Under the pieces are notes generated by a model, which was given only the letters and a program-made list of their open reading frames with translations, was not told where the DNA came from and did no database searches. Shown here piece by piece: positions 1 through 64,000 of a stretch of DNA of 64,000 bases (positions are counted from its first letter, which is position 1; every line of letters begins with the position of its first letter). A program made the translations under genes and the position numbers. Source of the stretch: Tabrizicola aquatica (GTDB taxonomy: Bacteria > Pseudomonadota > Alphaproteobacteria > Rhodobacterales > Rhodobacteraceae); assembly GCF_002900975.1 (NCBI RefSeq), contig NZ_PJON01000004.1, forward strand, positions 124,001-188,000. Reading direction: 5' to 3'.

Positions 1-350
<350 letters not shown>

Positions 351-394
351 AGGGCCGGCCTTGCTTAAGTAAGGCATCCGAACGGAGGCGCCCC

Positions 395-895
395 ATGGCC
401 GGACACAAGCTTGACCCCATCGACCGTCAGATTCTGGCCGAATTGCAGGCCGACGGTCGCATGACCAATGTCGAGCTGGCAAGCCGTGTCGGGATTTCCG
501 CCCCGCCCTGCCTGCGGCGCGTTCGCGGGCTGGAGGAAACGGGCTTCATCCGTGGCTATCATGCCGACATCGACGCACGCGAGTTGGGGTTCGAAGTCCA
601 GGTCTTTGCGATGGTCCGCCTGAACAGCCAGGCCGAGGCCGACCTGTCGACCTTCGAGGCGCGCTGCCGGGCCTGGCCCCTGGTCCGTGAATGTCACATG
701 CTGAACGGCGAGATCGACTTCATCCTGAAGTGCGTCTCGCCTGACCTGTCGACCTTCCAAAGCTTCCTGACCGAGGAACTGCTGAAGGCCGACCATGTGG
801 CCAACGTAAAGACCAGCCTGGTGATCCGCTGCGCCAAGGACGAGCCTGGCCTGCCCTTTGACGTGCTGGAAGCGCGGCTGGCGAAGAACGCCTAG
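395..895 (+). CDS. Lrp/AsnC family transcriptional regulator
   Basis: A 166-residue DNA-binding regulator of the feast/famine family. Residues about 7-55 form the N-terminal helix-turn-helix (LDPIDRQILAEL, then the recognition helix around SAPPCLRRV); the remainder is the RAM effector-binding and oligomerisation domain. Start ATG at 395 is preceded by GGAGG-like AACGGAGGCG at a good distance. A longer in-frame extension back to 314 runs through the palindromic operator and is rejected. The effector is unknown; members usually sense an amino acid. It ends overlapping by four bases the convergent small gene at 892-1086. Confidence 0.92.
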   Translation: MAGHKLDPIDRQILAELQADGRMTNVELASRVGISAPPCLRRVRGLEETGFIRGYHADIDARELGFEVQVFAMVRLNSQAEADLSTFEARCRAWPLVRECHMLNGEIDFILKCVSPDLSTFQSFLTEELLKADHVANVKTSLVIRCAKDEPGLPFDVLEARLAKNA

Positions 896-1086
896 CGCGA
901 GGCGTCGTGGACCGGGCGGGTTGCCGCCTTCAGCCGCATGGCAAAGCCCTTTTCACCCGAAGCCATCCGCCGCGCGGCGGGCTGCTTGGCAGAAACGCGG
1001 GCCGGGCTGCGGGTTTCCTGCGCTTCGGCCACGGCCGCAAGCACCGATACGATCCAGCGCCGCTTGGTCTTCAACTCGATGATCAT
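892..1086 (-). CDS. Small hypothetical protein, 64 residues
   Basis: A short basic protein starting MIIELKTKRRWIVSVLAAV, with an Arg/Lys-rich N-terminus and Ala-rich middle. I do not recognise a named domain; small proteins with a KRRW(I/M)xSV start occur in related genomes as far as I recall. A GGGGAA stretch lies just before the ATG. It converges on the Lrp/AsnC gene with their stop codons overlapping (892-895). The region 1087-1200 upstream holds its promoter and nothing else evident. No membrane segment is clear. It may be non-coding. Confidence 0.45.
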   Translation of the reverse strand: MIIELKTKRRWIVSVLAAVAEAQETRSPARVSAKQPAARRMASGEKGFAMRLKAATRPVHDASR

Positions 1087-1200
1087 GCTTTTCCCCGCAG
1101 CACGCAGTTCCCCTATGGCGAGACCCTGCCGGGGGAATGCGGCGGCGATGGGGAAAAGGTTGGGACCAAACGGTGCATTTTCATGCCCGTTTGAGCCGCA

Positions 1201-1959
1201 TTATAGCCGTATTGTCGAGATCAGCCGCCCGTAATCCGCCTCGCCCGCATGGGTCGTGCGGCGGAAGGAATAGAACCGCGCGGCATCGCGATAGGTGCAG
1301 TGGCCGGTCCATTCGGCATGGCCGACCCCCGCCGCCCGCAGCCGCCACTGGCCATAGCCGGGCAGATCGAACAGCAGCCGATCCCCCTGGCCATTGGCGA
1401 AAAAGCGCGTTGTTTCAGGGTCTTCGTCGCGGAAGCGGTCGAAGAATTCCGGCCCGACCTCATAGGCGGCCTGGCTGATCGTCGGGCCAATCACGGCGTG
1501 GATATTGGCACGCTGCGCGCCAAGGCGCTCCATCGCGTCGATGGTCGCCTCCAGCACCCCGTCGACCGCGCCGCGCCAGCCGGCATGGGCGGCACCGACC
1601 ACCCCGGCTGCGGCATCGTGGAACAGCACCGGCTGACAATCCGCCGTCAGCACCCCCAAAAGCACGCCAGGCGTCGCCGTGACCAGCGCATCCGCCTGCG
1701 GGCGGTCGGCCAGCGGGCCGGTGACGGGAATCGCATCGGCGGAATGGACCTGATGCACGGTGACCAGCGCCTGCGGGCCAAGGCCCATCGCCTCGGCCAC
1801 GCGGGTGCGGTTGATGGCCACGATCTCGGCCTGGTCCGACGATCCCGTGCCACAGTTCAGCCCGGCAAAGATACCCGACGAGGCCCCGCCCTTGCGGGTG
1901 AAGAACCCGTGTCGCGTGGTCAGGGCGGGCGAGGTGATGATCTCCAGCATCGATTGCAT
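1201..1959 (-). CDS. pgeF: Purine nucleoside phosphorylase/laccase-domain protein (YfiH family)
   Basis: A 252-residue cytosolic protein of the YfiH/multicopper-oxidase-like (DUF152) family, described both as a peptidoglycan-editing factor and as a purine nucleoside phosphorylase/adenosine deaminase. The three metal-site motifs are visible: VHQVHSADAIP, TADCQPVLFHD and AAHAGWRGAVDG. The ATG at 1959 overlaps the upstream methyltransferase stop by one base (TGATG); a second in-frame ATG at 1950 is possible. It is the last gene of the lgt-methyltransferase-pgeF operon, so it is translated by coupling. Substrate in this organism cannot be decided from sequence. Confidence 0.9.
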   Translation of the reverse strand: MQSMLEIITSPALTTRHGFFTRKGGASSGIFAGLNCGTGSSDQAEIVAINRTRVAEAMGLGPQALVTVHQVHSADAIPVTGPLADRPQADALVTATPGVLLGVLTADCQPVLFHDAAAGVVGAAHAGWRGAVDGVLEATIDAMERLGAQRANIHAVIGPTISQAAYEVGPEFFDRFRDEDPETTRFFANGQGDRLLFDLPGYGQWRLRAAGVGHAEWTGHCTYRDAARFYSFRRTTHAGEADYGRLISTIRL

Positions 1960-3011
1960 CAGGCGAATCCGGGGGGCAGGGGCGCGCCGGCCCGGGTCAG
2001 GGCCAGCATCTTGAACAACGAACCCATTTCTGCCGGATCGGTCAAGCGGGCAAGCGCCGCGCGGTGGCTGTCCAGCGCCGGTCCGGTCAGACTGCGGGCC
2101 AGACGCTCGGCGCGGATATCGATCCCGAGGCGCCCCAGGACCTGCCCTTGCGTGGCATAGGCATGGGCCGGGGCCAGCGCAGCCAAGGGCTCGAAATCGA
2201 CATGGGCGGTCAGATCGGCCTGGCCGGGATGGGCCAGCGGCGGATCGAAGGCATGGCCGCGCAGGGCCTGCAACGTATCGCCGCAGGACCGCCAGCCGCC
2301 GTAGTCGATGAAGAGCGCCAGCCCCCCGTGCCGCAGGATCGGGCGCAGCGCGGCCGTGACGGCCTGGTGCGCCGGGGCGCAATGTTCGACCAGATCGCCG
2401 GGCCGCGCGGCGCGGAAAGCCGGGGTGTCGGGCACCTGCGGCAGCGGGGCGGAGAGACCAAAGGTAAGTGCGCCGTCCTGCAGGCCGACCAGACGTTCTC
2501 GCCAGCCTTCGGGCGAGAGCAGGAACTGCCGGATCGGCAGGGCATCAAGGAATTCATTGGCCACCAGAAAGGTCGGGCGGTCGGGCAGGTCTTCCACCCG
2601 GTCGGCCCAGGTGACCACATGGGGGGCCAGCGTCGCGGCCTGCACGTCGCACAGGCGGGGCGAGGCTTCGACCAGCACCGCCCGTGCCGCCGCGTGAAAG
2701 CCCGGGACAGCGCGGGTCGCGCGCAGGGCGTCGGCCATCAGCGTGCCACGGCCCGGCCCAAGCTCGGCCAGGGTAAAGGGCGCGGGTGCGCCCTGGTCCA
2801 GCCAGGCTTGCGCCAGGGCCAGGCCGAGAAGCTCGCCGAACATCTGGCTGATCTCGGGCGCGGTGGTGAAGTCGCCCGCCGTGCCAAAGGGTTCGCGCGT
2901 GGTGTAATAGCCGTGCTGCGGGTGAAGCAGGCACTCGGCCATGTAATCGGCGACCGTGATCGGCCCGCCTTCGCGGATGCGGTCGACCAGAAGTGCTGCC
3001 AGCGGGGTCAT
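1959..3011 (-). CDS. Class I SAM-dependent methyltransferase, MidA/NDUFAF7-like (DUF185)
   Basis: A 350-residue protein with the MidA/NDUFAF7 layout: N-terminal helical lid ([19 protein letters not shown]) then a Rossmann methyltransferase fold with the glycine-rich SAM motif [12 protein letters not shown] and the family-typical [10 protein letters not shown]. The eukaryotic relative methylates an arginine of a complex I subunit; the bacterial substrate is not established. The start at 3011 is fixed by an ATGA overlap with the stop of lgt; an upstream extension to 3038 lies inside lgt and is rejected. It is sandwiched between lgt and pgeF in one operon. Confidence 0.9.
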
Positions 3012-3877
3012 CTTGCCCGGGCGCGGGCCAGAAACCACAGGCCGGCCGCGATCATCGGCAGGGACAGAAGCTGGCCCATGGTCAGGCCCAGACTGCCGAA
3101 CTGCACCGCCCAGCCGATCGGATTGCCGGGGCTGACGAATTGCGCGTCGGGCTGGCGGACGAATTCCACCAGGAACCGCGCCAGGCCGTAGCCCACCAGG
3201 AACAGGCCCATGATGGCGCCCGGCCGCTTCAACCAGCCGCGGCGGAACGCAAGCCAGGTCAGGACGACGGCCAGCAAAAGCCCCTCAAGCGCGGCCTGGT
3301 ACAGCTGGCTGGGATGGCGGGCACAGGCCGCGGTTGCGGTGGCGCAGGCCTGCGCAGCCTCGCCGGGGAAGATCACGCCCCAGGGCAGGCTGGTCGGGCG
3401 GCCCCAAAGCTCGGCGTTGATGAAGTTCGCCAGGCGGCCCAGCATCAGGCCGACGGGCACCGCAAGGGCAAGAAGGTCGCCCATCGACAGCATCGGAATG
3501 CGCTCGCGCTTGCAGAACCACAGGCCCGCGACGACCACCCCGGCAAAGCCGCCGTGGAAGGCCATGCCACCCTCCCAGACCCGGATGATCTGCAGGGGAT
3601 CGTCCAGATAGGTGCCCGGATCGTAGAAGATCACATAGCCGATCCTCCCGCCCAGGATGATGCCGACAACGGCCCAGGTGAGGAAGCGTTCGACCTGATC
3701 GGGGGTCAGCGGTGGCTCACCGGCCCAAAGGCGCGGCGTGCGCACGGCGCGCTGGATGATCCACCAGCCGAACAGGATGCCGGTGATATAGGCCAGGGCA
3801 TACCAGCGCAGCGCCAGGGTGAAGCCGAAAAGCTCGATCTCGAACAGGGTGGGCGAGATGTCGGGAAAGGGGATCAT
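3008..3877 (-). CDS. lgt: Prolipoprotein diacylglyceryl transferase
   Basis: Inner-membrane enzyme that transfers diacylglycerol from phosphatidylglycerol to the lipobox cysteine of prolipoproteins, the first step of lipoprotein maturation. The 289-residue protein has about seven hydrophobic segments. Family signatures are present: [11 protein letters not shown] near residue 105 and [14 protein letters not shown] near 150 (the usual GRxGNFxNxELxGR with Gly changed to Ala), plus [12 protein letters not shown]. It is first in a three-gene operon. Between it and the divergent ubiK (3878-3996) is a GC-rich gap that must carry both promoters and contains a hairpin near 3890-3918. Confidence 0.96.
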
Positions 3878-3996
3878 GCGGGCCTCCGTGCCCCGCGCTT
3901 GTCGCGGGCGGGGCGCGTGAAGTCAACCGGCGGGCCATCCGCCTTGCCCCGCCGCGCGGGCGGGGCCATATAAGGGCAAGCGCAAAGGAGGTCCCC

Positions 3997-4254
3997 ATGC
4001 AGACCCGCAACAAGTTCTTCGACGACATGAGCCAGCTGATGACCAACGCCATGGGCGTGGCCCAGGGGGCCAAGACCGAGGCCGAGACCGCCTTCAAAAG
4101 CATGGTTGACCGCTGGATGGCCGACCGCGATTTCGTGACGCGGGAAGAGTTCGACGCCGCCCGGGCGATGGCCCAGAAAGCGCGCGAGGAGAATGCGGCG
4201 CTGGAGGCGCGGATCGCCGCGCTGGAAGCGGCCCTGGCGAAGAAGAAGGGCTGA
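3997..4254 (+). CDS. ubiK: Ubiquinone biosynthesis accessory factor UbiK (BMFP domain)
   Basis: An 85-residue amphipathic/coiled-coil protein of the UbiK (formerly YqiC, membrane fusogenic BMFP) family, which helps the soluble Ubi complex make ubiquinone. The N-terminal part (MQTRNKFFDDMSQLMTNAMG) is amphipathic and the C-terminal 35 residues, rich in Glu, Ala and Leu heptads, form the trimeric coiled coil ending in KKKG. An AAAGGAGG ribosome-binding site sits just before the ATG. It is divergent from lgt and is followed by a copy of the GACTGCGTC repeat. Length and motif pattern match the family. Confidence 0.92.
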   Translation: MQTRNKFFDDMSQLMTNAMGVAQGAKTEAETAFKSMVDRWMADRDFVTREEFDAARAMAQKAREENAALEARIAALEAALAKKKG

Positions 4255-4287
4255 ACGCGGCCCGTCAGCGGTTCCGGTCCGGGACTG

Positions 4288-4357
4288 CTCGTCGATGACT
4301 GCGTCACTCCTCGCGGCGGCAGCGTCCCCGACGAGAAGACGAAGTCGCACGAGGAGG
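4288..4357. repeat. REP-like intergenic repeat, copy 1
   Basis: Imperfect inverted repeat with arms GATGACTGCGTCACTCCTCG and GACGAAGTCGCACGAGGAGG. The same two arms recur at 30984-31040, 53525-53595 and 58802-58906 (the last two in the opposite orientation). It lies in the convergent gap between ubiK and the TIGR02186 gene and can fold into a long imperfect hairpin, so it may also help terminate both transcripts. Confidence 0.75.
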
Positions 4358-4365
4358 CGGCCCGT

Positions 4366-5127
4366 TCAGGCGCGCACCAGGCGGAATGCGGCCGAAGCAC
4401 CCCAGCCCGCGACCGCGGCCAGCACCAGCGACAGAAGGCCGTAGATCAGCGGCTCTTCTTGCGCGAGGTTGAAGATCCAACGCTCCAACCCCTCTTTGCG
4501 CACGCCGATCACCCGTTCCTGATGCGCAATGACGCGCTTGTCGCGCAGCAGGAACAGGCGGACCTTGTATTCGCCCTCGGTCAGGTTCGCGGGCAGGATC
4601 ACATCGGTTCGGAACAGGGTTTCCTCGGTCAGTTCCACCTTGCCCTGCAGCACGCGGTAGCGGCCTTCGTCGGTGCGCACGCGCAGAAGGCCCAACAGGA
4701 ACTCGCCCGCGCGGTCGGCCTCTTGCGTGATGCCCACGGCGCGGATCACGCGTTCGATGGTAATGGCGTGGCGCAGGTTGTCGGTGTCCGACAGGATGTG
4801 GTCCAAGGGGCCGGTCGTCGCCACGGCATAGAAGCTGGGCGCGCTGTCCACCCGCACTTCGGCATTGTTCAGCCAGATGCCCGCGACGCGATCCTTGCGG
4901 CGCACGGTGACCGGGGTGGACGGCCCCTGGACCGTCACGATCACCTCCAGCGGACCCACCCCCTCGGGCGGGGGGCCGGCGCGCTTGACCGCGCCGTAGA
5001 TCAGGATTTCCGATCCGTCGAAATCAGCGGTGATCGAGACGCGGTTCTGGCTCATCCCGGCGACGATCTGCTCTTGCGCGGCGGCAGGCAGCGCCAGGGC
5101 CACCAGAAGGAGCGCGAGGCGGATCAT
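4366..5127 (-). CDS. TIGR02186 family membrane-anchored protein, TauE partner
   Basis: A 253-residue protein with a cleavable signal peptide (MIRLALLLVALALPAAAQEQ), a periplasmic beta-rich domain and one C-terminal membrane helix (about 228-250) with a short basic tail. It matches the conserved TIGR02186 family of alphaproteobacteria, which has no proven function and is regularly found beside TauE/SafE permeases. Here its ATG overlaps the stop of the TauE/SafE gene (ATGA at 5124-5127), so the two are co-translated. A role as periplasmic partner of the exporter is inference from this linkage. Confidence 0.85.
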   Translation of the reverse strand: MIRLALLLVALALPAAAQEQIVAGMSQNRVSITADFDGSEILIYGAVKRAGPPPEGVGPLEVIVTVQGPSTPVTVRRKDRVAGIWLNNAEVRVDSAPSFYAVATTGPLDHILSDTDNLRHAITIERVIRAVGITQEADRAGEFLLGLLRVRTDEGRYRVLQGKVELTEETLFRTDVILPANLTEGEYKVRLFLLRDKRVIAHQERVIGVRKEGLERWIFNLAQEEPLIYGLLSLVLAAVAGWGASAAFRLVRA

Positions 5128-6047
5128 GGCAGCGCCCCGGCGACCGAATAGAGTTCTGACGGTTCGAGCAGCAGGTCGACGGCGATACGGACCGACACGG
5201 CCAGCACCAGAAGCGACAGCAGGATGCGCAACTGTTCGGCCTTCAGCCGCATGCCGACGCGAGTGCCAATCTGCGCGCCGACCACCCCGCCCAGGATCAG
5301 CAGCAGCGCCAGCATCATGTCAACCGTCTGGCTGGTCACCGCATGCATCACCGTGGTGAAGGCGGTGACGAAGATGATCTGGAAAAGCGAGGTGCCGATC
5401 ACGACCTTCGTGGGCATCCCCAGGAGATAGATCATCGCGGGGACCATGATGAACCCGCCGCCAACCCCCATGATCGCCGCCAGAAAGCCGACCAGCGCCC
5501 CCACGGCCAGGGGTGGTATCACGCTGATGTAAAGGCCGCTGGCGCGGAATTTCATCTTGAAGGGCAGCCCATGCACCCAGGAATGGACATGGGCCCGCCG
5601 GATCGGCGCGCCGGGCTTGCGGGCGCGCAGCAGGCTGCGCAGGCTTTCCTGGAACATCATCGCGCCGATCAGGCCCAGGAAGATGACATAGGAAAGCTGC
5701 ACGAACAGGTCGACCTGACCTGCCGCCGTCATCAACCGAAAGACCCAGATGCCGATGGCAGACCCGACGATGCCGCCCACCAGCAGCACCCAGCCCATGG
5801 TGAAGTCTACCCCCTTGCGCCGAAGCTGCGCCAGGACGCCCGAGACCGACGAGGCCACCACCTGGTTCGCCCCGGTCGCCACCGCCACCGCTGGAGGCAC
5901 GCCGATGAAGAACAGCAAGGGCGTGATCAGAAAGCCGCCACCCACGCCGAACATGCCGGACATGAAGCCCACGATTCCACCCAGCCCCAGAAGCAGGAAG
6001 GCATTGACCGAAACCTCGGCGATGGGGAGGTAAAGCTGCATGGGCAC
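5124..6047 (-). CDS. Sulfite exporter TauE/SafE family permease
   Basis: A 307-residue inner-membrane protein with 8-9 hydrophobic segments in two homologous halves. Each half carries the family glycine motif: GFMSGMFGVGGGFLITPLL near residue 27 and GFLAAIMGVGGGFIMVPAM near 188. TauE/SafE proteins export small sulfur or organic anions such as sulfite or sulfoacetate. It is first of a two-gene operon with the TIGR02186 protein. An alternative start six bases downstream (MQLYLP) is possible. The substrate cannot be told from the sequence; no sulfonate genes lie nearby. Confidence 0.9.
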   Translation of the reverse strand: MPMQLYLPIAEVSVNAFLLLGLGGIVGFMSGMFGVGGGFLITPLLFFIGVPPAVAVATGANQVVASSVSGVLAQLRRKGVDFTMGWVLLVGGIVGSAIGIWVFRLMTAAGQVDLFVQLSYVIFLGLIGAMMFQESLRSLLRARKPGAPIRRAHVHSWVHGLPFKMKFRASGLYISVIPPLAVGALVGFLAAIMGVGGGFIMVPAMIYLLGMPTKVVIGTSLFQIIFVTAFTTVMHAVTSQTVDMMLALLLILGGVVGAQIGTRVGMRLKAEQLRILLSLLVLAVSVRIAVDLLLEPSELYSVAGALP

Positions 6048-6125
6048 GGGCCCGATCAGGGGGAAAGCGGCGGAGTGATCAAAGGGTTGCGCACCTTTGA
6101 CCGCGATGTCAAACGGCCTTTGCCC

Positions 6126-6929
6126 TCATCGGAGGTTGCGCAGGAAATCCCGCAGGATGCGTTCCAGTTTTGCCGCACCCAGGGGGGCCATAGCCTTGGT
6201 GTGTTCGTGGCTGATCTTCTCGTCGCTCATCCCGGCGGCCATGTTGGTGATGGTCGAGATGGCGGCGACCTTGAGGCCGAGGAAGCGCGCCAGGATCACC
6301 TCGGGCACGGTGGACATGCCGACCGCGTCGCCGCCGAGAAGTTTCAGCATGCGGATTTCGGCCGGGGTTTCGAACGAGGGGCCGGAGTACCAGCAGTAGA
6401 CGCCTTCGGGCAGATCCACGCCTGCCCGCGCGGCAGCGACCTTGAGCGCGGCGCGCAGGCCGGGGTCGTGGGCCTCGGTCATCGGGACGAAGCGCGCGTC
6501 GGTCTTTTCGCCGATCAGCGGGTTCAGGCCGGAATAGTTGATGTGGTCGGACAGTAGCATGACATTGCCCGGCGGAATGTCGCCGCGCAGCGAGCCGGCT
6601 GCATTGGTCAAGATCAGGTCGCTGGCGCCGAGAGCCTTCAGCACCTGCAAGGGCAGCAGCATGGCCCGGGAATTGCCGTTTTCATAGTAATGCTCACGCG
6701 CGCCAAAGACGGCAACGCGGATGCCCTCCAGCTCTCCGATATGCAGGTTGGGGTTGTGGCCCGAAACGCCGACATGCGGGAAGCCGGGCAGGTCGTCGTA
6801 GGGGATCGCCTCGCCCTGGACCTCGCGCGCGATATGACCGAGGCCCGAGCCGAGGATCAGGCCCAGGCGGACCGGGGCGTCGCCGGCACGGGCGCGGATC
6901 AGCGTGGCAAGGGTCGCGGAGTCTGTCAT
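6126..6929 (-). CDS. Purine nucleoside phosphorylase (trimeric, class I)
   Basis: A 267-residue cytosolic enzyme that splits purine (deoxy)nucleosides with phosphate into base and (deoxy)ribose 1-phosphate. The trimeric PNP family pattern is clear: LGLILGSGLGHIAREV near 22-37, TNAAGSLRGDIPPG near 110, the base/sugar pocket YCWYSGPSFETPAEIRM and DAVGMSTVPEVILA. It lies 102 bp downstream of the nucleoside ABC importer genes on the same strand, so imported nucleosides would be broken down here. The gap contains one copy of the ATATCC/GGGGGT repeat. Human PNP and E. coli XapA belong to the same family. Confidence 0.93.
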   Translation of the reverse strand: MTDSATLATLIRARAGDAPVRLGLILGSGLGHIAREVQGEAIPYDDLPGFPHVGVSGHNPNLHIGELEGIRVAVFGAREHYYENGNSRAMLLPLQVLKALGASDLILTNAAGSLRGDIPPGNVMLLSDHINYSGLNPLIGEKTDARFVPMTEAHDPGLRAALKVAAARAGVDLPEGVYCWYSGPSFETPAEIRMLKLLGGDAVGMSTVPEVILARFLGLKVAAISTITNMAAGMSDEKISHEHTKAMAPLGAAKLERILRDFLRNLR

Positions 6930-6960
6930 CGGCTGCGCCTCTGGCTGGCCGGGGAAGCGG

Positions 6961-7002
6961 GGGTTTCACACCCCCGCACCCCCGTGGGATATTTGGAGAA
7001 GA
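6961..7002 (-). repeat. ATATCC-GGGGG intergenic repeat, copy 1
   Basis: Read on the minus strand: CCAAATATCCCACGGGGG, a GCGGGGG arm and then a CCCCC arm after GTGTGAAA, making a G/C hairpin next to a short AT-rich box. Similar blocks are at 40917-40958 and 42920-42961. This copy lies 30-70 bp before the PNP gene, downstream of the permease stop. Confidence 0.6.
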
Positions 7003-7031
7003 GAAAGACAATTTTAAACGAATTGTCCGGG

Positions 7032-8000
7032 TCAGCGTTCCTTCACATAGGGTTCACCGCCGGCGCGGGGCGGGATGGCCTTGCCGATGAACCCTGCCAG
7101 CACGATCACGGTCAGGAGATAGGGCAGAGCATCCAGGAAGGGGACAGGCACCTTCACCTGCACCACCGCCTGCACCACGTCGGGCCTCAGCGCCAGCGCC
7201 TGGAAGAAGCCGAACAGCAGGCAAGCCCAAAGCGCCGCCACCGGACGCCACTTGGCAAAGATCAGTGCGGCAAGGGCGATGTAGCCGCGTCCCGCCGTCA
7301 TCTCGCGCCCGAAGCCTGCTTGCAGCGCGGTGGCCATATAGGCCCCGGCTAGGCCGCACAGGACGCCGGTGATCGCCACCGCCGCAAAGCGCAGGCCGAC
7401 GACCGAGACACCCGCAGTATCGACGGCGGCCGGGTTCTCGCCCACCGCACGCAGGCGCAGGCCAAAGCGGGTACGGTTCAGAACCCACCAGGACAGGGGA
7501 ACCATGGCAAGCGCGACATAGACCAGAAGGGAGTGGCCCGAGATCACCTCGAAATACAACGGTCCAAGGAGAGGCACGCCCTGCAGGCTTTCGGCGAAAG
7601 GCAGCGTGATCGGGTTGAACCGCGCCGCACCTTCCAGCGGCGGGGTGCGGCCGCCCTGGCCGAACAGGGCCTGAGCGATCAGCACCGTGATTCCAGAGGC
7701 GAGAAAGTTCAGTGCGACCCCGGAAATCAGCTGGTTGCCCCGGAAGGTGATCGAGGCGATCCCGTGGATAGCGGCGAAGATCAGCGAGGCGCCGATCCCG
7801 GCCAGAAGGCCAAGCCAGACCGACCCGGTCAGGAAGGCCACCGCACCCGAGGACATGGCGGCGGCAAGCATCTTGCCCTCCAGCCCGATGTCGAAGATGC
7901 CGGACCGTTCGGAGAACAACCCCGCAAGGCAGGCGAGCAGCAGCGGCGTCGCCAGGCGCAGGGTCGAGTCGAGCAGTTGCAGGAGTGTGGCGTAGTCCAT
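7032..8000 (-). CDS. Nucleoside ABC transporter permease (second permease)
   Basis: A 322-residue inner-membrane permease of the BPD_transp_2 (branched-chain/ribose-type) family, with about ten hydrophobic segments. The cytoplasmic coupling sequence ERSGIFDIGLEGKMLAAAMS near residue 30 and VGENPAAVDTAGVSV near 190 are typical of the guanosine/nucleoside importers (YufQ/NupQ, BmpA systems). The ATG at 8000 overlaps the stop of the other permease (TGATG). Longer in-frame extension into the upstream gene is rejected. It pairs with the 8000-9154 permease to form the heterodimeric channel. Confidence 0.92.
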   Translation of the reverse strand: MDYATLLQLLDSTLRLATPLLLACLAGLFSERSGIFDIGLEGKMLAAAMSSGAVAFLTGSVWLGLLAGIGASLIFAAIHGIASITFRGNQLISGVALNFLASGITVLIAQALFGQGGRTPPLEGAARFNPITLPFAESLQGVPLLGPLYFEVISGHSLLVYVALAMVPLSWWVLNRTRFGLRLRAVGENPAAVDTAGVSVVGLRFAAVAITGVLCGLAGAYMATALQAGFGREMTAGRGYIALAALIFAKWRPVAALWACLLFGFFQALALRPDVVQAVVQVKVPVPFLDALPYLLTVIVLAGFIGKAIPPRAGGEPYVKER

Positions 8001-9154
8001 CACGCGGCCCCCAGTTTCTGGCTGCGGAAAAGGCCGAAGATCCGGGTCAGAAGCATCCGCACCATCATGTCCAGCGCCCCGGTGAACAGGATCACCAACC
8101 CCTGCACGACGATCCGCATTTCGGGCGGGATCTGCAGGATCAGGCCCAGTTCGGCGCCGCCCTGATACAGGAACCCGAACAGAAGCGCCGCCAGCACCAC
8201 GCCCAGGGGATGGTTCCGTCCCATAAGCGCCACCGCGATACCGATGAAACCCGCCCCTTCCGAGGAGTTCTGCAGCAGGCGCCCCGCTTCGCCCATCACG
8301 TTGTTGACGCTCATCATTCCGGCCAGCGCGCCGGACAGAAGCATCGCCACCATGATGATGAAAACCGGGTTGATCCCGGCATAGCGGGCCGCGGCCTCGG
8401 ACTTGCCGAAGGCGCGGATCTGGTAGCCAAGCCGCGTCTGCCACAGGATCGCCCAGACCACGACCGCCATGGCCAGTGCCAGGAACAGGGTCACGTTCGC
8501 CGGGACGCCGGTATACATCGGTTCGCCCCGGGAATTGATGCGCTGCACGCCGTCAGGCCCCATCACCGCGTAAAGCTGCCGGATGCCGGGGATTTCGCTG
8601 AAGGTGGGCAGGGCTGCGCCAGCAGGAAAGCGGGCCGAGGCGGGGTCCATCTGGCCATCCGGGCGCAGGACATCGACCAGAAGGTAGACCAGCAGCGCCG
8701 CCGCGATGTAGTTGAACATGATCGTGGTGATCACGATATGGCTGCCGCGTTTCGCTTGCAGATAGGCCGGGACCGCCGCCCAGGCCGCCCCGAAGATCGC
8801 CGCCCCCATCGTTGCGGCGGCCAAGGCCAGCGTCCAGTGCGGCCAGTCCAGCGAAAGGCAGACCAGCGCCACGCCCAGGGCGCCCAGCTGTGCCTGCCCC
8901 TCGCCGCCGATGTTGAACAGGCCGGCATGGAAGGCCACCGTCACCGCCAATCCGGTGAAGATGAAGCTGGTGGTGTAGTATAGCGTATAGCCCCAGCCAT
9001 AGGCCGATCCCAGCGCGCCCTCGACCATGACGTTGAACGCCTCGACCGGGCTTTGCCCGATGGACAGAAGCACCAGCGCCGAGATGGCCCCGGCAAGGAT
9101 CAACGAGACGAGCGGGACGAGGACGACGTCGGCCCAGCGTGGCAAGCGGTCCAT
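8000..9154 (-). CDS. Nucleoside ABC transporter permease (first permease)
   Basis: A 384-residue inner-membrane permease, BPD_transp_2 family (YufP/NupP type), with about ten hydrophobic segments and a longer periplasmic loop around residues 180-225. The segment FHAGLFNIGGEGQAQLGALG near 95 is the conserved ATPase-contact motif, and IRAFGKSEAAARYAGIN near 255 is its second-half equivalent. It starts 160 bp after the ATPase gene; that gap (9155-9314) shows nothing beyond GC-rich sequence. Together with the partner permease, ATPase and BMP receptor it forms a nucleoside importer. Confidence 0.92.
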   Translation of the reverse strand: MDRLPRWADVVLVPLVSLILAGAISALVLLSIGQSPVEAFNVMVEGALGSAYGWGYTLYYTTSFIFTGLAVTVAFHAGLFNIGGEGQAQLGALGVALVCLSLDWPHWTLALAAATMGAAIFGAAWAAVPAYLQAKRGSHIVITTIMFNYIAAALLVYLLVDVLRPDGQMDPASARFPAGAALPTFSEIPGIRQLYAVMGPDGVQRINSRGEPMYTGVPANVTLFLALAMAVVVWAILWQTRLGYQIRAFGKSEAAARYAGINPVFIIMVAMLLSGALAGMMSVNNVMGEAGRLLQNSSEGAGFIGIAVALMGRNHPLGVVLAALLFGFLYQGGAELGLILQIPPEMRIVVQGLVILFTGALDMMVRMLLTRIFGLFRSQKLGAA

Positions 9155-9314
9155 CAGACGGCCCTCCGGTCATTTCGGTTTGCGCGGGATGCCCCGCTGC
9201 CATTCCCCTTCGCGGGCATCCCGACGTTGATGGTCAGGCGGGGGGAGCGGGCCAAGGCCCCTCCCCTCCCGCAATTTGGCAAGAGGGTCGGGGCGGGGGA
9301 TTGCGGCAGAGGGG

Positions 9315-10862
9315 TCATGCTGCCTCTCCCTTGCCGGTCATTCCGGCCATCAGCATCCCCAACTCGCGCTCGTCGGTCTTTTCAGGGTCGCGGAATCCCA
9401 TCAGCTTGCCGTCGAACATCACCGCGATGCGGTCTGACAGCGACATGATCTCGTCCAGTTCGACGCTGACCAGAAGCACGGCCTTGCCGGCATCGCGAAG
9501 CGCGATGATCTGGTTGTGAATGAACTCGATCGCGCCGATGTCCACGCCCCGGGTGGGCTGGCCGACCAGCAACAGGTCGGGGTTCTGCTCCATCTCGCGG
9601 GCGACGACGATCTTCTGCTGGTTCCCGCCGGAAAAGCTTTTCGCCGCCAGGCCCGGGATCGGCGGGCGGACGTCGAACTTCTCCATCTTGCGGGCGGTGT
9701 CGGCGCGCAGCGCCTCGTTGTCCATGAAAAGCGCGTTCTTCTGGTATTCCGGTTCGTTGAAATAGCCGAAGGCCACGTTTTCCCAGGCGGTGAAGTCCAG
9801 GATCAACCCGTAATGATGCCGGTCCTCGGGGACATGAGCGATACCCGCCCGGCGGCGCGACTGCCCGTCCGAGCCCTTGCCGGACAGGGGCAGATCGGCC
9901 CCGTTCAGCGTGACCTTGCCGGTGGCGCGCATCATGCCACCCAGGGCTGCCAGCAATTCCGACTGGCCATTGCCCGCGACACCGGCGATGCCCAGGATCT
10001 CGCCAGCGCGGATTTCGAAGCTGACGCCTTTCAGGCGTTCGACCTTGTGTTCGTCGTTGACCCGCAGATCCTCGACCTTCAGAACCACGGCACCCGGCGT
10101 CGCGGGCTTCTTTTCGACTTCCAGCAATACCTTGCGGCCCACCATCAGCTCGGCCAGTTGCTCGGGGCTGGTCTCGGCGGTCTTGACCGTGGCGACCATC
10201 GTGCCGCGCCGCATGACGCTGACATTGTCGGTGGCCTCCATGATCTCGCGCAGCTTGTGAGTGATCAGGATGATCGTCTTGCCCTGCTCTTTCAGCCCTT
10301 TCAGGATGCGGAACAGATGGTCGGCCTCGGCCGGGGTCAAGACGCCCGTGGGTTCGTCCAGGATCAGGATTTCGGCCTGCCGATACAGGGCCTTCAGGAT
10401 TTCCACCCGTTGCTGGTGACCGACCGAAAGGTCTTCGACCAGCGCGTCGGGGTCCACGTCCAGTTCATAGTCGCGGGACAGCGCCTCCAGCACCTTGCGC
10501 GCCTTGGCGAGACTGGTGTTCAGCAGCTGCCCCTCTTCCGCGCCCAGGACGACGTTTTCCAGGACGGTAAAGTTCTGCACCAGTTTGAAATGCTGGAACA
10601 CCATGCCGATCCCGGCCCGGATCGCGCTTTGGCTGTCGGGGATCGCGGTCAGCTTGCCGCCGATGAAGATCTGCCCGGCATCAGCCTTGTAGAACCCATA
10701 GAGGATCGACATCAGCGTGGACTTGCCCGCCCCGTTCTCGCCGATGATCCCGTGGATCGTGCCGCGCGGCACCGCGATGTTGATGTCCTTGTTTGCCTGG
10801 ACCGGACCGAAGGCCTTGGAGATGCCCTTCAACTCGATGGCGAGCGCGCCGTCAGCAGCCAT
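9315..10862 (-). CDS. Nucleoside ABC transporter ATP-binding protein (two ABC domains)
   Basis: A 515-residue tandem ATPase. Domain 1 has Walker A GENGAGKSTL, signature LSVGHQQRVEI and Walker B ILILDEPTGVLTP. Domain 2 has a degenerate Walker A (GVAGNGQSELLAAL), signature FSGGNQQKIVVAREM and Walker B LLLVGQPTRGVD in which the catalytic Glu is Gln. This asymmetric layout is normal for the YufO/NupO nucleoside-importer ATPases. The ATG at 10862 follows AAGGGGGAAC; a GTG 15 bases upstream overlaps that ribosome-binding site and is rejected. An intra-operon hairpin at 10928-10953 separates it from the receptor gene. Confidence 0.93.
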   Translation of the reverse strand: MAADGALAIELKGISKAFGPVQANKDINIAVPRGTIHGIIGENGAGKSTLMSILYGFYKADAGQIFIGGKLTAIPDSQSAIRAGIGMVFQHFKLVQNFTVLENVVLGAEEGQLLNTSLAKARKVLEALSRDYELDVDPDALVEDLSVGHQQRVEILKALYRQAEILILDEPTGVLTPAEADHLFRILKGLKEQGKTIILITHKLREIMEATDNVSVMRRGTMVATVKTAETSPEQLAELMVGRKVLLEVEKKPATPGAVVLKVEDLRVNDEHKVERLKGVSFEIRAGEILGIAGVAGNGQSELLAALGGMMRATGKVTLNGADLPLSGKGSDGQSRRRAGIAHVPEDRHHYGLILDFTAWENVAFGYFNEPEYQKNALFMDNEALRADTARKMEKFDVRPPIPGLAAKSFSGGNQQKIVVAREMEQNPDLLLVGQPTRGVDIGAIEFIHNQIIALRDAGKAVLLVSVELDEIMSLSDRIAVMFDGKLMGFRDPEKTDERELGMLMAGMTGKGEAA

Positions 10863-10927
10863 GTGTTCCCCCTTCACGCCGGATGGTCCGCTTCTGGTGC
10901 GCGGGTTTCAAGGCATCCTTGCGAAAA

Positions 10928-10953
10928 GTGCCGCGCCATGTCTGGCGCGGCAC
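10928..10953 (-). terminator. Intra-operon hairpin with T-run between receptor and ATPase genes
   Basis: An 11-bp perfect stem (GTGCCGCGCCA / TGGCGCGGCAC) with a 4-base loop, followed on the minus strand by TTTT. It lies 21 bp after the receptor stop and 65 bp before the ATPase start. Such partial terminators usually make the periplasmic receptor more abundant than the membrane components, and also protect the receptor mRNA 3' end. Confidence 0.75.
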
Positions 10954-10974
10954 CGATTTGCTCTGATCCGACGA

Positions 10975-11967
10975 TTAGAACGTTGCCGCCGGGCAGGTGT
11001 TGTCGGACATGTAGTCGTGAACGACCAGTTCGCCCGACTTGATCTTCTCGGCCGCGGCATCAACCGCTGCCTGCATTTCCGGGGTCACAAGGGCGGCGTT
11101 GTTCTCGTCCATCGCATAGCCGACGCCGTCCGACTTGAGGTCCAGGACGTTGATGCCGGGGGCCAGGTCGACACCTTCCTTGAAGGCGTTGTAGACGGCA
11201 ACGTCCACGCGCTTCAGCATCGAGGTCAGGATCTTGCCGGGGTGCATGCCGTTCTGGTTGCTGTCAACGCCGATGGCCAGAATGCCCTCGTCCGCCGCCG
11301 CTTGCAGGACGCCCACGCCGGTGCCGCCAGCCGCCGCATAGATCACGTCCGCGCCTTGCGACTTCTGACCCTTGGCAAGTTCCGCGCCCTTGACCGGGTC
11401 GTTCCACGCCGCCGGAGTGGTGCCGGTCATGTTCAGCACAACCTTAGCCTCGGGGTTGGCGGCAACGACGCCCTGGGCGTAGCCGCAGCCAAAGCGGCGG
11501 ATCAGCGGAATGTCCATGCCGCCGATGAAACCAACGGTGCCGGTCTTGGAGGCAAGACCCGCCATCATGCCGACAAGGTAGGACCCCTCATGCTCGGTAA
11601 AGACGACCGATTTGACGTTCGGCTGATCGACGACCATGTCGATGATCGCGAACTTGGTGTCCGGGAAGTCGGGCGCGACGGTGTTCAGCACGTCACCGAA
11701 GGCAAAGCCGGTCATGACGACCGGGTTGGCACCGGATTCGGCCAGACGACGCAGGGCCTGCTCACGCTGGGCCTCGGACTGCATCTCCAGTTCCTTGTAG
11801 GTGCCGCCGGTTTCCTTGGCCCACTTCTCGGCGCCGTTGAAGGCGGCTTCGTTGAAGGATTTGTCGAACTTGCCGCCCAGATCGAAGATGATCGCGGGTT
11901 CCGCGAAGGCGGCCCCGGCGGTCAGGGCGATGGCAGAGGCGCCCAGCAGGGATTTCATGAAGGTCAT
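10975..11967 (-). CDS. BMP family periplasmic nucleoside-binding protein
   Basis: A 330-residue substrate-binding protein of the basic membrane protein (BMP/PnrA-like) family, whose characterised members bind purine nucleosides. Residues 1-21 (MTFMKSLLGASAIALTAGAAF) form a signal peptide; the mature part begins with EPAIIFDLGGKFDKSFNE, the family-typical ligand-pocket start, and contains GTVGFIGGMDIPLI and GADVIYAAAGGTGVGV. There is no lipobox cysteine, so it should be soluble in the periplasm. ATG 11967 has a GGGAGC ribosome-binding site; an upstream in-frame ATG at 12000 would give a hydrophilic extension and is rejected. First gene of the salvage operon. Confidence 0.94.
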   Translation of the reverse strand: MTFMKSLLGASAIALTAGAAFAEPAIIFDLGGKFDKSFNEAAFNGAEKWAKETGGTYKELEMQSEAQREQALRRLAESGANPVVMTGFAFGDVLNTVAPDFPDTKFAIIDMVVDQPNVKSVVFTEHEGSYLVGMMAGLASKTGTVGFIGGMDIPLIRRFGCGYAQGVVAANPEAKVVLNMTGTTPAAWNDPVKGAELAKGQKSQGADVIYAAAGGTGVGVLQAAADEGILAIGVDSNQNGMHPGKILTSMLKRVDVAVYNAFKEGVDLAPGINVLDLKSDGVGYAMDENNAALVTPEMQAAVDAAAEKIKSGELVVHDYMSDNTCPAATF

Positions 11968-12128
11968 CGGATGCTCCCGGTCGTTGTTGTTATTCGTCAT
12001 GCCCGGACTTTATCGGACCCCAAGGGGGACCAGAGTCGGAACCCGGCACTCCGGTTGAAATTGGGCCGGTTCCCGCAGGTGGGTCAAGGGATATTCCATT
12101 GCGGTCGCGGTGAATTTTGACCGTCCGG

Positions 12129-12569
12129 TCAGGTTGACGCAGCGGCCGCCGCATCCGTAAGCAGCCGGCGCAGCACCAGCGCGTCCAGGCTTTCGCCGCT
12201 GGCCGCGCGGTAATAGCCGCGCCGGCGGCCGGCAGGGGCAAAGCCAGCGCGCACATACAGGCTCTGCGCCGCCAGATTGTCCGCAGCAACCTCCAGAAAG
12301 GCGCTGTCGGCCCCCCGCAGGCGGGCCTGATACAGGAACCGGCTGACCAGCCGCTGCCCCAGCCCCCGACGCCGCGCCTCAGGCGCGACGGCAAGGGTCA
12401 GCAACTCGGCCTCACCCGCCACTGCGCGGCCCAGCAGGAACCCGGCATCGCCTTCGACCAGCAGGAACACAAGTGGATCGGCCAGGAAGCCGGCGAATTC
12501 CACCTCGGTCCAGGGTCGGGGGGTGGTGAAGCAGCGGGCGTGCAGCGCGGCAAGATCGGCAGGCGTCAC
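12129..12569 (-). CDS. rimI: Ribosomal-protein-alanine N-acetyltransferase RimI-like GNAT
   Basis: A 146-residue GNAT acetyltransferase. The acetyl-CoA loop is LTLAVAPEARRRGLGQRL near residues 71-88, followed by FLEVAADNLAAQSLYVRAGF, the RimI-typical C-terminal half. RimI acetylates the N-terminal alanine of ribosomal protein S18. The start is a GTG at 12569 that overlaps the tsaB stop (GTGA), which decides it against longer frames. The tsaB-rimI pairing is widespread and supports the call over a generic GNAT. Confidence 0.85.
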   Translation of the reverse strand: MTPADLAALHARCFTTPRPWTEVEFAGFLADPLVFLLVEGDAGFLLGRAVAGEAELLTLAVAPEARRRGLGQRLVSRFLYQARLRGADSAFLEVAADNLAAQSLYVRAGFAPAGRRRGYYRAASGESLDALVLRRLLTDAAAAAST

Positions 12570-13171
12570 GGCAGGATCACCGGAGGCGGGTCGGCCGGCG
12601 GGGCGGCATCGGCACCGCGCAGATAGAAGGGCGCAGGCCGGGGCTGCGGCATCGCGGCGCGCGTCGCCCCGATCCGGGCGATCGCCTCGACCAGCGGCAT
12701 CGCCGGGACCAGCGCCCCCTGCCCCGCGGCCGAGCCGGTGGCAGCGCAGGCCGGGACCACCCGGTCGGCCAGATGCGCCGGCCCGGCACCACCGGGCGTG
12801 AAAAGCTGGACATAGACCTGCCCGCGCCTGGCATCCTCGATCACCATCACGGGACGCGGCAGGCCATGCGCCAACGCCTCCAGCCGGGTCACGCCAACGG
12901 CCGGAATCCCCAGCCCCAGGGCAAGCCCCCGGGCAGCGGCCACGGCGATGCGGACGCCGGTAAAGTTCCCCGGCCCAGTCCCCACCGCCAGCGCCTTCAG
13001 GTCGGACCAGGCCAGCCCACCCTCGGCCAGCACCTCCTCCAGCAAGGGCACCAGCCGTTCGGCCTGGCCCTTCTCCATCGGTTCGTCGCGCAGGACCACC
13101 CGGTCGGGCAACAGCAAAGCGGCCGCGCAATGCGCGGCCGACGTGTCGAAGGCCAGGATCGGCAGGATCAT
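12566..13171 (-). CDS. tsaB: tRNA threonylcarbamoyladenosine biosynthesis protein TsaB
   Basis: A 201-residue non-catalytic partner of TsaD in making t6A at position 37 of ANN-reading tRNAs. It has the ASKHA-fold N-terminus ILAFDTSAAHCAAALL and the conserved GTGPGNFTGVRIAVAAARGL near residues 65-84. Shorter than E. coli TsaB (231) but in the alphaproteobacterial range. It follows the NifU-like gene by 15 bp and overlaps rimI, forming a housekeeping operon. Confidence 0.92.
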   Translation of the reverse strand: MILPILAFDTSAAHCAAALLLPDRVVLRDEPMEKGQAERLVPLLEEVLAEGGLAWSDLKALAVGTGPGNFTGVRIAVAAARGLALGLGIPAVGVTRLEALAHGLPRPVMVIEDARRGQVYVQLFTPGGAGPAHLADRVVPACAATGSAAGQGALVPAMPLVEAIARIGATRAAMPQPRPAPFYLRGADAAPPADPPPVILP

Positions 13172-13186
13172 TTCAGGCCCAAGCCA

Positions 13187-13747
13187 TCAAGCGGCGACGG
13201 GGCGGACTTCCAGGACCTCGGGGATGTAATGCCGCAGCAGGTTCTCGATCCCCATCTTCAGCGTCAGCGTGCTGGAGGGGCAGCCGGCGCAGGCGCCCTG
13301 CATGTGCAGGTAGACCACGCCCCGGTCAAAGCCGTGGAAGGTGATGTCCCCACCATCCTGCGCCACGGCAGGCCGGACGCGAGTGTCCAGCAACTCCTTG
13401 ATCTGGCGGACGATATCGCCATCCTCGCCGGTATGCTCGGCATGACCGCCACCCGAGGCTTCGCCCTCGATCACCGGCTGGCCGGACTGGAAATGCTCCA
13501 TGATCGCGCCCAGGATCTGCGGCTTGATATGCGCCCAGTCCACGGCCTCGGCCTTGGTCACGGTCACGAAATCGGTGCCGAAAAAGACACCGGTCACGCC
13601 GCCAGCCGCGAAGATGCGCCGCGCCAGCGGGGATTTCGCCGCAGCTTCGGCACTGGGGAAATCGGCGGTGCCCAGTTCAAGCACGGTCTGGCCGGGCAGG
13701 AATTTCAGCGTCGCGGGGTTCGGGGTGGATTCGGTCTGGATGAACAT
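13187..13747 (-). CDS. NifU-like Fe-S cluster scaffold/carrier protein
   Basis: A 186-residue protein with an Nfu N-terminal domain (MFIQTESTPNPATLKFLPG, residues 1-90) and a C-terminal NifU domain carrying the cluster-binding CxxC in GACAGCPSSTLTLK near residues 155-168. It is the alphaproteobacterial/mitochondrial NFU1 type, which delivers [4Fe-4S] clusters to targets such as lipoate synthase. The start is well supported by the family-typical first residues. First gene of the nfu-tsaB-rimI run. The region upstream (13748-13871) holds one copy of the GATATC palindrome. Confidence 0.93.
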   Translation of the reverse strand: MFIQTESTPNPATLKFLPGQTVLELGTADFPSAEAAAKSPLARRIFAAGGVTGVFFGTDFVTVTKAEAVDWAHIKPQILGAIMEHFQSGQPVIEGEASGGGHAEHTGEDGDIVRQIKELLDTRVRPAVAQDGGDITFHGFDRGVVYLHMQGACAGCPSSTLTLKMGIENLLRHYIPEVLEVRPVAA

Positions 13748-13831
13748 GGGTCGAGTCTCCGACAGGATTACTCGGATATGCGCCTTAGACCCCCGACTGT
13801 CAAGTTTGGAACCGTTCTAAATCTTGGCAAG

Positions 13832-13865
13832 GGCGTAAGGTGGGCGATATCGCCCACCCTACGCC
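13832..13865. repeat. GATATC-centred palindromic repeat, copy A
   Basis: A 34-bp near-perfect palindrome with arms GGCGTAAGGTGGGCGAT and ATCGCCCACCCTACGCC (one mismatched pair). Near-identical copies are at 44910-44943 and 62485-62520. It starts 7 bp beyond the stop codon of the glxA-type gene, in the direction of that gene's transcription. Confidence 0.85.
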
Positions 13866-13871
13866 GGGGCC

Positions 13872-14888
13872 CTATTCCGCCGCTTCCACGCGGGGCGGCG
13901 CTGCCCGGCGCATCGACTGGGTCAGCCGCCGCTCGTCCCGGGGCGAGACGCCGAACAGCTCGGTATAATGCCGGATCATCGGGCTTGAGGTCATGTAGCC
14001 CACCGAAGCGGCGATCTCGCGGAAGCTGTCATTGGAATACAGCACCCGCTGCCGCGCCTTCATAAGCCGCATCTGGTGGTAGTACCGCAGCGGGCTTTGC
14101 CCGGTCTCACGCTTGAAGGTCCGCTCGAAATGCCGGCCCGACAGGCCCACGGCGGCCGCAACGTCAGGGATGCGCAGCGGGTCCTCGACATGGGTCTCGA
14201 ACAGGCGGATCGCCTCGCGGATCGGGGCGGGCAGGCTGTCAGTCGTGCCACCGGCGCGCGCCACGGGAACCTTCTGGCTAGCGTCGGCATCGCGGACGAA
14301 GGGATGCTGGAACCAGCAGGCGACCTCGGTCATGCAGTCGCGGCCAAGACGTTCCTCGATCAGGCGCAGCATCAGGTCGAACACCGCCCCGGCGCCGCTG
14401 GCGGTGATCCGCCGCCCCTCGCGCAGGATGGTCACCTCGCGCGCCTCGATCCCCGGGAAGTCGGCCTTGAATGCCGCCTCATAGCACCAGTGGACGGAAC
14501 AGGGCCGCCCCTCCATCAGCCCGGCGCGGGCCAGCGGGAAGATCCCGCCCGAGAATGCGCCCAGCGTCACCCCGGTCCGGTCCAGCCAGCGCAGCCGCGC
14601 CGGGCTGCGGCGCGGGTCGGCGAATTCGGCCGTCGGCGGCGACAGCAGGTACAGGTGGTCCAGCCCCTCGACCGTCTGCAGGGTCGCGTCCGGGTCAAAG
14701 CCGATCTCGGCCGAGGACCGGACCGGCGCCGGGCTTTCGGCCACCAGAGTCCAGTCAAAGGCGCGGCGGCCGGTGATTTCGTTCGCCGCCCGCAGGGGTT
14801 CGATGGCCGAGGTCAGGCAGGCCATCGGAAAGCCGGGGAACAGAAGGAACCCCAGCCGCAGCGACTCCGGAGCGCGCGCCTCAGTCAT
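13872..14888 (-). CDS. GlxA family AraC-type transcriptional regulator of the dimethylamine operon
   Basis: A 338-residue regulator with an N-terminal DJ-1/PfpI-like amidotransferase-fold domain (about 10-190; GAFSGGIFPLARAGLMEG) and a C-terminal AraC double helix-turn-helix (about 220-320; LSGRHFERTFKRETGQSP, then FREIAASVGYMTSSPMIRHY). GlxA-type regulators control methylamine, glycine betaine, choline or carnitine use in several proteobacteria. ATG 14888 overlaps the dmmA stop by eight bases, so it is translated with the dmmDCBA operon. Control of that operon is inferred from position. A copy of the GATATC palindrome follows its stop. Confidence 0.88.
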   Translation of the reverse strand: MTEARAPESLRLGFLLFPGFPMACLTSAIEPLRAANEITGRRAFDWTLVAESPAPVRSSAEIGFDPDATLQTVEGLDHLYLLSPPTAEFADPRRSPARLRWLDRTGVTLGAFSGGIFPLARAGLMEGRPCSVHWCYEAAFKADFPGIEAREVTILREGRRITASGAGAVFDLMLRLIEERLGRDCMTEVACWFQHPFVRDADASQKVPVARAGGTTDSLPAPIREAIRLFETHVEDPLRIPDVAAAVGLSGRHFERTFKRETGQSPLRYYHQMRLMKARQRVLYSNDSFREIAASVGYMTSSPMIRHYTELFGVSPRDERRLTQSMRRAAPPRVEAAE

Positions 14889-15945
14889 CTGGCCACCAGC
14901 CGGCCGAGGTCGGCGCCCCATCGTCATACTGCGACAACCATGTGACCATGGCAGCACGGTTCCGGCTGAAGCCCTTGTAGGTTGCCAGTTCTTCCGGCAG
15001 GTCGCGGATCACCCGGTGCAACCGGCGCGCCCATTTCGGGACCGTCACGATCTGCTCGAAACTGCACAGGTAGCAGCGAATGTCGAAGGCGATCGCATTC
15101 GACCTGGGCAGACGGTACAGGCTTTGCAACTCTACCCGCAGGTGTTGCTTCCGGCCCAGATTTTCCGGGGTGATGCTGGCCTTCATCGGCCCCCATTTCG
15201 GGTAGGTCTCGGGCGCGGTGTCCAGAAGCGGGTTCACCGTCATCGTCCAGTTGAACCGCCGCACCGGGGCACCTTGCTGCAGCTTCAAGAGGAACTTCAG
15301 CGCCCGGTCGAAAACCCCCTTCTCATGCGCCAGCGGGACCGGGGCGTGCCATTCGTGGAAGTTCATCCCCACGTCAAAGTCCACCGACCAGTCAGCCTGC
15401 GAGGTTGCAATCCCCGCATCCATCCACAATGTCCCGTCGCGCTCATCCTGCAAGGTCCAGTCGCCCTGGGTCTGCCGCATGATGTATTCGAACGGGGGAT
15501 AAGGCAGCGTCGCCTCATCCAGGAATGTGAACGACTGTTCGATACCCAGCGGCCGGTTCACCCAGTGCCAGCGATTGCCGTCCTTGGTCAGGCTGAACCA
15601 CTGCGGATAATCCCGCGCCTTCGCCTCCATGATCAGTTCCAGCACGTCCCAGCCCGCCAGCGTCATGTGTGGCAGCGACTGGCAGCGCAGCGGATCCTCG
15701 GCCAGCACCTTGGCGCGGTCGATCATCTCGGCGACATAGTGTTCGTCGACGTCAAAGGTATGCTCGAAGGCCGTGCCCTTTCGACCCGGAACATGCGGCT
15801 CCATATTGACCGAGTACATGTAGTCGTCGCGGTCGAAGGGGAACGGAAACCGGCGCGGGTTGCTGTTGGTGTACGTGAAGGTGTCGCGGAACGTCTCGTC
15901 CCGAAAAAATTCGCTGAACGCACCGGGGCGGAAATCAAGGCTCAT
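14881..15945 (-). CDS. dmmA: Dimethylamine monooxygenase, heme subunit (DUF3445)
   Basis: A 354-residue protein of the heme-dependent oxidative N-demethylase (DUF3445) family, the large subunit of dimethylamine monooxygenase, which turns dimethylamine into monomethylamine and formaldehyde. The whole length fits that one domain; characteristic stretches are MNFHEWHAPVPLAHEKGVFD, MTVNPLLDTAPETYPKWGP and RLPRSNAIAFDIRCYL. It is the last enzyme gene of dmmDCBA, 9 bp after dmmB. The other subunits supply electrons (DmmB) and possibly metal/structure (DmmC). The identification rests on family plus the operon. Confidence 0.92.
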   Translation of the reverse strand: MSLDFRPGAFSEFFRDETFRDTFTYTNSNPRRFPFPFDRDDYMYSVNMEPHVPGRKGTAFEHTFDVDEHYVAEMIDRAKVLAEDPLRCQSLPHMTLAGWDVLELIMEAKARDYPQWFSLTKDGNRWHWVNRPLGIEQSFTFLDEATLPYPPFEYIMRQTQGDWTLQDERDGTLWMDAGIATSQADWSVDFDVGMNFHEWHAPVPLAHEKGVFDRALKFLLKLQQGAPVRRFNWTMTVNPLLDTAPETYPKWGPMKASITPENLGRKQHLRVELQSLYRLPRSNAIAFDIRCYLCSFEQIVTVPKWARRLHRVIRDLPEELATYKGFSRNRAAMVTWLSQYDDGAPTSAGWWPDD

Positions 15946-15954
15946 CGTCGTCTC

Positions 15955-16917
15955 CTATCGGTCGATGACGAGGGTCTTGCCCTCGAAGCGGCTTACGCAG
16001 GGCATGATCTTCTGGTTGGACGCCTGCTCTTCCGGCGTCAGCCAGTGGTCGCGATGCAGGATCGTTCCGTCACATTTGTGAACGGCCGTTTCGCATTGAC
16101 CGCAGGCGCCGCCCCGGCACAGGTAGGGTGCATCCACACCGGCGGCCTCCATCGCCTCCAGCAGGCTTTGCGTCGTGCCGACGGTGATGGTCTTGCCCGT
16201 GATGGCAAGCTCCACCTCGAACGGCAGGCCGGTGCCGGGGGCAAGGAATTCCTCGTGGTGCAGCGCCTGCTTCGGCCAGCCCATGCCTTCGGCCGTGGAC
16301 AGCACCCAGTTGATCATTCCTTTCGGGCCACAGACATACAGATGCGTACCAATCGGCTGATTTTCTAGGACCTTCTTCAGGTCGACAATCTGCTTCTGTT
16401 CGTCGAAGTAGCAATGCACCCGGTCCGGGTGCGCCGCCGTCAGACGGTCCATATAGGCCCCCAGGGCCGGGGAGCGGGCCGAATAGTGCAGTTCGAACCG
16501 GCCCCCGAAATGGGTCAATTGCGAGATTTGCGCCAGAAATGGCGTGATCCCGATCCCGCCCGCAATCATCAGGTGCTTTTTCGCCCGGTTGTCCAAGGGG
16601 AACAGGTTGACGGGGTGCGACAGCACCATCTCCATGCCCGACACCACGTGCCGGTGCATGTAAAGCGACCCACCACGGCCGACATCATCGCGCCGGACGC
16701 TGATCTCATAGCCCGACCTGTCCTCGGGGTCGGACATAAGTGAATAAGGATTCAGCCTGCGCGTCCCGTGGTCATCCATCTCGACCACGGTATGCGCGCC
16801 GCCCGAAAAGGCGGGCAGCGGCGAGCCGTCACGGCTGACAAAGCGAAAGCGCTTGATCAACTCGTTGACTTCGACCACTTCGGCCACGCGAACCAGAAGT
16901 TTCGCACCCCCGCTCAT
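15955..16917 (-). CDS. dmmB: Dimethylamine monooxygenase, ferredoxin reductase subunit (PDR/VanB family)
   Basis: A 320-residue flavin/iron-sulfur reductase that passes NAD(P)H electrons to the heme subunit. Flavin site RRLNPYSLMSD at 53-63, pyridine nucleotide site AGGIGITPFL at 119-128 with VCGPKG at 195-200, and a C-terminal plant-type [2Fe-2S] ferredoxin domain with ligands Cys267, Cys272, Cys275 and Cys307 (CRGGACGQC). This is the phthalate dioxygenase reductase/VanB order. The ATG at 16917 overlaps the dmmC stop as ATGA, which excludes a longer frame inside dmmC. Confidence 0.93.
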   Translation of the reverse strand: MSGGAKLLVRVAEVVEVNELIKRFRFVSRDGSPLPAFSGGAHTVVEMDDHGTRRLNPYSLMSDPEDRSGYEISVRRDDVGRGGSLYMHRHVVSGMEMVLSHPVNLFPLDNRAKKHLMIAGGIGITPFLAQISQLTHFGGRFELHYSARSPALGAYMDRLTAAHPDRVHCYFDEQKQIVDLKKVLENQPIGTHLYVCGPKGMINWVLSTAEGMGWPKQALHHEEFLAPGTGLPFEVELAITGKTITVGTTQSLLEAMEAAGVDAPYLCRGGACGQCETAVHKCDGTILHRDHWLTPEEQASNQKIMPCVSRFEGKTLVIDR

Positions 16918-17540
16918 TTGAACCTCACCACGCTTTCCGGCACCTGGCCGGGGTCCTCGGCGTCGATGTTGACGCCCTGGAAGGCGGCCATGCGCCGGGA
17001 ATAATGGTCGCGGACAAAAAGGCTTAGCCCGCAATGGCTGCATTTGAACGGGTCCGTCGCCACGTTCTCGGTGATCCCCTTGCAATGCACGCATTGCACC
17101 CGCCGCAGGGTGGACCCGCGCTGTTCCTTCTGGATCGAGGCGAAGGGAAAGCCGGTATTCATGATCTCGCGCTCGGCCTGACCGATCAGGCTTTCGGTGC
17201 CCGCAAGGTAGAACTGAGTTCCCATATGCGCATCCGCCAGCACCCGCACAAGTCGTGGCAGCAGCGCCGGAATCGTGGGGGCACGAAAGAACTGGGCCGC
17301 GCCCAAAGCCTCCAGCTTCGCCGATCCATCGGTCCCGGTCGGCCCGGGGCAGTACATCACATGGGCCACCGCCAGGATTTCCGAACGGTTGCTCGCCTTG
17401 GCCAGCAGGTCCGTCACGGCATCCGCACCGGCATCGTCGGCCACGATCACATGCAGCTTGCCCGGACGCGGTTCAAGCGGCGCATAGACCGGGCGCGACT
17501 TGATCGCGGGGGCGTCGATGGGGGTCAGGTCTATTTTCAC
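16914..17540 (-). CDS. dmmC: Dimethylamine monooxygenase subunit DmmC
   Basis: A 208-residue accessory subunit found with DmmA and DmmB. The N-terminal two thirds have an alpha/beta look (HVIVADDAGADAVTDLL, MGTQFYLAGTES), and the C-terminus carries a zinc-ribbon-like pair of CxxC motifs (Cys150/153 and Cys167/170: VQCVHCKG and FKCSHCG). The exact role of DmmC is not known to me; the four cysteines suggest a bound metal. It lies 55 bp after dmmD and overlaps dmmB by 4 bases. Confidence 0.88.
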   Translation of the reverse strand: MKIDLTPIDAPAIKSRPVYAPLEPRPGKLHVIVADDAGADAVTDLLAKASNRSEILAVAHVMYCPGPTGTDGSAKLEALGAAQFFRAPTIPALLPRLVRVLADAHMGTQFYLAGTESLIGQAEREIMNTGFPFASIQKEQRGSTLRRVQCVHCKGITENVATDPFKCSHCGLSLFVRDHYSRRMAAFQGVNIDAEDPGQVPESVVRFK

Positions 17541-17595
17541 AGGCTCCGGTTCCTTGCAGAGGGGACCCGCCTTGGCAGCGGGTCCCGAACGCGGT

Positions 17596-18732
17596 TCAGT
17601 CCTTGGCGGTGCGGCGCTTCTTCTCGACGTCGTAGAAGGGCAGCGAATGGGTCACGGCCTTGATCGGGCCATGCGTCCCGCAGCGCACTTCCACCTCGAC
17701 GCCATCCACCGCGCAATCGACCGGCAGACGCGCAATCGCCACGACCCAGTCGTTCAGCGGCGAATACATCGGCTGCGTCACGACGCCGATCTTCTTGCCA
17801 TCCTTGTAGACGGGGGCGTTGCCGGGGACATTCTTGCCCTCCAATTTCAGGCCCCAGATCTTGAAGCGTTCCTTGCCTTGCAGGCGGTAATGCTCCTCCG
17901 CGCCGCGGAAGCCGGTCTTGCCCTTGGTCACGGTCCAGTCGAGGCCAAGCTCCCACAGGGTATCCCCCGGGCCTTCGTCCTCGAACGGGTACATTTCCGA
18001 GTTGTCGAAGGGGAAGAACAGCAGGTAGCTTTCCGCCCGCAGCATATCCAGCGTGGTGAAGCGGCAGGGGATGATCCCCATCGCCTTGCCTTCTTCCAGG
18101 ATGGTGTCCCAGATCACGCCCGCGTCCTGGCCACGGCAGAAGATTTCATAGCCGCGTTCACCGGTATACCCGGTGCGCGAAAGGGTGATCGGCTTGCCGA
18201 ACAGCATCGCCGGCATATGACCCATATAGGGCAGCTGGCGCACGGCGGGGATGTGCTTTTCCAGATAGTCCACTGCCAGCGGGCCTTGCAGCGACAGGTC
18301 GTGCAGATTGTCGTCAAACCGGATCGAGACGTCGCGGCCCGTCGCCGCCATCGTCAGCTGCTCATGCCCCTGACCCGAGCCATGCACCACGGTATAGCTG
18401 TTCGGCCCCATCCGGTAGATGATGCAGTCGTCAACGAACTTGCCCGCGTCGTTCAGCATGCAGGCGTAAACCGACTTGCCGGGCGCGATCTTCTCCGGGT
18501 CGCGGGTCGTCGCCCGGTCGATCACATGGCTGGCCGCATGACCGGTGATGTGGACCTTCTTCAGACCCGACACGTCCATCAGGCCGGCCTTGGTGCGGAT
18601 CGCCATGTATTCGGCATTCGGGTCGCCCTTGGAATAGGACCAGGCCGTGCCCATCCCGCTCCAATCTTCCAGGTTCGAGCCGAGCGCCCGATGCCGGTCC
18701 ATCAGTGCCGAGAAACGCCAGGAATTCGTCAT
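17596..18732 (-). CDS. dmmD: DmmD, GcvT-like tetrahydrofolate-binding aminomethyltransferase
   Basis: A 378-residue protein of the GcvT/folate-binding fold. Conserved stretches are MDVSGLKKVHITG near 52, YTGERGYEIFC near 190 and the folate-pocket RFTTLDMLRAESYLLF near 220. In the dimethylamine operon it is thought to capture the released formaldehyde on tetrahydrofolate as methylene-THF. It is the first gene of dmmDCBA. The 158-bp leader carries two TTTC...GAAA palindromes and, further up, the terminator of the permease gene. A glycine cleavage T protein is unlikely: no gcvH or gcvP is near. Confidence 0.87.
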   Translation of the reverse strand: MTNSWRFSALMDRHRALGSNLEDWSGMGTAWSYSKGDPNAEYMAIRTKAGLMDVSGLKKVHITGHAASHVIDRATTRDPEKIAPGKSVYACMLNDAGKFVDDCIIYRMGPNSYTVVHGSGQGHEQLTMAATGRDVSIRFDDNLHDLSLQGPLAVDYLEKHIPAVRQLPYMGHMPAMLFGKPITLSRTGYTGERGYEIFCRGQDAGVIWDTILEEGKAMGIIPCRFTTLDMLRAESYLLFFPFDNSEMYPFEDEGPGDTLWELGLDWTVTKGKTGFRGAEEHYRLQGKERFKIWGLKLEGKNVPGNAPVYKDGKKIGVVTQPMYSPLNDWVVAIARLPVDCAVDGVEVEVRCGTHGPIKAVTHSLPFYDVEKKRRTAKD

Positions 18733-18778
18733 GCTTCAACCCTCCCCTGTGGTCTTGATTTTCGCCGAGTGTCAGGCG

Positions 18779-18828
18779 ATTCCCGCCAGAAAGCAATAAT
18801 GAAGTGCAACAAAATTTCTTGCCAGAAA
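18779..18828 (-). promoter_or_regulatory. Two TTTC-GAAA palindromes in the dmm operon leader
   Basis: Two related 14-mers, ATTCCCGCCAGAAA (18779-18792) and TTTCTTGCCAGAAA (18815-18828), match at 11 of 14 positions with centres 36 bp apart. They lie 47-96 bp before the dmmD ATG in an unusually AT-rich stretch, where a promoter is expected. Similar palindromes precede the XRE-cupin gene and flank the mgs divergent promoter, so a common regulator is possible. Confidence 0.5.
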
Positions 18829-18841
18829 ACAATCGCCCAAG

Positions 18842-18870
18842 AAAAAGGCCGCCCCGAAGGACGGCCCTTT
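18842..18870 (-). terminator. Rho-independent terminator of the amine permease gene
   Basis: On the minus strand an 8-bp stem (GGCCGTCC / GGGCGGCC) with a TTCG tetraloop is followed by TTTTT. It lies 20-49 bp beyond the permease stop, so dmmDCBA must have its own promoter between here and 18733. Confidence 0.88.
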
Positions 18871-18890
18871 CCAAAGCGGTTTGCCCCCGG

Positions 18891-20684
18891 TCAGGCAGGC
18901 AGCACGAAGAACCAGTTCGCCCACAGCACCACGGCTGCACCCAGAATCAGCGCCAGGTAGGGCAGCATCCCCGCCTTCCGCTCACCCAGATCGCCATAGG
19001 CCAGGCCCATATCGTCATAGGCCTCCTTCGGGAACTTGCCGCCGTCCACGACATAGTGGCGATACCAGAACACCGGGAAGATGAAGGCCGCGAAGATCAG
19101 CCCCGACCACAGCGCGTTCTCATAGCCCCAGACCTTGGCGCCCGCGCCCAGGAACAGGGCGTTGACGAAGGCCAGCAGCGTGTTCACCCCGATCAGCCAG
19201 GTCGGCGCCTTCCACGGCCGCTCGATATGGGCGCTGTCGATGCGGTGGATCCAGCCGGCGTTAAGGTTCAGGAAGTTGAACAGGATGTAACCGACGTTCG
19301 AGATCGCAAGGACGTAGAAGTACCCGCCGATGTCCGAGGCCAGCGCCAGCAGCACGACGTTGAACGCAAAGTCCGTCCACATCGCGTTTCGCGGCGCGCC
19401 GTGGCTGTTCACCTCGCCCAGGTACTTCGGCAGCCACCCATCGCGCGAGCCTTGGTAAAGGGTGCGCGACGATCCGGCCATAGCGGTCATGATCGCGAGG
19501 AACAGCGCCATGATCATCAGGATCACGAAGATCTGGGTGATCACCGGCCCGCCGCCGATCATGTTGCCCATCGCCTCGCCCACGCCCGTGCCGTCGACGA
19601 TGCCGGTGGCCAGCATGCCCTCGACCCCGTAGACGCCCTGGAACGAGAACGGGATCAGGAAGAAGAACACGATGCACAGCAGGCCCGAGTAGAAGATCGC
19701 GCGGAACGTATCGGTCTTCGGGTCCTTCAGTTCGCGCGTGTAGCAGACCGCCGTCTCGAACCCGTAGGTCGACCAGGCGGCGATGTACATGCCGCCGAGG
19801 AACAGCGTCCAGCCCCCGATGTTCCACTCGCCATCCACCCCGGAATAGGCCGCTGTCGGCGGAACCAGGTTGGTGACGTTCATCCAGTTGATCGACCCGG
19901 TCAGGATCGGCACCAGACCGACCAGCAGCAGCGGCACCAGCACGATGATCGCCAGGTACTTCTGCGCCGAGGCGGTCGAGGCGATGCCCCGCTCCTGGAT
20001 CGTCAGGATGATCAGCATCAGGATCACGCCGATCACGAAGGTCGAGTTGAAGTGCAGCGTCCCAAGGCCCGGAATGGTGATGGTGAAGGCTTCCCAGACC
20101 CGGAAGGCCGGGGTCAGCGCCGCAACACCGTCCGTTGCCGCAACCGCCTTGATCGCATCCTCGACCGCAACGCCCGCGTTCGCGGCCATGTAGTCGATGA
20201 CCGACTGCGTCTGGGCCGTGTAGCTGGCGATGTTCGCAGTCACCCAGTCGATCACCGGCTGGCTATCCGCCAAGGGGATCGGGAACAGCGCGTTCAGGAT
20301 ATAGCCCGCCGCAATGGCGCAGCCCAAGGACAGCACGGGCGACCAGGCGAACCAGTTGCACCAGACCGACAATGGCGCGATCAGCTTGCCATAGCGTAGC
20401 CAGGCCGTCGCCCCGTAGACCGAGGTTCCGCCCGACTTGTTGCCGAACATCCCCGCCATTTCGGCATAGGTGAAGCTTTGCAGGAACCCCATGACCATCG
20501 AGATCATCCAGACCGCGAAAGCCAGTTTCCCCGTGGTGCCCGCGATCCCGCCGATCGAGAACAGCACCAGTGGCGGCACGCCGGCGGCGACCCAGAAGGC
20601 GCCCTTCCAGCTTAGCGCCCGGACCATCTGCCCGGACCCGCTATGCGGCTGGGCTGGATTGCCCACTCCGATTTCAGTCGTCAT
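18891..20684 (-). CDS. APC superfamily permease of the tmm cluster, likely methylated-amine or amino acid uptake
   Basis: A 597-residue membrane protein with about 12-13 hydrophobic segments, amino acid-polyamine-organocation type. TM1 carries FSIGGIAGTTG and the line FTYAEMAGMFGNKSGGTSVYG is the substrate-loop region of the family. An insertion of roughly 80 residues (about 160-240) after TM4 makes it longer than the usual 450-500. ATG 20684 has an AGGAG ribosome-binding site. It lies directly downstream of tmm, so trimethylamine, TMAO or dimethylamine are the best guesses for substrate; this is inference. Confidence 0.85.
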   Translation of the reverse strand: MTTEIGVGNPAQPHSGSGQMVRALSWKGAFWVAAGVPPLVLFSIGGIAGTTGKLAFAVWMISMVMGFLQSFTYAEMAGMFGNKSGGTSVYGATAWLRYGKLIAPLSVWCNWFAWSPVLSLGCAIAAGYILNALFPIPLADSQPVIDWVTANIASYTAQTQSVIDYMAANAGVAVEDAIKAVAATDGVAALTPAFRVWEAFTITIPGLGTLHFNSTFVIGVILMLIILTIQERGIASTASAQKYLAIIVLVPLLLVGLVPILTGSINWMNVTNLVPPTAAYSGVDGEWNIGGWTLFLGGMYIAAWSTYGFETAVCYTRELKDPKTDTFRAIFYSGLLCIVFFFLIPFSFQGVYGVEGMLATGIVDGTGVGEAMGNMIGGGPVITQIFVILMIMALFLAIMTAMAGSSRTLYQGSRDGWLPKYLGEVNSHGAPRNAMWTDFAFNVVLLALASDIGGYFYVLAISNVGYILFNFLNLNAGWIHRIDSAHIERPWKAPTWLIGVNTLLAFVNALFLGAGAKVWGYENALWSGLIFAAFIFPVFWYRHYVVDGGKFPKEAYDDMGLAYGDLGERKAGMLPYLALILGAAVVLWANWFFVLPA

Positions 20685-20947
20685 TCCCTCACTCCTGTTG
20701 GAAGAAGCGGAGGTTCGCGGCCGGTGCCCTCCCGCATGGCCAGTCCATGGTCCGCTTCCGGTTTTCGTTTTCACCGGGACGTGGGGCGATAGGTTCCGCC
20801 GGTTTTCCTTCGTCCAGACAGTCAGGCTTTTGGTGCCGAACGCGGAAAGGAAAGCACGCTCCTGCCCGCATGGCGAGAAAAAATTCATCTACGCGAAAAA
20901 ATGTTTCCCAGGGTTTCGGCAGCCGCACGCGCTGCCCGGAAAACGTG
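20685..20947. other. Non-coding gap between permease start and tmm stop
   Basis: About 260 bp (300 bp with the hairpin at 20948) with no convincing gene. An in-frame extension of the permease through here reaches 20888 but has non-coding composition. The stretch 20755-20900 is richer in A/T and contains several TTTTC/GGAAA tracts (for example near 20760-20775, 20810 and 20850), so the permease promoter probably lies here, separate from tmm. Confidence 0.5.
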
Positions 20948-20979
20948 CCCGGCGCGCCCGGATCAGGGGGCGCGCCGGG
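20948..20979 (-). terminator. Strong hairpin after tmm
   Basis: Perfect 12-bp stem (CCCGGCGCGCCC / GGGCGCGCCGGG) with an 8-base loop, 7 bp beyond the tmm stop. Only four Ts follow (GTTTTCC) after a 5-base interval, so termination may be partial. Confidence 0.7.
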
Positions 20980-20985
20980 CGTGGT

Positions 20986-22329
20986 TCAATTGCGCAGGTA
21001 GCTTTCCATCGAATCTTCCAGCGCATCCTTCCACGGCGTGTGGTGGACCGGGGCCATCGTGCCGGTGATGACCGACTTGTAGGCGTTGTTGCGGAAGGCC
21101 ATGATGTCCTTCTTCTTGTGTTCCTTCCACTCGAAGAAGGCCTCGCAGGCGCCGTCCACGTCAAAGGACGGATAGTCCGTCTCGGCGATCAGCTCTTTCA
21201 CATAGTCGCCCTGATAGTGGATCGCGTCGTGGGCATCCTTGCCCTCGTCCTCGTGTTTCACACGGTCCTCGACGTCCTTCAGCAACACGGCCTTGTCGGT
21301 CGGGATCTGGATCTTGCCCATGATCGCATCGCGCACCCACCAGGCCTGCGCGTCGAACATGTTGAAGGTGAACCACTGGTCCTGCATCCCGACGTAGAAC
21401 AGCTTGGGGTTGTGGACCCAGGCCACGCCCTTGTAGAGGTCCGCCGTCGCCAGCCGGTTCGCCGTCTTCAGCCGCAGGTCGTCCGGCAGGAACGGGAAAT
21501 GGTGCTTGTAGCCGGTGCAAAGGATGATCGCGTCGATCTTCTTTGACGTGCCGTCGGCGAAGTAGGCGGTCGTCTCATCGACGCGCACCAGCTTTGGCAC
21601 TTCCTTCCAGTTGTCCGGCCAGTTGAATCCCATCGGCGCGTTCCGGTAGGCGACGGTGATCGACTTGGCCCCATATTTCCAGCACTGCGACCCGATATCC
21701 TCGGCCGAGTAGCTGGAGCCGAGCAACAGCAGATCCTTGCCCGCAAACTCGCGCGCGTCGCGGAAATCGTGGGCGTGCAGGACGCGGCCGTTGAACTTGT
21801 CGAAGCCGGGGTATTCCGGGACGTTCGGGACCGAGAAGTGACCGGACGCGACGATGACGTTGTCGAAGTCCTCGGAATACATCCGGTCGGCCTTCAGGTC
21901 ATGCACGGTGACCGTGAAATTTCCCTTGTCCTCGTTGTATTTGACCATGCGGACCGTGGTGCAGAAGCGGATCCAGTCGCGGACGCCCGCCTTCTTCACC
22001 CGGCCTTCGATATAGTCGAACAGCACCGCGCGCGGCGGGTAGCTGGCGATCTGCTTGCCGAAATGTTCCTCGAAGGAATAGTCGGCGAATTCCAGACCTT
22101 CCTTCGGGCCGTTCGACCACAGATAGCGGTACATACTGCAGTGGACCGGCTCGCCATGCTCGTCCAGCCCCGTGCGCCAGGTGTAGTTCCAAAGGCCACC
22201 CCAGTTCGACTGCTTCTCGAAGCAGACCACTTCCGGGATATCTTCGCCCTTCGCCTTGGCCGACTGGAACGCGCGCAATTGCGCAAGCCCGGACGGGCCC
22301 GCCCCGATGACGGCGACTCTCTTCTTCAT
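20986..22329 (-). CDS. tmm: Trimethylamine monooxygenase
   Basis: A 447-residue flavin-containing monooxygenase that oxidises trimethylamine to trimethylamine N-oxide with NADPH and O2. The FAD motif GAGPSG is at residues 9-14, the FMO signature FxGxxxHxxxF is [11 protein letters not shown] at 179-189, and the NADPH segment GSSYSA at 204-209 includes Tyr207, a residue I recall as mechanistically important in roseobacter Tmm. Length and sequence agree with bacterial Tmm rather than with general FMOs. It stands as a single gene with its own promoter and terminator. The expected partner tdm is not in the window. Confidence 0.95.
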
Positions 22330-22387
22330 CTGTACCTCCGGTGTTGGTCAGTCGTCGCGACGCTTCCAGGCGTCGTCTTGACCAAAA

Positions 22388-22438
22388 GCCTAGAGGACAA
22401 GTTGCGTGTGTGTCAAATCTTCTTCCCAGTGGTGAAAA
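22388..22438 (-). promoter_or_regulatory. Candidate tmm promoter and adjacent inverted motif
   Basis: On the minus strand TTGACA (22416-22411) is a perfect -35 box; 17 bp on lies CTAGGC, a weak -10. Directly upstream is TTTTCACCACTGGGAA (22439-22424), resembling the TTTC...GGGAA elements near mgsA. The -10 match is poor, so an activator may be needed. Confidence 0.4.
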
Positions 22439-22444
22439 GCAGAA

Positions 22445-22470
22445 ACCCCAGAGGTTTGCACCTCTGGGGT
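22445..22470 (-). terminator. Rho-independent terminator after the stress protein gene
   Basis: Perfect 11-bp stem (ACCCCAGAGGT / ACCTCTGGGGT) with a 4-base loop, followed on the minus strand by TTTCTGCTTTTC. It separates the universal stress gene from tmm. Confidence 0.85.
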
Positions 22471-22511
22471 CCGACTCACAACTTCTGCACGAAATTCTGG
22501 CAGATCACTGG

Positions 22512-22925
22512 CTAACGGGCAACAGTCACCGAACAGCCCGCCTGGCCGGCCACCTCGGCCGCCACGGACCCCAGGACCAGACGCTTGACCCCACGCTTGT
22601 CGCCGGTGCCCATGACGATATGGTCGGCGGTGATTTCCTCGGCATAGGCGATGATCGCCGGACCCGCCCCGCGCGAAATCAGGACCGCGGTGGAAATCTC
22701 GCCCGCCCCGGCTGCCTTGGCCCGGGTAGCCGCGGCCGCCAGCAGCGCCTCGGCCTCGGCGTCGGTCCAATGGTTGATCGTCGGCCCCCGCGCCCCGCCG
22801 ACCGCAAGGTTGACAGCGCAGATCGTCAGATGCGCCCCGGTCAGTCTTGCAAGCTCTGCCGCGTGCAAAAGTCCGGTCTCGGCGTGGTCGCTGCCGTCCA
22901 CCGGGCAAAGGATCTTCTTGGTCAT
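22512..22925 (-). CDS. Universal stress protein, UspA family
   Basis: A 137-residue UspA-fold protein. It begins KKILCPVDGSDHAETGL, the nucleotide-fold start, and ends with the ATP-binding pattern GTGDKRGVKRLVLGSVAAEV, i.e. Gx2Gx9G(S). The ATG at 22925 is chosen over a longer frame to 23000 because the family start aligns here. It is a single-gene unit between gmaS and tmm, with terminators on both sides. A role in amine metabolism is suggested only by position. Confidence 0.88.
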   Translation of the reverse strand: MTKKILCPVDGSDHAETGLLHAAELARLTGAHLTICAVNLAVGGARGPTINHWTDAEAEALLAAAATRAKAAGAGEISTAVLISRGAGPAIIAYAEEITADHIVMGTGDKRGVKRLVLGSVAAEVAGQAGCSVTVAR

Positions 22926-23012
22926 TGCCGCACCCTCTGGTCCATTGGCTTCATGCATATGAAACCACAGCCGGGCGCGCGACACCTTGACCTGAGTCAA
23001 GAATCTTTCCCC

Positions 23013-23048
23013 AAAAGAAAAACAGGGGCCCCGGATCGCTCCGGGGCC
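23013..23048 (-). terminator. Rho-independent terminator downstream of gmaS
   Basis: Perfect 9-bp stem (GGCCCCGGA / TCCGGGGCC), 4-base loop, followed on the minus strand by CCTGTTTTTCTTTT. It lies about 130 bp after the gmaS stop; the 23049-23176 interval shows no gene. Confidence 0.82.
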
Positions 23049-23176
23049 AGTTGGGGGTCAGGTAAGGCAAAAATGGGCAGTACCGTCCCTTGGGCTGAAA
23101 GGACGATGATCAAGTCAGTGAACGCGGCCCCGCAACCCGTTGAAATCGCGGAACCGCTTTTGGTCAGAGGCCGGCG

Positions 23177-24484
23177 TCAGACGTCCAGCGTGTTCTGCGT
23201 TTCCCAGGCCGAGAAGTGGCTGCAATAGTCGTTCCACTCCTTGTGCTTCAGCTTCAGGAAGGCGGACGAGAACGCATCCCCCATCATCGACTTCAGGGTC
23301 TTGTCCTTGTCGTATTCGCGCAGGGCGTCCAGCAGGTTCAGCGGCAGCTTCGGCGCGTTCTTCACCGTATGGCCCATCTGGTACATGTCGATGTCATAGC
23401 GCCGGCCCGGGTCGGCTTTGGTCCGCACGCCGTCCAGACCCGCCGCCAGGATCACCGCCTGCATCAGGTAGGGGTTCGCCGCCCCATCCGGCAGGCGCAG
23501 TTCGAACCGGCCCGGTCCCGGGACGCGGACCATGTGGGTCCGGTTGTTGCCGGTCCAGGTCACCGTATTCGGCGCCCAGGTCGCCCCGGACGAGGTGCGG
23601 GGTGCGTTGATCCGCTTGTAGCTGTTGACCGTCGGGTTGCAGATCGCCGCCAGTGCGCTGGCATGCTTCATGATCCCGCCCAGGAAGTTGCGGCCCTGAT
23701 CCGACAGGCCCAGTTCCTTCGACTTGTCCGCGAAGACGTTGGTCGACCCGTCCAGGCTCCAGACCGAGATATGGGCATGACAGCCCGAACCGGTCAGGCC
23801 CTTGAACGGCTTCGGCATGAAGGTGCAGCGCAAGCCGTGCTTTTCCGCCACCGACTTCATCATGAACTTGAAGAAGCTGTGCTTGTCGGCCGTGGCCAGC
23901 ACATCGTCATACTTCCAGTTCATCTCGTACTGGCCGGTCGCGTCCTCATGGTCGTTCTGGTAGGCTTCCCAGCCCAGCTCCAGCATATAGTCGCAGACCT
24001 CCGAGATGCAGTCATACTGCCGCATCATCGCCTGCTGGTCGTAGCAGGGCTTTTCGGCATTGTCGTAGGGGTCGGCGATCTTGTCGCCCTGCGGGGTGAG
24101 CAGGAAAAACTCCGGCTCCACCCCGGTCTTGACGCGCAGGCCGTCCTTGGCCGCTTCGTCCACCAGGCGGCGCAGCACGTTGCGCGGGGCCTGGTCCAGC
24201 GGCTTGTCTTCCATCACGCAGTTCGAGGCAACCCAGGCCACCTCTTTCTTCCACGGCAACTGGATCGCGGCATCCGGGTCAGGCACGGCCATCATGTCGG
24301 GATGGGCCGGCGTCAGGTCCAGCCAGGTGGCAAAGCCCGCAAAACCCGCACCGTCCACCGCCATGTCGTTGATCGCCTGAGTGGGCACAAGCTTTGCCCG
24401 CTGGCCACCGAACAGGTCGGTGTAGGAAACCATGAAATACTTGACGCCCTTTTCCTTTGCCCATTTGGCAAGGTCCTTAGCCAT
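23177..24484 (-). CDS. gmaS: Gamma-glutamylmethylamide synthetase (type III glutamine synthetase-like)
   Basis: A 435-residue ATP-dependent ligase joining monomethylamine to glutamate to give gamma-glutamylmethylamide, the entry step of the indirect methylamine pathway. It has the glutamine-synthetase catalytic fold: the Glu/metal segments TGVEPEFFLLTP and NDHEDATGQYEMNW, the ATP/glutamate site PKPFKGLTGSGCHAHIS, and NRTHMVRVPGPGRFELRLPD. ATG 24484 follows a CAGGGAG ribosome-binding site. It is last in the mgsABC-gmaS operon, 57 bp after mgsC; that neighbourhood, rather than motif alone, separates it from GlnT-type glutamine synthetases. Confidence 0.93.
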   Translation of the reverse strand: MAKDLAKWAKEKGVKYFMVSYTDLFGGQRAKLVPTQAINDMAVDGAGFAGFATWLDLTPAHPDMMAVPDPDAAIQLPWKKEVAWVASNCVMEDKPLDQAPRNVLRRLVDEAAKDGLRVKTGVEPEFFLLTPQGDKIADPYDNAEKPCYDQQAMMRQYDCISEVCDYMLELGWEAYQNDHEDATGQYEMNWKYDDVLATADKHSFFKFMMKSVAEKHGLRCTFMPKPFKGLTGSGCHAHISVWSLDGSTNVFADKSKELGLSDQGRNFLGGIMKHASALAAICNPTVNSYKRINAPRTSSGATWAPNTVTWTGNNRTHMVRVPGPGRFELRLPDGAANPYLMQAVILAAGLDGVRTKADPGRRYDIDMYQMGHTVKNAPKLPLNLLDALREYDKDKTLKSMMGDAFSSAFLKLKHKEWNDYCSHFSAWETQNTLDV

Positions 24485-24541
24485 CACTGTAACTCCCTGA
24501 GTCTTTTATCGTTTCTTCTGTCGCGACGTGGAAACGGCGGC

Positions 24542-25870
24542 TTACCAGCCGCCGTTCCGCCCCGGTATCCAGTTGGTGCCCGCCAGCGGTACACCCGCCA
24601 TCGCTGCCGCTTCGATGGTCAGCGAGCACAGATCCTCGGGCTCCAAGTTATGCAGGTGGTTCTTGCCGCAGGCCCGCGCGATGGTCTGCGCCTCCAGGGT
24701 CATCACCTTGAGATAGTTCTTCAGGCGGCGGCCACCGAGGACAGGATCGAACCGCTTGGACAGTTCCGGGTCCTGCGTGGTGATCCCGGCGGGGTCGCGG
24801 CCTTCGTGCCAGTCGTCATAGGCGTCGGCGGTGGTGCCCAGCTTCTGGTATTCTTCCTCCCAACGCGGGTCGTTGTCGCCCAGCGCGATCAGCGCCGCCG
24901 TCCCGATGGCGACCGCATCCGCGCCCAGCGCCATCGCCTTGGCCACGTCCGCGCCCGACCGGATGCCGCCCGAGACGATCAGCTGCACCTTGCGGTGCAT
25001 CCCCAGGTCCTGCAGCGCCTTCACCGCCTGCGGGATGCAGGCCAGGATCGGCATGCCGACATGCTCTATGAACACATCCTGCGTCGCCGCCGTGCCGCCC
25101 TGCATGCCGTCCAGCACGACCACATCAGCGCCCGCCTTCACCGCAAGCGCCGTGTCATAGTAGGGCCGCGCGCCGCCGACCTTGACGTAGATCGGCTTTT
25201 CCCAATCGGTGATCTCGCGCAGTTCCATGATCTTGATCTCAAGATCATCGGGCCCGGTCCAGTCCGGGTGCCGGCACGCACTACGCTGGTCGATGCCCTT
25301 CGGCAGGTTCCGCATGTTCGCCACGCGGTCGCTGATCTTCTGGCCCAGCAGCATCCCGCCGCCACCCGGCTTTGCGCCCTGGCCGACCACAACCTCGATC
25401 GCATCCGCGCGGCGCAGGTCGTCGGGGTTCATGCCGTAACGGCTGGGCAGATACTGATAGACCAGCGTCTTGGAATGCCCACGCTCTTCCTCGGTCATCC
25501 CGCCGTCGCCGGTGGTGGTCGAGGTGCCGGCTTCCGATGCGCCCCGGCCCAGGGCCTCTTTGGCGGGGCCGGACAGCGCCCCGAAAGACATCCCCGCGAT
25601 GGTGATCGGGATATCCAGGTGGATCGGCTTCTTGGCAAAGCGCGTCCCCAGCCAGACGTCCGTCGAGCATTTCTCGCGGTAGCCTTCCAGCGGATAGCGG
25701 CTGATCGAGGCGCCCAGGAAAAGAAGGTCATCAAAGTGCGGCAGATGCCGCTTCGTGCCGCCGCCGCGGATATCGTAGATGCCAGAGGCGGCCGCGCGGC
25801 GGATTTCGGCGTTCACCGCGGGGGTGAAGGTCGCCGAGAAACGGGGCGGGGTACGGGGAAGATCGGTCAT
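24542..25870 (-). CDS. mgsC: N-methylglutamate synthase subunit C (FMN-binding glutamate synthase family)
   Basis: A 442-residue FMN enzyme related to the synthase domain of glutamate synthase (GlxD type). FMN and substrate motifs: AGMSFGALSGPAKEALGRGA near 92, GDGGMTEEERGHSK near 120, KPGGGGMLLGQKI near 170, and VLDGMQGGTAATQD plus VSGGIRSGADVAKAMALGAD in the second half of the barrel. It moves the glutamyl nitrogen so that N-methylglutamate is formed from gamma-glutamylmethylamide. Starts 9 bp after mgsB. Very high similarity to ammonia-transferring homologues means function is read from the operon. Confidence 0.92.
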   Translation of the reverse strand: MTDLPRTPPRFSATFTPAVNAEIRRAAASGIYDIRGGGTKRHLPHFDDLLFLGASISRYPLEGYREKCSTDVWLGTRFAKKPIHLDIPITIAGMSFGALSGPAKEALGRGASEAGTSTTTGDGGMTEEERGHSKTLVYQYLPSRYGMNPDDLRRADAIEVVVGQGAKPGGGGMLLGQKISDRVANMRNLPKGIDQRSACRHPDWTGPDDLEIKIMELREITDWEKPIYVKVGGARPYYDTALAVKAGADVVVLDGMQGGTAATQDVFIEHVGMPILACIPQAVKALQDLGMHRKVQLIVSGGIRSGADVAKAMALGADAVAIGTAALIALGDNDPRWEEEYQKLGTTADAYDDWHEGRDPAGITTQDPELSKRFDPVLGGRRLKNYLKVMTLEAQTIARACGKNHLHNLEPEDLCSLTIEAAAMAGVPLAGTNWIPGRNGGW

Positions 25871-25879
25871 TCCTGTGCC

Positions 25880-26569
25880 TCAGTACGACGACGCATTGTC
25901 GATGTTGAAATTATACAGCTTCCGGGCCGAACCATAGCGCTTGAACTCTTCCGGCTTGGCCTTGCCGTCCGCTTCGCCGCGCTTCAGAAGGTCGGCCAGC
26001 AGCGCCAGATGTTCTGGCCGCATCTCTTTCTCGATGCAGTCCGCGCCCAGCGATTTCACCGAACCGCGCACGAAAAGCCGCGCTTCGTACAGGCTGTCGC
26101 CCAGCGCATCGCCCGCATCGCCCAGCACCACCAGGTTCCCGGACTGCGCCATGAAGGCCGACATGTGGCCGATGGAGCCATGCACCACAATGTCGATGCC
26201 CTTCATCGACACACCGCAGCGGCTGGAGGCGTTGCCCTTGATGACCAAGAGACCACCCCGCCCGGTCGCGCCGGCATACTGGCTGGCGTTGCCGTCGATG
26301 ATCACCGTGCCCGACATCATGTTTTCCGCCACGCCCGGCCCGGCGCTGCCCTTGATGCGGATCGTCGCGTGCTTGTTCATGCCCGCGCAGTAGTACCCGG
26401 TCGAGCCATGCACCGTGATGTTCACCGGCGCGTCCACCCCCGCCGCGATGGCGTGGGCGCCCTTGGGATTGATGACCTCCCAGTCGGTCATGTTGGTCTG
26501 GCCTTTCAGCGCATGCAGCGCCGAGTTGAGCGCCCGCAGGCCCTCTTTGCCCAGATCGAAACTCTGCAT
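25880..26569 (-). CDS. mgsB: N-methylglutamate synthase subunit B (GltB C-terminal-like beta-helix)
   Basis: A 229-residue protein made almost entirely of the GXGXG domain of glutamate synthase, a right-handed beta-helix. Repeated turns are visible: VHGSTGYYCAGMN, IKGSAGPGVAENM, IDGNASQYAGATGRGG, IKGNASSRCGVSM and VHGSIGHMSAFMAQSG. It scaffolds the other two Mgs subunits. The ATG at 26569 lies 4 bp after the mgsA stop; longer frames run into mgsA and are rejected. The C-terminus ends in YNFNIDNASSY. Confidence 0.92.
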   Translation of the reverse strand: MQSFDLGKEGLRALNSALHALKGQTNMTDWEVINPKGAHAIAAGVDAPVNITVHGSTGYYCAGMNKHATIRIKGSAGPGVAENMMSGTVIIDGNASQYAGATGRGGLLVIKGNASSRCGVSMKGIDIVVHGSIGHMSAFMAQSGNLVVLGDAGDALGDSLYEARLFVRGSVKSLGADCIEKEMRPEHLALLADLLKRGEADGKAKPEEFKRYGSARKLYNFNIDNASSY

Positions 26570-26573
26570 TCTC

Positions 26574-27470
26574 TCAACGCTCCCAGAAGTAGACGGTGGC
26601 GGGTTCGGGTTCCCAGACGCGGGCGTTCTCGATGCCCGGCAGGTTGACCAGCGCCCGGTATTCCGATCCGAAGGCCACATACTCGTCGGTCTCGGCCATC
26701 ACGGCGGGCTTGCAGGCGATGGGGTCACGGACGACGCCGAAGCCGTTCTTGGTGCCGACGACAAAGGTGTAGAACCCGTCCAGATCGTCCAGGCCGGATT
26801 CCAGCGCGGTGCCCAGATCCTCGCCTTCCTTCAGCTTCTGGCTGACATAGGCGGCGGCGACCTCGGTGTCGTTCTGGGTCTCGAAGGTCATGCCCTTGCG
26901 GATCAACTCGCGCCGCAGCCCGTTGTGGTTCGACAGGCTGCCGTTATGCACCAGGCACTGGTCCGGCCCGGTCGAGAACGGGTGCGCACCCATCGTGGTC
27001 ACGGCGGATTCGGTCGCCATGCGGGTGTGGCCGATGCCGTGGGTGCCCTTCATCCGGGCCACGTCAAAGCGGGCGGCCACGTCCTTGGGCAGGCCGACTT
27101 CCTTGAAGATCTCGATGCTGTCACCCGCGCTCATCACCTTCACGCCGGGGCGCAGGTGCGACAGGGCCGAGCGTGCGGCGTCGATCTGGTCCAGCGGCAC
27201 TTCCAGCACGGCATGGGTGGACTTGATCTTCATCGTGACCGGCTGGCCGATGGCATCATGCATGTCGCCGTCCAGGTTCTTGAAATCGGCGTCCGGGGTG
27301 GCCGACTGGATGGTGATCTTGCCCAACCCGTCCTTGGCCCCGCCATAGATCGCGATCCCGGCACTGTCGGGGCCGCGGTCGGTCATGGTGATCAGCATGT
27401 CTGTCAGCAGTTCGCCCAGCCGGGGTTCCAGCTTGGGGTCCTTCAGAAACAGTCCAACGATGCCGCACAT
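26574..27470 (-). CDS. mgsA: N-methylglutamate synthase subunit A (class II glutamine amidotransferase)
   Basis: A 298-residue amidotransferase subunit. After removal of Met the catalytic nucleophile is Cys2 (MCGIVGLF), followed by DRGPDSAGIAIYGG, GIGHTRMATES and CLVHNGSLSNHNGLR, the glutaminase fold. In this pathway it hydrolyses gamma-glutamylmethylamide and passes methylamine to the synthase subunit. ATG 27470 is fixed by the Cys2 rule; a longer frame to 27530 is rejected. First gene of the mgsABC-gmaS operon, divergent from the small-membrane-protein operon across a 243-bp regulatory region. Confidence 0.93.
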   Translation of the reverse strand: MCGIVGLFLKDPKLEPRLGELLTDMLITMTDRGPDSAGIAIYGGAKDGLGKITIQSATPDADFKNLDGDMHDAIGQPVTMKIKSTHAVLEVPLDQIDAARSALSHLRPGVKVMSAGDSIEIFKEVGLPKDVAARFDVARMKGTHGIGHTRMATESAVTTMGAHPFSTGPDQCLVHNGSLSNHNGLRRELIRKGMTFETQNDTEVAAAYVSQKLKEGEDLGTALESGLDDLDGFYTFVVGTKNGFGVVRDPIACKPAVMAETDEYVAFGSEYRALVNLPGIENARVWEPEPATVYFWER

Positions 27471-27530
27471 GGATTCGTCTCTCCTTTGCGTGATTGAGGT
27501 GACGCTAGCATCACGTTTTGCGTCCATCAA

Positions 27531-27656
27531 CTGGTAAGAAACTTTTTTTCACCTGATGGGGAATCTTCTCAGACTGCCGCAAAAAGCAGCAGTTTCCCTT
27601 GACAGAATGTCGCAGCTCGCTTTCCCTACGGAAAACAATTTTGCCGCGTAGGGAAA
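27531..27656. promoter_or_regulatory. Divergent control region between mgsA and the small-protein operon
   Basis: The 27471-27713 gap is AT-richer than its surroundings. On the minus strand TTTCTTACCAG (27541-27531) matches the dmm leader palindrome at 10 of 11 bases, about 60 bp before mgsA. On the plus strand a TTGACA box (27599-27604) is followed 17 bp later by TTTCCCTACG (27621-27630) and its exact inverse CGTAGGGAAA (27647-27656). The first arm also forms TTTCCCTACGGAAA. The arms overlap the -10 zone, so a repressor site is likely. Confidence 0.55.
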
Positions 27657-27713
27657 AGACGTCGGGCTGCGTCTTGGGGGCGGCAAAGCAAAACAGCCCA
27701 AGGGAGGAAACCT

Positions 27714-28001
27714 GTGACGGACCTTAATCGGCGGATTGAGGCGATGCACCGACGCGACGTGCTTGTGGCATGGGCGTTCGTGATTGGCCTCTGGTTTTCC
27801 GTGATCTTCGTGGCCATCGCCACCTGGGACCTGGCACCCAACGGCACGGCCCGGACGCTGCTTCTGATCGCCGGGGCTGTGGTGCTGCTGTTCAATACTG
27901 CCGCCATCCTGGCGATGTTGCGGCATTACCGCGAGGATCGCGACTTCATGTACGGGATCGACATCAAGTTCCTGGACGAAGCCAAGGGGCGGAGGAACTG
28001 A
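27714..28001 (+). CDS. Small two-helix membrane protein, permease operon gene 1
   Basis: A 95-residue protein starting at GTG, with an excellent GGGAGGAAA ribosome-binding site 4 bases upstream. Two membrane helices are clear: about 16-39 (VLVAWAFVIGLWFSVIFVAI) and 47-68 (ARTLLLIAGAVVLLFNTAAI), followed by a charged cytoplasmic tail with HYREDRDFMYGIDIKFLDE. I do not recognise the family. It is first of four closely spaced genes ending in an APC permease, divergent from mgsABC-gmaS, so a role in uptake or sensing of a methylamine is likely by context only. Confidence 0.82.
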   Translation: MTDLNRRIEAMHRRDVLVAWAFVIGLWFSVIFVAIATWDLAPNGTARTLLLIAGAVVLLFNTAAILAMLRHYREDRDFMYGIDIKFLDEAKGRRN

Positions 28002-28002
28002 G

Positions 28003-28380
28003 ATGACCCATTACAAACCCCCGACCCAGGGCAAGGCCAGCCAGCTTTTCGACGTGGTCGTGCTGGTGGTCCTGACCGTCGGCGCGCTGTTCGTGCCGCT
28101 TTGGATGGGCATGGCCGGCGCGGCCAAGTCCGTCGCCACCCCGGTCGCCAACCCCACATGGGAGGCCCTGGGCCAGAACGCAGCGCAGGCCGCCAAGTAC
28201 GAGGCCCTGGGCTACACCCCGGAAACGGCGCATGACCTGATCCTGGCCCGCTTCGACTACAGCTTCTCGGTCACCGCGCTTCTGGTGATGATCGGGGTCA
28301 TCCTGCTGTACTATTTCCTGATCCTGCGGTTTTCCGAAGTGGAATACCGCGAGGTCATTTCCGAAAAATTCGGGGAGTAA
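28003..28380 (+). CDS. Small two-helix membrane protein, permease operon gene 2
   Basis: A 125-residue protein, ATG one base after the previous stop, ribosome-binding site GGAGGAAC within that gene's end. Helix 1 spans about 17-39 (DVVVLVVLTVGALFVPLWMG), helix 2 about 89-110 (ALLVMIGVILLYYFLILRF). Between them is a roughly 45-residue loop, probably periplasmic, with NPTWEALGQNAAQAAKYEAL and two aromatic residues before helix 2. The C-terminus (SEVEYREVISEKFGE) is acidic. No known family recognised. Co-transcribed and probably co-translated with its neighbours. Confidence 0.83.
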   Translation: MTHYKPPTQGKASQLFDVVVLVVLTVGALFVPLWMGMAGAAKSVATPVANPTWEALGQNAAQAAKYEALGYTPETAHDLILARFDYSFSVTALLVMIGVILLYYFLILRFSEVEYREVISEKFGE

Positions 28381-28386
28381 CCTGCC

Positions 28387-28572
28387 ATGGATCTGTGGAA
28401 CTGGCTTGAATACGGCGCCTGGGCGCTTTCGGCGCTTCTGGGGCTGCACATGGCCTTCGACTGGCTCAAGACCGACAGCACCTATTCCGAAGACGTCCTC
28501 ACCTCCTCGCGCGAAGGCGAGCTTGAGGCGATGGCCGAAGAACACGCCGAAAAGCACGGGGTGAGATCATGA
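28387..28572 (+). CDS. Small single-helix membrane protein, permease operon gene 3
   Basis: A 61-residue protein with one hydrophobic helix at about 8-26 (EYGAWALSALLGLHMAFDWL) and a strongly charged C-terminal half rich in Glu and His (EGELEAMAEEHAEKHGVRS). Its stop overlaps the permease start as ATGA (28569-28572), so permease translation is coupled to it. A short single-helix protein in front of a transporter resembles small regulatory subunits, but no family is recognised. Confidence 0.8.
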   Translation: MDLWNWLEYGAWALSALLGLHMAFDWLKTDSTYSEDVLTSSREGELEAMAEEHAEKHGVRS

Positions 28573-30005
28573 GCGACTTCGACATCACCTCGCAGACCAT
28601 GGACGGCATGGGGCCGCATGGCACCAAGGTCGGCCTGCTGCGCGTCCTGGGGCCGGCCCACGTCTGGGCCCTGGGCGTCGGCATCGTTCTGGTCGGCGAA
28701 TACATGGGCTGGAACTTTGCCGTCGGCAAAGGCGGTGCCTATGCCGCGCTGATCGCCTGCTGGTTTGCGGGCATCCTCTATTCCTGCGTCGCCATGATCG
28801 ATTCGGAGGTCACCTCGACCGTCGCCTCGGCCGGCGGGCAGTATACCCAGGCCAAACACATCGTCGGGCCGCTGATGGCCTTCAATGTCGGCCTCTACCT
28901 TGTCTTCGCCTACACCATGCTGGAGGCCGCGAACGCGATCACGGCGGGCTATCTCTTCTCGGTCGTGGCCACGATGTCCGGCCATACCGGAGAGCTGGAC
29001 CAGCGGCCCTTCATAATCCTGGTCATCATGTTCCTGGCCTGGCTGAACTATCGCGGCGTGCTGGCGACGCTGACCTTCAACCTGGTCATCACCTCCATCG
29101 CCTTCTGCGCCATCCTGGTCCTGTTCCTGTCCACCTCGGGCATCCTGGGAGAGAGCATCCTGGAACACGCCGCGCTGTTCGAAGGGCACGAACTGCCCTA
29201 CGGCTGGATCGGCGTGCTGGCGGCGATGCACTTCGGCCTTTGGTACTATCTTGGCATCGAAGGCACGACCCAGGCCGCGGAAGAGGTCCGCTCGCCCGCC
29301 CGCTCGCTGCCCTTCGGGACGCTGGCCGGGATCATGACGCTCTTGATCGCGGCGACGCTGACCTGGTTCATGTGCTCGGGCGTGCTGCCCTGGGAATACC
29401 TGGGCGACGGGGTGAACGGTTCGGTGGCACCCCTGTTCGACACGGCACGGCTCTCGGGCTCGACCGCGCTGGTCTGGCTTCTGGGCTTCGGCACCCTCTT
29501 TGCCACGCTGGCCTCGGCCAACGGCTGCATCAACGACGCCTCGCGGGCCTGGTTCGCCATGGGCCGCGACAAGTACCTGCCCGGCTGGTTCGGGGCGGTG
29601 CATCCGCGCTATCGCACCCCATATCGGTCGATCATCTTCCTGGTCCCGATCGCGCTGATCTTCGCCCTTGGCGCGCCCCTGGACCAGGTGATCACCTTCT
29701 CGATCCTCTCGGGCCTGCTGGGCTATACCTTCATGCCGCTGAACATCATCCTCTTCCGGCGCAAATGGCCGTTGGAGACGATCAAGCGCGGGTATGAACA
29801 CCCGTTCCACCCGATCCCCGCGATCACGCTCTTGACGCTGTGCGGCGTGACCTTCTTTGCGGTGTTCCTGGGCTACGGCACCCAGCTTGTCGCGATGATC
29901 GGCTTCTACATCGTCGTGTCGCTGTGGTTCCACTTCTGGCGCTACCGCTTCGTGAACCGGGGCGCGCAGTTCACCATGCCCTGGCCAAAGCCGCGCGGCT
30001 ACTAA
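28569..30005 (+). CDS. APC superfamily permease, candidate methylamine/ethanolamine-type amine transporter
   Basis: A 478-residue membrane protein with about 12 hydrophobic segments. The ethanolamine-permease-like features are GPAHVWALGVGIVLVGEYMGWNFAVGKGG split over TM1 (residues about 28-57), a conserved VTSTVASAGGQYTQA near 80 and GIEGTTQAAEEVRSPARSLP near 231. It differs from the larger permease at 18891. It is the fourth gene of an operon with three tiny membrane proteins and is divergent from the gamma-glutamylmethylamide operon. Monomethylamine or a related short amine is the probable substrate, by context. Confidence 0.87.
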   Translation: MSDFDITSQTMDGMGPHGTKVGLLRVLGPAHVWALGVGIVLVGEYMGWNFAVGKGGAYAALIACWFAGILYSCVAMIDSEVTSTVASAGGQYTQAKHIVGPLMAFNVGLYLVFAYTMLEAANAITAGYLFSVVATMSGHTGELDQRPFIILVIMFLAWLNYRGVLATLTFNLVITSIAFCAILVLFLSTSGILGESILEHAALFEGHELPYGWIGVLAAMHFGLWYYLGIEGTTQAAEEVRSPARSLPFGTLAGIMTLLIAATLTWFMCSGVLPWEYLGDGVNGSVAPLFDTARLSGSTALVWLLGFGTLFATLASANGCINDASRAWFAMGRDKYLPGWFGAVHPRYRTPYRSIIFLVPIALIFALGAPLDQVITFSILSGLLGYTFMPLNIILFRRKWPLETIKRGYEHPFHPIPAITLLTLCGVTFFAVFLGYGTQLVAMIGFYIVVSLWFHFWRYRFVNRGAQFTMPWPKPRGY

Positions 30006-30010
30006 GGCAA

Positions 30011-30040
30011 ATGGCCCGCGCCCCGTTCGGCGCGGGCCAT
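30011..30040 (+). terminator. Hairpin after the permease gene
   Basis: Perfect 12-bp stem (ATGGCCCGCGCC / GGCGCGGGCCAT) with a 6-base loop, 5 bp after the permease stop and 8 bp before the next gene. No T-run follows, so it may protect the mRNA 3' end or attenuate rather than fully terminate. Confidence 0.6.
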
Positions 30041-30047
30041 CCCCCGG

Positions 30048-30722
30048 ATGTCCCCCCTCATTCCCCTCGGCTTCGCTCTTGCCCTGCTCGGCCTCTGGCT
30101 GGGCTACCGGCTTGTCACCGAATCCCGCAGCCGCACCGCCGCCCGCGCCGCCTATTTCGACGCGGTGAAACCCCTGTTCCAGGACGGCGAGACGCGCCTG
30201 CAACCCACCGGCTTTCCCCGCATGACCGGCCGCCGCGACGGGCTGGCCTTCGATCTGCAGGCGATCCCCGACACGCTGACCTTCCGCAAGCTTCCCGCGC
30301 TGTGGGTCCTGGTCACCCTGCCCGAGCCGCTGCCCTTGCACGCCAGTCTCGACCTCATGGCCCGCCCGTCCGGCAACGAACCCTTCACCCGCTTCGCCAG
30401 CCTGCCCCAGTCGCTGCCGACGCCACCGGATCTGCCGAAAGAGGTGGCCGTGCGCAGCGACGATGCCAGCCGCATCCCGCCACCCGACCTGATCGCCCGC
30501 CATGCCGACCTGTTCGACGACCAGCGGGTCAAGGAACTGGTCCTGTCCCCCAAGGGCCTGCGCATCGTGATCCTGGCCGAGGAAGCCGACCGCAGCCGTT
30601 ACCTGATCTTCCGCGAGGCTGAAATGGGCATGACCCCGCTTGCCGCCGCGCGCCTGGAGCCGCTGCTGGACCGCTTGCACCAGTTGCGCAAGGATGTGCT
30701 GGCCCTGACGGAGACGCCATGA
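30048..30722 (+). CDS. Membrane-anchored hypothetical protein, 224 residues
   Basis: An N-terminal hydrophobic anchor (about 3-20, LIPLGFALALLGLWLGYRL) precedes a soluble alpha/beta region containing LQPTGFPRMTGRRDGLAFDL and RYLIFREAEMGMTPL. Composition and third-position GC agree with a real gene. I do not recognise a domain. It begins 43 bp after the amine permease and its stop overlaps the start of the next gene (ATGA), so the two hypothetical genes are a coupled pair, probably read from the same operon as the permease. Confidence 0.75.
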   Translation: MSPLIPLGFALALLGLWLGYRLVTESRSRTAARAAYFDAVKPLFQDGETRLQPTGFPRMTGRRDGLAFDLQAIPDTLTFRKLPALWVLVTLPEPLPLHASLDLMARPSGNEPFTRFASLPQSLPTPPDLPKEVAVRSDDASRIPPPDLIARHADLFDDQRVKELVLSPKGLRIVILAEEADRSRYLIFREAEMGMTPLAAARLEPLLDRLHQLRKDVLALTETP

Positions 30723-30994
30723 AACCGCCGTTGAACCCCTACCTCGTCCTGGCCGTCGCCGTGGCCCTGCCCGGCATGGGCCAGGTCCTGAACCGCCAGC
30801 CGGTGCGCGGGCTGATCTTCGTCTGCTTTGCCGTCCTTCTGGGGGGCTTCACCCTCAAGACCGCCGCGCCCGACGTGTCATTTGTCGGCAAGCTTGCGGG
30901 CGGGCTATTCGTCTGGGCGATGGCGATCCTCGATGCCTACAAGACCGCGCGCATCCGCCGCGCCGTCTGGGATCACCGAAACGCTCCTCGATGA
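30719..30994 (+). CDS. Small membrane protein with PGMGQ motif, 91 residues
   Basis: A 91-residue protein with two to three hydrophobic stretches (about 8-22, 30-47, 58-74). ALPGMGQVLNRQPVRGLIF near residues 16-34 resembles the PGxGQ-x5-G pattern of several small membrane-protein families of unknown function. The last codons and the stop fall inside a copy of the REP-like repeat that starts at 30984, so the repeat may have changed the C-terminus. Coupled to the preceding gene through ATGA. Confidence 0.72.
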   Translation: MKPPLNPYLVLAVAVALPGMGQVLNRQPVRGLIFVCFAVLLGGFTLKTAAPDVSFVGKLAGGLFVWAMAILDAYKTARIRRAVWDHRNAPR

Positions 30995-31040
30995 CTGCGT
31001 CACTCGTCGCGCGACGAGAAGGCGAAGCCGCACGAGGAGC
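30984..31040. repeat. REP-like intergenic repeat, copy 2
   Basis: Same two-arm element as at 4288 and in the same orientation, here with arms CTCCTCGATGACTGCGTCAC and GGCGAAGCCGCACGAGGAGC. It overlaps the last four codons of the 30719 gene and fills the convergent gap before the XRE-cupin stop. Confidence 0.75.
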
Positions 31041-31045
31041 CGTCC

Positions 31046-31702
31046 CTAGCCCTGGGGATACGAAATCACCGAAAGATACCGCGCCGGCAGCTTGACCAGG
31101 ACCTCCGGCCCATGCGGCGCATCCGCGTCGAAGAACAGGCTGTCGCCCGGCTTCAGCGGATAGACCTGGTCGCCGTGGCGATAATCCACCTCGCCCTCCA
31201 GCATGAACAACAGTTCCAGCCCACCATGCTGGAAGGTCGGAAACGTATCGCTCTCTTTCGACAGCGTGATCATGTAAGGCTCGACCACCACGCCCGAGTT
31301 GTTCGACCCGATATGCCCCAACAGGTGATACTGATGCCCCGCACGGGTGCCGCGCCGCTCGATCTCCAGGTGGTCCCCCGCCTTCACATGCTGCGCCTCG
31401 CGCCGCTCTTCATAGCTGCGGAAGAAGGACGTCACCGGGACCGAGAAGGCGTGGCTCAGCACCTGCAAGGTCGTCAGGCTGGGCGAGGTGTTGCCGTTTT
31501 CGATCTTCGACAGCATCCCGATCGACAGGCCGGTGACATTGGCCAGGTCGGCGACCGTCATCCCCTGCTGGCGACGAAAGTTCCGCACCTCGCGGCCGAT
31601 GGCGGCTTCCAGGTTCCGTTCGGTGATCTCGCGGACACGGTGCGGGTCCTGTTCAAAGGCGGGCTTGCCGCGAGGAAGCGTTACGCTGGCGTCTTCGGAC
31701 AT
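31046..31702 (-). CDS. XRE family regulator with C-terminal cupin domain
   Basis: A 218-residue regulator: a Cro/C1-type helix-turn-helix at about 31-90 (IGREVRNFRRQQGMTVADLA, then LSIGMLSKIENGNTSPSL) and a cupin small-ligand domain at about 130-205 (HGGLELLFMLEGEVDY, LKPGDSLFFDADAPHGPEVL). Such regulators often sense amines or amino acids. It lies between the permease operon and mgdABCD, and has a TTTCC/GGAAA palindrome 25 bp before its start, suggesting autoregulation. It is the best candidate for the regulator that recognises similar palindromes elsewhere in the island. Confidence 0.9.
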   Translation of the reverse strand: MSEDASVTLPRGKPAFEQDPHRVREITERNLEAAIGREVRNFRRQQGMTVADLANVTGLSIGMLSKIENGNTSPSLTTLQVLSHAFSVPVTSFFRSYEERREAQHVKAGDHLEIERRGTRAGHQYHLLGHIGSNNSGVVVEPYMITLSKESDTFPTFQHGGLELLFMLEGEVDYRHGDQVYPLKPGDSLFFDADAPHGPEVLVKLPARYLSVISYPQG

Positions 31703-31726
31703 CTGGAACCCCTGTTACCACAGGAT

Positions 31727-31741
31727 TTTCCTAGCAGGAAA
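31727..31741 (-). promoter_or_regulatory. TTTCC-TAGCA-GGAAA palindrome before the XRE-cupin gene
   Basis: TTTCCTAGCAGGAAA is a perfect 5-bp inverted repeat about an odd 5-base centre, 25-39 bp upstream of the regulator ATG and just beyond the mgdD stop. It resembles TTTCTTGCCAGAAA (dmm leader) and TTTCCCTACGGAAA (mgs region). Binding by the XRE-cupin protein is inference. Confidence 0.5.
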
Positions 31742-31764
31742 CACCACCTGCGGCAAGCACTAGC

Positions 31765-32325
31765 CTACCAGGCGGCCGCGGCGGCCACTTCCAGGGCGTG
31801 CAACAGGCTGCCGGCCGACGACCGCGCCCCGATGATCCGCACCTGTCCGCGACCGTGGCGGATCAGGTAGCAGCCCAGATGCTCGATCACCGTGCGGGTG
31901 GCAAAGCCATCGGGCGCGGCGGGGAAGTCGACGTTGCACAGCCGTTCCAAGAGTGGGGCCAGATCCGGGGCCGTCAGGTCATAGATCACCCAGGCGTCAC
32001 TCTGTTCGGTCACGCTGGCCGCATCGCCCAGCGCGGCCTTCAACTGGTCCGCGATCAGCTCGTGGCTGGCAAAGGGCGCCTCGACGAACCACATCTCGGG
32101 CGCGACCCAGAAGGCGTTGTAGACCGCCCCACCCGCATGGCGCGCAGCGTCCGGCAACGGAACCCCCGCCGCCTGCGCCGCCCGCGCCAGGTCCGCCATC
32201 CGCCCCCGCCGCGCCGCGACCGAGGCCAGCGCCACGTCGCACCGCTCGGTGATCGTCACCGGGCCGACCACCGCCACCGCCGCCTGGCGCGCGCCAAGCG
32301 CCGTCATTGCCTGCAACTCAGCCAC
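31765..32325 (-). CDS. mgdD: N-methylglutamate dehydrogenase subunit D (sarcosine oxidase gamma-like)
   Basis: A 186-residue SoxG-type subunit with the GcvT-related fold (GPVTITERCDVALASVAARR, VTEQSDAWVIYDLTAPDLAPL, VIEHLGCYLIRHG). It packs against the large subunit in the heterotetramer. A GTG at 32325 is preferred: it follows GGGGAGC by 8 bases and overlaps the mgdC stop by 8 bases. An ATG at 32307 is the alternative. Last gene of mgdABCD. Confidence 0.87.
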   Translation of the reverse strand: MAELQAMTALGARQAAVAVVGPVTITERCDVALASVAARRGRMADLARAAQAAGVPLPDAARHAGGAVYNAFWVAPEMWFVEAPFASHELIADQLKAALGDAASVTEQSDAWVIYDLTAPDLAPLLERLCNVDFPAAPDGFATRTVIEHLGCYLIRHGRGQVRIIGARSSAGSLLHALEVAAAAAW

Positions 32326-35221
32326 GAAGCCGCTCCCCTTCCGGATCAAAGAAATGCGGGCTGACGATCTCGACCTCGGTGTCCTGCCCGCTCAGCAGGT
32401 TCACCGCGCGCATCCGCCGCCCGATCTTCTGGTCGCCCGCCTTCAGATAGCCCAACGCGATGTCGCAGCCGATATGCGGGGAATAGACCTTGGAGGTCAG
32501 CCACCCGCCATCGTTCGCCGCCACCGCCGCCGCCCCCTTTTCCAGGAAATGGCTGCCCGCGCTCAGCTTGCCCTTCGGATCGACCGGCTTCACGCCGACA
32601 AGGCGATACCCCTCCGCCTCCACCAGCCCCTCGCGCTGCGAAAGCACCATGCCGATGGAGTCCTTCTTCTTCGACACCATCTTGCCCAGACCCATGTTCA
32701 GCGCCGTGGACTGGCCGTTCAACTCGCCGCCCGCGACGTGGCCCTTTTCGATCCGCATCACGCCCAGCGCCTCGGTGCCATAGACGATCGGATCGTACTC
32801 CGCCCCGCGCGCCAGCATCTCGCGCAGAAGCGCATCGCCATAGCGCGTGGGAACCGCGATCTCATAGGCCAACTCGCCCGAAAAGCTGATGCGGAAAAGC
32901 CGCGCCCGCAGCCCGCCGCAGACCGTGATGTTGCGCGCGCCCATATAGGGGAAAGCCGCGTCGCTGATATCCTGATCGACCACCTTTTCCAGCACTTTCC
33001 GCGCATTGGGCCCGGCGACCGAGAACTGCGCCCAGGCTTCCGTGGTGCTGATCAGCTGCACGTCCATGTCCGGCCACAGCACCTGACGGCAGTATTCCAG
33101 ATGCCGGAACACCGGGACCGCATTGGCCGTGGTCGTGGTCATCACATATTCATGCTCGCCCATCCGGGCGGTGGTGCCGTCGTCAAAGACGATCCCATCC
33201 TCGCGCAGCATCAGGCCATAGCGGCACTTGCCCACGGCCAGGGTGCTGAACGTGTTGGCATAGACCCGGTCCAGGAAGGCCCCCGCATCGGTGCCCTGGA
33301 TGTCGATCTTGCCCAGTGTGGTCACATCGCAGATACCCACGGACCGCCGCGTCGCCAGCACCTCGCGGTCCACCGACTGCCGCCATTCCGTCTCGCCGGC
33401 CTTCGGCACCCATTGGGTGCGCAGCCACATCCCGACCTCGACAAAGACCGCGCCTTGCTCTTTGGCCCAATGGTGGCTGGGCGTCAGGCGGAACGGCTTG
33501 AACTCTGTCCCTCGCGACCGCCCCGCCAGCGCGCCCATCGCGACCGGAGTATAGGGCGGCCGATAGATCGTGGTCCCGGTATCGGGGATCGAGCGTCCCG
33601 TCAACTCGGCCATGATCGCCAGGCCCAGCACGTTGCCGGTCTTGCCCTGGTCGGTCGCCATACCCAGCGTGGTGTAGCGCTTCAGATGCTCGACGCTGGT
33701 AAAGTTCTCCTGCTTGGCCAGCTTCACGTCCTTCACGGTCACGTCGTTCTGCTGGTCGATCCAGGCCCGGCCCTTGCCGTGCGCCACATGCCACAGGGCC
33801 TTGATCCGCACCGGCGCATCCTCGGCCTCGGGCAGGTCGGCCGCGCCGGTCAGACCCAGCGCCTCGACCGCCGCATCGCGCCCCGTGCGCAGCGCGCCAT
33901 GCGTGGACAGCACCCCGGCCGCCGCCCCCGCGACCATAAGGCCCGGAGGCCCCTCGGCCCCCGGCACAAAGGCCGCAATCGTCGGGTCATAGACGGGACG
34001 CGAGCGGTGATGCGAATGGACGTTCACATTCGGGTTCCACCCGCCCGAAACGCCCAGCGCCTCGACCGCGATTTCGCGGGTCCGGCCCTTGGCATCGCGC
34101 ACGATGATCGACTTCAGCCCCAACCGGCCCGAGGTGTCGATCACCTCGTCGCCCTGCCGGCTGTCCAGCACCGCGACGACCTCGACCCCCTTGGCCTTCA
34201 GATCCTCGGCCGTGCGCAGCCCGTCGTCGTTGTTGGTGAACACCGCCACCCGCTGACCCACCTTGACGCCCCAGCGGTTCGCATAGGCGCGCAGGGCACC
34301 CGCCAGCATGATGCCGGGACGGTCGTTGTTCTCGAACGCAATCGGCCGCTCGGTCGCGCCGCCCGCCAGGATCGCCCGGTGCGAGTAGATGCGCCACAGC
34401 ACCTGCCGCGGCTTGCCGGCCGCAGGCAGCGCCAGGTGGTCGCTCACCCGCTCTACCGCGCCATAGATCCCGTGGTCAAAGGCGCCGATCACCGTGGTCC
34501 GCGGCATCAGCCGGACGTTCGGCAGGCTGGCCAGTTCCGCCACCACCCCGGCCGCCCAGTCCGCGCCATGCGTCCCGCCAACGGCAAGGGTTTCGGCATT
34601 CAGCCGGCCGCCCATGCGGAAATCCTCATCCGCCAGGATCACCCGCTTGCCCGCACGACCCGCCGTCAGCGCCGCCATCAACCCGGTAGGACCGGCCCCG
34701 ATGACCAGCAGGTCACAGTGCAGGAACCCCTTGTCATAGTCGTCCGGGTCCTCTTCCCGACTGACCGAGCCAAGACCCGCCGCACGGCGAATGATCGGCT
34801 CATACAGCTTTTCCCAGAAGGCCTTGGGCCACATGAAAGTCTTGTAGTAGAAGCCCGCCGCAAAGAAGGTGGACAGCCGGTCATTGATCCCCATCGCGTC
34901 AAAGCGCAAGCTGGGCCAGCGGTTCTGGCTGTTCGCGCTCAGCCCGTCGAACAGCTCCGCCACCGTGGCCCGCGTGTTCGGCTCTTGCCGCCCGCCGCTA
35001 CGCAGTTCGACCAGCGCGTTCGGCTCTTCCGACCCAGCGGTCATCGGCCCGCGCGGCCGGTGATACTTGAAGCTGCGGCCCATCAGCCGCACCCCGTTGG
35101 CCAGAAGGGCCGAGGCAAGCGTATCCCCCGGATGCCCCTGATAGGGGATGCCGTCGAAGGTAAAACGCAGGGTCTTGGTGCGGTCGATCTGGCCGCCCGA
35201 AATCCGATTAGACTGGGTCAT
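32318..35221 (-). CDS. mgdC: N-methylglutamate dehydrogenase subunit C (sarcosine oxidase alpha-like)
   Basis: A 967-residue large subunit. The N-terminal ferredoxin-like Fer2_4 domain (FDGIPYQGHPGDTLASALLA, residues 18-37) lacks cluster cysteines as usual, then an NAD(P)-binding Rossmann domain with VIGAGPTGLMAALTAGRAGK near 172-191, a middle region, and a C-terminal GcvT/aminomethyltransferase domain (about 590-960) that binds tetrahydrofolate. With the other subunits it oxidises N-methylglutamate to glutamate and a methylene unit. ATG 35221 overlaps the mgdB stop (ATGA). A true sarcosine oxidase cannot be excluded by this subunit alone; the gmaS/mgs neighbours favour Mgd. Confidence 0.92.
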   Translation of the reverse strand: MTQSNRISGGQIDRTKTLRFTFDGIPYQGHPGDTLASALLANGVRLMGRSFKYHRPRGPMTAGSEEPNALVELRSGGRQEPNTRATVAELFDGLSANSQNRWPSLRFDAMGINDRLSTFFAAGFYYKTFMWPKAFWEKLYEPIIRRAAGLGSVSREEDPDDYDKGFLHCDLLVIGAGPTGLMAALTAGRAGKRVILADEDFRMGGRLNAETLAVGGTHGADWAAGVVAELASLPNVRLMPRTTVIGAFDHGIYGAVERVSDHLALPAAGKPRQVLWRIYSHRAILAGGATERPIAFENNDRPGIMLAGALRAYANRWGVKVGQRVAVFTNNDDGLRTAEDLKAKGVEVVAVLDSRQGDEVIDTSGRLGLKSIIVRDAKGRTREIAVEALGVSGGWNPNVNVHSHHRSRPVYDPTIAAFVPGAEGPPGLMVAGAAAGVLSTHGALRTGRDAAVEALGLTGAADLPEAEDAPVRIKALWHVAHGKGRAWIDQQNDVTVKDVKLAKQENFTSVEHLKRYTTLGMATDQGKTGNVLGLAIMAELTGRSIPDTGTTIYRPPYTPVAMGALAGRSRGTEFKPFRLTPSHHWAKEQGAVFVEVGMWLRTQWVPKAGETEWRQSVDREVLATRRSVGICDVTTLGKIDIQGTDAGAFLDRVYANTFSTLAVGKCRYGLMLREDGIVFDDGTTARMGEHEYVMTTTTANAVPVFRHLEYCRQVLWPDMDVQLISTTEAWAQFSVAGPNARKVLEKVVDQDISDAAFPYMGARNITVCGGLRARLFRISFSGELAYEIAVPTRYGDALLREMLARGAEYDPIVYGTEALGVMRIEKGHVAGGELNGQSTALNMGLGKMVSKKKDSIGMVLSQREGLVEAEGYRLVGVKPVDPKGKLSAGSHFLEKGAAAVAANDGGWLTSKVYSPHIGCDIALGYLKAGDQKIGRRMRAVNLLSGQDTEVEIVSPHFFDPEGERLRG

Positions 35222-35502
35222 TTCGACCGCCCCTTGCTGCGCGCCACGTCGCGCGCCAGTTCCACCCTGGTGATCTCATGCGTGACGGTGTTCCGCGTCA
35301 CCACCAGCCAGGACCGGTCGCCCTGTTCGTGATACCACAGCTCGCGATGCTCGCCGGCCGGGTTGTCCCGGTTGTACAGCCAGTCATGGAACACCTCGAC
35401 GCCCGCCGTCATGCCGTCGGGCCGGTCGATCAGGGCGGCGTCGCCCAGATAGACGAATTCCTGCGCGTCGCGGGGTCCGAGGATCGGATGATGAATGATC
35501 AT
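35218..35502 (-). CDS. mgdB: N-methylglutamate dehydrogenase subunit B (sarcosine oxidase delta-like, zinc ligands lost)
   Basis: A 94-residue SoxD-type subunit, recognisable by GPRDAQEFVYLGDA, FHDWLYNRDNPAGEHRELWY and VTRNTVTHEI. In the characterised delta subunit zinc is held by a CPxC pair and a later His-x3-Cys. Here the first pair is His5 and Leu8 (HHPILGPRD) and the second is His58 and Asp62 (YHEQGD), so three of four ligands are replaced and zinc is unlikely to bind. Between mgdA (12 bp) and mgdC (4-base overlap). Confidence 0.9.
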   Translation of the reverse strand: MIIHHPILGPRDAQEFVYLGDAALIDRPDGMTAGVEVFHDWLYNRDNPAGEHRELWYHEQGDRSWLVVTRNTVTHEITRVELARDVARSKGRSK

Positions 35503-35514
35503 TCGCTTATTCCG

Positions 35515-36765
35515 TCAATGCAGGTTCGGCTGGGCGCCCTGGCCCTTTTCGTCGATCATCCGGCCCTTGAGGAACCGGTCGAAGCGATAGGCCGTGGCCG
35601 TCTGGTGCGACGCGTCCTTCGCCAGCAGGTGGGCAAAGGCCCAGCCGCTGGCAGGGGTTGCCTTGAACCCGCCATAGCACCAGCCGCCGTTGAAATAGAG
35701 CCCCTCGACATGCGTCTTGTCGATGATGGGCGAGCCGTCCATCGACATGTCCATGATCCCGCCCCAACTGCGCAGCAACCGCACGCGGCCGATCGCCGGC
35801 ATCAGCGCCATGCCACCCTCGGCCACGTCCTCGACCACCGGCAGATTCCCGCGTTGCGCGTAAGAGTTGTAGCCGTCGATGTCGCCACCGAAGACCAGAC
35901 CGCCCTTGTCGGACTGGCTGACGTAGAAGTGCCCGGCGCCAAAGGTCATCACGCCGTCGATCAGCGGCTTCAGCCCTTCGGAAACAAAGGCTTGCAACAC
36001 GTGGCTTTCGATCGGCAGGCGCATCCCGGCATGTGCCATGACCTTGGACGACGACCCGGCCACCGCCACACCGACCTTCTTCGCGCCGATGTATCCGCGG
36101 GTGGTTTCCACCCCCTTGATGCGGCCGTTCTCGATCCGCATGCCGGTCACTTCGCAGTTCTGGATCAGGTCCACCCCGCGCAGATCGGCCCCGCGCGCAT
36201 AGCCCCAGGCCACCGCGTCATGCCGCACCGTCCCGCCCCGGCGCTGCATCAAGGCACCCTTGATCGGAAAGCGGGCGTTGTCGAAGTTCAGCCAGGGATA
36301 CATCTGGCGCACCTGCTCGCGGTTCAGCAGTTCCGCGTCCGCCCCGTGCATCCGCATCGCATTGCCGCGTCGGGTGGCCGCATCGCGCTGCGCATCGGTG
36401 TGGATCAGGTTGATGATCCCGCGCTGGCTGACCATGGCGTTATAGTTGAAGTCCTGCTCCAACCCTTCCCACAGCTTCAGGCTGAACTCGTAGAACGGCT
36501 CGTTTCCGTCCAGCAGGTAGTTCGACCGGATGATCGTGGTGTTCCGCCCGACGTTCCCGCCGCCCAGATAGCCCTTCTCCAGCACCGCGATCCGGGCCTG
36601 GCCGAACTCTTTCGCCAGGTAGTAGGCCGTCGCCAGCCCGTGCCCACCGCCGCCGATGATGATATAGTCGTATTCCGCCTGAGGCGTGGCGTCCCGCCAC
36701 ACCGGCTTCCAGCCCTTGTGGCCCGTCAGTGCCTCGGCAATGACCCGAAATCCCGAATAGCGCAC
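35515..36765 (-). CDS. mgdA: N-methylglutamate dehydrogenase subunit A (sarcosine oxidase beta-like, FAD/FMN)
   Basis: A 416-residue DAO-family flavoprotein that carries the amine-oxidising site. The FAD motif IIIGGGGHGLATAYYLA lies at residues 35-51, and His182 in RHDAVAWGYAR is the residue that covalently holds FMN in heterotetrameric sarcosine oxidase. The C-terminal half has SWGGIMDMSMDGSPIIDKT and YFNGGWCYGGFKATPASGWA. The start is a GTG at 36765 with CAGGAGGT seven bases before it. First gene of mgdABCD (order soxBDAG). Confidence 0.93.
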   Translation of the reverse strand: MRYSGFRVIAEALTGHKGWKPVWRDATPQAEYDYIIIGGGGHGLATAYYLAKEFGQARIAVLEKGYLGGGNVGRNTTIIRSNYLLDGNEPFYEFSLKLWEGLEQDFNYNAMVSQRGIINLIHTDAQRDAATRRGNAMRMHGADAELLNREQVRQMYPWLNFDNARFPIKGALMQRRGGTVRHDAVAWGYARGADLRGVDLIQNCEVTGMRIENGRIKGVETTRGYIGAKKVGVAVAGSSSKVMAHAGMRLPIESHVLQAFVSEGLKPLIDGVMTFGAGHFYVSQSDKGGLVFGGDIDGYNSYAQRGNLPVVEDVAEGGMALMPAIGRVRLLRSWGGIMDMSMDGSPIIDKTHVEGLYFNGGWCYGGFKATPASGWAFAHLLAKDASHQTATAYRFDRFLKGRMIDEKGQGAQPNLH

Positions 36766-36850
36766 GCCCGACCTCCTGTTTGCCCTGTTCTAGGCCCGCA
36801 GAGGTCGGAAAACGCATCCGTTTTCGCCACCGGATCGTCCGTTTCTGCCA

Positions 36851-36970
36851 TCAGGGGGCGGCGGGTGCCACCTTGGCGAACGGGTCCCAGCCCGCCACCG
36901 CGTCCGAGACCTGGCCCTGCGCGATGCTGGCCAGGATCAGGATGGTGATCGAGGTGATAAGGCTGTGCAT
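36851..36970 (-). CDS. Possible 39-residue membrane peptide
   Basis: Starts MHSLITSITILILASIAQGQ, a plausible single membrane helix or signal-like segment, then DAVAGWDPFAKVAP. The same frame is open back to a GTG at 37120, whose first residues (MRTLNDQNYRK) resemble the start of the other small frame at 37270. No clear ribosome-binding site stands before the ATG at 36970. Weakly supported. Confidence 0.3.
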   Translation of the reverse strand: MHSLITSITILILASIAQGQVSDAVAGWDPFAKVAPAAP

Positions 36971-37129
36971 GATGGGCCCCTGGTGCGTTTGTTCACGCCC
37001 CGTTCTACCCGATTCTGCTTGCCATCCCGTTAACCATGCGCCCGCGCCGGACTTTACATTTTGGCAAGGAATGCCCATCATTCTGGACTTACGATAGTTC
37101 TGATCGTTCAGGGTCCTCACCTTGAATAA

Positions 37130-37159
37130 GACCCGGCGGAGTTGCTGCTCCGCCGGGTC
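37130..37159. terminator. Hairpin, candidate terminator
   Basis: Perfect 12-bp stem (GACCCGGCGGAG / CTCCGCCGGGTC) with a 6-base loop; on the plus strand CCCTTCTTTTC follows, on the minus strand TTATTC. It lies between the two small frames, downstream of the 37175-37270 frame on the minus strand. Confidence 0.6.
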
Positions 37160-37174
37160 CCCTTCTTTTCAGGG

Positions 37175-37270
37175 TCAGCCCCGATCAGAAGCTGGATGGC
37201 AGACAGCAAGCGTTCCCGCCGCGATCAGCGCCATCCATTTACGATGGTCTTTTTCGTTCAGTTCCCTCAC
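37175..37270 (-). CDS. Possible 31-residue peptide, MRELNEKDHRK type
   Basis: GTG-started frame reading MRELNEKDHRKWMALIAAGT followed by LAVCHPASDRG and TGA. The basic/acidic head precedes a short hydrophobic stretch. GGAGG directly abuts the GTG, which is too close for a normal start, so initiation could be at an upstream TTG or not occur. Kept because its head is conserved in the frame starting at 37120. Confidence 0.3.
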   Translation of the reverse strand: MRELNEKDHRKWMALIAAGTLAVCHPASDRG

Positions 37271-37331
37271 CTCCGTGCACCGCAAAGGGTTGCGGCCCGC
37301 CAAGGGGTAGTGAGGGAAGGTTAACCGTGGC

Positions 37332-40300
37332 TTACGCGACCAGCGCCTCGGCCTTCTTCAGATCGACGCTGACCAGCTGGGACACCCCCTGCTCCTGCAT
37401 CGTCACCCCGAACAGCCGGTCCATCCGCGCCATCGTCACCGCATGGTGCGTGATGATCAGGAACCGCGTTTCCGTGCGCCGGGTCATCTCGTCCAGAAGG
37501 TCGCAGAACCGGGTCACGTTGGCGTCGTCCAGGGGCGCGTCCACCTCGTCCAGCACGCAGATCGGCGCGGGGTTCGCCAGGAACACCCCGAAGATCAGCG
37601 CCAGCGCGGTCAGGGTCTGCTCGCCACCCGACAGCAGGCTAAGAGTCGCCAGCTTCTTGCCCGGCGGCTGGCACAGGATCTCCAGCCCGGCCTCCAGGGG
37701 GTCGTCGCTTTCCACCAGCACCAGCCGTGCCTCACCGCCGCCGAAAAGATGGGTGAACAGGGTCGAGAAATTGGCATTCACCTGCTCGAACGCCGTCAGC
37801 AACCGCTCGCGGCCTTCCTTGTTCAGGCCCGCAATCCCGGCGCGCAGCTTCTTGATCGCTTCCTCCAGATCCGACTTTTCGCCAGCCAGAGCATCGTATT
37901 CGGCCTCGATGGTCTTTGCGTCCTCCTCGGCGCGCAGGTTCACCGCGCCCAAAGCCTCGCGCTGGCGCTTCAACCGGCTGACATCGTGGTCCAGAGTCTC
38001 GGCATCGGGCATCTTGTCGGGGTCGGTCCGCAAGCTGGCAAGCAGCTCATCCGGCGTCCGGTCGTCCTCCTCGGCGATCCGCTCGGCCGCCAGCGCCACG
38101 CCTTCCCGCGCTGCATCCAGCCGCGCCTCGGCCCGGGCCCGGGCTTCTCTGGCCTCCCCGGCCAGTCGTTCGGTCTCGCGCTCGGCCATGGCCGCCTCGC
38201 GCAGGGCACCCTCGGCCTCGGCCAGCGCATCGGCGGCGCGGCGACGACGCTCCTCGGCATCGGCAATCGCCTCGACCAACTCGTCCCGCTTGGCCGCGAT
38301 CTCCTCGGGCGCCAACATCGCCTCGGCCAGTTCCTCCTCGGTCTCGGCCCGCCGCTCCGTCAACTCCTTCGTGCGCCGAGATGCCGTCTCCAGCCGGTGC
38401 TTCCAGCCCGACAGCTCCTTCGTCGCCTCCTGCCTCCGCCGCACCCGCGCCTCGCCCTCGCGCCGCACCTCATCCTGTGCGGACCGCCGCGTCATCATCG
38501 TGATCCGCGCTGCCTCGACCGTGATCTTCGCGGCCTCCACCGCGCCCCGCGCAGCGTCAAGATCGCCCAGGTCGGACACCGCCGCCTCCGCCTCGCGCAG
38601 CCGGGCGCGGGCGCCCATCGCCTCGTCCTCGAAGCGGCTGACCGCCAGTTTCGCGGCCTCCAGCTTGCCCCCGGCAATCGAGCGATCCGCCTCGGCCCGC
38701 GCCAGCGCCCGGTTCGCCTCGGCCAGCCGCGCATCCGCCGCCCGCCGCGCATCCCGCGCCCGCTGGTCCGCCGTCGCCAGTTCCCCCAACCGCGCCTGCA
38801 ACGCCTCATGCGCCTGCCGCGCGCCATCGGCCCGGGCGCCCACGTCCTCCAGATCGCGCTTCAGCTGCACCAGGCGGTTCAGCTGCTGCAACCGCAGCGC
38901 CGCCGCTGACGGGGCATCCTCGGCCCCCGCCCGGAACCCGTCCCAGCGCCACAGATCGCCCTCGACGCTGACCAGCCGCTGACCCGGCTGCAGCGCCGCC
39001 TGCAAGGCAAACCCCTGCGCACGGCTGACCAACCCGATCTGCGACAACCGGCGCGCCAGGACCGCGGGGGCCTTCACCCGGTCGCCCAGAGCCTCAGCGC
39101 CCACCGGCAAGGCCTGCGCCTCGTCATAGGGCGCAAGCACCGCCCAGCCCGACCGCGCCTCCGCCGCCACTTCGGGCGCGCGCAGGTCGTCGGCCAGCGC
39201 CGCGCCCAGCGCCTTTTCAAAGCCCGGCTCCACCTCCAGCCGGTCCAGCAGCTGATGCCCCGCCTGCGACTCCCGCTCCACCAGCCGCGCCAGGGCCGCC
39301 ACCTCGGCCCGCAGCGCGTTGGCTTCACCCTCGGCCGAGGATCGGGCCGCCCGCGCTTCGGCCTCGCGCCCCTGTGTCTCGGCCCGCGCCACTTCGGCCG
39401 CTTCCAGCGCGGCTTCCGTCGCCTCGCCCTCGGCCAGCGCCGCTTCTTGCGCCTCTTCCGCCGCCTCGAACGCCTCGCCCGCCGCCTCCAGCGCGCCGGC
39501 CGCTGCTGCCACCGCTTCCCGCGCCGTGCCAGCCTGGTCTTCCGCCCGCTCCAGCACCGACCGCGAATCCGCCAGCATCCGCTGCGTCGACTGGTGCCGC
39601 GCCGCCAACCGCGCCGCGTCCTCGGTCAGTTCGGACAGCGCACCCTCGCGCTCGGACAGCACCGCCCCCGCCTCCCGCGCGGCCTCGACCGCTTCGGCAA
39701 GCTTTTCCTCATGCCCGTCATGGGCGCGCGTCAGCTCGCGGATTTCCCATTCCAACCGCTCGATCACCTCACCGGCATCGCGGTTCAGCCCCGCCTCGCG
39801 CTCCATGTCGCGCGACAGCTGCTCGATCCGGCCGCGCAGCGTGTCGATCGTCGCCAGCGCCCGCGCCTCCTGGTCGCCCAGCGCATCCCGCTGCAAGACC
39901 AGCCGCTGCAGAATGGCGCTGGCAATCGCCTCCTCCTCGCGCTTCGGCGGCAACGCATCCTCTGCCACCTCCCGCGCCTTGCCCGAGGCGCGCGACGCCG
40001 CTTCGGCCTGGTGCTGCGCGATCAGCCGTTCCCGCAAGGCCGCTTCGGCCTGGGACCGCGCCTCATCCGCCTCGCGCCAGCGCCGCCACAGCAGCATCCC
40101 CTCGGACTTCCGCAACTCTTCCGAGATTTCCCGGTACCGCGCCGCCTGCTTGGCCTGCCGGGTCAAGACCGACAATTGCTGCGCCAGACTTTCCAGCACG
40201 TCATCGACCCGCAACAGGTTCTGCTCGGCCCCCGACAGCTTCAGCTCCGCCTCATGCCGCCGCGCATAAAGCCCGCTGATCCCCGCCGCCTCCTCCAGAA

Positions 40301-40787
40301 TCCGCCGCCGCGACTTCGGCTTGGCGTTGATCAGCTCGGAAATCTGCCCCTGCCGCACCAGCGCCGGGCTGTGCGACCCGGTCGAGGCATCGGCAAACAG
40401 CATCTGCACGTCCCGCGCGCGGACCTCCTTGGCATTGGCCCGATAGGCGCTGCCCGCATCCCGCGTGATCCGCCGCACGATCTCGATCTGGTCCGCGTCA
40501 TTGAATCCGCTCGGCGCCAGCCGATCCTGGTTGTCGATCACCAGCGCGACTTCGGCGAAATGCCGCGCCCCCCGCGTGGCCGCGCCGTTGAAGATCACAT
40601 CCTCCATCCCGCCGCCGCGCATGGCGCTGGGGCGGTTTTCCCCCATCACCCAGCGCAGCGCCTCCAGCAGGTTCGACTTGCCGCACCCGTTCGGACCCAC
40701 AACGCCCGTCAACCCCTCGTGGATCACCAGATCCGTGGGGTCGACAAAGCTCTTGAATCCATTCAGCCGCAGCCGGGTCAGACGCAC
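37332..40787 (-). CDS. smc: Chromosome segregation protein SMC
   Basis: An 1151-residue SMC ATPase that compacts and segregates the chromosome. Walker A GPNGCGKS at 31-38, Q-loop region near 140 (ASTGSHSPALVRQGQISELI), two long Ala/Glu/Arg-rich coiled coils (about 170-500 and 660-960), a hinge around 500-640 (GFEKALGAALADDLRAPEVA), and the C-terminal head with signature LSLLSGGEQTLTALALIF and Walker B CVLDEVDAPLDDANV. A GTG at 40787 aligns with the family start (VRLTRLRLNGFKSFVDPT); the longer frame to 40859 adds a non-homologous tail. Length matches alphaproteobacterial Smc. Confidence 0.96.
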   Translation of the reverse strand: MRLTRLRLNGFKSFVDPTDLVIHEGLTGVVGPNGCGKSNLLEALRWVMGENRPSAMRGGGMEDVIFNGAATRGARHFAEVALVIDNQDRLAPSGFNDADQIEIVRRITRDAGSAYRANAKEVRARDVQMLFADASTGSHSPALVRQGQISELINAKPKSRRRILEEAAGISGLYARRHEAELKLSGAEQNLLRVDDVLESLAQQLSVLTRQAKQAARYREISEELRKSEGMLLWRRWREADEARSQAEAALRERLIAQHQAEAASRASGKAREVAEDALPPKREEEAIASAILQRLVLQRDALGDQEARALATIDTLRGRIEQLSRDMEREAGLNRDAGEVIERLEWEIRELTRAHDGHEEKLAEAVEAAREAGAVLSEREGALSELTEDAARLAARHQSTQRMLADSRSVLERAEDQAGTAREAVAAAAGALEAAGEAFEAAEEAQEAALAEGEATEAALEAAEVARAETQGREAEARAARSSAEGEANALRAEVAALARLVERESQAGHQLLDRLEVEPGFEKALGAALADDLRAPEVAAEARSGWAVLAPYDEAQALPVGAEALGDRVKAPAVLARRLSQIGLVSRAQGFALQAALQPGQRLVSVEGDLWRWDGFRAGAEDAPSAAALRLQQLNRLVQLKRDLEDVGARADGARQAHEALQARLGELATADQRARDARRAADARLAEANRALARAEADRSIAGGKLEAAKLAVSRFEDEAMGARARLREAEAAVSDLGDLDAARGAVEAAKITVEAARITMMTRRSAQDEVRREGEARVRRRQEATKELSGWKHRLETASRRTKELTERRAETEEELAEAMLAPEEIAAKRDELVEAIADAEERRRRAADALAEAEGALREAAMAERETERLAGEAREARARAEARLDAAREGVALAAERIAEEDDRTPDELLASLRTDPDKMPDAETLDHDVSRLKRQREALGAVNLRAEEDAKTIEAEYDALAGEKSDLEEAIKKLRAGIAGLNKEGRERLLTAFEQVNANFSTLFTHLFGGGEARLVLVESDDPLEAGLEILCQPPGKKLATLSLLSGGEQTLTALALIFGVFLANPAPICVLDEVDAPLDDANVTRFCDLLDEMTRRTETRFLIITHHAVTMARMDRLFGVTMQEQGVSQLVSVDLKKAEALVA

Positions 40788-41130
40788 GGATACCTCACGA
40801 GTCGCAGGGCCGCGATGTTCCCGCCGCACCGGGCAGGAGTCAACCCGACCCCCCAGCATCTCGCGAATCCTGGCGGCTTATCCCCAACATCTTGCGCAAA
40901 GCGCCTTTCACATTTGTCCAAATATCCTCCGGGGGTCCGGGGATGGAAAACCCCCGGCCGAGGAGGAGGGCGCAAGCCCCGACGACGAGACAAGGAGTCT
41001 TCGCGCCGCAAGGCGCTCCTTTTTAAAACCGCCCGCTTGCCCCAGTCACCCGCCCGTGCCAGCCTCGCGCCATGCTTAACCCTGCATCGGCCCTCGCCTG
41101 GCTCCCCTTTTCGGACGCGTTGCGTGCCGC
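40788..41130. other. Non-coding gap between smc and the divergent GNAT gene
   Basis: No gene seen in 343 bp. It holds a single TTGCGCAA at 40892-40899, one ATATCC-GGGGG repeat (40917-40958), and promoter space for smc and the 41131 operon. A GCGCCGCAAGGCGC inverted stretch followed by TCCTTTTTAAAA lies near 41010-41030 on the plus strand and looks like a weak terminator without an obvious gene in front of it. Confidence 0.5.
40917..40958 (+). repeat. ATATCC-GGGGG intergenic repeat, copy 2
   Basis: Reads TCCAAATATCCTCCGGGGG, then a GGTCCGGGG/CCCCCGG hairpin about a GATGGAAAA loop. Same design as 6961-7002 and 42920-42961, on the plus strand. Confidence 0.6.
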
Positions 41131-41592
41131 ATGACCCCCATCCGCGCCACCGATCCCTATGACTGGGCCGCGCTCCTGCGGCTCATCCAGGACGCCTTCG
41201 CCTTCATGGACAGCCGCATCGACCCGCCCTCCTCGATGCACGCGCTCACCCCCGAGACCATCGCCGCCCAGGCCCGCAGCGGTGAGGTCTGGGCCATCGG
41301 CACCCCGCCCCTCGCCTGCGTGTTCCTCACCCCGAAACCGGGCGCCCTCTACATCGGCAAGCTGGCCGTCGCCGCCACCCATCGCCACCAGGGCCTTGCC
41401 CGCAGCCTGATCGACCTGGCCGAGACCCGCGCCCGCGCCCTTGACCTTCCCGCCCTCGAACTCCAGACCCGGATCGAGCTGACCGAGAACCACGCCACCT
41501 TCCGCGCCCTCGGCTTTGCCGAAACGGCCCGCACCGCCCATCCCGGCTATGACCGGCCCACCTCACTCACCTTCCGGCGACCTGTCCCATGA
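41131..41592 (+). CDS. GNAT family N-acetyltransferase
   Basis: A 153-residue acetyltransferase. The acetyl-CoA loop is LYIGKLAVAATHRHQGLARS near residues 71-90, followed by ALELQTRIELTENHATFRAL and the closing GFAETARTAHPGY. Substrate unknown. It is first of a three-gene operon; its stop overlaps the DUF1349 gene start (ATGA at 41589-41592). Nothing distinguishes small molecules from proteins as substrate. Confidence 0.88.
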   Translation: MTPIRATDPYDWAALLRLIQDAFAFMDSRIDPPSSMHALTPETIAAQARSGEVWAIGTPPLACVFLTPKPGALYIGKLAVAATHRHQGLARSLIDLAETRARALDLPALELQTRIELTENHATFRALGFAETARTAHPGYDRPTSLTFRRPVP

Positions 41593-42185
41593 ACCACCTT
41601 GCCCAAGCCACCTGGCTCAACCCGCCGCCTGCCTCGCACCTCGGCGACAGCCTCACACTCACCACCGCCCCGAAAACCGATTTCTGGCGCGACACGCTCT
41701 ATGGCTTCCGCCGCGCCTCGGGCCATGCGCTCCTTGCCGCCGTTCCCGGCGATTTCACCCTGCACCTGACCTTCCAGGGCGACTACCGCGACCTTTACGA
41801 CCAGGCCGGCCTCCTCCTCTGGCAGGACGAGGCGCATTGGGTGAAAGCCGGGATCGAGCTTTCGGACGGCGTCGCCAACCTTTCGGTCGTGGCGACCGTC
41901 GGCCATTCCGACTGGTCAACCCTCCCCCTCCAAGGCCCCGCCGGCACCCAGCGCCTGCGCCTCACCCGGCTGGGTGGCGCGATTGTCGTGCAGGCCCGCA
42001 ATACCGCGAACCGCTGGCAACTGCTCCGCGTCACGCCCTTCCCGACCGGCCCTGCGACCATCGGCCCGATGGCCTGCTCCCCCGAAGGCCCCGGCTTTCA
42101 GGCCTGCTTTACCGAGTTTGCCCTTGGCCCCGCCGTCCCCCAGCCGCTGCACGACGAAAGCCCGGCCGACCTGACCTTGCCGTGA
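41589..42185 (+). CDS. DUF1349 domain protein (YesU/regulation-of-enolase type)
   Basis: A 198-residue protein that is one DUF1349 jelly-roll domain: LTLTTAPKTDFWRDTLYGF, HLTFQGDYRDLYDQAGLLLW, HWVKAGIELSDGVANLSVV and a C-terminal GPMACSPEGPGFQACFTEF. The fold is lectin-like; related proteins are thought to bind carbohydrates but the biochemical role is not known. No signal peptide, so cytosolic. Coupled to the GNAT gene and followed after 43 bp by a flavin reductase. Confidence 0.87.
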   Translation: MNHLAQATWLNPPPASHLGDSLTLTTAPKTDFWRDTLYGFRRASGHALLAAVPGDFTLHLTFQGDYRDLYDQAGLLLWQDEAHWVKAGIELSDGVANLSVVATVGHSDWSTLPLQGPAGTQRLRLTRLGGAIVVQARNTANRWQLLRVTPFPTGPATIGPMACSPEGPGFQACFTEFALGPAVPQPLHDESPADLTLP

Positions 42186-42228
42186 CACGGCGTTCCCCTA
42201 CCTCGGTCCAAAACCCGAAAGGCCCCCC

Positions 42229-42765
42229 ATGCTCACCCTCCTTGGCATCCCCGGCGCCCTGCGCGCCGCCTCGACCAACCGCCTCTTGCTGGCCGAGGCG
42301 CGCCGTGCCTTCGGCGAAGCCATCCACACCGAGGCAAACCTGCGCCTCCCCCTCTATGACGGCGACCTTGAGGATCGTGACGGCATCCCGGCCGAGGTGC
42401 AGACCCTCGCCGACCAGATCGCCGCCGCCGATGCCGTGGTGATCGCCACGCCCGAATACAACAAGTCCCCGCCCGGCGTATTGAAGAACGCGCTCGACTG
42501 GGTCAGCCGCACCAAGGGCGCGCCCTTCCGCGACAAGCCGGTCGCCATCATCTCCGCCGCCGACGGGCGCGGCGGCGGCGACCGCAGCCAGTTCGCCCTG
42601 CGCCTGATGCTGACCCCCTTTCGCCCGCGCCTGCTGCCCGGCCCCGAAATCCTCGTCGCCGACGCTGCCCACGCCTTCACCCCCGAAGGCCACCTGATCG
42701 ACGCCCGCTACCACAAGGCCCTTGCCGAATTGATGCAAGCCCTGCGCGCCGAGGCGGCCCGGTAA
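42229..42765 (+). CDS. NADPH-dependent FMN reductase family protein
   Basis: A 178-residue flavodoxin-fold oxidoreductase. The FMN phosphate loop is GIPGALRAASTNRLLLAEA near residues 5-23 and the isoalloxazine contact is ATPEYNKSPPGVLKNALDWV near 75-94. Members reduce FMN, azo dyes, quinones or chromate. Third gene of the GNAT-DUF1349 operon. Its substrate is not predictable. Confidence 0.9.
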   Translation: MLTLLGIPGALRAASTNRLLLAEARRAFGEAIHTEANLRLPLYDGDLEDRDGIPAEVQTLADQIAAADAVVIATPEYNKSPPGVLKNALDWVSRTKGAPFRDKPVAIISAADGRGGGDRSQFALRLMLTPFRPRLLPGPEILVADAAHAFTPEGHLIDARYHKALAELMQALRAEAAR

Positions 42766-43099
42766 GGCCGATCTGCCACGCCGTCCCCACGGGCCGACCG
42801 ATGCAAGGTGCTCAGCGCCGGCGCAGCCCCGGCCCTGCATGGGCCACCCTGCCCCGGCGCCCCGCTCCAGAGCGGCCGGGCACCGCCCCCCTTTCCCTCC
42901 CCGCCAGACATTTTCTGTCCACAAATATCCTCGGGGGGTCTGGGGGGCGAAGCGCCCCCAGCGGCCGGATCAGCCGGATACCGACCCGCCCCGTGCGCGC
43001 GACCTGCAACGCTCGTCGCAGGACTTACCAGATCCTTAACGCCCACAACCAAGTCTTTGTTTCGAAAAGACTTCCGGGGAATGTCCACCGTGGACAGCC
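42766..43099. other. Non-coding convergent gap
   Basis: 334 bp between the flavin reductase and the FAD oxidoreductase, which converge. No gene is seen. It contains one ATATCC-GGGGG repeat (42920-42961) and several G/C inverted stretches that may serve as terminators. The 43020-43085 part is AT-richer (CAAGTCTTTGTTTCGAAAAG) without a recognisable element. Confidence 0.5.
42920..42961 (+). repeat. ATATCC-GGGGG intergenic repeat, copy 3
   Basis: Reads CCACAAATATCCTCGGGGGG followed by a TGGGGGGCG/CGCCCCCA hairpin with AAG loop. Third example of the AT-box plus G-rich hairpin block in the window. Confidence 0.6.
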
Positions 43100-44134
43100 T
43101 TAGCGCAGGTCCTCAACCCGGAACCCCTCCGGCACCCCATCACGGCCATCCAGGACCAGGTCGGCCATCACCTCGGCCACCTTCGGGGCCATCCCGAAGC
43201 CGATCTTGAACCCCCCGTTGGCCAGGAAATGCCCGGCTCGCCCCGGCCAGGCCCCGAGGACCGGCGCCCGGCTGACGGCCCGCGGCCGCACCCCGGCCCA
43301 GCGCGCCATGACCGGCGCCCCCACCAGTGCCGGCACTGCCGCCACCGCCCGGGCAAGCGGCCCGTCCAGCTGCCCGTCCGGCCCGTCCTCGGTCCAGGCG
43401 GTCTCGCTGGTCGATCCCACCGCCACCGTCCCGTCCACATGGCCGACGATGTGCAGCCCGTCGACGAAAAGCTGCGGCCGGTCCCCAGCCTCGAACCGCA
43501 GGGCCAGCGCCTGCCCCTTCACCCCGGCCCCGACCTTGCGGCCCAGCGCCGCCGACAGATCGGCCAGTCCCGCAACCCCCGTCGCATGGACCACCGCCCC
43601 CTCCTCGGCCGCATCGGGAACCACCTCGGCCCCCCGCCCCCGCAGCGCCTCCTCCAGCGCGCCCAGCGCCAGCCGGGGCGAGATACGTGCCGACAGCGTG
43701 TCCTCCACCAGCCAGCCCGAGGGCGAGACCGGCTCCCAGGCGGCCCCCGTCGCCGGCACCACCCGCCACTCGGCTGCACCCTGCCACAGCCCCGCGGCCG
43801 AGGCTGCCCGCCCCCGCGCCAGGTCAACCGCCGCCGCGTCCGCCAGCGGCTGCAGCCGCCCGACCCGGGCATAGCCGGGACTGACGCCACCGAAGGCCTC
43901 GACCCCCGCCCACCAGTCGGCGGCCATCAGCAGGCTTTCCAGCTGGAACGCCTTCTTGCCGTTCCATGCCTCCGGCACATGCGGCGACAAGGCCCCGACC
44001 AGCCCGCCCGAGGATCCTGCCCCCAGACCATGGGGGTCGATCACTTGCACCCGCGCCCCACGCCGCGCGCAGGCCCAGGCCACCGACATCCCGAAGATTC
44101 CGGCACCCCGGACCGTCACATCCACCCTTGCCAT
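43100..44134 (-). CDS. FAD-dependent oxidoreductase, MnmC2-like
   Basis: A 344-residue DAO-family flavoprotein. The FAD motif is VRGAGIFGMSVAWACARRG at about 8-26; SGGLVGALSPHVPEAWNGKK near 43 and the C-terminal FLANGGFKIGFGMAPKVAE are typical of the oxidoreductase half of MnmC, which removes the carboxymethyl group of cmnm5s2U34 in tRNA. It is divergent (43 bp) from mnmD, which encodes the other half of MnmC, so the bifunctional enzyme appears split here. A glycine-oxidase-like (ThiO) role is possible but there are no thiamine genes nearby. Confidence 0.82.
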   Translation of the reverse strand: MARVDVTVRGAGIFGMSVAWACARRGARVQVIDPHGLGAGSSGGLVGALSPHVPEAWNGKKAFQLESLLMAADWWAGVEAFGGVSPGYARVGRLQPLADAAAVDLARGRAASAAGLWQGAAEWRVVPATGAAWEPVSPSGWLVEDTLSARISPRLALGALEEALRGRGAEVVPDAAEEGAVVHATGVAGLADLSAALGRKVGAGVKGQALALRFEAGDRPQLFVDGLHIVGHVDGTVAVGSTSETAWTEDGPDGQLDGPLARAVAAVPALVGAPVMARWAGVRPRAVSRAPVLGAWPGRAGHFLANGGFKIGFGMAPKVAEVMADLVLDGRDGVPEGFRVEDLR

Positions 44135-44177
44135 CCCGCAGCCCCGCGCCCATCAACAGCCCAAAGGACTACCCAAG

Positions 44178-44903
44178 ATGCCCGCAGCCGACCACCCCAA
44201 AGCCGAACCCGCCGACCCCAACGACTGGCCCGACCTCGACTGGCCCGACCTCGACTGGCGCGACGAGGCGATCCCGGTCTCGCGCCGGTTTGACGACCCG
44301 TATTTCTCGCTGGCCGGCGGGCTGGCCGAGACGCGCCACGTCTTTCTGGCCGGCAACGGCCTGCCCGACCGCTTTCGCCCGGGCTTTCACATCGCCGAAC
44401 TGGGCTTCGGCACCGGGCTGAACCTTCTGGCCACGCTTCTGTCCCACCAGGGCCCCGGCCCGCTGCACTTCACCAGCTTCGAGGCCTTTCCCCTGCCGCC
44501 CGAGGCCATGGCCCGCGCCCTGGCCGCCTTTCCGGAAACCGCGCCCTTCCGCAGCGCCCTTCTGAACCAATGGGCCACCCAGTCCGGCCCAACCCGCAGC
44601 CTAAGCTTCCCCGGCCTCACCGCCACGATCCTGATCGGCGACGCGCGCGAGACGCTGCCCGCCTGGGGCGAGAGGGCCGACGCCTGGTTCCTGGACGGCT
44701 TCTCGCCCGCCAAGAACCCGGAACTCTGGTCCCCCGACCTGATGCATCAGGTCGCCCGCCACACTGCCCCCGGTGGCAGCTTCGCGACCTATACCGCCGC
44801 CGGTCATGTCCGCCGCGCCCTGGCCGAGGCCGGGTTCACCGTCACCCGCCAACCCGGATTTGGCCGCAAGCGCCATATGTCCACCGGCAGCCTGCCCGCC
44901 TGA
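44178..44903 (+). CDS. mnmD: tRNA mnm5s2U34 methyltransferase MnmD (DUF752)
   Basis: A 241-residue SAM-dependent methyltransferase, the stand-alone equivalent of the MnmC N-terminal domain. Seen are FDDPYFSLAGGLAETRHVFL, the SAM motif IAELGFGTGLNLLATLL near 71-87, and DAWFLDGFSPAKNPELWSPD near 172, all typical of DUF752. The N-terminus contains a perfect 15-bp tandem duplication at 44226-44255, giving WPDLDWPDLDW. ATG 44178 follows a weak AAGG-like site. The FAD partner is the divergent neighbour. Confidence 0.9.
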   Translation: MPAADHPKAEPADPNDWPDLDWPDLDWRDEAIPVSRRFDDPYFSLAGGLAETRHVFLAGNGLPDRFRPGFHIAELGFGTGLNLLATLLSHQGPGPLHFTSFEAFPLPPEAMARALAAFPETAPFRSALLNQWATQSGPTRSLSFPGLTATILIGDARETLPAWGERADAWFLDGFSPAKNPELWSPDLMHQVARHTAPGGSFATYTAAGHVRRALAEAGFTVTRQPGFGRKRHMSTGSLPA

Positions 44904-44909
44904 CGCATG

Positions 44910-44943
44910 GGCGTAAGGTGGGCGATATCGCCCACCCTACCCC
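44910..44943. repeat. GATATC-centred palindromic repeat, copy B
   Basis: Same palindrome as at 13832, identical over 30 bp; preceded by ATGG as in copy C. It begins 7 bp after the mnmD stop codon, exactly as copy A sits 7 bp after its gene. Confidence 0.85.
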
Positions 44944-45031
44944 CGCCCCCGGCATTGCAAGACAGGCCCCGCATGCTACCCTTCCGGCACCGCGCCAAAA
45001 GACGCGCGACCCCAGCGACAGGAGAGGTCCA

Positions 45032-46354
45032 ATGCCCGACGGTAGCCACGACAAGCCCACCGCCCGACGCAGCGTCGTCGTCTCGGAATTCACCAACAGC
45101 GTCCTCGACCCCGCCGCGCCGATGCTGGGCCCGGTGGAAAACGGCGGCACCATCATCGCCAACACCGCGCCGGGCTGCTGGGGCCCGATGATCACCCCGG
45201 CCTTGCGTGGCGGGCATGAGGTTACCACCCCCGTCTACATCAACGGGGCCGAACCCGGCGACGCCGTCGCCATCCGCATCCGCGACATCACCGTGACCTC
45301 GATCGCCACGGCATCGGGCCACGACAGCTCTCCGGCGGGCTTCTGCCTTGGCGACCCCTATGTCGCCGCCCGCTGCCCGGTTTGCGACACCGTCTGGCCC
45401 GAGACCCATGTCGAAGGCATCGGCCAGGACGCGGTGAAATGCGACACCTGCGGCAATGCGGTGAAACCGTTCGAGATCGTGCACGGCTATACCGTCACCT
45501 TCGACGAAACCCGCGCCGTGGGCCTGACCCTGCCGAAAGCGGCGGCCGAAAGCATCGCCCGCGACGCCAACCATTATGCCGCCCTGCCAGACGGCAGCCG
45601 CCAGCATTCGATCCTGACCTTCGCGCCGTCGGACATGCCGGGCACCATCGTGCGGATGCGGCCCTTCCTGGGTCAGCTTGGCACCTGCCCGTCGATGGCC
45701 ATGCCCGACAGCCACAACGCCGGCGACTTCGGCGCTTTCCTTGTGGGCGCCCCGCACGCCTATGGCATCACGCCAGAGCAGTTGGCCCAGCACAAGACCG
45801 ACGGCCACATGGACATCGACGCCGTCCGCGCCGGCGCGATCCTGGTCGCCCCGGTCAAGGTGCCGGGTGCCGGGGTCTACATGGGCGACATGCATGCCGG
45901 CCAGGGCGACGGCGAGATTGCGGGCCACACGATGGATGTGGCTGGCAGCGTCACGCTGCAGGTCGAGGTGGTCAAGACCTATCCCATCGACGGCCCCGTC
46001 CTGTTCCCGCTGGAAGAGGACCTTCCCCCGATGGCCCGCCCCTTTACCGCCATTGAGAAGGCCAAGGCCGCCCGCCTGGCCGAGAAATGGGGCGTTGCCG
46101 CACCGGAACCCATGGCCCCGGTCTCGGTCATCGGCACGGCGGCGAACCTGAACGACGCGATCCTGAACGGGCTGGAGCGGGCCGCGAAACTGCTTGGCAT
46201 GACCGTGCCCGAGGTGCGCAATCGCGCCACCATCAACGGCGCGATCGAGATCGGCCGCGCGCCGGGGGTGATCCAGGTCACCTTCCTGGCCCCCCTCGCC
46301 CGGCTGGATGCCGTGGGACTGGGCGGTTTCGCGCGCGAACAGTACGGGCTTTGA
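45032..46354 (+). CDS. Acetamidase/formamidase family protein
   Basis: A 440-residue amidase of the FmdA/AmdA family, which hydrolyses formamide or acetamide to ammonia and the acid. Family stretches: GPVENGGTIIANTAPGCWGP, VYINGAEPGDAVAIRI, GTCPSMAMPDSHNAGDF and YMGDMHAGQGDGEIAGHTMD (active-site region). Residues about 111-146 contain two CxxC pairs (CPVC and CDTC) that look like a zinc ribbon. ATG 45032 has GGAGAGG in front; a longer open frame from 44570 lies in mnmD and is rejected. Monocistronic; formamide-type nitrogen scavenging would fit a methylamine user. Confidence 0.9.
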   Translation: MPDGSHDKPTARRSVVVSEFTNSVLDPAAPMLGPVENGGTIIANTAPGCWGPMITPALRGGHEVTTPVYINGAEPGDAVAIRIRDITVTSIATASGHDSSPAGFCLGDPYVAARCPVCDTVWPETHVEGIGQDAVKCDTCGNAVKPFEIVHGYTVTFDETRAVGLTLPKAAAESIARDANHYAALPDGSRQHSILTFAPSDMPGTIVRMRPFLGQLGTCPSMAMPDSHNAGDFGAFLVGAPHAYGITPEQLAQHKTDGHMDIDAVRAGAILVAPVKVPGAGVYMGDMHAGQGDGEIAGHTMDVAGSVTLQVEVVKTYPIDGPVLFPLEEDLPPMARPFTAIEKAKAARLAEKWGVAAPEPMAPVSVIGTAANLNDAILNGLERAAKLLGMTVPEVRNRATINGAIEIGRAPGVIQVTFLAPLARLDAVGLGGFAREQYGL

Positions 46355-46360
46355 TCCCCT

Positions 46361-46384
46361 CGGGCCGGGCGAACGTCCGGCCCG
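46361..46384 (+). terminator. Hairpin after the acetamidase gene
   Basis: 8-bp stem (CGGGCCGG / CCGGCCCG) with an 8-base loop, 6 bp after the stop, no T-run. The rest of the gap to 46594 shows no gene. Confidence 0.45.
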
Positions 46385-46594
46385 CACCCGCCCCCTGCCG
46401 CGACGGATGTGCGCGGTGGACCGCACCCAGGCCCGGCAACCTTGCCGCTTCATTCGGCCGGGCTTTGCCCAGCATCTTGAATCCACCCGGCACGATTGCC
46501 GGCATCTGCGCGGCCAAGCCCTTGTTTCTGCGGCCGCGGCCTTCTGGGGACGCCCCTTCCCCCGCCCCGGCCCCCGTGATACGAGGCCGCCGCC

Positions 46595-47464
46595 ATGTCC
46601 TCCTCCCGCAACCCCACGCTCGGCATCTGGCTTATGATCGCCGCCGTCGCCACCTTTGCGGCGCAGGATGGCTTTGCCCGCCACCTGGCCGGGGAATACG
46701 GGACCTTCATGGTCATCATGATCCGCTACTGGGTCTTTGCTGGCTTCGTCCTTCTTCTTGCGCTGCGCCGCCCGGAAGGCCCCCGCGCGGCGGTGCGGTC
46801 GGGTCGCCTGCCCACCCATGTCCTTCGCTCGATCCTGCTGATCGCCGAAATCTGCCTGATCGTCTGGAGCTACACCCTGGTCGGCCTGATCAACAGCCTG
46901 TCGGTGTTCATGGTCTGCCCGCTGCTGATCGTTGCCTTCTCTGGCCCGATCCTGGGCGAGCAGATCAGCTGGCAACGCTGGGCGGCGGTCGGCGCCGGGC
47001 TGGTGGGCGTGCTGGTGATCCTGCGGCCGGGGATGGGCGTGTTTTCCTGGGCATCGCTCATGCCGTTGGCGGCGGCCCTCCTCTTTGCACTCTACTCGGT
47101 GCTGACCCGCCTTACCACGCGGGACGAGCCGACCTTCCCCGCCTTCTTCTGGCCCGGCGTGATCGGCGCGGTCCTGATGACCGGCCTTGGCCTGCCGGAG
47201 CTTGAGCCGATGAAACCCGCTGACATGGGCCTGCTGGCGATCTACTGCGGCCTGTCGATCCTGTCGCACTGGCTGATCCTGAAATGCTACGAACAGGTCG
47301 AGGCCGCGCGGGTCCAGCCCTATTCCTACCTGCAACTCGTGTTCACCACCGGGATCGGCATGGCCGTCTACGGCGAGGTGCTGGAACTGCCCGTCGCCAT
47401 CGGCAGCGCCATCGTGGTGGGTGCCGGCCTCTATGCCCTTTCGTTGGAGCGCAAGCCCGCATGA
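46595..47464 (+). CDS. DMT superfamily (EamA) transporter, paralogue 1
   Basis: A 289-residue inner-membrane transporter with ten hydrophobic helices in two EamA repeats; TLGIWLMIAAVATFAAQDGF opens repeat 1 and FSGPILGEQISWQRWAAVGA closes it. Substrate unknown; DMT/EamA proteins export metabolites or drugs. Its stop overlaps the ATG of the next gene (ATGA), and the two proteins are close paralogues. Confidence 0.88.
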   Translation: MSSSRNPTLGIWLMIAAVATFAAQDGFARHLAGEYGTFMVIMIRYWVFAGFVLLLALRRPEGPRAAVRSGRLPTHVLRSILLIAEICLIVWSYTLVGLINSLSVFMVCPLLIVAFSGPILGEQISWQRWAAVGAGLVGVLVILRPGMGVFSWASLMPLAAALLFALYSVLTRLTTRDEPTFPAFFWPGVIGAVLMTGLGLPELEPMKPADMGLLAIYCGLSILSHWLILKCYEQVEAARVQPYSYLQLVFTTGIGMAVYGEVLELPVAIGSAIVVGAGLYALSLERKPA

Positions 47465-48372
47465 GCAGCACGCCGCAGAACACCCGCCTTGGCATCTGGC
47501 TGATGATCGCCACCACTGTGGTCTTTGCGGCCCAGGACGGCATCTCACGCCATCTGGCGGACAGCTACAGCGTGATGATGGTGGTGATGATCCGCTTCTG
47601 GTTCTTCGCCCTGTTCGTGCTGGCTCTCGCCGCCCGCGCGCCGGGGGGGCTGCGGGCCGCCAGCCGCTCGGCCTTTCCGTGGGTCCAGCTGGCCCGCGGC
47701 CTGATCCTGGTGGCCGAAATCTGCGTCATGGTCCTGGGCTTCGTGAAGCTGGGCCTGATCGAGGCGCATGCCGTCTTTACCTGCTATCCCCTGCTGGTTG
47801 CCGCCCTGTCCGGCCCGATCCTGGGCGAAAAGGTCGGCTGGCGGCGCTGGACGGCGATCCTGGTCGGCTTTGCCGGCGTCCTGATCATTCTTGAGCCGGG
47901 CTTTGCCGTCTTTTCGCCCTGGGCGCTGGTTCCGCTCCTCGCCGCCTTCATGTTCGCGCTGTACGGCCTTCTGACGCGCTATGTCGCGCGCAAGGACCCG
48001 GCCCCGGTCAGCTTTTTCTGGACCGGCGTCGTGGGCGCGATTGCGATGACGCCCTTTGGCCTTGCGACCTGGACATGGATGACCCCGGCCGACTGGGGCT
48101 GGATGGCGACGCTGTGCTGCACCGCCGTCCTGGGCCACTGGCTGTTGATCCGCGCATTTGCCGTGGCCGAGGCATCGGCGATCCAGCCCTTCGCCTATCT
48201 GCAACTGGTCTTTGCCTCGGGCATCGGGCTGGTGATCTTCGACGAAAGCCTGCGGCCCAACGTGGCGCTGGGGGCTGGCATCGTGGTCGCGGCTGGGGTC
48301 TTTACCCTGTGGCGGCAACGCGTCCGCGAGAAGGCCGCCTTGCGCGCGGCTCAGAGTGCGGGACAGACATAG
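47461..48372 (+). CDS. DMT superfamily (EamA) transporter, paralogue 2
   Basis: A 303-residue, ten-helix EamA transporter. Its opening RLGIWLMIATTVVFAAQDGI and LSGPILGEKVGWRRWTAILV mirror the upstream paralogue, so the pair arose by tandem duplication. C-terminal tail is basic and hydrophilic (RQRVREKAALRAAQSAGQT). The last 22 bp overlap the end of the convergent hypothetical gene. The coupling suggests either a heterodimer or dosage. Confidence 0.88.
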   Translation: MSSTPQNTRLGIWLMIATTVVFAAQDGISRHLADSYSVMMVVMIRFWFFALFVLALAARAPGGLRAASRSAFPWVQLARGLILVAEICVMVLGFVKLGLIEAHAVFTCYPLLVAALSGPILGEKVGWRRWTAILVGFAGVLIILEPGFAVFSPWALVPLLAAFMFALYGLLTRYVARKDPAPVSFFWTGVVGAIAMTPFGLATWTWMTPADWGWMATLCCTAVLGHWLLIRAFAVAEASAIQPFAYLQLVFASGIGLVIFDESLRPNVALGAGIVVAAGVFTLWRQRVREKAALRAAQSAGQT

Positions 48373-48872
48373 TCGATGACCTCCGCCGATCCGGCCAGCG
48401 TAAAGTCGGTACGGTAGGCCTTTCCACCCACGACATAGTCCCCGGGGATTTCCAGACGAATGACCTTGCGGCGCATGATTTCCACCGCAATATCGACAGG
48501 AACAGGCGCCCGGAACGTTTGCTGCACATAGCTGACATCGCCAAGCTCATAAGCCCTGGTGTCGCTGTCAAAGGTGACAAGGAACAGGTTTCCCTCGGCA
48601 TCCTTGGGCAGGAAGGTCCGCTCAGGTCCGGGAAAGACCTCCAGGGTCCAGTCATGGCCCAGGTCCGCGCTGCCGGTCCAACGGCAAGCAAGGGTCAGCC
48701 GCTCGCCCCGGTCATTGTCGACGTAGGCAAAAGGGATGCCCCCGTCGTCCGGGCCGACCTGCATCGGCCGCGAGCCGCCGCTGTCAGCCAGATACATGAT
48801 CTGCCACCCCTCGGCCAAGACGTGGGCCGGGGCGGCAGCAAGACAGATCAGGGTCATGGCCAGCAGGCGCAT
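48351..48872 (-). CDS. Secreted hypothetical protein, 173 residues
   Basis: Signal peptide MRLLAMTLICLAAAPAHVLA, then a beta-rich domain (MYLADSGGSRPMQVGPDDGG, TLACRWTGSADLGHDWTLEV) ending VIDYVCPAL. One cysteine in the body and one near the end could form a disulfide. No family recognised; probably periplasmic. Start at 48872 is chosen because the signal peptide begins there; a longer frame to 49040 is rejected. Overlaps the convergent DMT gene by 22 bp. Confidence 0.75.
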   Translation of the reverse strand: MRLLAMTLICLAAAPAHVLAEGWQIMYLADSGGSRPMQVGPDDGGIPFAYVDNDRGERLTLACRWTGSADLGHDWTLEVFPGPERTFLPKDAEGNLFLVTFDSDTRAYELGDVSYVQQTFRAPVPVDIAVEIMRRKVIRLEIPGDYVVGGKAYRTDFTLAGSAEVIDYVCPAL

Positions 48873-49060
48873 CGGGCAAACCTCTCGGGTTGATTGCCGG
48901 CAACCTGTCCGATCCCCTTGCGCCGGGACAGTAAGCTTTCCCTTATCCCCACCGCCCGCCGCAGCGATGAGCGAGCGCAAGCGACACGAAGAGCGGTCCC
49001 GGTTGCCCCGCCCGCGCGGGACGCGTAAAACCGCAGCCAATGCCTGTGAGGAGCCTGCCC

Positions 49061-50578
49061 ATGACCGCCCCGAAACCCGTCGTCCTGTGCATCCTTGACG
49101 GCTGGGGCATCGGCCCGAACCCCGCGACCAGCGCCCCGGCGCAGGCGCAGGTTCCGACCTTCAATCACCTCTGGGCCACCTGTCCCCATGCCACGCTGAC
49201 GACCTTCGGTCCCGACGTGGGCCTGCCGACCGGGCAGATGGGCAACTCCGAGGTCGGGCACACCAACATCGGCGCGGGGCGTGTGGTGGCGATGGACCTG
49301 GGCGCGATCGATCTGGCGGTCGAGGATGGCAGTTTCGCGGTCAACCCCGCAATCCTGGACTTTGCCGCCAGGATCAAGGCCGCCAAAGGCACCGCGCATC
49401 TGATCGGCGTCGTTTCGGACGGCGGGGTCCATGGCCATGTGAACCATGTGCTGGCCGCCTGTCGCGCGATCACCGCGCTTGGCGTGCCGGTCGCGCTGCA
49501 TGCCGTGACCGACGGGCGCGACGTGGCGCCCTCCTCGGCGCAAAACTTTGTCGAGGCGTTGGTCAAGCGCCTGCCCTATGGCGCCAGCATCGCCACGGTC
49601 ACCGGCCGCTACTGGGCGATGGACCGCGACAACCGCTGGGAACGCGTCGGCCGCGCCTATGACGCGATGATCCACGCGCGGGGAGAAACCGCCCCCGACC
49701 CGCTGACCGCGATTTCCAACAGCTATGGCAAGGGCGAGACCGATGAATTCCTCGCCCCCACCGTCATTGACGGCTACCACGGCGCGCGGGATGGCGATGG
49801 CCTCTTCTGCCTGAACTTCCGCGCCGACCGCGCGCGCGAGATCCTGTCGGCCATCGGCGACCCGGGTTTTGCGGCGTTTGACACCGGCGTGCGCCCGGCT
49901 TGGTCGGCCCTTCTTGGCATGGTCGAGTATTCGGACACTCACAACACCTTCATGCCCGCCGCCTTCCCCAAGCGCGTCCTGGTGAACACGCTGGGCGAAT
50001 GGGTCTCCCTCCACGGCAAGACCCAGTTCCGCCTGGCGGAAACCGAGAAATACCCGCACGTCACCTTCTTCCTGAACGGCGGCCGCGAAGTGCCCTATCC
50101 GGGCGAGGACCGCGCCATGCCGCCCTCGCCCAAGGTCGCGACCTATGACCTGCAACCCGAGATGAGCGCCGATCAGGTCGCCGACCATTTGGTCGCCGCC
50201 ATCGACACGGGCTATGACCTGATCGTCGTCAATTTCGCCAACCCCGACATGGTGGGCCACACCGGCAGCCTGCCCGCCGCGATCCGCGCGTGCGAGGCGG
50301 TGGACCGTGGCCTGACCCGCGCGCTGGCGGCGCTGACCGCACGGGGTGGCGCGATGATCGTCACCGCCGACCACGGCAACTGCGAGGTGATGGTCGATCC
50401 GGTCACCGGTGGCCCCCACACCGCGCATACGGTGAACCCGGTCCCGGTGATCCTGGTCGGCGGCCCCCCCGGCGCGACGCTGCGCAGCGGCCGTCTGGCC
50501 GATCTGGCACCGACGCTGCTGCAACTGATGGGCCTGCCCCAGCCGCCCGAGATGACCGGAAGCACGCTGATCGCATGA
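49061..50578 (+). CDS. gpmI: 2,3-bisphosphoglycerate-independent phosphoglycerate mutase
   Basis: A 505-residue glycolytic/gluconeogenic enzyme interconverting 3- and 2-phosphoglycerate with two Mn ions. Alkaline-phosphatase-like metal sites are CILDGWGIGPN near 10, the phosphoserine QMGNSEVGHTNIGAGR near 59-74, DGRDVAPSSAQ near 150, and VTADHGNCEVM near 434. ATG 49061 follows GTGAGGAG. It leads an operon with the EnvC-like gene, ctpA and rppH, coupled to the first by ATGA. Confidence 0.95.
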   Translation: MTAPKPVVLCILDGWGIGPNPATSAPAQAQVPTFNHLWATCPHATLTTFGPDVGLPTGQMGNSEVGHTNIGAGRVVAMDLGAIDLAVEDGSFAVNPAILDFAARIKAAKGTAHLIGVVSDGGVHGHVNHVLAACRAITALGVPVALHAVTDGRDVAPSSAQNFVEALVKRLPYGASIATVTGRYWAMDRDNRWERVGRAYDAMIHARGETAPDPLTAISNSYGKGETDEFLAPTVIDGYHGARDGDGLFCLNFRADRAREILSAIGDPGFAAFDTGVRPAWSALLGMVEYSDTHNTFMPAAFPKRVLVNTLGEWVSLHGKTQFRLAETEKYPHVTFFLNGGREVPYPGEDRAMPPSPKVATYDLQPEMSADQVADHLVAAIDTGYDLIVVNFANPDMVGHTGSLPAAIRACEAVDRGLTRALAALTARGGAMIVTADHGNCEVMVDPVTGGPHTAHTVNPVPVILVGGPPGATLRSGRLADLAPTLLQLMGLPQPPEMTGSTLIA

Positions 50579-51690
50579 TCCGCGCCGCCGCCCTTCTGTG
50601 CTGTCTGGCCGCGCCGCTTGCCGCGCAGACCGTGGCCGAACAGGCGGCGCAGGCCTCGGCCGATCTGCAGGCCGCCGTCGCCGCCCTCGACGCGGCGGTC
50701 GAGGCGCGGGACCGTGTCACCGCCCTGACCCGTACCATCCGCGCCTATGAAGAGGGGCTTGCCGCCCTGCGCGGCGCGCTGCGCGAGGCGGCCCTGCGCG
50801 AGGCCACCCTTGTCCGCGCCTTTGACGCCAAGCGCGACGGGATCGGCCGGCTTCTGGGCGTGCTGGCGACGATGGAGGCGAACCCCGGTCCGCTCCTCCT
50901 CCTTCACCCCGAGGGCGCGCTTGGCACCGCGCGGTCGGGGATGCTGATGGCCGATGTCACCCCCGCCCTCCAGACCGAGGCGCTGGCGCTGAAGGCTGAA
51001 CTGCAGGAACTTTCCGACCTGCGCGCCCTGCAACTTTCTGCCGGGCAGACGCTGGAGGCCGGCCTTGCCGCCGCCCAGATCGCGCGCACCGAACTGTCGC
51101 AGGCGATTTCCGACCGTACCGACCTGCCCCGCCGCTTTACCGAGGACCCCGATGCCCTGCGTGTCCTGCTGGAAAGCGCCGACACGCTGGACGCTTTTGC
51201 CGCCGGCCTGTCGCCGGATGCCGGCGCGGGCACCAGCTTTGCCGACCAGAAGGGCAAACTGCCCCTGCCGGCGCTTGGCACACTCCTTCGCCGCCCGCAC
51301 GAGGCCGACGCCGCCGGGGTCCGCCGCCCCGGCATGACCCTGGCCACGCAAGGACGCGCCCTGGTCACCGCGCCCTGGCCGGCGACGATCCGCTATCGCG
51401 GCCCGCTCCTTGACTACGGAAATGTGATGATCCTTGAGCCGGGGGACGGCTATCTATTGGTTCTGGCCGGGCTGGACACGCTTTACGGTGAGGTGGGGGA
51501 AGTGGTGGCCGCAGGCTCCGCGGTCGGGCTGATGGGCGGCCAGGTGCCCGCCTCCGAGGAATTCATGACCCCGCCGGCAGATGGGTCTGGCGGGCGCGAC
51601 ACGGAAACGCTTTATATGGAACTGAGACAGGGCGCGGCGCCCGTGAACCCCCTGACCTGGTTCGCCGCCACAGCCCGCACAGAGGACTGA
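50575..51690 (+). CDS. EnvC-like murein hydrolase activator with degenerate LytM domain
   Basis: A 371-residue periplasmic protein: signal peptide (MIRAAALLCCLAAPLAAQ), long Ala/Leu/Glu coiled coil to about residue 165, and a C-terminal LytM/M23 domain (about 255-365: YRGPLLDYGNVMILEPGDGY, LYGEVGEVVAAGSAVGLMGG, LYMELRQGAAPVNPLTW). The HxxxD and HxH zinc ligands of active M23 peptidases are absent, as in EnvC, which activates amidases at division instead of cutting peptidoglycan. Coupled to gpmI by ATGA and 6 bp before ctpA. Confidence 0.88.
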   Translation: MIRAAALLCCLAAPLAAQTVAEQAAQASADLQAAVAALDAAVEARDRVTALTRTIRAYEEGLAALRGALREAALREATLVRAFDAKRDGIGRLLGVLATMEANPGPLLLLHPEGALGTARSGMLMADVTPALQTEALALKAELQELSDLRALQLSAGQTLEAGLAAAQIARTELSQAISDRTDLPRRFTEDPDALRVLLESADTLDAFAAGLSPDAGAGTSFADQKGKLPLPALGTLLRRPHEADAAGVRRPGMTLATQGRALVTAPWPATIRYRGPLLDYGNVMILEPGDGYLLVLAGLDTLYGEVGEVVAAGSAVGLMGGQVPASEEFMTPPADGSGGRDTETLYMELRQGAAPVNPLTWFAATARTED

Positions 51691-51696
51691 CACAGC

Positions 51697-53046
51697 ATGA
51701 AGAAAACCCTGATGGCCGCTTTGGCCGGAACAGTCGCCGGCGCCATTGTCACCACGCAACTTGCCGGCCCGCTGGTCGCGCAAGAGGCGGTGCAGGGCGG
51801 ATCGGTCTATGAACAGCTGGACCTTTTCGGCGACATCTTCGAGCGTATCCGCGCGCAATATGTCGAGGAAGTCTCGACCGAGGATCTGGTGACCGCCGCG
51901 ATCAACGGCATGCTCACCTCGCTTGACCCCCATTCCTCCTACCTGTCCGCCAAGGACTTCGAGGACATGCAGGTCCAGGCCAAGGGCGAATTCGGCGGCC
52001 TCGGCATCGAGGTGACGCAAGAGGAAGGCTTCATCAAGGTCATCTCGCCGATGGACGGCACCCCGGCCGCCAAGGCGGGCATTCTGGCCGGCGACTTCAT
52101 CACCCATGTCGACGGCGAGTCGATCCTGGGCCTGATGCTGGACGAGGCGGTGGAAAAGATGCGCGGCCCGGTCGGGTCGGAAATCATCATCACCATCGTC
52201 CGCGAGGGTGAGCCCGAGCCCTTTGACGTCTCGATCATCCGCGACACGATCAAGCTGACCGCCGTGCGCGGCCGCGTCGTCGGCAACACCGTCGTCCTGC
52301 GCATCACCACCTTCAACGACCAGACCACCAGCGGCATGGTCGACGCGCTGAACAAGGGGGTCGAGGAACTGGGCGGCATGGAAAACCTGGACGGCGTCGT
52401 GGTCGACATGCGCAACAACCCCGGCGGCCTGCTGAACGAGGCGATCTCGGTCTCGGACGCCTTCCTGGAGAAGGGCGAAATCGTCTCGACCCGCGGGCGC
52501 GAGGCAGGCAGCGGCGAACGCTACAACGCCCGCGCGGGCGACCTGGTGGAAGGCAAGCCGATCGTCGTGCTGATCAACGGCGGCTCCGCCTCGGCCTCCG
52601 AGATCGTTGCGGGGGCCCTGCAGGACCACCGCCGTGCGATCGTAGTCGGCACCAAAAGCTTTGGCAAAGGGTCGGTCCAGACGCTGATCCCGCTGCGTGG
52701 CGACGGGGCGATGCGGCTGACCACCTCGCGCTACTACACGCCTTCGGGCCGCTCGATCCAGGCCCTGGGCATCTCGCCCGACATCGTCGTCCAGCAACCC
52801 GCCCCCCCGCCCGTCGATGCTGCCGCCGAGGAGGAGGAAAAATCCTCCGCCGTGCGCGAACGGTCCGAGGCCGACCTGCGCGGTGCGATCAGCAATGACT
52901 CGATGACCGACGAGGAAAAGCGCCTGTACCAGGAAGAACTGGCCCGGGCCGAGGAATCGGCCAAGCTGCGGGACGAGGACTATCAGCTCGCCTATGCCGT
53001 CGACATCATCAAGGGCCTGACCGCCATCGCCCCCGACGCACCCTGA
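51697..53046 (+). CDS. ctpA: Carboxyl-terminal processing protease, S41 family
   Basis: A 449-residue periplasmic serine protease with N-terminal signal/anchor ([20 protein letters not shown]), a PDZ domain at about 90-175 ([20 protein letters not shown]), and the S41 catalytic core: Ser in [16 protein letters not shown] near 300 and the Lys general base in [13 protein letters not shown] near 325. C-terminal region is acidic and coiled. It often works with an EnvC/NlpI-type partner on peptidoglycan hydrolases, and here follows an EnvC-like gene. Its TGA overlaps the rppH ATG (TGATG). Confidence 0.94.
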
Positions 53047-53522
53047 TGGACGCCGAAAGCCTGCCATACCGGCCCTGCGTGGGCGTCGTGCTGATCGACG
53101 CCCGCGGTCTGGTCTTTGCCGGCCAGCGGATCGACAACCCCTCGCCCGCCTGGCAGATGCCGCAAGGCGGGATCGACGACGGCGAAAAGCCGAAGGAAGC
53201 CGCCTACCGCGAACTGTGGGAAGAAACCGGCGTCACCCGCGACAAGGTAGAGTTCGTCGCCAAGACCCATGGCTGGGTGACCTATGACCTCCCGCCCGAG
53301 CTTCTGGGCAAGGTCTGGGGCGGCAAGTACCGGGGCCAACGGCAGAAATGGTTCCTGTTCCGCTTCAAGGGACAGGACAGCGACATCAAGATCGCCTCGG
53401 AACACCCGGAATTCTCGACCTGGCGCTGGATTCTTGCCGACGAGATGGTCGAAAGCATCGTCCCCTTCAAGCGCGCGGTCTATGATCAGGTGATCCGCAG
53501 CTTCCGCGCCTATCTGGCCTGA
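53046..53522 (+). CDS. rppH: RNA pyrophosphohydrolase
   Basis: A 158-residue Nudix hydrolase that removes pyrophosphate from mRNA 5' ends and so triggers RNase E decay. The Nudix box is [20 protein letters not shown] followed by TGV at about 39-61, in the RppH/IalA form (PxWQMPQGG before it). [16 protein letters not shown] near 94 is the family RNA-binding strand. Last gene of the gpmI operon, followed by a REP-like repeat. Confidence 0.94.
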
Positions 53523-53524
53523 CC

Positions 53525-53595
53525 CTCCTCGTTCGACTGCGTCTCCTCGTCGGAAAACGCGCCCTCGCGAGGAGTGACGAAGTCATCGACGAGCC
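53525..53595. repeat. REP-like intergenic repeat, copy 3
   Basis: Arms CTCCTCGTTCGACTGCGTCT and GGAGTGACGAAGTCATCGAC, inverted relative to copies 1 and 2. Begins 2 bp after the rppH stop. The remaining gap to the sulfate adenylyltransferase start (53596-53819) has no gene or clear promoter box. Confidence 0.78.
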
Positions 53596-53819
53596 GGCCC
53601 AAGGGAAGGCGTTCCGAAATTTCGTCCGCGCCGACCTGCGCCGGGAAATCCGTCCCGCCCTTTGCCGCAGCGCAGAACCGCGGCCCAACTGCGACAAAAC
53701 CCCCGCGATTTCCGCCTTATCTTCCGCGAATCCCCTGCATTCGCTTGAATTCCGCCCCTTTCCCGCGCTACCGACCCGGCCAAATGGCGGGTTGTTCCGC
53801 TGCGCTGAAAGGTCCACCG

Positions 53820-55526
53820 ATGTCCCTGCCGAACCACGCCCCGATCCCCGAACTTTACGTCTCGTCCGACTCGGCCCAGAAACTGAAGGTCGAGGCCGGG
53901 AACCTTCCCTCCTGGGATCTGACCCCGCGCCAGATCTGCGACCTGGAACTCTTGATGAATGGCGGCTTCCACCCGCTGAAGGGCTTCATGGGCCAGGCCG
54001 ACTATGACGGCGTCGTCGCCAACATGCGCACCGCCGACGGCACGCTCTGGCCGATGCCGATCACGCTGGACGTGTCCGAGGCCTTTGCCGACAAGGTTGC
54101 ACCCGGCCAGGACATCGCGCTGCGCGACCAGGAGGGCGTGATCCTCGCCATCCTGTCGATCAGCGACAAATGGGTGCCGAACAAGGCCGTGGAGGCGGAA
54201 AAGGTCTTTGGCGCCGACGATCTGGCCCATCCGGCGGTGAACTACCTGCACAACGTGGCGGGCAAGGTTTACCTGGGCGGCCCGATCACCGGCATCCAAC
54301 AGCCCGTCCACTATGACTTCAAGGCCCGCCGCGACACGCCGAACGAACTCCGCGCGCTGTTCCGCAAGCTCGGCTGGCGCAAGATCGTCGCCTTCCAGAC
54401 CCGCAACCCGCTCCACCGCGCGCACCAGGAACTGACCTTCCGCGCCGCGCGTGAGGCAGAGGCGAACCTCTTGATCCACCCGGTCGTCGGCATGACCAAG
54501 CCCGGCGACGTTGACCACTTCACCCGCGTCCGCTGCTATGAGGCGGTGCTGGACAAGTATCCGGCCCAGACGACCGCGCTTTCCCTTCTGAACCTCGCGA
54601 TGCGCATGGCCGGCCCGCGTGAGGCGGTCTGGCACGGCCTGATCCGCAAGAACCACGGCTGCACCCACATGATCGTCGGCCGCGACCACGCCGGCCCGGG
54701 CAAGAACAGTGCGGGCAAGGACTTCTACGACCCCTACGCCGCGCAAGAGCTGTTCGCCCAGCACGCCGCCGAAATCGGCATCGAGATGGTCGACTTCAAG
54801 CACATGGTCTATGTGCAGGAGAAGGCGCAGTACTACCCCGCGAACGAGATCCCCGAAGGCTCCACCGTCCTGGATATCTCGGGCACCGAACTGCGCCGCC
54901 GCCTGCGCGAAGGGCTGGAAATCCCCGAGTGGTTCAGCTTCCCCGAAGTGGTGAACGAACTGCGCAAGACCAGCCCCGCGCGGTCCAAGCAGGGCTTTAC
55001 CGTGTTCTTCACCGGACTTTCGGGCAGCGGCAAATCCACCATCGCCAACGCCCTGATGGTCAAGCTGATGGAGATGGGCGGTCGCCCGGTCACGCTGCTG
55101 GACGGCGACGTGGTCCGCAAGCACCTGTCCTCGGAACTCGGCTTCTCCAAGGAACACCGCGACCTGAACATCAAGCGCATCGGCTATGTGGCAAGCGAGA
55201 TCACCAAGAACGGCGGCATCGCGATCTGCGCGCCCATCGCGCCCTACACCGCCACCCGCCGCGCCGTGCGTGAGATGATCGAAGCCTTTGGCGCCTTCAT
55301 CGAAGTCCATGTCGCGACCAGCATCGAGGAATGCGAACGTCGCGACCGCAAGGGCCTGTACAAGCTGGCGCGTGAGGGCAAGATCAAGGAATTCACCGGG
55401 ATCTCCGACCCCTACGAAGCACCGACGAACGCCGAACTGGTGGTCGACACCGAGAACGTGGACGTCGACCACTGCGCCCACCAGGTCCTCTTGAAGCTGG
55501 AGCAGATGGGCCTGATCCGCGCCTGA
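53820..55526 (+). CDS. Bifunctional sulfate adenylyltransferase/adenylylsulfate kinase
   Basis: A 568-residue fusion that makes APS and then PAPS from sulfate and ATP for cysteine synthesis and sulfation. N-terminal ATP sulfurylase (about 1-390): QTRNPLHRAHQELTFRA is the nucleotide site, IVGRDHAGPG the second. C-terminal APS kinase (about 395-568): P-loop FTGLSGSGKSTIAN, then LLDGDVVRKHLSSELGFSKE. This dimeric ATP-sulfurylase type is unrelated to CysND. ATG 53820 chosen by family start; frames reaching 53574 are rejected as repeat sequence. Monocistronic with a following terminator. Confidence 0.95.
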   Translation: MSLPNHAPIPELYVSSDSAQKLKVEAGNLPSWDLTPRQICDLELLMNGGFHPLKGFMGQADYDGVVANMRTADGTLWPMPITLDVSEAFADKVAPGQDIALRDQEGVILAILSISDKWVPNKAVEAEKVFGADDLAHPAVNYLHNVAGKVYLGGPITGIQQPVHYDFKARRDTPNELRALFRKLGWRKIVAFQTRNPLHRAHQELTFRAAREAEANLLIHPVVGMTKPGDVDHFTRVRCYEAVLDKYPAQTTALSLLNLAMRMAGPREAVWHGLIRKNHGCTHMIVGRDHAGPGKNSAGKDFYDPYAAQELFAQHAAEIGIEMVDFKHMVYVQEKAQYYPANEIPEGSTVLDISGTELRRRLREGLEIPEWFSFPEVVNELRKTSPARSKQGFTVFFTGLSGSGKSTIANALMVKLMEMGGRPVTLLDGDVVRKHLSSELGFSKEHRDLNIKRIGYVASEITKNGGIAICAPIAPYTATRRAVREMIEAFGAFIEVHVATSIEECERRDRKGLYKLAREGKIKEFTGISDPYEAPTNAELVVDTENVDVDHCAHQVLLKLEQMGLIRA

Positions 55527-55539
55527 GGCATCAAAGACA

Positions 55540-55565
55540 AAGGCCGCACCCAAGGGTGCGGCCTT
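55540..55565. terminator. Bidirectional rho-independent terminator
   Basis: Perfect 11-bp stem (AAGGCCGCACC / GGTGCGGCCTT) with CAAG loop between two convergent genes. Plus-strand tail CTTCGTTT, minus-strand tail TGTCTTTG. Confidence 0.85.
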
Positions 55566-55572
55566 CTTCGTT

Positions 55573-56046
55573 TCAGCCCGCCTTCATCATCCGGCGCAGC
55601 AGCCCGTCCTTCAGGACATACTGGTGATACAGCGCGACCAGCGCATGACCCAGCACGATCAGCATGAGGGCATTCGCCGCCAGTTCGTGCATGTCGCCAA
55701 CCTCCAGCCCCAGGAAGAACACGCTGATCCCGCCCAGTGGCACGGCGATCATCAGGAGATAGATCAGCCGATGACCCCAGTCTGCCGCCGCGACCTGCCA
55801 GCTTCCGGGCACGCCCGGCGCGGCGGGGGCACCGCGGCTTAGCCGAACCAGAAGCCGCACAAGAACCAGCGCCAGGATCGCCAGACCCACCGCCACATGC
55901 GGCACAAACCCCGCCACGCCGCCATCCTCGATCATGTCCAGCGCCTCATCCGCGCCTTCGCCCGTGAACCAGGCGACAATGATCAGCACGGCAACCAGCC
56001 AATGCAGGGCGATCTGCACGCCCGAATATCCGTTTGTGGCTTTCAC
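55573..56046 (-). CDS. Cytochrome b561 family membrane protein
   Basis: A 157-residue four-helix di-heme b-type cytochrome. Likely heme ligands: His15 (IALHWLVAV), His49 (FVPHVAVGLA), and a helix-4 histidine among GHALVALYHQYV, with MHELAANALM near 118. It starts with the family ATNGYSGVQIALHW. Such proteins move electrons from quinol in the membrane, sometimes to superoxide or periplasmic partners. Monocistronic, upstream of the DUF1150 stop, convergent with the sulfurylase. Confidence 0.9.
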   Translation of the reverse strand: MKATNGYSGVQIALHWLVAVLIIVAWFTGEGADEALDMIEDGGVAGFVPHVAVGLAILALVLVRLLVRLSRGAPAAPGVPGSWQVAAADWGHRLIYLLMIAVPLGGISVFFLGLEVGDMHELAANALMLIVLGHALVALYHQYVLKDGLLRRMMKAG

Positions 56047-56107
56047 GATGACCTCCTTACCCGACAGAACTGCTACGCCGCAGCCTAGCAGTTCCGTCGC
56101 GAAAAGG

Positions 56108-56335
56108 TCAGTGCACGCTTACCGGCGTGAAGTCATGCTCGCGCGCCAGGTGGAACGCCAGCGTCCGGTCGGCGACCAGCGCCAGTTGGCGGCCATCGGC
56201 ACCGTTGACCGACCAGATCACATCCAGCCCGTCGACCTGCTCCCGCACCTCGTCCGGCAGGTCCTCGACCTGGATCTCGCGCACATAGACGATGCGGTCG
56301 GTGCCCTGCGGCAACCCGTTGAATGGAGTGTTCAT
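56108..56335 (-). CDS. DUF1150 family protein
   Basis: A 75-residue protein that is entirely a DUF1150 domain (IVYVREIQVEDLPDEVREQV, LALVADRTLAFHLAREHDF). Function unknown; in alphaproteobacteria it almost always follows an Hsp20 gene, as here (11 bp downstream). A role as partner of the small heat-shock protein is a guess from this linkage. Confidence 0.9.
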   Translation of the reverse strand: MNTPFNGLPQGTDRIVYVREIQVEDLPDEVREQVDGLDVIWSVNGADGRQLALVADRTLAFHLAREHDFTPVSVH

Positions 56336-56346
56336 GTCTTGCCTCC

Positions 56347-56790
56347 TTACTTCTGGCCCGTCTTTCCCGACGCAGCCTCGTTGCGGCCGATCCTGATCGT
56401 CTGCACCACGGTTTCAGGCACATGCCGGCGCAGATCGACGTGGAGAAGTCCGTTCTCCATCGTGGCCCCTGCAACCTCAACGCCGTCAGCCAGCACAAAG
56501 CTCCGCTGAAAGGCGCGGCTGGCGATGCCGCGATGCAGGAACACCCGCTCGCCCGCATCCTCGGCCTGACGGCCCCGCACCACCAGCTGGCGGTCCTCGA
56601 CCGTGATCGACAGGTCCTCCTCGCGGAAACCGGCGACCGCCAGCGTTATCCGATAGGCGTTTTCCGCCACCGCCTCGATGTTGAACGGAGGATAGCCCTC
56701 GGCCCCGGATTTCGCGGTGCGCTCGACCAGCCGTTCCAGCTGTTCGAACCCCAGAAGATAGGGATGGGACCCAAAGCTAAGTTTCGTCAT
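56347..56790 (-). CDS. Small heat-shock protein, Hsp20/IbpA family
   Basis: A 147-residue ATP-independent chaperone that holds unfolding proteins. The alpha-crystallin domain spans about 30-125: YPPFNIEAVAENAYRITLAV, GFREEDLSITVEDRQLVVRG and the closing MENGLLHVDLRRHVPE. It begins like IbpA (LSFGSHPYLLGFEQLERLV). ATG 56790 aligns with the family start. A heat-shock promoter lies 66-95 bp upstream, and DUF1150 follows in the operon. Confidence 0.94.
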   Translation of the reverse strand: MTKLSFGSHPYLLGFEQLERLVERTAKSGAEGYPPFNIEAVAENAYRITLAVAGFREEDLSITVEDRQLVVRGRQAEDAGERVFLHRGIASRAFQRSFVLADGVEVAGATMENGLLHVDLRRHVPETVVQTIRIGRNEAASGKTGQK

Positions 56791-56855
56791 CGGACAGTCC
56801 TTGGAAAAGCGACAGTTCGGCCAGCGGTCCCGGGTTCGGCAACCGCCTCCCTTTG

Positions 56856-56885
56856 AATATGGGGCCAGCCTTCCCCCCTCGCAAG
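56856..56885 (-). promoter_or_regulatory. Heat-shock sigma factor (RpoH) promoter of the hsp20 operon
   Basis: On the minus strand CTTGCGA (56885-56879) and CCCCATATT (56864-56856) are 14 bp apart, close to the RpoH consensus CTTGAAA-N14-CCCCATnT. The -10 box ends 66 bp before the hsp20 ATG. Confidence 0.7.
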
Positions 56886-56987
56886 CCCTGCGTCCGGGTG
56901 AAATCCCGTGGATTTCCGCGCAGAAACCTTCACCCAAGCCGCGGCTTTCCTATATTCTGATCAAAAGACAGGAAGCGAGTCGCCCCC

Positions 56988-57206
56988 ATGAACGCCCCAT
57001 CGGAACTCAGCTTTGAAGAGATGCTGCGCATCAAGCTGGAAGTCCTGCGCCGCGAACACCGCGACCTGGACGAGGCGATCCATGCGCTTGAAACCAACGG
57101 CCGCCCCGACCCCTTGACCCTGCGCCGGCTGAAAAAGCAGAAGCTGGCCCTGAAGGACCAGATCGTGAAGATCGAGGATCAGCTGATCCCCGACATCATC
57201 GCCTGA
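56988..57206 (+). CDS. YdcH family protein (DUF465)
   Basis: A 72-residue, helical, Lys/Glu-rich protein: [20 protein letters not shown]-like head ([18 protein letters not shown]) and [20 protein letters not shown] tail, the DUF465 helical hairpin. Function unknown. It has its own promoter opposite hsp20 and is followed after 55 bp by purE. The gap 56791-56987 carries the RpoH promoter of hsp20. Confidence 0.88.
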
Positions 57207-57261
57207 CGCTTGCCCCGGCGCGCGGTTCCCGGTAATCGCGCCTGAAACCAAGGGGGCGCGC

Positions 57262-57741
57262 ATGGCCGTATCCGTCGGAATCATCATGGGGTCGCAAAGC
57301 GACTGGCCGACGATGAAGGCCGCTGCCGAAATCCTGGACGAGCTTGGCATCGCGTATGAAGCGAAGATCGTCTCGGCCCACCGCACCCCTGACAGGTTGT
57401 GGGACTATGGCAAGACCGCCGTGTCGCGCGGGTTGAAGGTGATCATCGCCGGCGCAGGCGGTGCGGCGCACCTGCCGGGCATGATGGCCTCCAAGACCCG
57501 CGTGCCAGTGATCGGCGTGCCGGTGCAGACCAAGGCGCTGTCTGGCGTCGACTCGCTCTATTCCATCCTCCAGATGCCCAAGGGCTATCCCGTCGCCACG
57601 ATGGCCATCGGCGGCGCGGCCAATGCCGGGCTGATGGCCGCCGCGATCCTAGCCGTCTCCGACCCGGCCATCGCCGCGAAACTGGACGCCTGGCGCGAGG
57701 CCCTCTCCGCCTCCATCCCCGAGGAACCATCGGATGACTGA
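57262..57741 (+). CDS. purE: N5-carboxyaminoimidazole ribonucleotide mutase
   Basis: A 159-residue class I PurE, moving the carboxyl of N5-CAIR to carbon 4 in purine synthesis. Signatures: [15 protein letters not shown] at 7-21, [13 protein letters not shown] near 38, and [16 protein letters not shown] near 64-79. Octameric, cytosolic. It overlaps purK by 8 bp, which supplies its substrate. Confidence 0.96.
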
Positions 57742-58798
57742 CCTTCCCCAGGGCGCGACCATCGGCATTCTTGGCGGCGGCCAGCTTGGCCGGATGCTCT
57801 CGGTCGCGGCCAGCCGCCTGGGCTATCGCTGCCACATCTACGAACCGGGCGCCGCGCCCGCTGGCGACGTCGTCCACCAGGTCACCACCGCGCCCTATGA
57901 GGACGAGGCCAGCCTGCGCGCCTTTGCCGCCAGCGTCGATGTCATCACCTACGAATTCGAGAACGTCCCCACCTCGGCCCTCGACCTTCTGGAAAGCCTG
58001 AAACCGATCCGCCCCAACCGCAGGGCCCTGGCCGTCAGCCAGGACCGGATCGCGGAAAAGTCGTTCCTGAACGACCTTGGCCTGCAAACCGCGCCCTGGG
58101 CGGCCGTGAACTCCGAAGCCGACCTGCGCGCCGCCGCAGACCAGCTTGGCCTGCCCGCCATCCTGAAAACGACCCGCCTTGGCTATGACGGCAAGGGCCA
58201 GGTCAAGTTGGAGGGTGGGGCCGACATCCCCGCCGCCTGGGCCAGCATGAACGACGCCGCTTGCGTTTTGGAGGGCTTCGTCGCCTTCGAGCGCGAGGTC
58301 AGCGTGATCGCCGCGCGCAGCCTGGACGGGCAGGTCGCCTGTTTCGACCCGGGCGAGAATATCCACCGCGACGGCATCCTGCGCACCACCACCGTCCCCG
58401 CCAAGCTCAGCCCCGGCCAGCGCGCCGATGCCGTACTGGTCGCCGCCCGTATCCTGAACGCGTTGGACTATGTCGGCGTCATGGGGGTAGAGCTTTTCGT
58501 CACCCCGCGCGGCCTGCTGGTCAACGAGATCGCGCCCCGGGTCCACAACTCGGGCCACTGGACGCAACAGGGCTGCACCGTGGACCAGTTCGAACAGCAC
58601 ATCCGCGCCGTTGCGGGCCTGCCCTTGGGCGATGGCAACCGCTATGCCGACGTGGTGATGGAAAACCTGATCGGCGACGATGTGCTGCGCGTGCCCGACC
58701 TGTTGAAGACCCGCGACACCGCCGTGCATCTTTACGGCAAGGGCGCCCCGCGTCCCGGCCGGAAGATGGGCCATGTGAACCGGGTGATCCGCGGCTGA
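57734..58798 (+). CDS. purK: N5-carboxyaminoimidazole ribonucleotide synthase
   Basis: A 354-residue ATP-grasp enzyme that carboxylates AIR using bicarbonate and [23 protein letters not shown] at about 11-30 is the N-terminal Rossmann motif; ATP-grasp stretches are [18 protein letters not shown] near 142 and [18 protein letters not shown] near 255. Overlaps purE by 8 bp. Followed directly by a REP-like element. Confidence 0.96.
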
Positions 58799-58801
58799 CC
58801 C

Positions 58802-58906
58802 CTCCTCGTTCGACTGCGTCTCCTCGTCGGACCCGCGCGAGGAGTGACGAAGTCATCGACGAGCAGCCCCGCGCCAAAGCGAGGAGCGACGAAGTCATCG
58901 ACGAGC
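58802..58906. repeat. REP-like intergenic repeat, copy 4, with an extra arm
   Basis: Arms CTCCTCGTTCGACTGCGTCT and GGAGTGACGAAGTCATCGAC as in copy 3, followed after 15 bp by a second copy of the right arm (58880-58906) with one change. Starts 4 bp after the purK stop. Confidence 0.8.
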
Positions 58907-58965
58907 CCCCCAAAGGGCACCATTTCCCCGATCCTGCGTTACCCCGGTCAAGAATGAGGTGACGC

Positions 58966-59481
58966 ATGAACGACAAGGCCTCCATTTACACCCGCACCGC
59001 CCGCTGGATCGCTCAGCTGTCCGGGCGGCCGATCACCTTCCTGCTTGCCATCGCCGCCATCGTCCTTTGGCTGGTGAGCGGCCCGATCTTCGGCTTCTCC
59101 GACACCTGGCAGTTGGTGATCAACACCGGCACCACCATCGTCACCTTCCTGATGGTCTTTCTGATCCAGAACACCCAGAACCGCGACACCGTGGCCATGC
59201 AGCTGAAGCTGGACGAGCTGATCCGGGCCACCAAGGGGGCACATCTGTCGCTGCTTGACCTTGAAGAACTGGAAGAGCGCGAGTTGGCCGCCTTCGTCCG
59301 CCAGTACGAGACCCTGGCCGCCAAGGGGCGCGAGCAGTTGGACAAGGGCAGGCCCGACACCGGCACGCCCGAGATCGTCACCCAGACTGCGCCGCCTGAA
59401 AAGACTCTTTCACCACAGCGGCAAGGGTCAGCGACGGATCGAACTTGCCCGCACGCAGGAAAGCAATCACCTGCGCAATGA
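58966..59481 (+). CDS. Low-affinity iron permease family membrane protein
   Basis: A 171-residue protein with two membrane helices (about 22-42, [15 protein letters not shown]; and 52-72, [20 protein letters not shown]), then [20 protein letters not shown], the bacterial low-affinity iron permease-like domain. Whether bacterial members carry iron is unproven. The last 35 residues (from about residue 137) overlap a convergent gene and look like read-through, so the ancestral protein probably ended near 59380. Confidence 0.83.
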
Positions 59482-60127
59482 CCAGCGGGTTCACCATCAG
59501 GAAGGTATGGGTCACCGGCAGCACAAGATGGTCAGCCATCCCCTCCAGCTTCGTGCTGTCCACCGTCACCTTGCCGTCATTCGCCCCCGGCAAAATCGCG
59601 TTCCAGACCGGGTTCAGGCTGCGGGTCCCGGCGATGATCCCCAAGGGATAATCGGCCGCCGGCAGCCGGTTCGGCCAACTGTCCGGCCCGGTGCCCAGCG
59701 ATTTCCCCGCCGCCCCGTTCACCCAGGCAAAGACCGGATTGTCGCCCAGCTTGTCCACCAGTTCCGACCCGTGGTTCGGCGGCGCCAGCATGACGACGCG
59801 GCCCATCTCGGCCGGCCGCGCCTCGGCCAGCCAGGCGCGCAACAGGATGCCGCCCATCGAATGGGTGACGAAATGCACCCGCCCGGGCCCCGCCGCCGCC
59901 ACCGCACGGCCGACCTCGGCCACCAGCGCCTCGGGCTTCACCTTGGTGGACGGATAGGCCCAGTTGACCACCCGATAGCCCGCCGCCTTCAGCGCCAGCG
60001 CCATCGGGGCCAGCGAGGCATCGCTGCGCGCCAGCCCGTGCAGCAGGACCACGACCTCGGCCCCGCCCGCGCCGGTTTCGGTCGCGGGGGCAGGCAGGAA
60101 ACGGGCAAGGCGTCCGGTCAACCACAT
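59378..60127 (-). CDS. Alpha/beta hydrolase, lipase-like
   Basis: A 249-residue hydrolase. Oxyanion segment [18 protein letters not shown] near 29-46, nucleophile elbow [17 protein letters not shown] with Ser in HSMGG near 90, and [18 protein letters not shown] near 184 (the late acid) with a His near LPVTHTFLM. It is the EstA/triacylglycerol-lipase-like type. The N-terminus ([14 protein letters not shown]) may be a weak anchor. ATG 60127 chosen by family length. Converges with the permease gene with 104 bp overlap. Confidence 0.87.
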
Positions 60128-60216
60128 GCCCCGACTGTCTGCCCTGTCCCGCCCTCGGGCAAGCCCGGAAATCCGGACACTGGACAAATCCGCCGCTGCG
60201 TCACAGGCTTCGGCCC

Positions 60217-60663
60217 ATGTCCAGACCCGGCCCCCGCCTTGCTGTCCGCGCCCTGATCCTGCAGGACGACCGCCTGCTTCTGGTCAATGCCTGGGCTGGC
60301 CCCCGCTCTGACCTATGGTGCGCGCCGGGCGGCGGGGTCGAACCCGGCAGCTCGCTTCCCGCCAACCTGATCCGCGAGGTGCATGAGGAAACCGGCCTGA
60401 CCGTCGAGGTCGGCGCCCCCGCGCTGGTCAATGAATTCCACCACCCGCCCTCGCGGTTTCACCAGGTCGAGGTGTTCTTCCGCTGCCGCCTGGTCGCGGG
60501 CACGCTTTCGGACAGCTGGGCCGACCCCGAACGCGTGGTCACCCGCCGCCAGTTCTTTACACGACAAGAGATGCGCACGATCCGTTTCAAGCCCGACAGC
60601 CTTGCCGACGCCGCCTGGGGCGAAGGGCTGGCCTATGACCCGCTGGAGCTTCTGACCCGATGA
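60217..60663 (+). CDS. Nudix hydrolase
   Basis: A 148-residue Nudix protein. The box is [20 protein letters not shown] followed by ETGL at about 38-61, preceded by [18 protein letters not shown]. Substrate unknown. First of three overlapped genes (with the Gre-like factor and a GNAT). The 89-bp gap to the divergent hydrolase holds both promoters. Confidence 0.9.
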
Positions 60664-61160
60664 GCCGCGCCTTCGTCAACGAAGATGCCGGCGCCGACCG
60701 CCCCGACCTGCCCGAACGCCCGGTCCCGCCCGGCCCGAACCTTGTCACCCCGCGCGGACTGGCCGCGTTGCAGGCCGACCTCGCGCAACGCCAGGCCGAT
60801 CTTGCAGCGCTGAAAACCCGCCCCGACCGGCTGGACAAACTGCCCGAAGCCGCAGCCGAGCGCGACATCCGCTGGCTGGAGGCGCGACTGAAGGCCGCCG
60901 TGGTCATCGACCCGTCCACCCACGACCTGACCGAAGTCGCCTTCGGTCTTGCCGTCACCGTCGCCGACACCGAGGGGATGGAAACCACCTACCAGATCAC
61001 CGGCGAGGACGAGGCCGACGCCACCCACCACCGCATCGCACCGACCTCTCCCCTCGCCCGCGCCCTCCTCGGCGCGCAGGTCGGCGATGTGGTGACCTGG
61101 AAACGCCCGTCCGGCCCGCTGGACCTGGAAGTCGTCAGGATCGCCCATGCGGATCCGTGA
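60660..61160 (+). CDS. GreA/GreB family transcription elongation factor
   Basis: A 166-residue Gre-type protein that rescues backtracked RNA polymerase or a related factor. It has a coiled-coil N-terminal half (LVTPRGLAALQADLAQRQAD, ERDIRWLEARLKAAVVID) and a C-terminal FKBP-like domain (VAFGLAVTVADTEGMETTYQ, ISPxSPLARAL-like PTSPLARALLGAQVGD). Coupled to the Nudix gene by ATGA, overlapped by the following GNAT. Confidence 0.88.
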   Translation: MSRAFVNEDAGADRPDLPERPVPPGPNLVTPRGLAALQADLAQRQADLAALKTRPDRLDKLPEAAAERDIRWLEARLKAAVVIDPSTHDLTEVAFGLAVTVADTEGMETTYQITGEDEADATHHRIAPTSPLARALLGAQVGDVVTWKRPSGPLDLEVVRIAHADP

Positions 61161-61629
61161 GCTGTTCCCCAGCGAAACCGCCCTCGTCGCGCAATTCTAC
61201 CGCGAGGCGCCGGATTACTGGCTGCTGGCCGAAGGGCGCTGCGATCCGGCCAGCCAGGCCCAGGACTTTTTCACCGACGCGCCCCCGAACTGCGACCCCG
61301 CCGCCAGCGACCGGCTTGGCCTGTTCCTCAACCAGCGCCTTTCGGGTGTGGCGGAACTCTCATACGGCTTCCCCGAGCCGAACGACGCCTACCTTGGCCT
61401 GATACTCCTCGGCCCCTGGGCACAGGGCGCGGGGCATGGTCGCGCCTTTCTGGCCCATGTCGAAACCCTGGCCCGCAAACGCCACGCCGCGCGCCTCTAT
61501 CTTGCCGTCCTGGACGTGAACCCCCGTGGCCGGGCATTCTGGGAACGTGAGGGTTTCACCGCCACCGGCCTGTCGCGCAAGGATGCACTGACCGGCCACA
61601 CCACCTACCGCCTGGGGAAAACCCTGTAG
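61147..61629 (+). CDS. GNAT family N-acetyltransferase
   Basis: A 160-residue acetyltransferase. Acetyl-CoA loop: YLGLILLGPWAQGAGHGRAF near 82-101, then RLYLAVLDVNPRGRAFWERE. Substrate unknown. ATG 61147 overlaps the Gre gene by 14 bp, so it is translated by coupling. Its 3' end overlaps the convergent DMT gene by 25 bp. Confidence 0.88.
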   Translation: MRIRELFPSETALVAQFYREAPDYWLLAEGRCDPASQAQDFFTDAPPNCDPAASDRLGLFLNQRLSGVAELSYGFPEPNDAYLGLILLGPWAQGAGHGRAFLAHVETLARKRHAARLYLAVLDVNPRGRAFWEREGFTATGLSRKDALTGHTTYRLGKTL

Positions 61630-62459
61630 GGCAGGCTGGCCAGCGCGACCCCACCCAGCACCAGGGCCGAGGCCAGCCAGAACCGCAGCCCTGGCAGTTC
61701 CGCCAGCAGGACCGCCCCACCCAGCGCCGCGATCACCGGCACCGTCAGCTGCGCAACCGCCGCCCGTGCCGCCCCCAGCCGGGGCAGGACGGCATACCAC
61801 AGCGCATAGCCCAGGCCCGAGGTTACGGCCCCCGAGACCAGCGCCAGCACCAGCCCGGTCGTGTCAGGTGGCGCAAGATCAGCCACCAGAAACAGCGGCA
61901 GTGCCAGCGGAACCGACAAAAGGAAATTCCACGCCGTCGCCGCCAGTGGGTCCGTCGCCCCGCGTCCGGCCAGCGAGTAGACCCCCCAACCGACCCCAGC
62001 GACAACCATCAGCGCCAGCGGCAGCAGCGCCACCGCCCCTGGCGCGGCGATCAGTGCCAACCCACCCAGCGCCACCATAGAACCGGCCCAGCGTCGCGGC
62101 GGAACAACCTCGCGCGCGGCAAGCGCACCGGCGAACATGGTGACCTGCACCGCCCCGAACAGGACCAAGGCGCCGGTGCCCGCATCCAACCCGCGATAGG
62201 CCAGCGAAAAGCCCATCAGATAGGCCGACAGCCCCAGCACTCCGGCCAGCCGACCGCGCCTGCCGGGCCAGGCCCAGCCGCCACGCTGCCACAGCACCAG
62301 CGCCAGCAGGACCACCGCCCCGGCCACCAGCCGGATCAGCGCAAACTCCACCGCACCGATATGGCCGGACCCGACCGCCCAGCGGTTCAGGACGGAATTG
62401 GCCGCGAAGGCCAGCATCGTCAGGGCGGTCAGCAGGAACAGGCGCATGGGCGCGACCAT
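61605..62459 (-). CDS. DMT superfamily (EamA) transporter
   Basis: A 284-residue transporter with ten hydrophobic helices in two EamA halves (LTALTMLAFAANSVLNRWAV near 9-28 and LMVVAGVGWGVYSLAGRGA near 150). It is more distant from the paired transporters at 46.6-48.4 kb. An alternative start four codons on (MRLFLL, 62447) is equally likely. Substrate unknown. Convergent with the GNAT gene. Confidence 0.87.
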   Translation of the reverse strand: MVAPMRLFLLTALTMLAFAANSVLNRWAVGSGHIGAVEFALIRLVAGAVVLLALVLWQRGGWAWPGRRGRLAGVLGLSAYLMGFSLAYRGLDAGTGALVLFGAVQVTMFAGALAAREVVPPRRWAGSMVALGGLALIAAPGAVALLPLALMVVAGVGWGVYSLAGRGATDPLAATAWNFLLSVPLALPLFLVADLAPPDTTGLVLALVSGAVTSGLGYALWYAVLPRLGAARAAVAQLTVPVIAALGGAVLLAELPGLRFWLASALVLGGVALASLPYRVFPRR

Positions 62460-62484
62460 GCGCGTCCTTGGCCCTGATGCGCAA

Positions 62485-62520
62485 GCGTAGGGTGGGCGAT
62501 ATCGCCCACCTTACGCCCAT
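62485..62520. repeat. GATATC-centred palindromic repeat, copy C
   Basis: Inverted relative to copies A and B. Identical to copy B over ATGGGCGTAAGGTGGGCGAT and its complement arm. It lies beyond the groEL terminator, in the direction of groEL transcription, and 26 bp before the DMT start. Confidence 0.85.
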
Positions 62521-62521
62521 G

Positions 62522-62547
62522 AAAAAGGGCGCCCGAAGGCGCCCTTT
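62522..62547 (-). terminator. Rho-independent terminator of groEL
   Basis: On the minus strand a 10-bp stem (AAAGGGCGCC / GGCGCCCTTT) with TTCG loop is followed by TTC after five Ts. Lies 23 bp after the groEL stop. Confidence 0.85.
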
Positions 62548-62569
62548 CCCGAACGTGGAAAGCGGTGGA

Positions 62570-64000
62570 TCAGAAGTCCATCCCGCCCATGCCGCCGCCG
62601 CCCATGCCGCCGCCAGCCGGGGCGCCCTTGGGCTCCGGACGGTCAGCGATCATCGCTTCGGTGGTGATGAGAAGCGAGGCGACCGAAGCCGCATCTTCCA
62701 GAGCCGTCCGCGTCACCTTGGCCGGGTCGATCACACCGAAGGCGAACATGTCGCCGTACTCTTCGGTCTGCGCGTTGAAGCCGAAGGAGGTGTCTTTCGA
62801 CTCGCGGACCTTGCCAGCCACGACAGCGCCGTCGACGCCTGCGTTCTCGGCGATCTGGCGCAGCGGGGCTTCCAGCGCGCGGCGCACGATGGCGATACCC
62901 GCGTTCTGGTCGCTGTTCGCGCCGGTCATGCCGTCCAGCACCTTGCCAGCCTGGATCAGGGCCACGCCGCCGCCGACGACGATGCCTTCCTGAACGGCCG
63001 CACGGGTCGCGTTCAGCGCGTCATCAACGCGGTCCTTGCGCTCTTTCACTTCGACTTCGGTCATGCCGCCGACGCGGATGACGGCAACGCCGCCCGCCAG
63101 CTTGGCCACACGCTCCTGCAGCTTTTCGCGGTCGTAGTCCGAGGTGGTTTCCTCGATCTGCGCGCGGATCTGGCCCACGCGGGCTTCGATCTCGGCCTTG
63201 TCGCCAGCGCCGTCGATGACGGTGGTGTCGTCTTTCTTGATGATGACCTTCTTGGCACGGCCCAGCATGTCCAGCGTGACATTCTCAAGCTTCATGCCCA
63301 GATCGTCGCTGATCACCTGGCCACCGGTCAGGATCGCGATGTCCTGCAGCATGGCCTTGCGACGGTCGCCGAAGCCCGGAGCCTTGACGGCTGCGATCTT
63401 GAGGCCGCCGCGCAGCTTGTTGACGACGAGCGTGGCCAGAGCCTCGCCTTCGACGTCTTCGGCCACGATGATCAGCGGGCGCTGCGACTGGATCACCGCT
63501 TCCAGCAGCGGAACCATCGGCTGCAGCGACGAAAGCTTCTTCTCGTGCAGCAGGATGTAGGCGTCTTCCAGCTCGGCAATCATCTTGTCGGCGTTGGTGA
63601 CGAAGTAGGGCGACAGGTAGCCACGGTCGAACTGCATGCCTTCGACGACGGTGGTTTCCGTCTCCAGGCCCTTGTTCTCTTCGACGGTGATGACACCCTC
63701 GTTGCCGACCTTCTGCATCGCGTCAGCGATCTGGCGACCGATTTCCGCTTCGCCGTTGGCCGAGATGGTGCCGACCTGGGCGACTTCGGCGCTGTCCTTG
63801 ACGGGGCGCGAGGCGGCCTTGATGGCAGCGACAACCTTGGTCACGGCCAGATCGATCCCGCGCTTCAGGTCCATCGGGTTCATGCCGGCGGCAACGGCCT
63901 TGAGGCCGTCCTTGATGATGGCTTGCGCCAGCACGGTCGCGGTGGTGGTGCCGTCGCCGGCCTCGTCGTTGGTGCGGGAAGCGACTTCCTTCACCATCTG
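62570..64000 (-). CDS. groEL: Chaperonin GroEL, C-terminal part (cut by window edge)
   Basis: About 476 residues of the 60-kDa chaperonin; the first ~70 residues lie beyond the window. Present are the ATP site [16 protein letters not shown], the apical domain ([40 protein letters not shown]), the second intermediate domain ([40 protein letters not shown]) and the C-terminal [14 protein letters not shown] tail. Encapsulates folding proteins with GroES. A terminator follows. Confidence 0.97.

Follow-up and report, generated by a model that had tools for sequence, protein, structure and literature searches.

Opposite an operon for methylamine assimilation in Tabrizicola aquatica, three genes for very small membrane proteins lead into a gene for an APC-family permease. 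The question raised by this locus is whether these genes encode one system, for transport or for sensing, and which compound it would handle. The following features lie in the window, i.e. the whole stretch of 64,000 nucleotides that was analysed.

23177..27530, - strand: mgsA-mgsB-mgsC-gmaS, divergent methylamine-assimilation operon; gmaS above the TIGR03105 cut-off
27714..28001, + strand: P1, 95 aa, two predicted membrane helices
28003..28380, + strand: P2, 125 aa, two helices by hydropathy
28387..28572, + strand: P3, 61 aa, one likely helix and a charged tail
28569..30005, + strand: PERM, APC-family permease, 478 aa, ATGA overlap with P3
30011..30040, + strand: intercistronic hairpin, 12 pairs, in the PERM-DUFa gap
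30048..30722, + strand: DUFa, 224 aa, N-terminal helix and alpha+beta domain
30719..30994, + strand: DUFb, 91 aa, about three hydrophobic segments, 4-base overlap with DUFa
31765..36765, - strand: mgdDCBA-like N-methylglutamate dehydrogenase genes, beyond DUFb

The set P1-P2-P3-PERM-DUFa-DUFb is without a family name so far. The names of the flanking mgs and mgd genes are presumptive, those of the mgs genes being assigned by position. The mgsABC-gmaS operon in the accessible part of PMC4543880 agrees with the naming of the window operon. With its start probably at 27470, mgsA is the first divergent gene opposite P1 and gmaS is the last gene of that operon. The preliminary description of the locus, which had called the small genes divergent from gmaS, was therefore right as to the operon and inexact as to the gene that faces P1. 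It had correctly located the four genes from P1 to PERM, which are 1, 6 and -4 bases apart, P3 and PERM sharing an ATGA. The strong ribosome-binding sites that it reported are present before P1 and P2 (GGAGG) and before P3 (GGGGAG), but the site of PERM is weaker. In relatives, the median spacings from P1 to DUFb are 2, 9, 9, 57 and -4 bases. Each of the six genes showed a dN/dS of 0.06-0.44 against 9 relatives, and therefore the small frames P1-P3 are real genes.

Both ends of P1 are predicted, from charge, to be cytoplasmic, and the protein carries a conserved FNTAAI.AML.HY.ED motif. The window copy had no Pfam or NCBIfam match over cut-off; when 31 relatives were searched singly, the matches were weak, the best among 25 of 51 families being DUF4153 (4/31 members, E 1e-4). 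DUF485 and DUF4212 are small two-helix subunits encoded next to sodium:solute symporters, which are carriers of related fold, and P1 is likewise a small two-helix protein beside a carrier. However, a Pfam search gave no match of the window copy to either family, none appeared for the 31 members among the same 25 of 51 families, and hhalign probabilities were 0.7% for DUF4212 (9 sequences) and 0.2% for DUF485 (1 sequence). By these tests, P1 has no sequence or profile relation to these symporter subunits. In P2, a loop of about 56 residues between the two helices is predicted to be periplasmic, and PTWE.L.Q and RFDY.F are invariant among the aligned relatives; the predicted model is poor (pTM 0.35). 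P3 has a charged tail, predicted to be cytoplasmic, with an SSREGE motif that is invariant in 31 aligned rows. Its hydropathy in the window copy is marginal (best 19-residue mean 1.03) and reaches at least 1.4 in 50/80 relatives, so that one helix is likely, not certain, in the window copy. The helix numbers proposed earlier (two, two and one) thus hold by hydropathy for P1 and P2 and as a likelihood for P3. The window copies of P2 and P3 had no Pfam or NCBIfam match, and searches of solved structures with P1, P2, P3 and DUFa gave no credible match. The alignments of block proteins contained 29-31 chosen rows out of about 85. A P3-PERM fusion was suspected from a long open frame in one relative (L125) and was discarded when the frames were read, which gave a separate, overlapping P3.

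The gene set is constant in relatives. Profiles found all six genes in 82/87 loci, and in 82/82 of these the order is identical and the genes share a strand, which is far more than chance would give; a first count of full blocks by BLAST had given 81/87. These 87 loci are the best 80 of 157 relatives from a scan of a genome collection with P2, together with seven stretches from family genomes; the short loci L001-L008 were left out of block counts. Three places are counted twice (L009, L010 and L011 are L025, L046 and L053), which makes 79/84 places with all six genes. Among the five incomplete loci, four (L013, L019, L020 and L064) are cut by contig ends. The fifth, L072, has the first five genes and no DUFb, with no contig end nearby, and DUFb is therefore not strictly needed. 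P1, P2, P3 and PERM were also present in 21/21 further loci, accompanied by DUFa in 20 of them and by DUFb in 19, with the absences falling at contig ends. These loci comprise 19 fetched stretches (16 found via the PERM profile and three via P2), a Paracoccus plasmid and a Paraburkholderia plasmid. Two of them repeat counted places (L123 is L087 and L142 is L075), leaving 19 new places; G495 was left out of the wider set and three weak P2 matches with stop codons were ignored.

The PERM profile was found in 14/398 genomes of the phylum, the window's own included, and in 4/143 genomes in the class of one of these; together, these searches gave 16 genomes beside the window's own. Within this one phylum, the block is spread over two GTDB classes or more. 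Within the family, P2 was found in 8/198 genomes and PERM (E 1e-60) in the same 8. In a plasmid collection, 22 records hold a block-type permease at 66-85% identity; among 60 listed of 181 plasmid records (E 1e-10), the others reach at most 31%, and nothing lies between 31% and 65%. The permeases of the wider relatives, where shown, are 62-85% identical to the window copy. A phage collection contained distant APC proteins only (6 records at 28% identity or less). Ten distant APC permeases, hand-chosen as controls from the 60 listed and including six annotated as ethanolamine permease, had no partner profile match with E below 0.04 within 3 kb on each side.

Constant gene order argues for a functional unit, not for a complex, and the six genes almost certainly form a single functional unit. 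The fixed unit of small genes and permease that was first proposed is thus borne out by its constancy, but it consists of six genes, not four, DUFa and DUFb having been missed. Relatives in which the small genes are missing beside the permease, named in the preliminary description as the finding that would speak against a unit, were not seen among the 21 further loci.

The gmaS gene was found in 77/80 block genomes. It lies within the fetched stretch of 44 loci and outside it in 36/80, some stretches ending early, and 33/36 of the latter genomes carry it elsewhere. The block is thus constant in relatives, but the adjacency to gmaS that the preliminary description had included in its proposed check is not required. 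The three genomes with no gmaS match are the MAGs L037 and L064 and Paracoccus sp. IB05 (L089), and L037 holds mgs genes beside the block. In the wider set, gmaS was found in 18/20 genomes (the set overlaps with the 80 in two genomes, G786 and G910, which are those of L075 and L087), and one of the two genomes with no match is rated 100% complete. Across the family, gmaS occurs in 63/198 genomes, in 61 of them over the curated cut-off: 7/8 block genomes have it against 56/190 others (Fisher p = 0.0015, uncorrected for relatedness). Judged from gene content, the block nearly always comes with the methylamine pathway. The tie is not absolute, because a few block genomes have no gmaS match, and the pathway does not need the block, since 56/63 of the gmaS-bearing family genomes lack it. 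On plasmid pAMI6 of Paracoccus aminophilus, the six genes stand opposite glnT (gmaS) and are annotated as three hypothetical proteins, an amino acid permease and two more hypothetical proteins.

PERM is an APC protein, as initially described, with 113.4 bits against AA_permease_2 (PF13520; curated cut-off 27). Its best NCBIfam model is the ethanolamine permease TIGR00908, at 179.8 bits, less than half of the cut-off of 381.75. A TmoP/TmdP-type TMAO permease in the same window (18891-20888) scores 821 bits with NF053774, whereas PERM had no match to this model at E 1; the two APC permeases belong to separate subfamilies. PERM shares with the ethanolamine permease Eat the fold family and an acidic residue in helix 1. 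However, identity is at most 30% among the eat records listed, and no block partner genes stand beside the six eat genes compared, four of which have ethanolamine ammonia-lyase genes next to them. In the APC family, the helix-1 stretch binds the carboxylate of amino acids. In PERM this helix carries Glu44 (VGEYMGWNF), which is invariant in 31/31 aligned block permeases and in the seven wider ones shown. The closest bacterial match of PERM among solved structures is the amino-acid transporter GkApcT (5oqt, 6f34), which has GTGIF in helix 1 as opposed to VGEYMGWN in PERM. The position of Glu44 is D, E or Q in 9/10 control permeases, the tenth resembling GkApcT, and four of the six annotated ethanolamine permeases compared have SGEYFGWS in helix 1. 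An acidic residue here would fit an amine that has no carboxylate, and is not specific to methylamine.

DUFa gave a confident predicted model (pLDDT 93.1), with an alpha+beta domain predicted to be cytoplasmic, and its window copy had no Pfam or NCBIfam match over cut-off. The model resembles TtfA (6t84; Z 11.9, rmsd 3.2 over 152 residues, 10% identity) and chains of three translocon structures, which we take to be CCDC47 (Z 11.5, 10.3 and 9.8); the next rows are at Z 7.0 or less. Foldseek alone gave E 0.0015-0.0017, i.e. above 0.001, at an identity of about 10%, and, apart from TtfA and the translocon chains, its hits were regarded as noise. Type III secretion chaperones were also among the fold matches of DUFa (Z 5-7). 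TtfA, which is conserved among mycolate producers, uses its first 205 residues to bind the transporter MmpL3, to which it is accessory (passages of PMC6593404); like the proposed DUFa, it is the partner of a large transporter, but one of another family. CCDC47 is present in structure 9i78 (PMC12572126) and is part of the PAT complex, which acts as a chaperone for multi-span membrane proteins, according to the available text of PMC9630114 and PMC12572126. Unlike DUFa, it is eukaryotic and ribosome-bound, and the two share about 10% identity. Because of the likeness in fold to TtfA and CCDC47, a helper role for DUFa is plausible. DUFb has a weak likeness to DUF6677 (28/30 members, best E 2e-5) and to two other families of unknown function; in sequence searches, 30 DUFb members matched 12 families, among which Asterix does not appear. 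An assembly-helper role for DUFa and DUFb is a tentative proposal to which we give less than an even chance. It is very doubtful that the two form a dedicated bacterial counterpart of the PAT chaperone (CCDC47-Asterix), encoded together with its client, made in smaller amounts by way of the hairpin and building a four-part carrier of PERM, P1, P2 and P3.

The intergenic stretch between PERM and DUFa has a folding energy of -29.4 kcal/mol in the window and contains the 12-pair hairpin at 30011-30040. At a threshold of z < -2 and 7 or more stem pairs, a hairpin is kept in 56/68 relatives, while 12/68 fall short, with z-scores taken from shuffles that kept base counts only. This count covers 68/80 loci, 10 having been left out for gaps outside 20-130 bases and 2 for lack of both genes. 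Clades use different stem sequences, and structure rather than sequence therefore seems to be kept. Short T runs follow some of the stems, and the hairpin is possibly a weak terminator; its effect may be to shield the mRNA upstream of it or to limit read-through, which would yield more carrier than helper protein. A scan of 27400-31200 found no sigma-70-like promoter and no more terminator-like sites than shuffled sequence gives. A 10-base palindrome upstream of P1, TTTCCCTACG (27621, 27647), was rejected as a conserved operator: in none of the relatives do the 260 bases ahead of P1 contain the two core half-sites together.

We propose that the products of the six genes make up a single membrane transport system, which would import monomethylammonium for the N-methylglutamate (GmaS/Mgs/Mgd) pathway. 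PERM would be the carrier and P1, P2 and P3 stable small subunits around it, P2 presenting its conserved loop on the outer face of the membrane and P1 and P3 their conserved charged ends on the inner face. The small proteins may be made in fixed stoichiometry with PERM, as the preliminary description suggested from the tight gene spacing. DUFa would act as a membrane-anchored cytoplasmic factor for assembling or activating the multi-span complex, and DUFb would be its small partner in the membrane. The mRNA hairpin, lying between the four carrier and the two helper genes, would probably allow the two groups to be made in different amounts. As a whole, this reading of a multi-subunit methylammonium importer with helpers has somewhat better than an even chance of being right. 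Considered separately, methylamine import by the block is probable on the genomic associations, and the balance leans towards P1-P3 being physical subunits of the carrier.

The small proteins may instead act upon a carrier that works by itself: PERM alone would carry the substrate, and P1-P3, DUFa and DUFb would be regulators that switch or stabilise it, not structural subunits. Small-protein regulators of transporters are well known (consulted part of PMC10710835), P3 is small with a charged tail, and in two loci PERM and DUFa are separated by Usp genes. A near example is GkApcT, an APC transporter that was likewise found with a single-helix small protein, MgtS (5oqt, 6f34). As given in sections of PMC5803215, MgtS binds GkApcT, and GkApcT made without it moved less substrate at similar initial rates. 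The same source describes GkApcT crystallised with MgtS and mammalian relatives with heavy chains, and the earlier statement that APC transporters normally act alone was too strong. GkApcT-MgtS differs from the block in that MgtS, a protein of the expression host, is oriented with a cytoplasmic N-terminus, the opposite of what is predicted for P3, and in that counterparts of P1, P2, DUFa and DUFb are lacking. Optional regulators would be expected to be lost occasionally, whereas P1-P3 accompany PERM in 21/21 further loci, and we consider purely regulatory partners unlikely.

Other views concern what the block handles. It could import another amine, or export, with dimethylamine, N-methylglutamate, gamma-glutamylmethylamide or ammonium as examples; the fetched stretches of 27/80 loci contain tmm or tmoP, and a few block genomes have no gmaS match. 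The frequency of gmaS in block genomes (77/80 and 18/20, against 63/198 family genomes) speaks for monomethylamine, which was the original suggestion and is still the best guess from the genomes compared; tmm and dmm were compared by neighbourhood only. Glu44 and the likeness to ethanolamine permeases are easier to reconcile with a small, carboxylate-free amine than with amino-acid derivatives. A different substrate or direction is thus quite unlikely. The small proteins could also be a sensor and PERM a receptor that does not transport, which together would signal the presence of methylamine to the cell. Conserved tails of P1 and P3 and a DUFa domain, all predicted to be cytoplasmic, would suit such a role, and one P1 relative weakly matches the histidine-kinase membrane region HisKA_7TM (E 0.001). 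However, PERM scores as an ordinary APC permease, and no convincing kinase, receiver or other signalling domain was found in the window copies or in the P1, DUFa and DUFb sets (for P1, among 25 of 51 families), which makes a sensor highly improbable. The methylammonium importer remains our preferred interpretation.

No description of the six-gene block was found in the titles or the starts of abstracts of the open-licence papers searched, and it is not named in the accessible portions of PMC13390433, PMC5520151, PMC5023235, PMC4543880, PMC5023228, PMC9800807, PMC8292978, PMC5017803 and PMC8235418. In the passages available from PMC5023235, unnamed "co-clustered conserved proteins" and amino-acid permeases respond to methylamine, and these may include the block. 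A carrier with accessory proteins is a known kind of system; this particular set of six genes is undescribed in the portions of the literature examined. P1, P2, P3 and DUFa represent four families whose window copies have no Pfam or NCBIfam match over cut-off, and DUFb has weak matches only. Methylamine is a widespread source of nitrogen and carbon, and the genes for its breakdown are well known. The sole importer named for the pathway in the literature passages is an amt gene, in the gmas-mgsABC operon of one Pseudomonas strain (PMC8292978), which is a point against our proposal. The constant six-gene block is a concrete candidate for a methylamine importer. Should P1-P3 prove to be subunits, several small proteins would be obligate partners of a bacterial APC-family carrier, an architecture that would be new to this very large family of transporters.

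Genes in the window that accompany the methylamine genes and the six-gene block of small membrane proteins, permease and two trailing DUF genes were the following.
13872-17094, genes for a regulator of the AraC type and for proteins resembling dimethylamine monooxygenase (DmmA-like, HODM-like)
18891-20888, second APC permease, a clear TMAO permease (NF053774, 821 bits)
22512-23000, universal stress protein gene between gmaS and tmm, inside the methylamine cluster
31046-31702, HTH-cupin regulator, PuuR-like (below cut-off)

By its gene content, the 13872-17094 region marks a predicted TMA-DMA-MMA degradation island in the window. The true start of the TMAO permease is probably further in than listed, because the listed frame begins about 87 residues ahead of the NF053774 match. 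A DUF4212 small symporter subunit is also encoded elsewhere in the same genome (C6:269-499).

Many loci have an HTH-cupin regulator close to the block, and the one in the window is a candidate regulator of the block. In two of the wider loci, a universal stress protein gene lies directly between the block permease and DUFa, a position suggesting that the carrier could be regulated by this protein.
L126, 6757-7191
L139, 8102-8536

The block itself also varies among relatives. In one genus, the second small protein (P2) carries about 35 extra residues within its predicted outer loop.
L131, 6585-7064
L132, 7590-8096
L133, 7440-7949

By profile count, the Pseudaminobacter manganicus block (L072) has no recognisable DUFb, and the fetched stretch continues past the block. 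Finally, in genome G982, rated 100% complete, the entire block (L140) is present and a gmaS match is absent. Use of the block outside the GmaS/Mgs/Mgd methylamine pathway might be seen in this genome.
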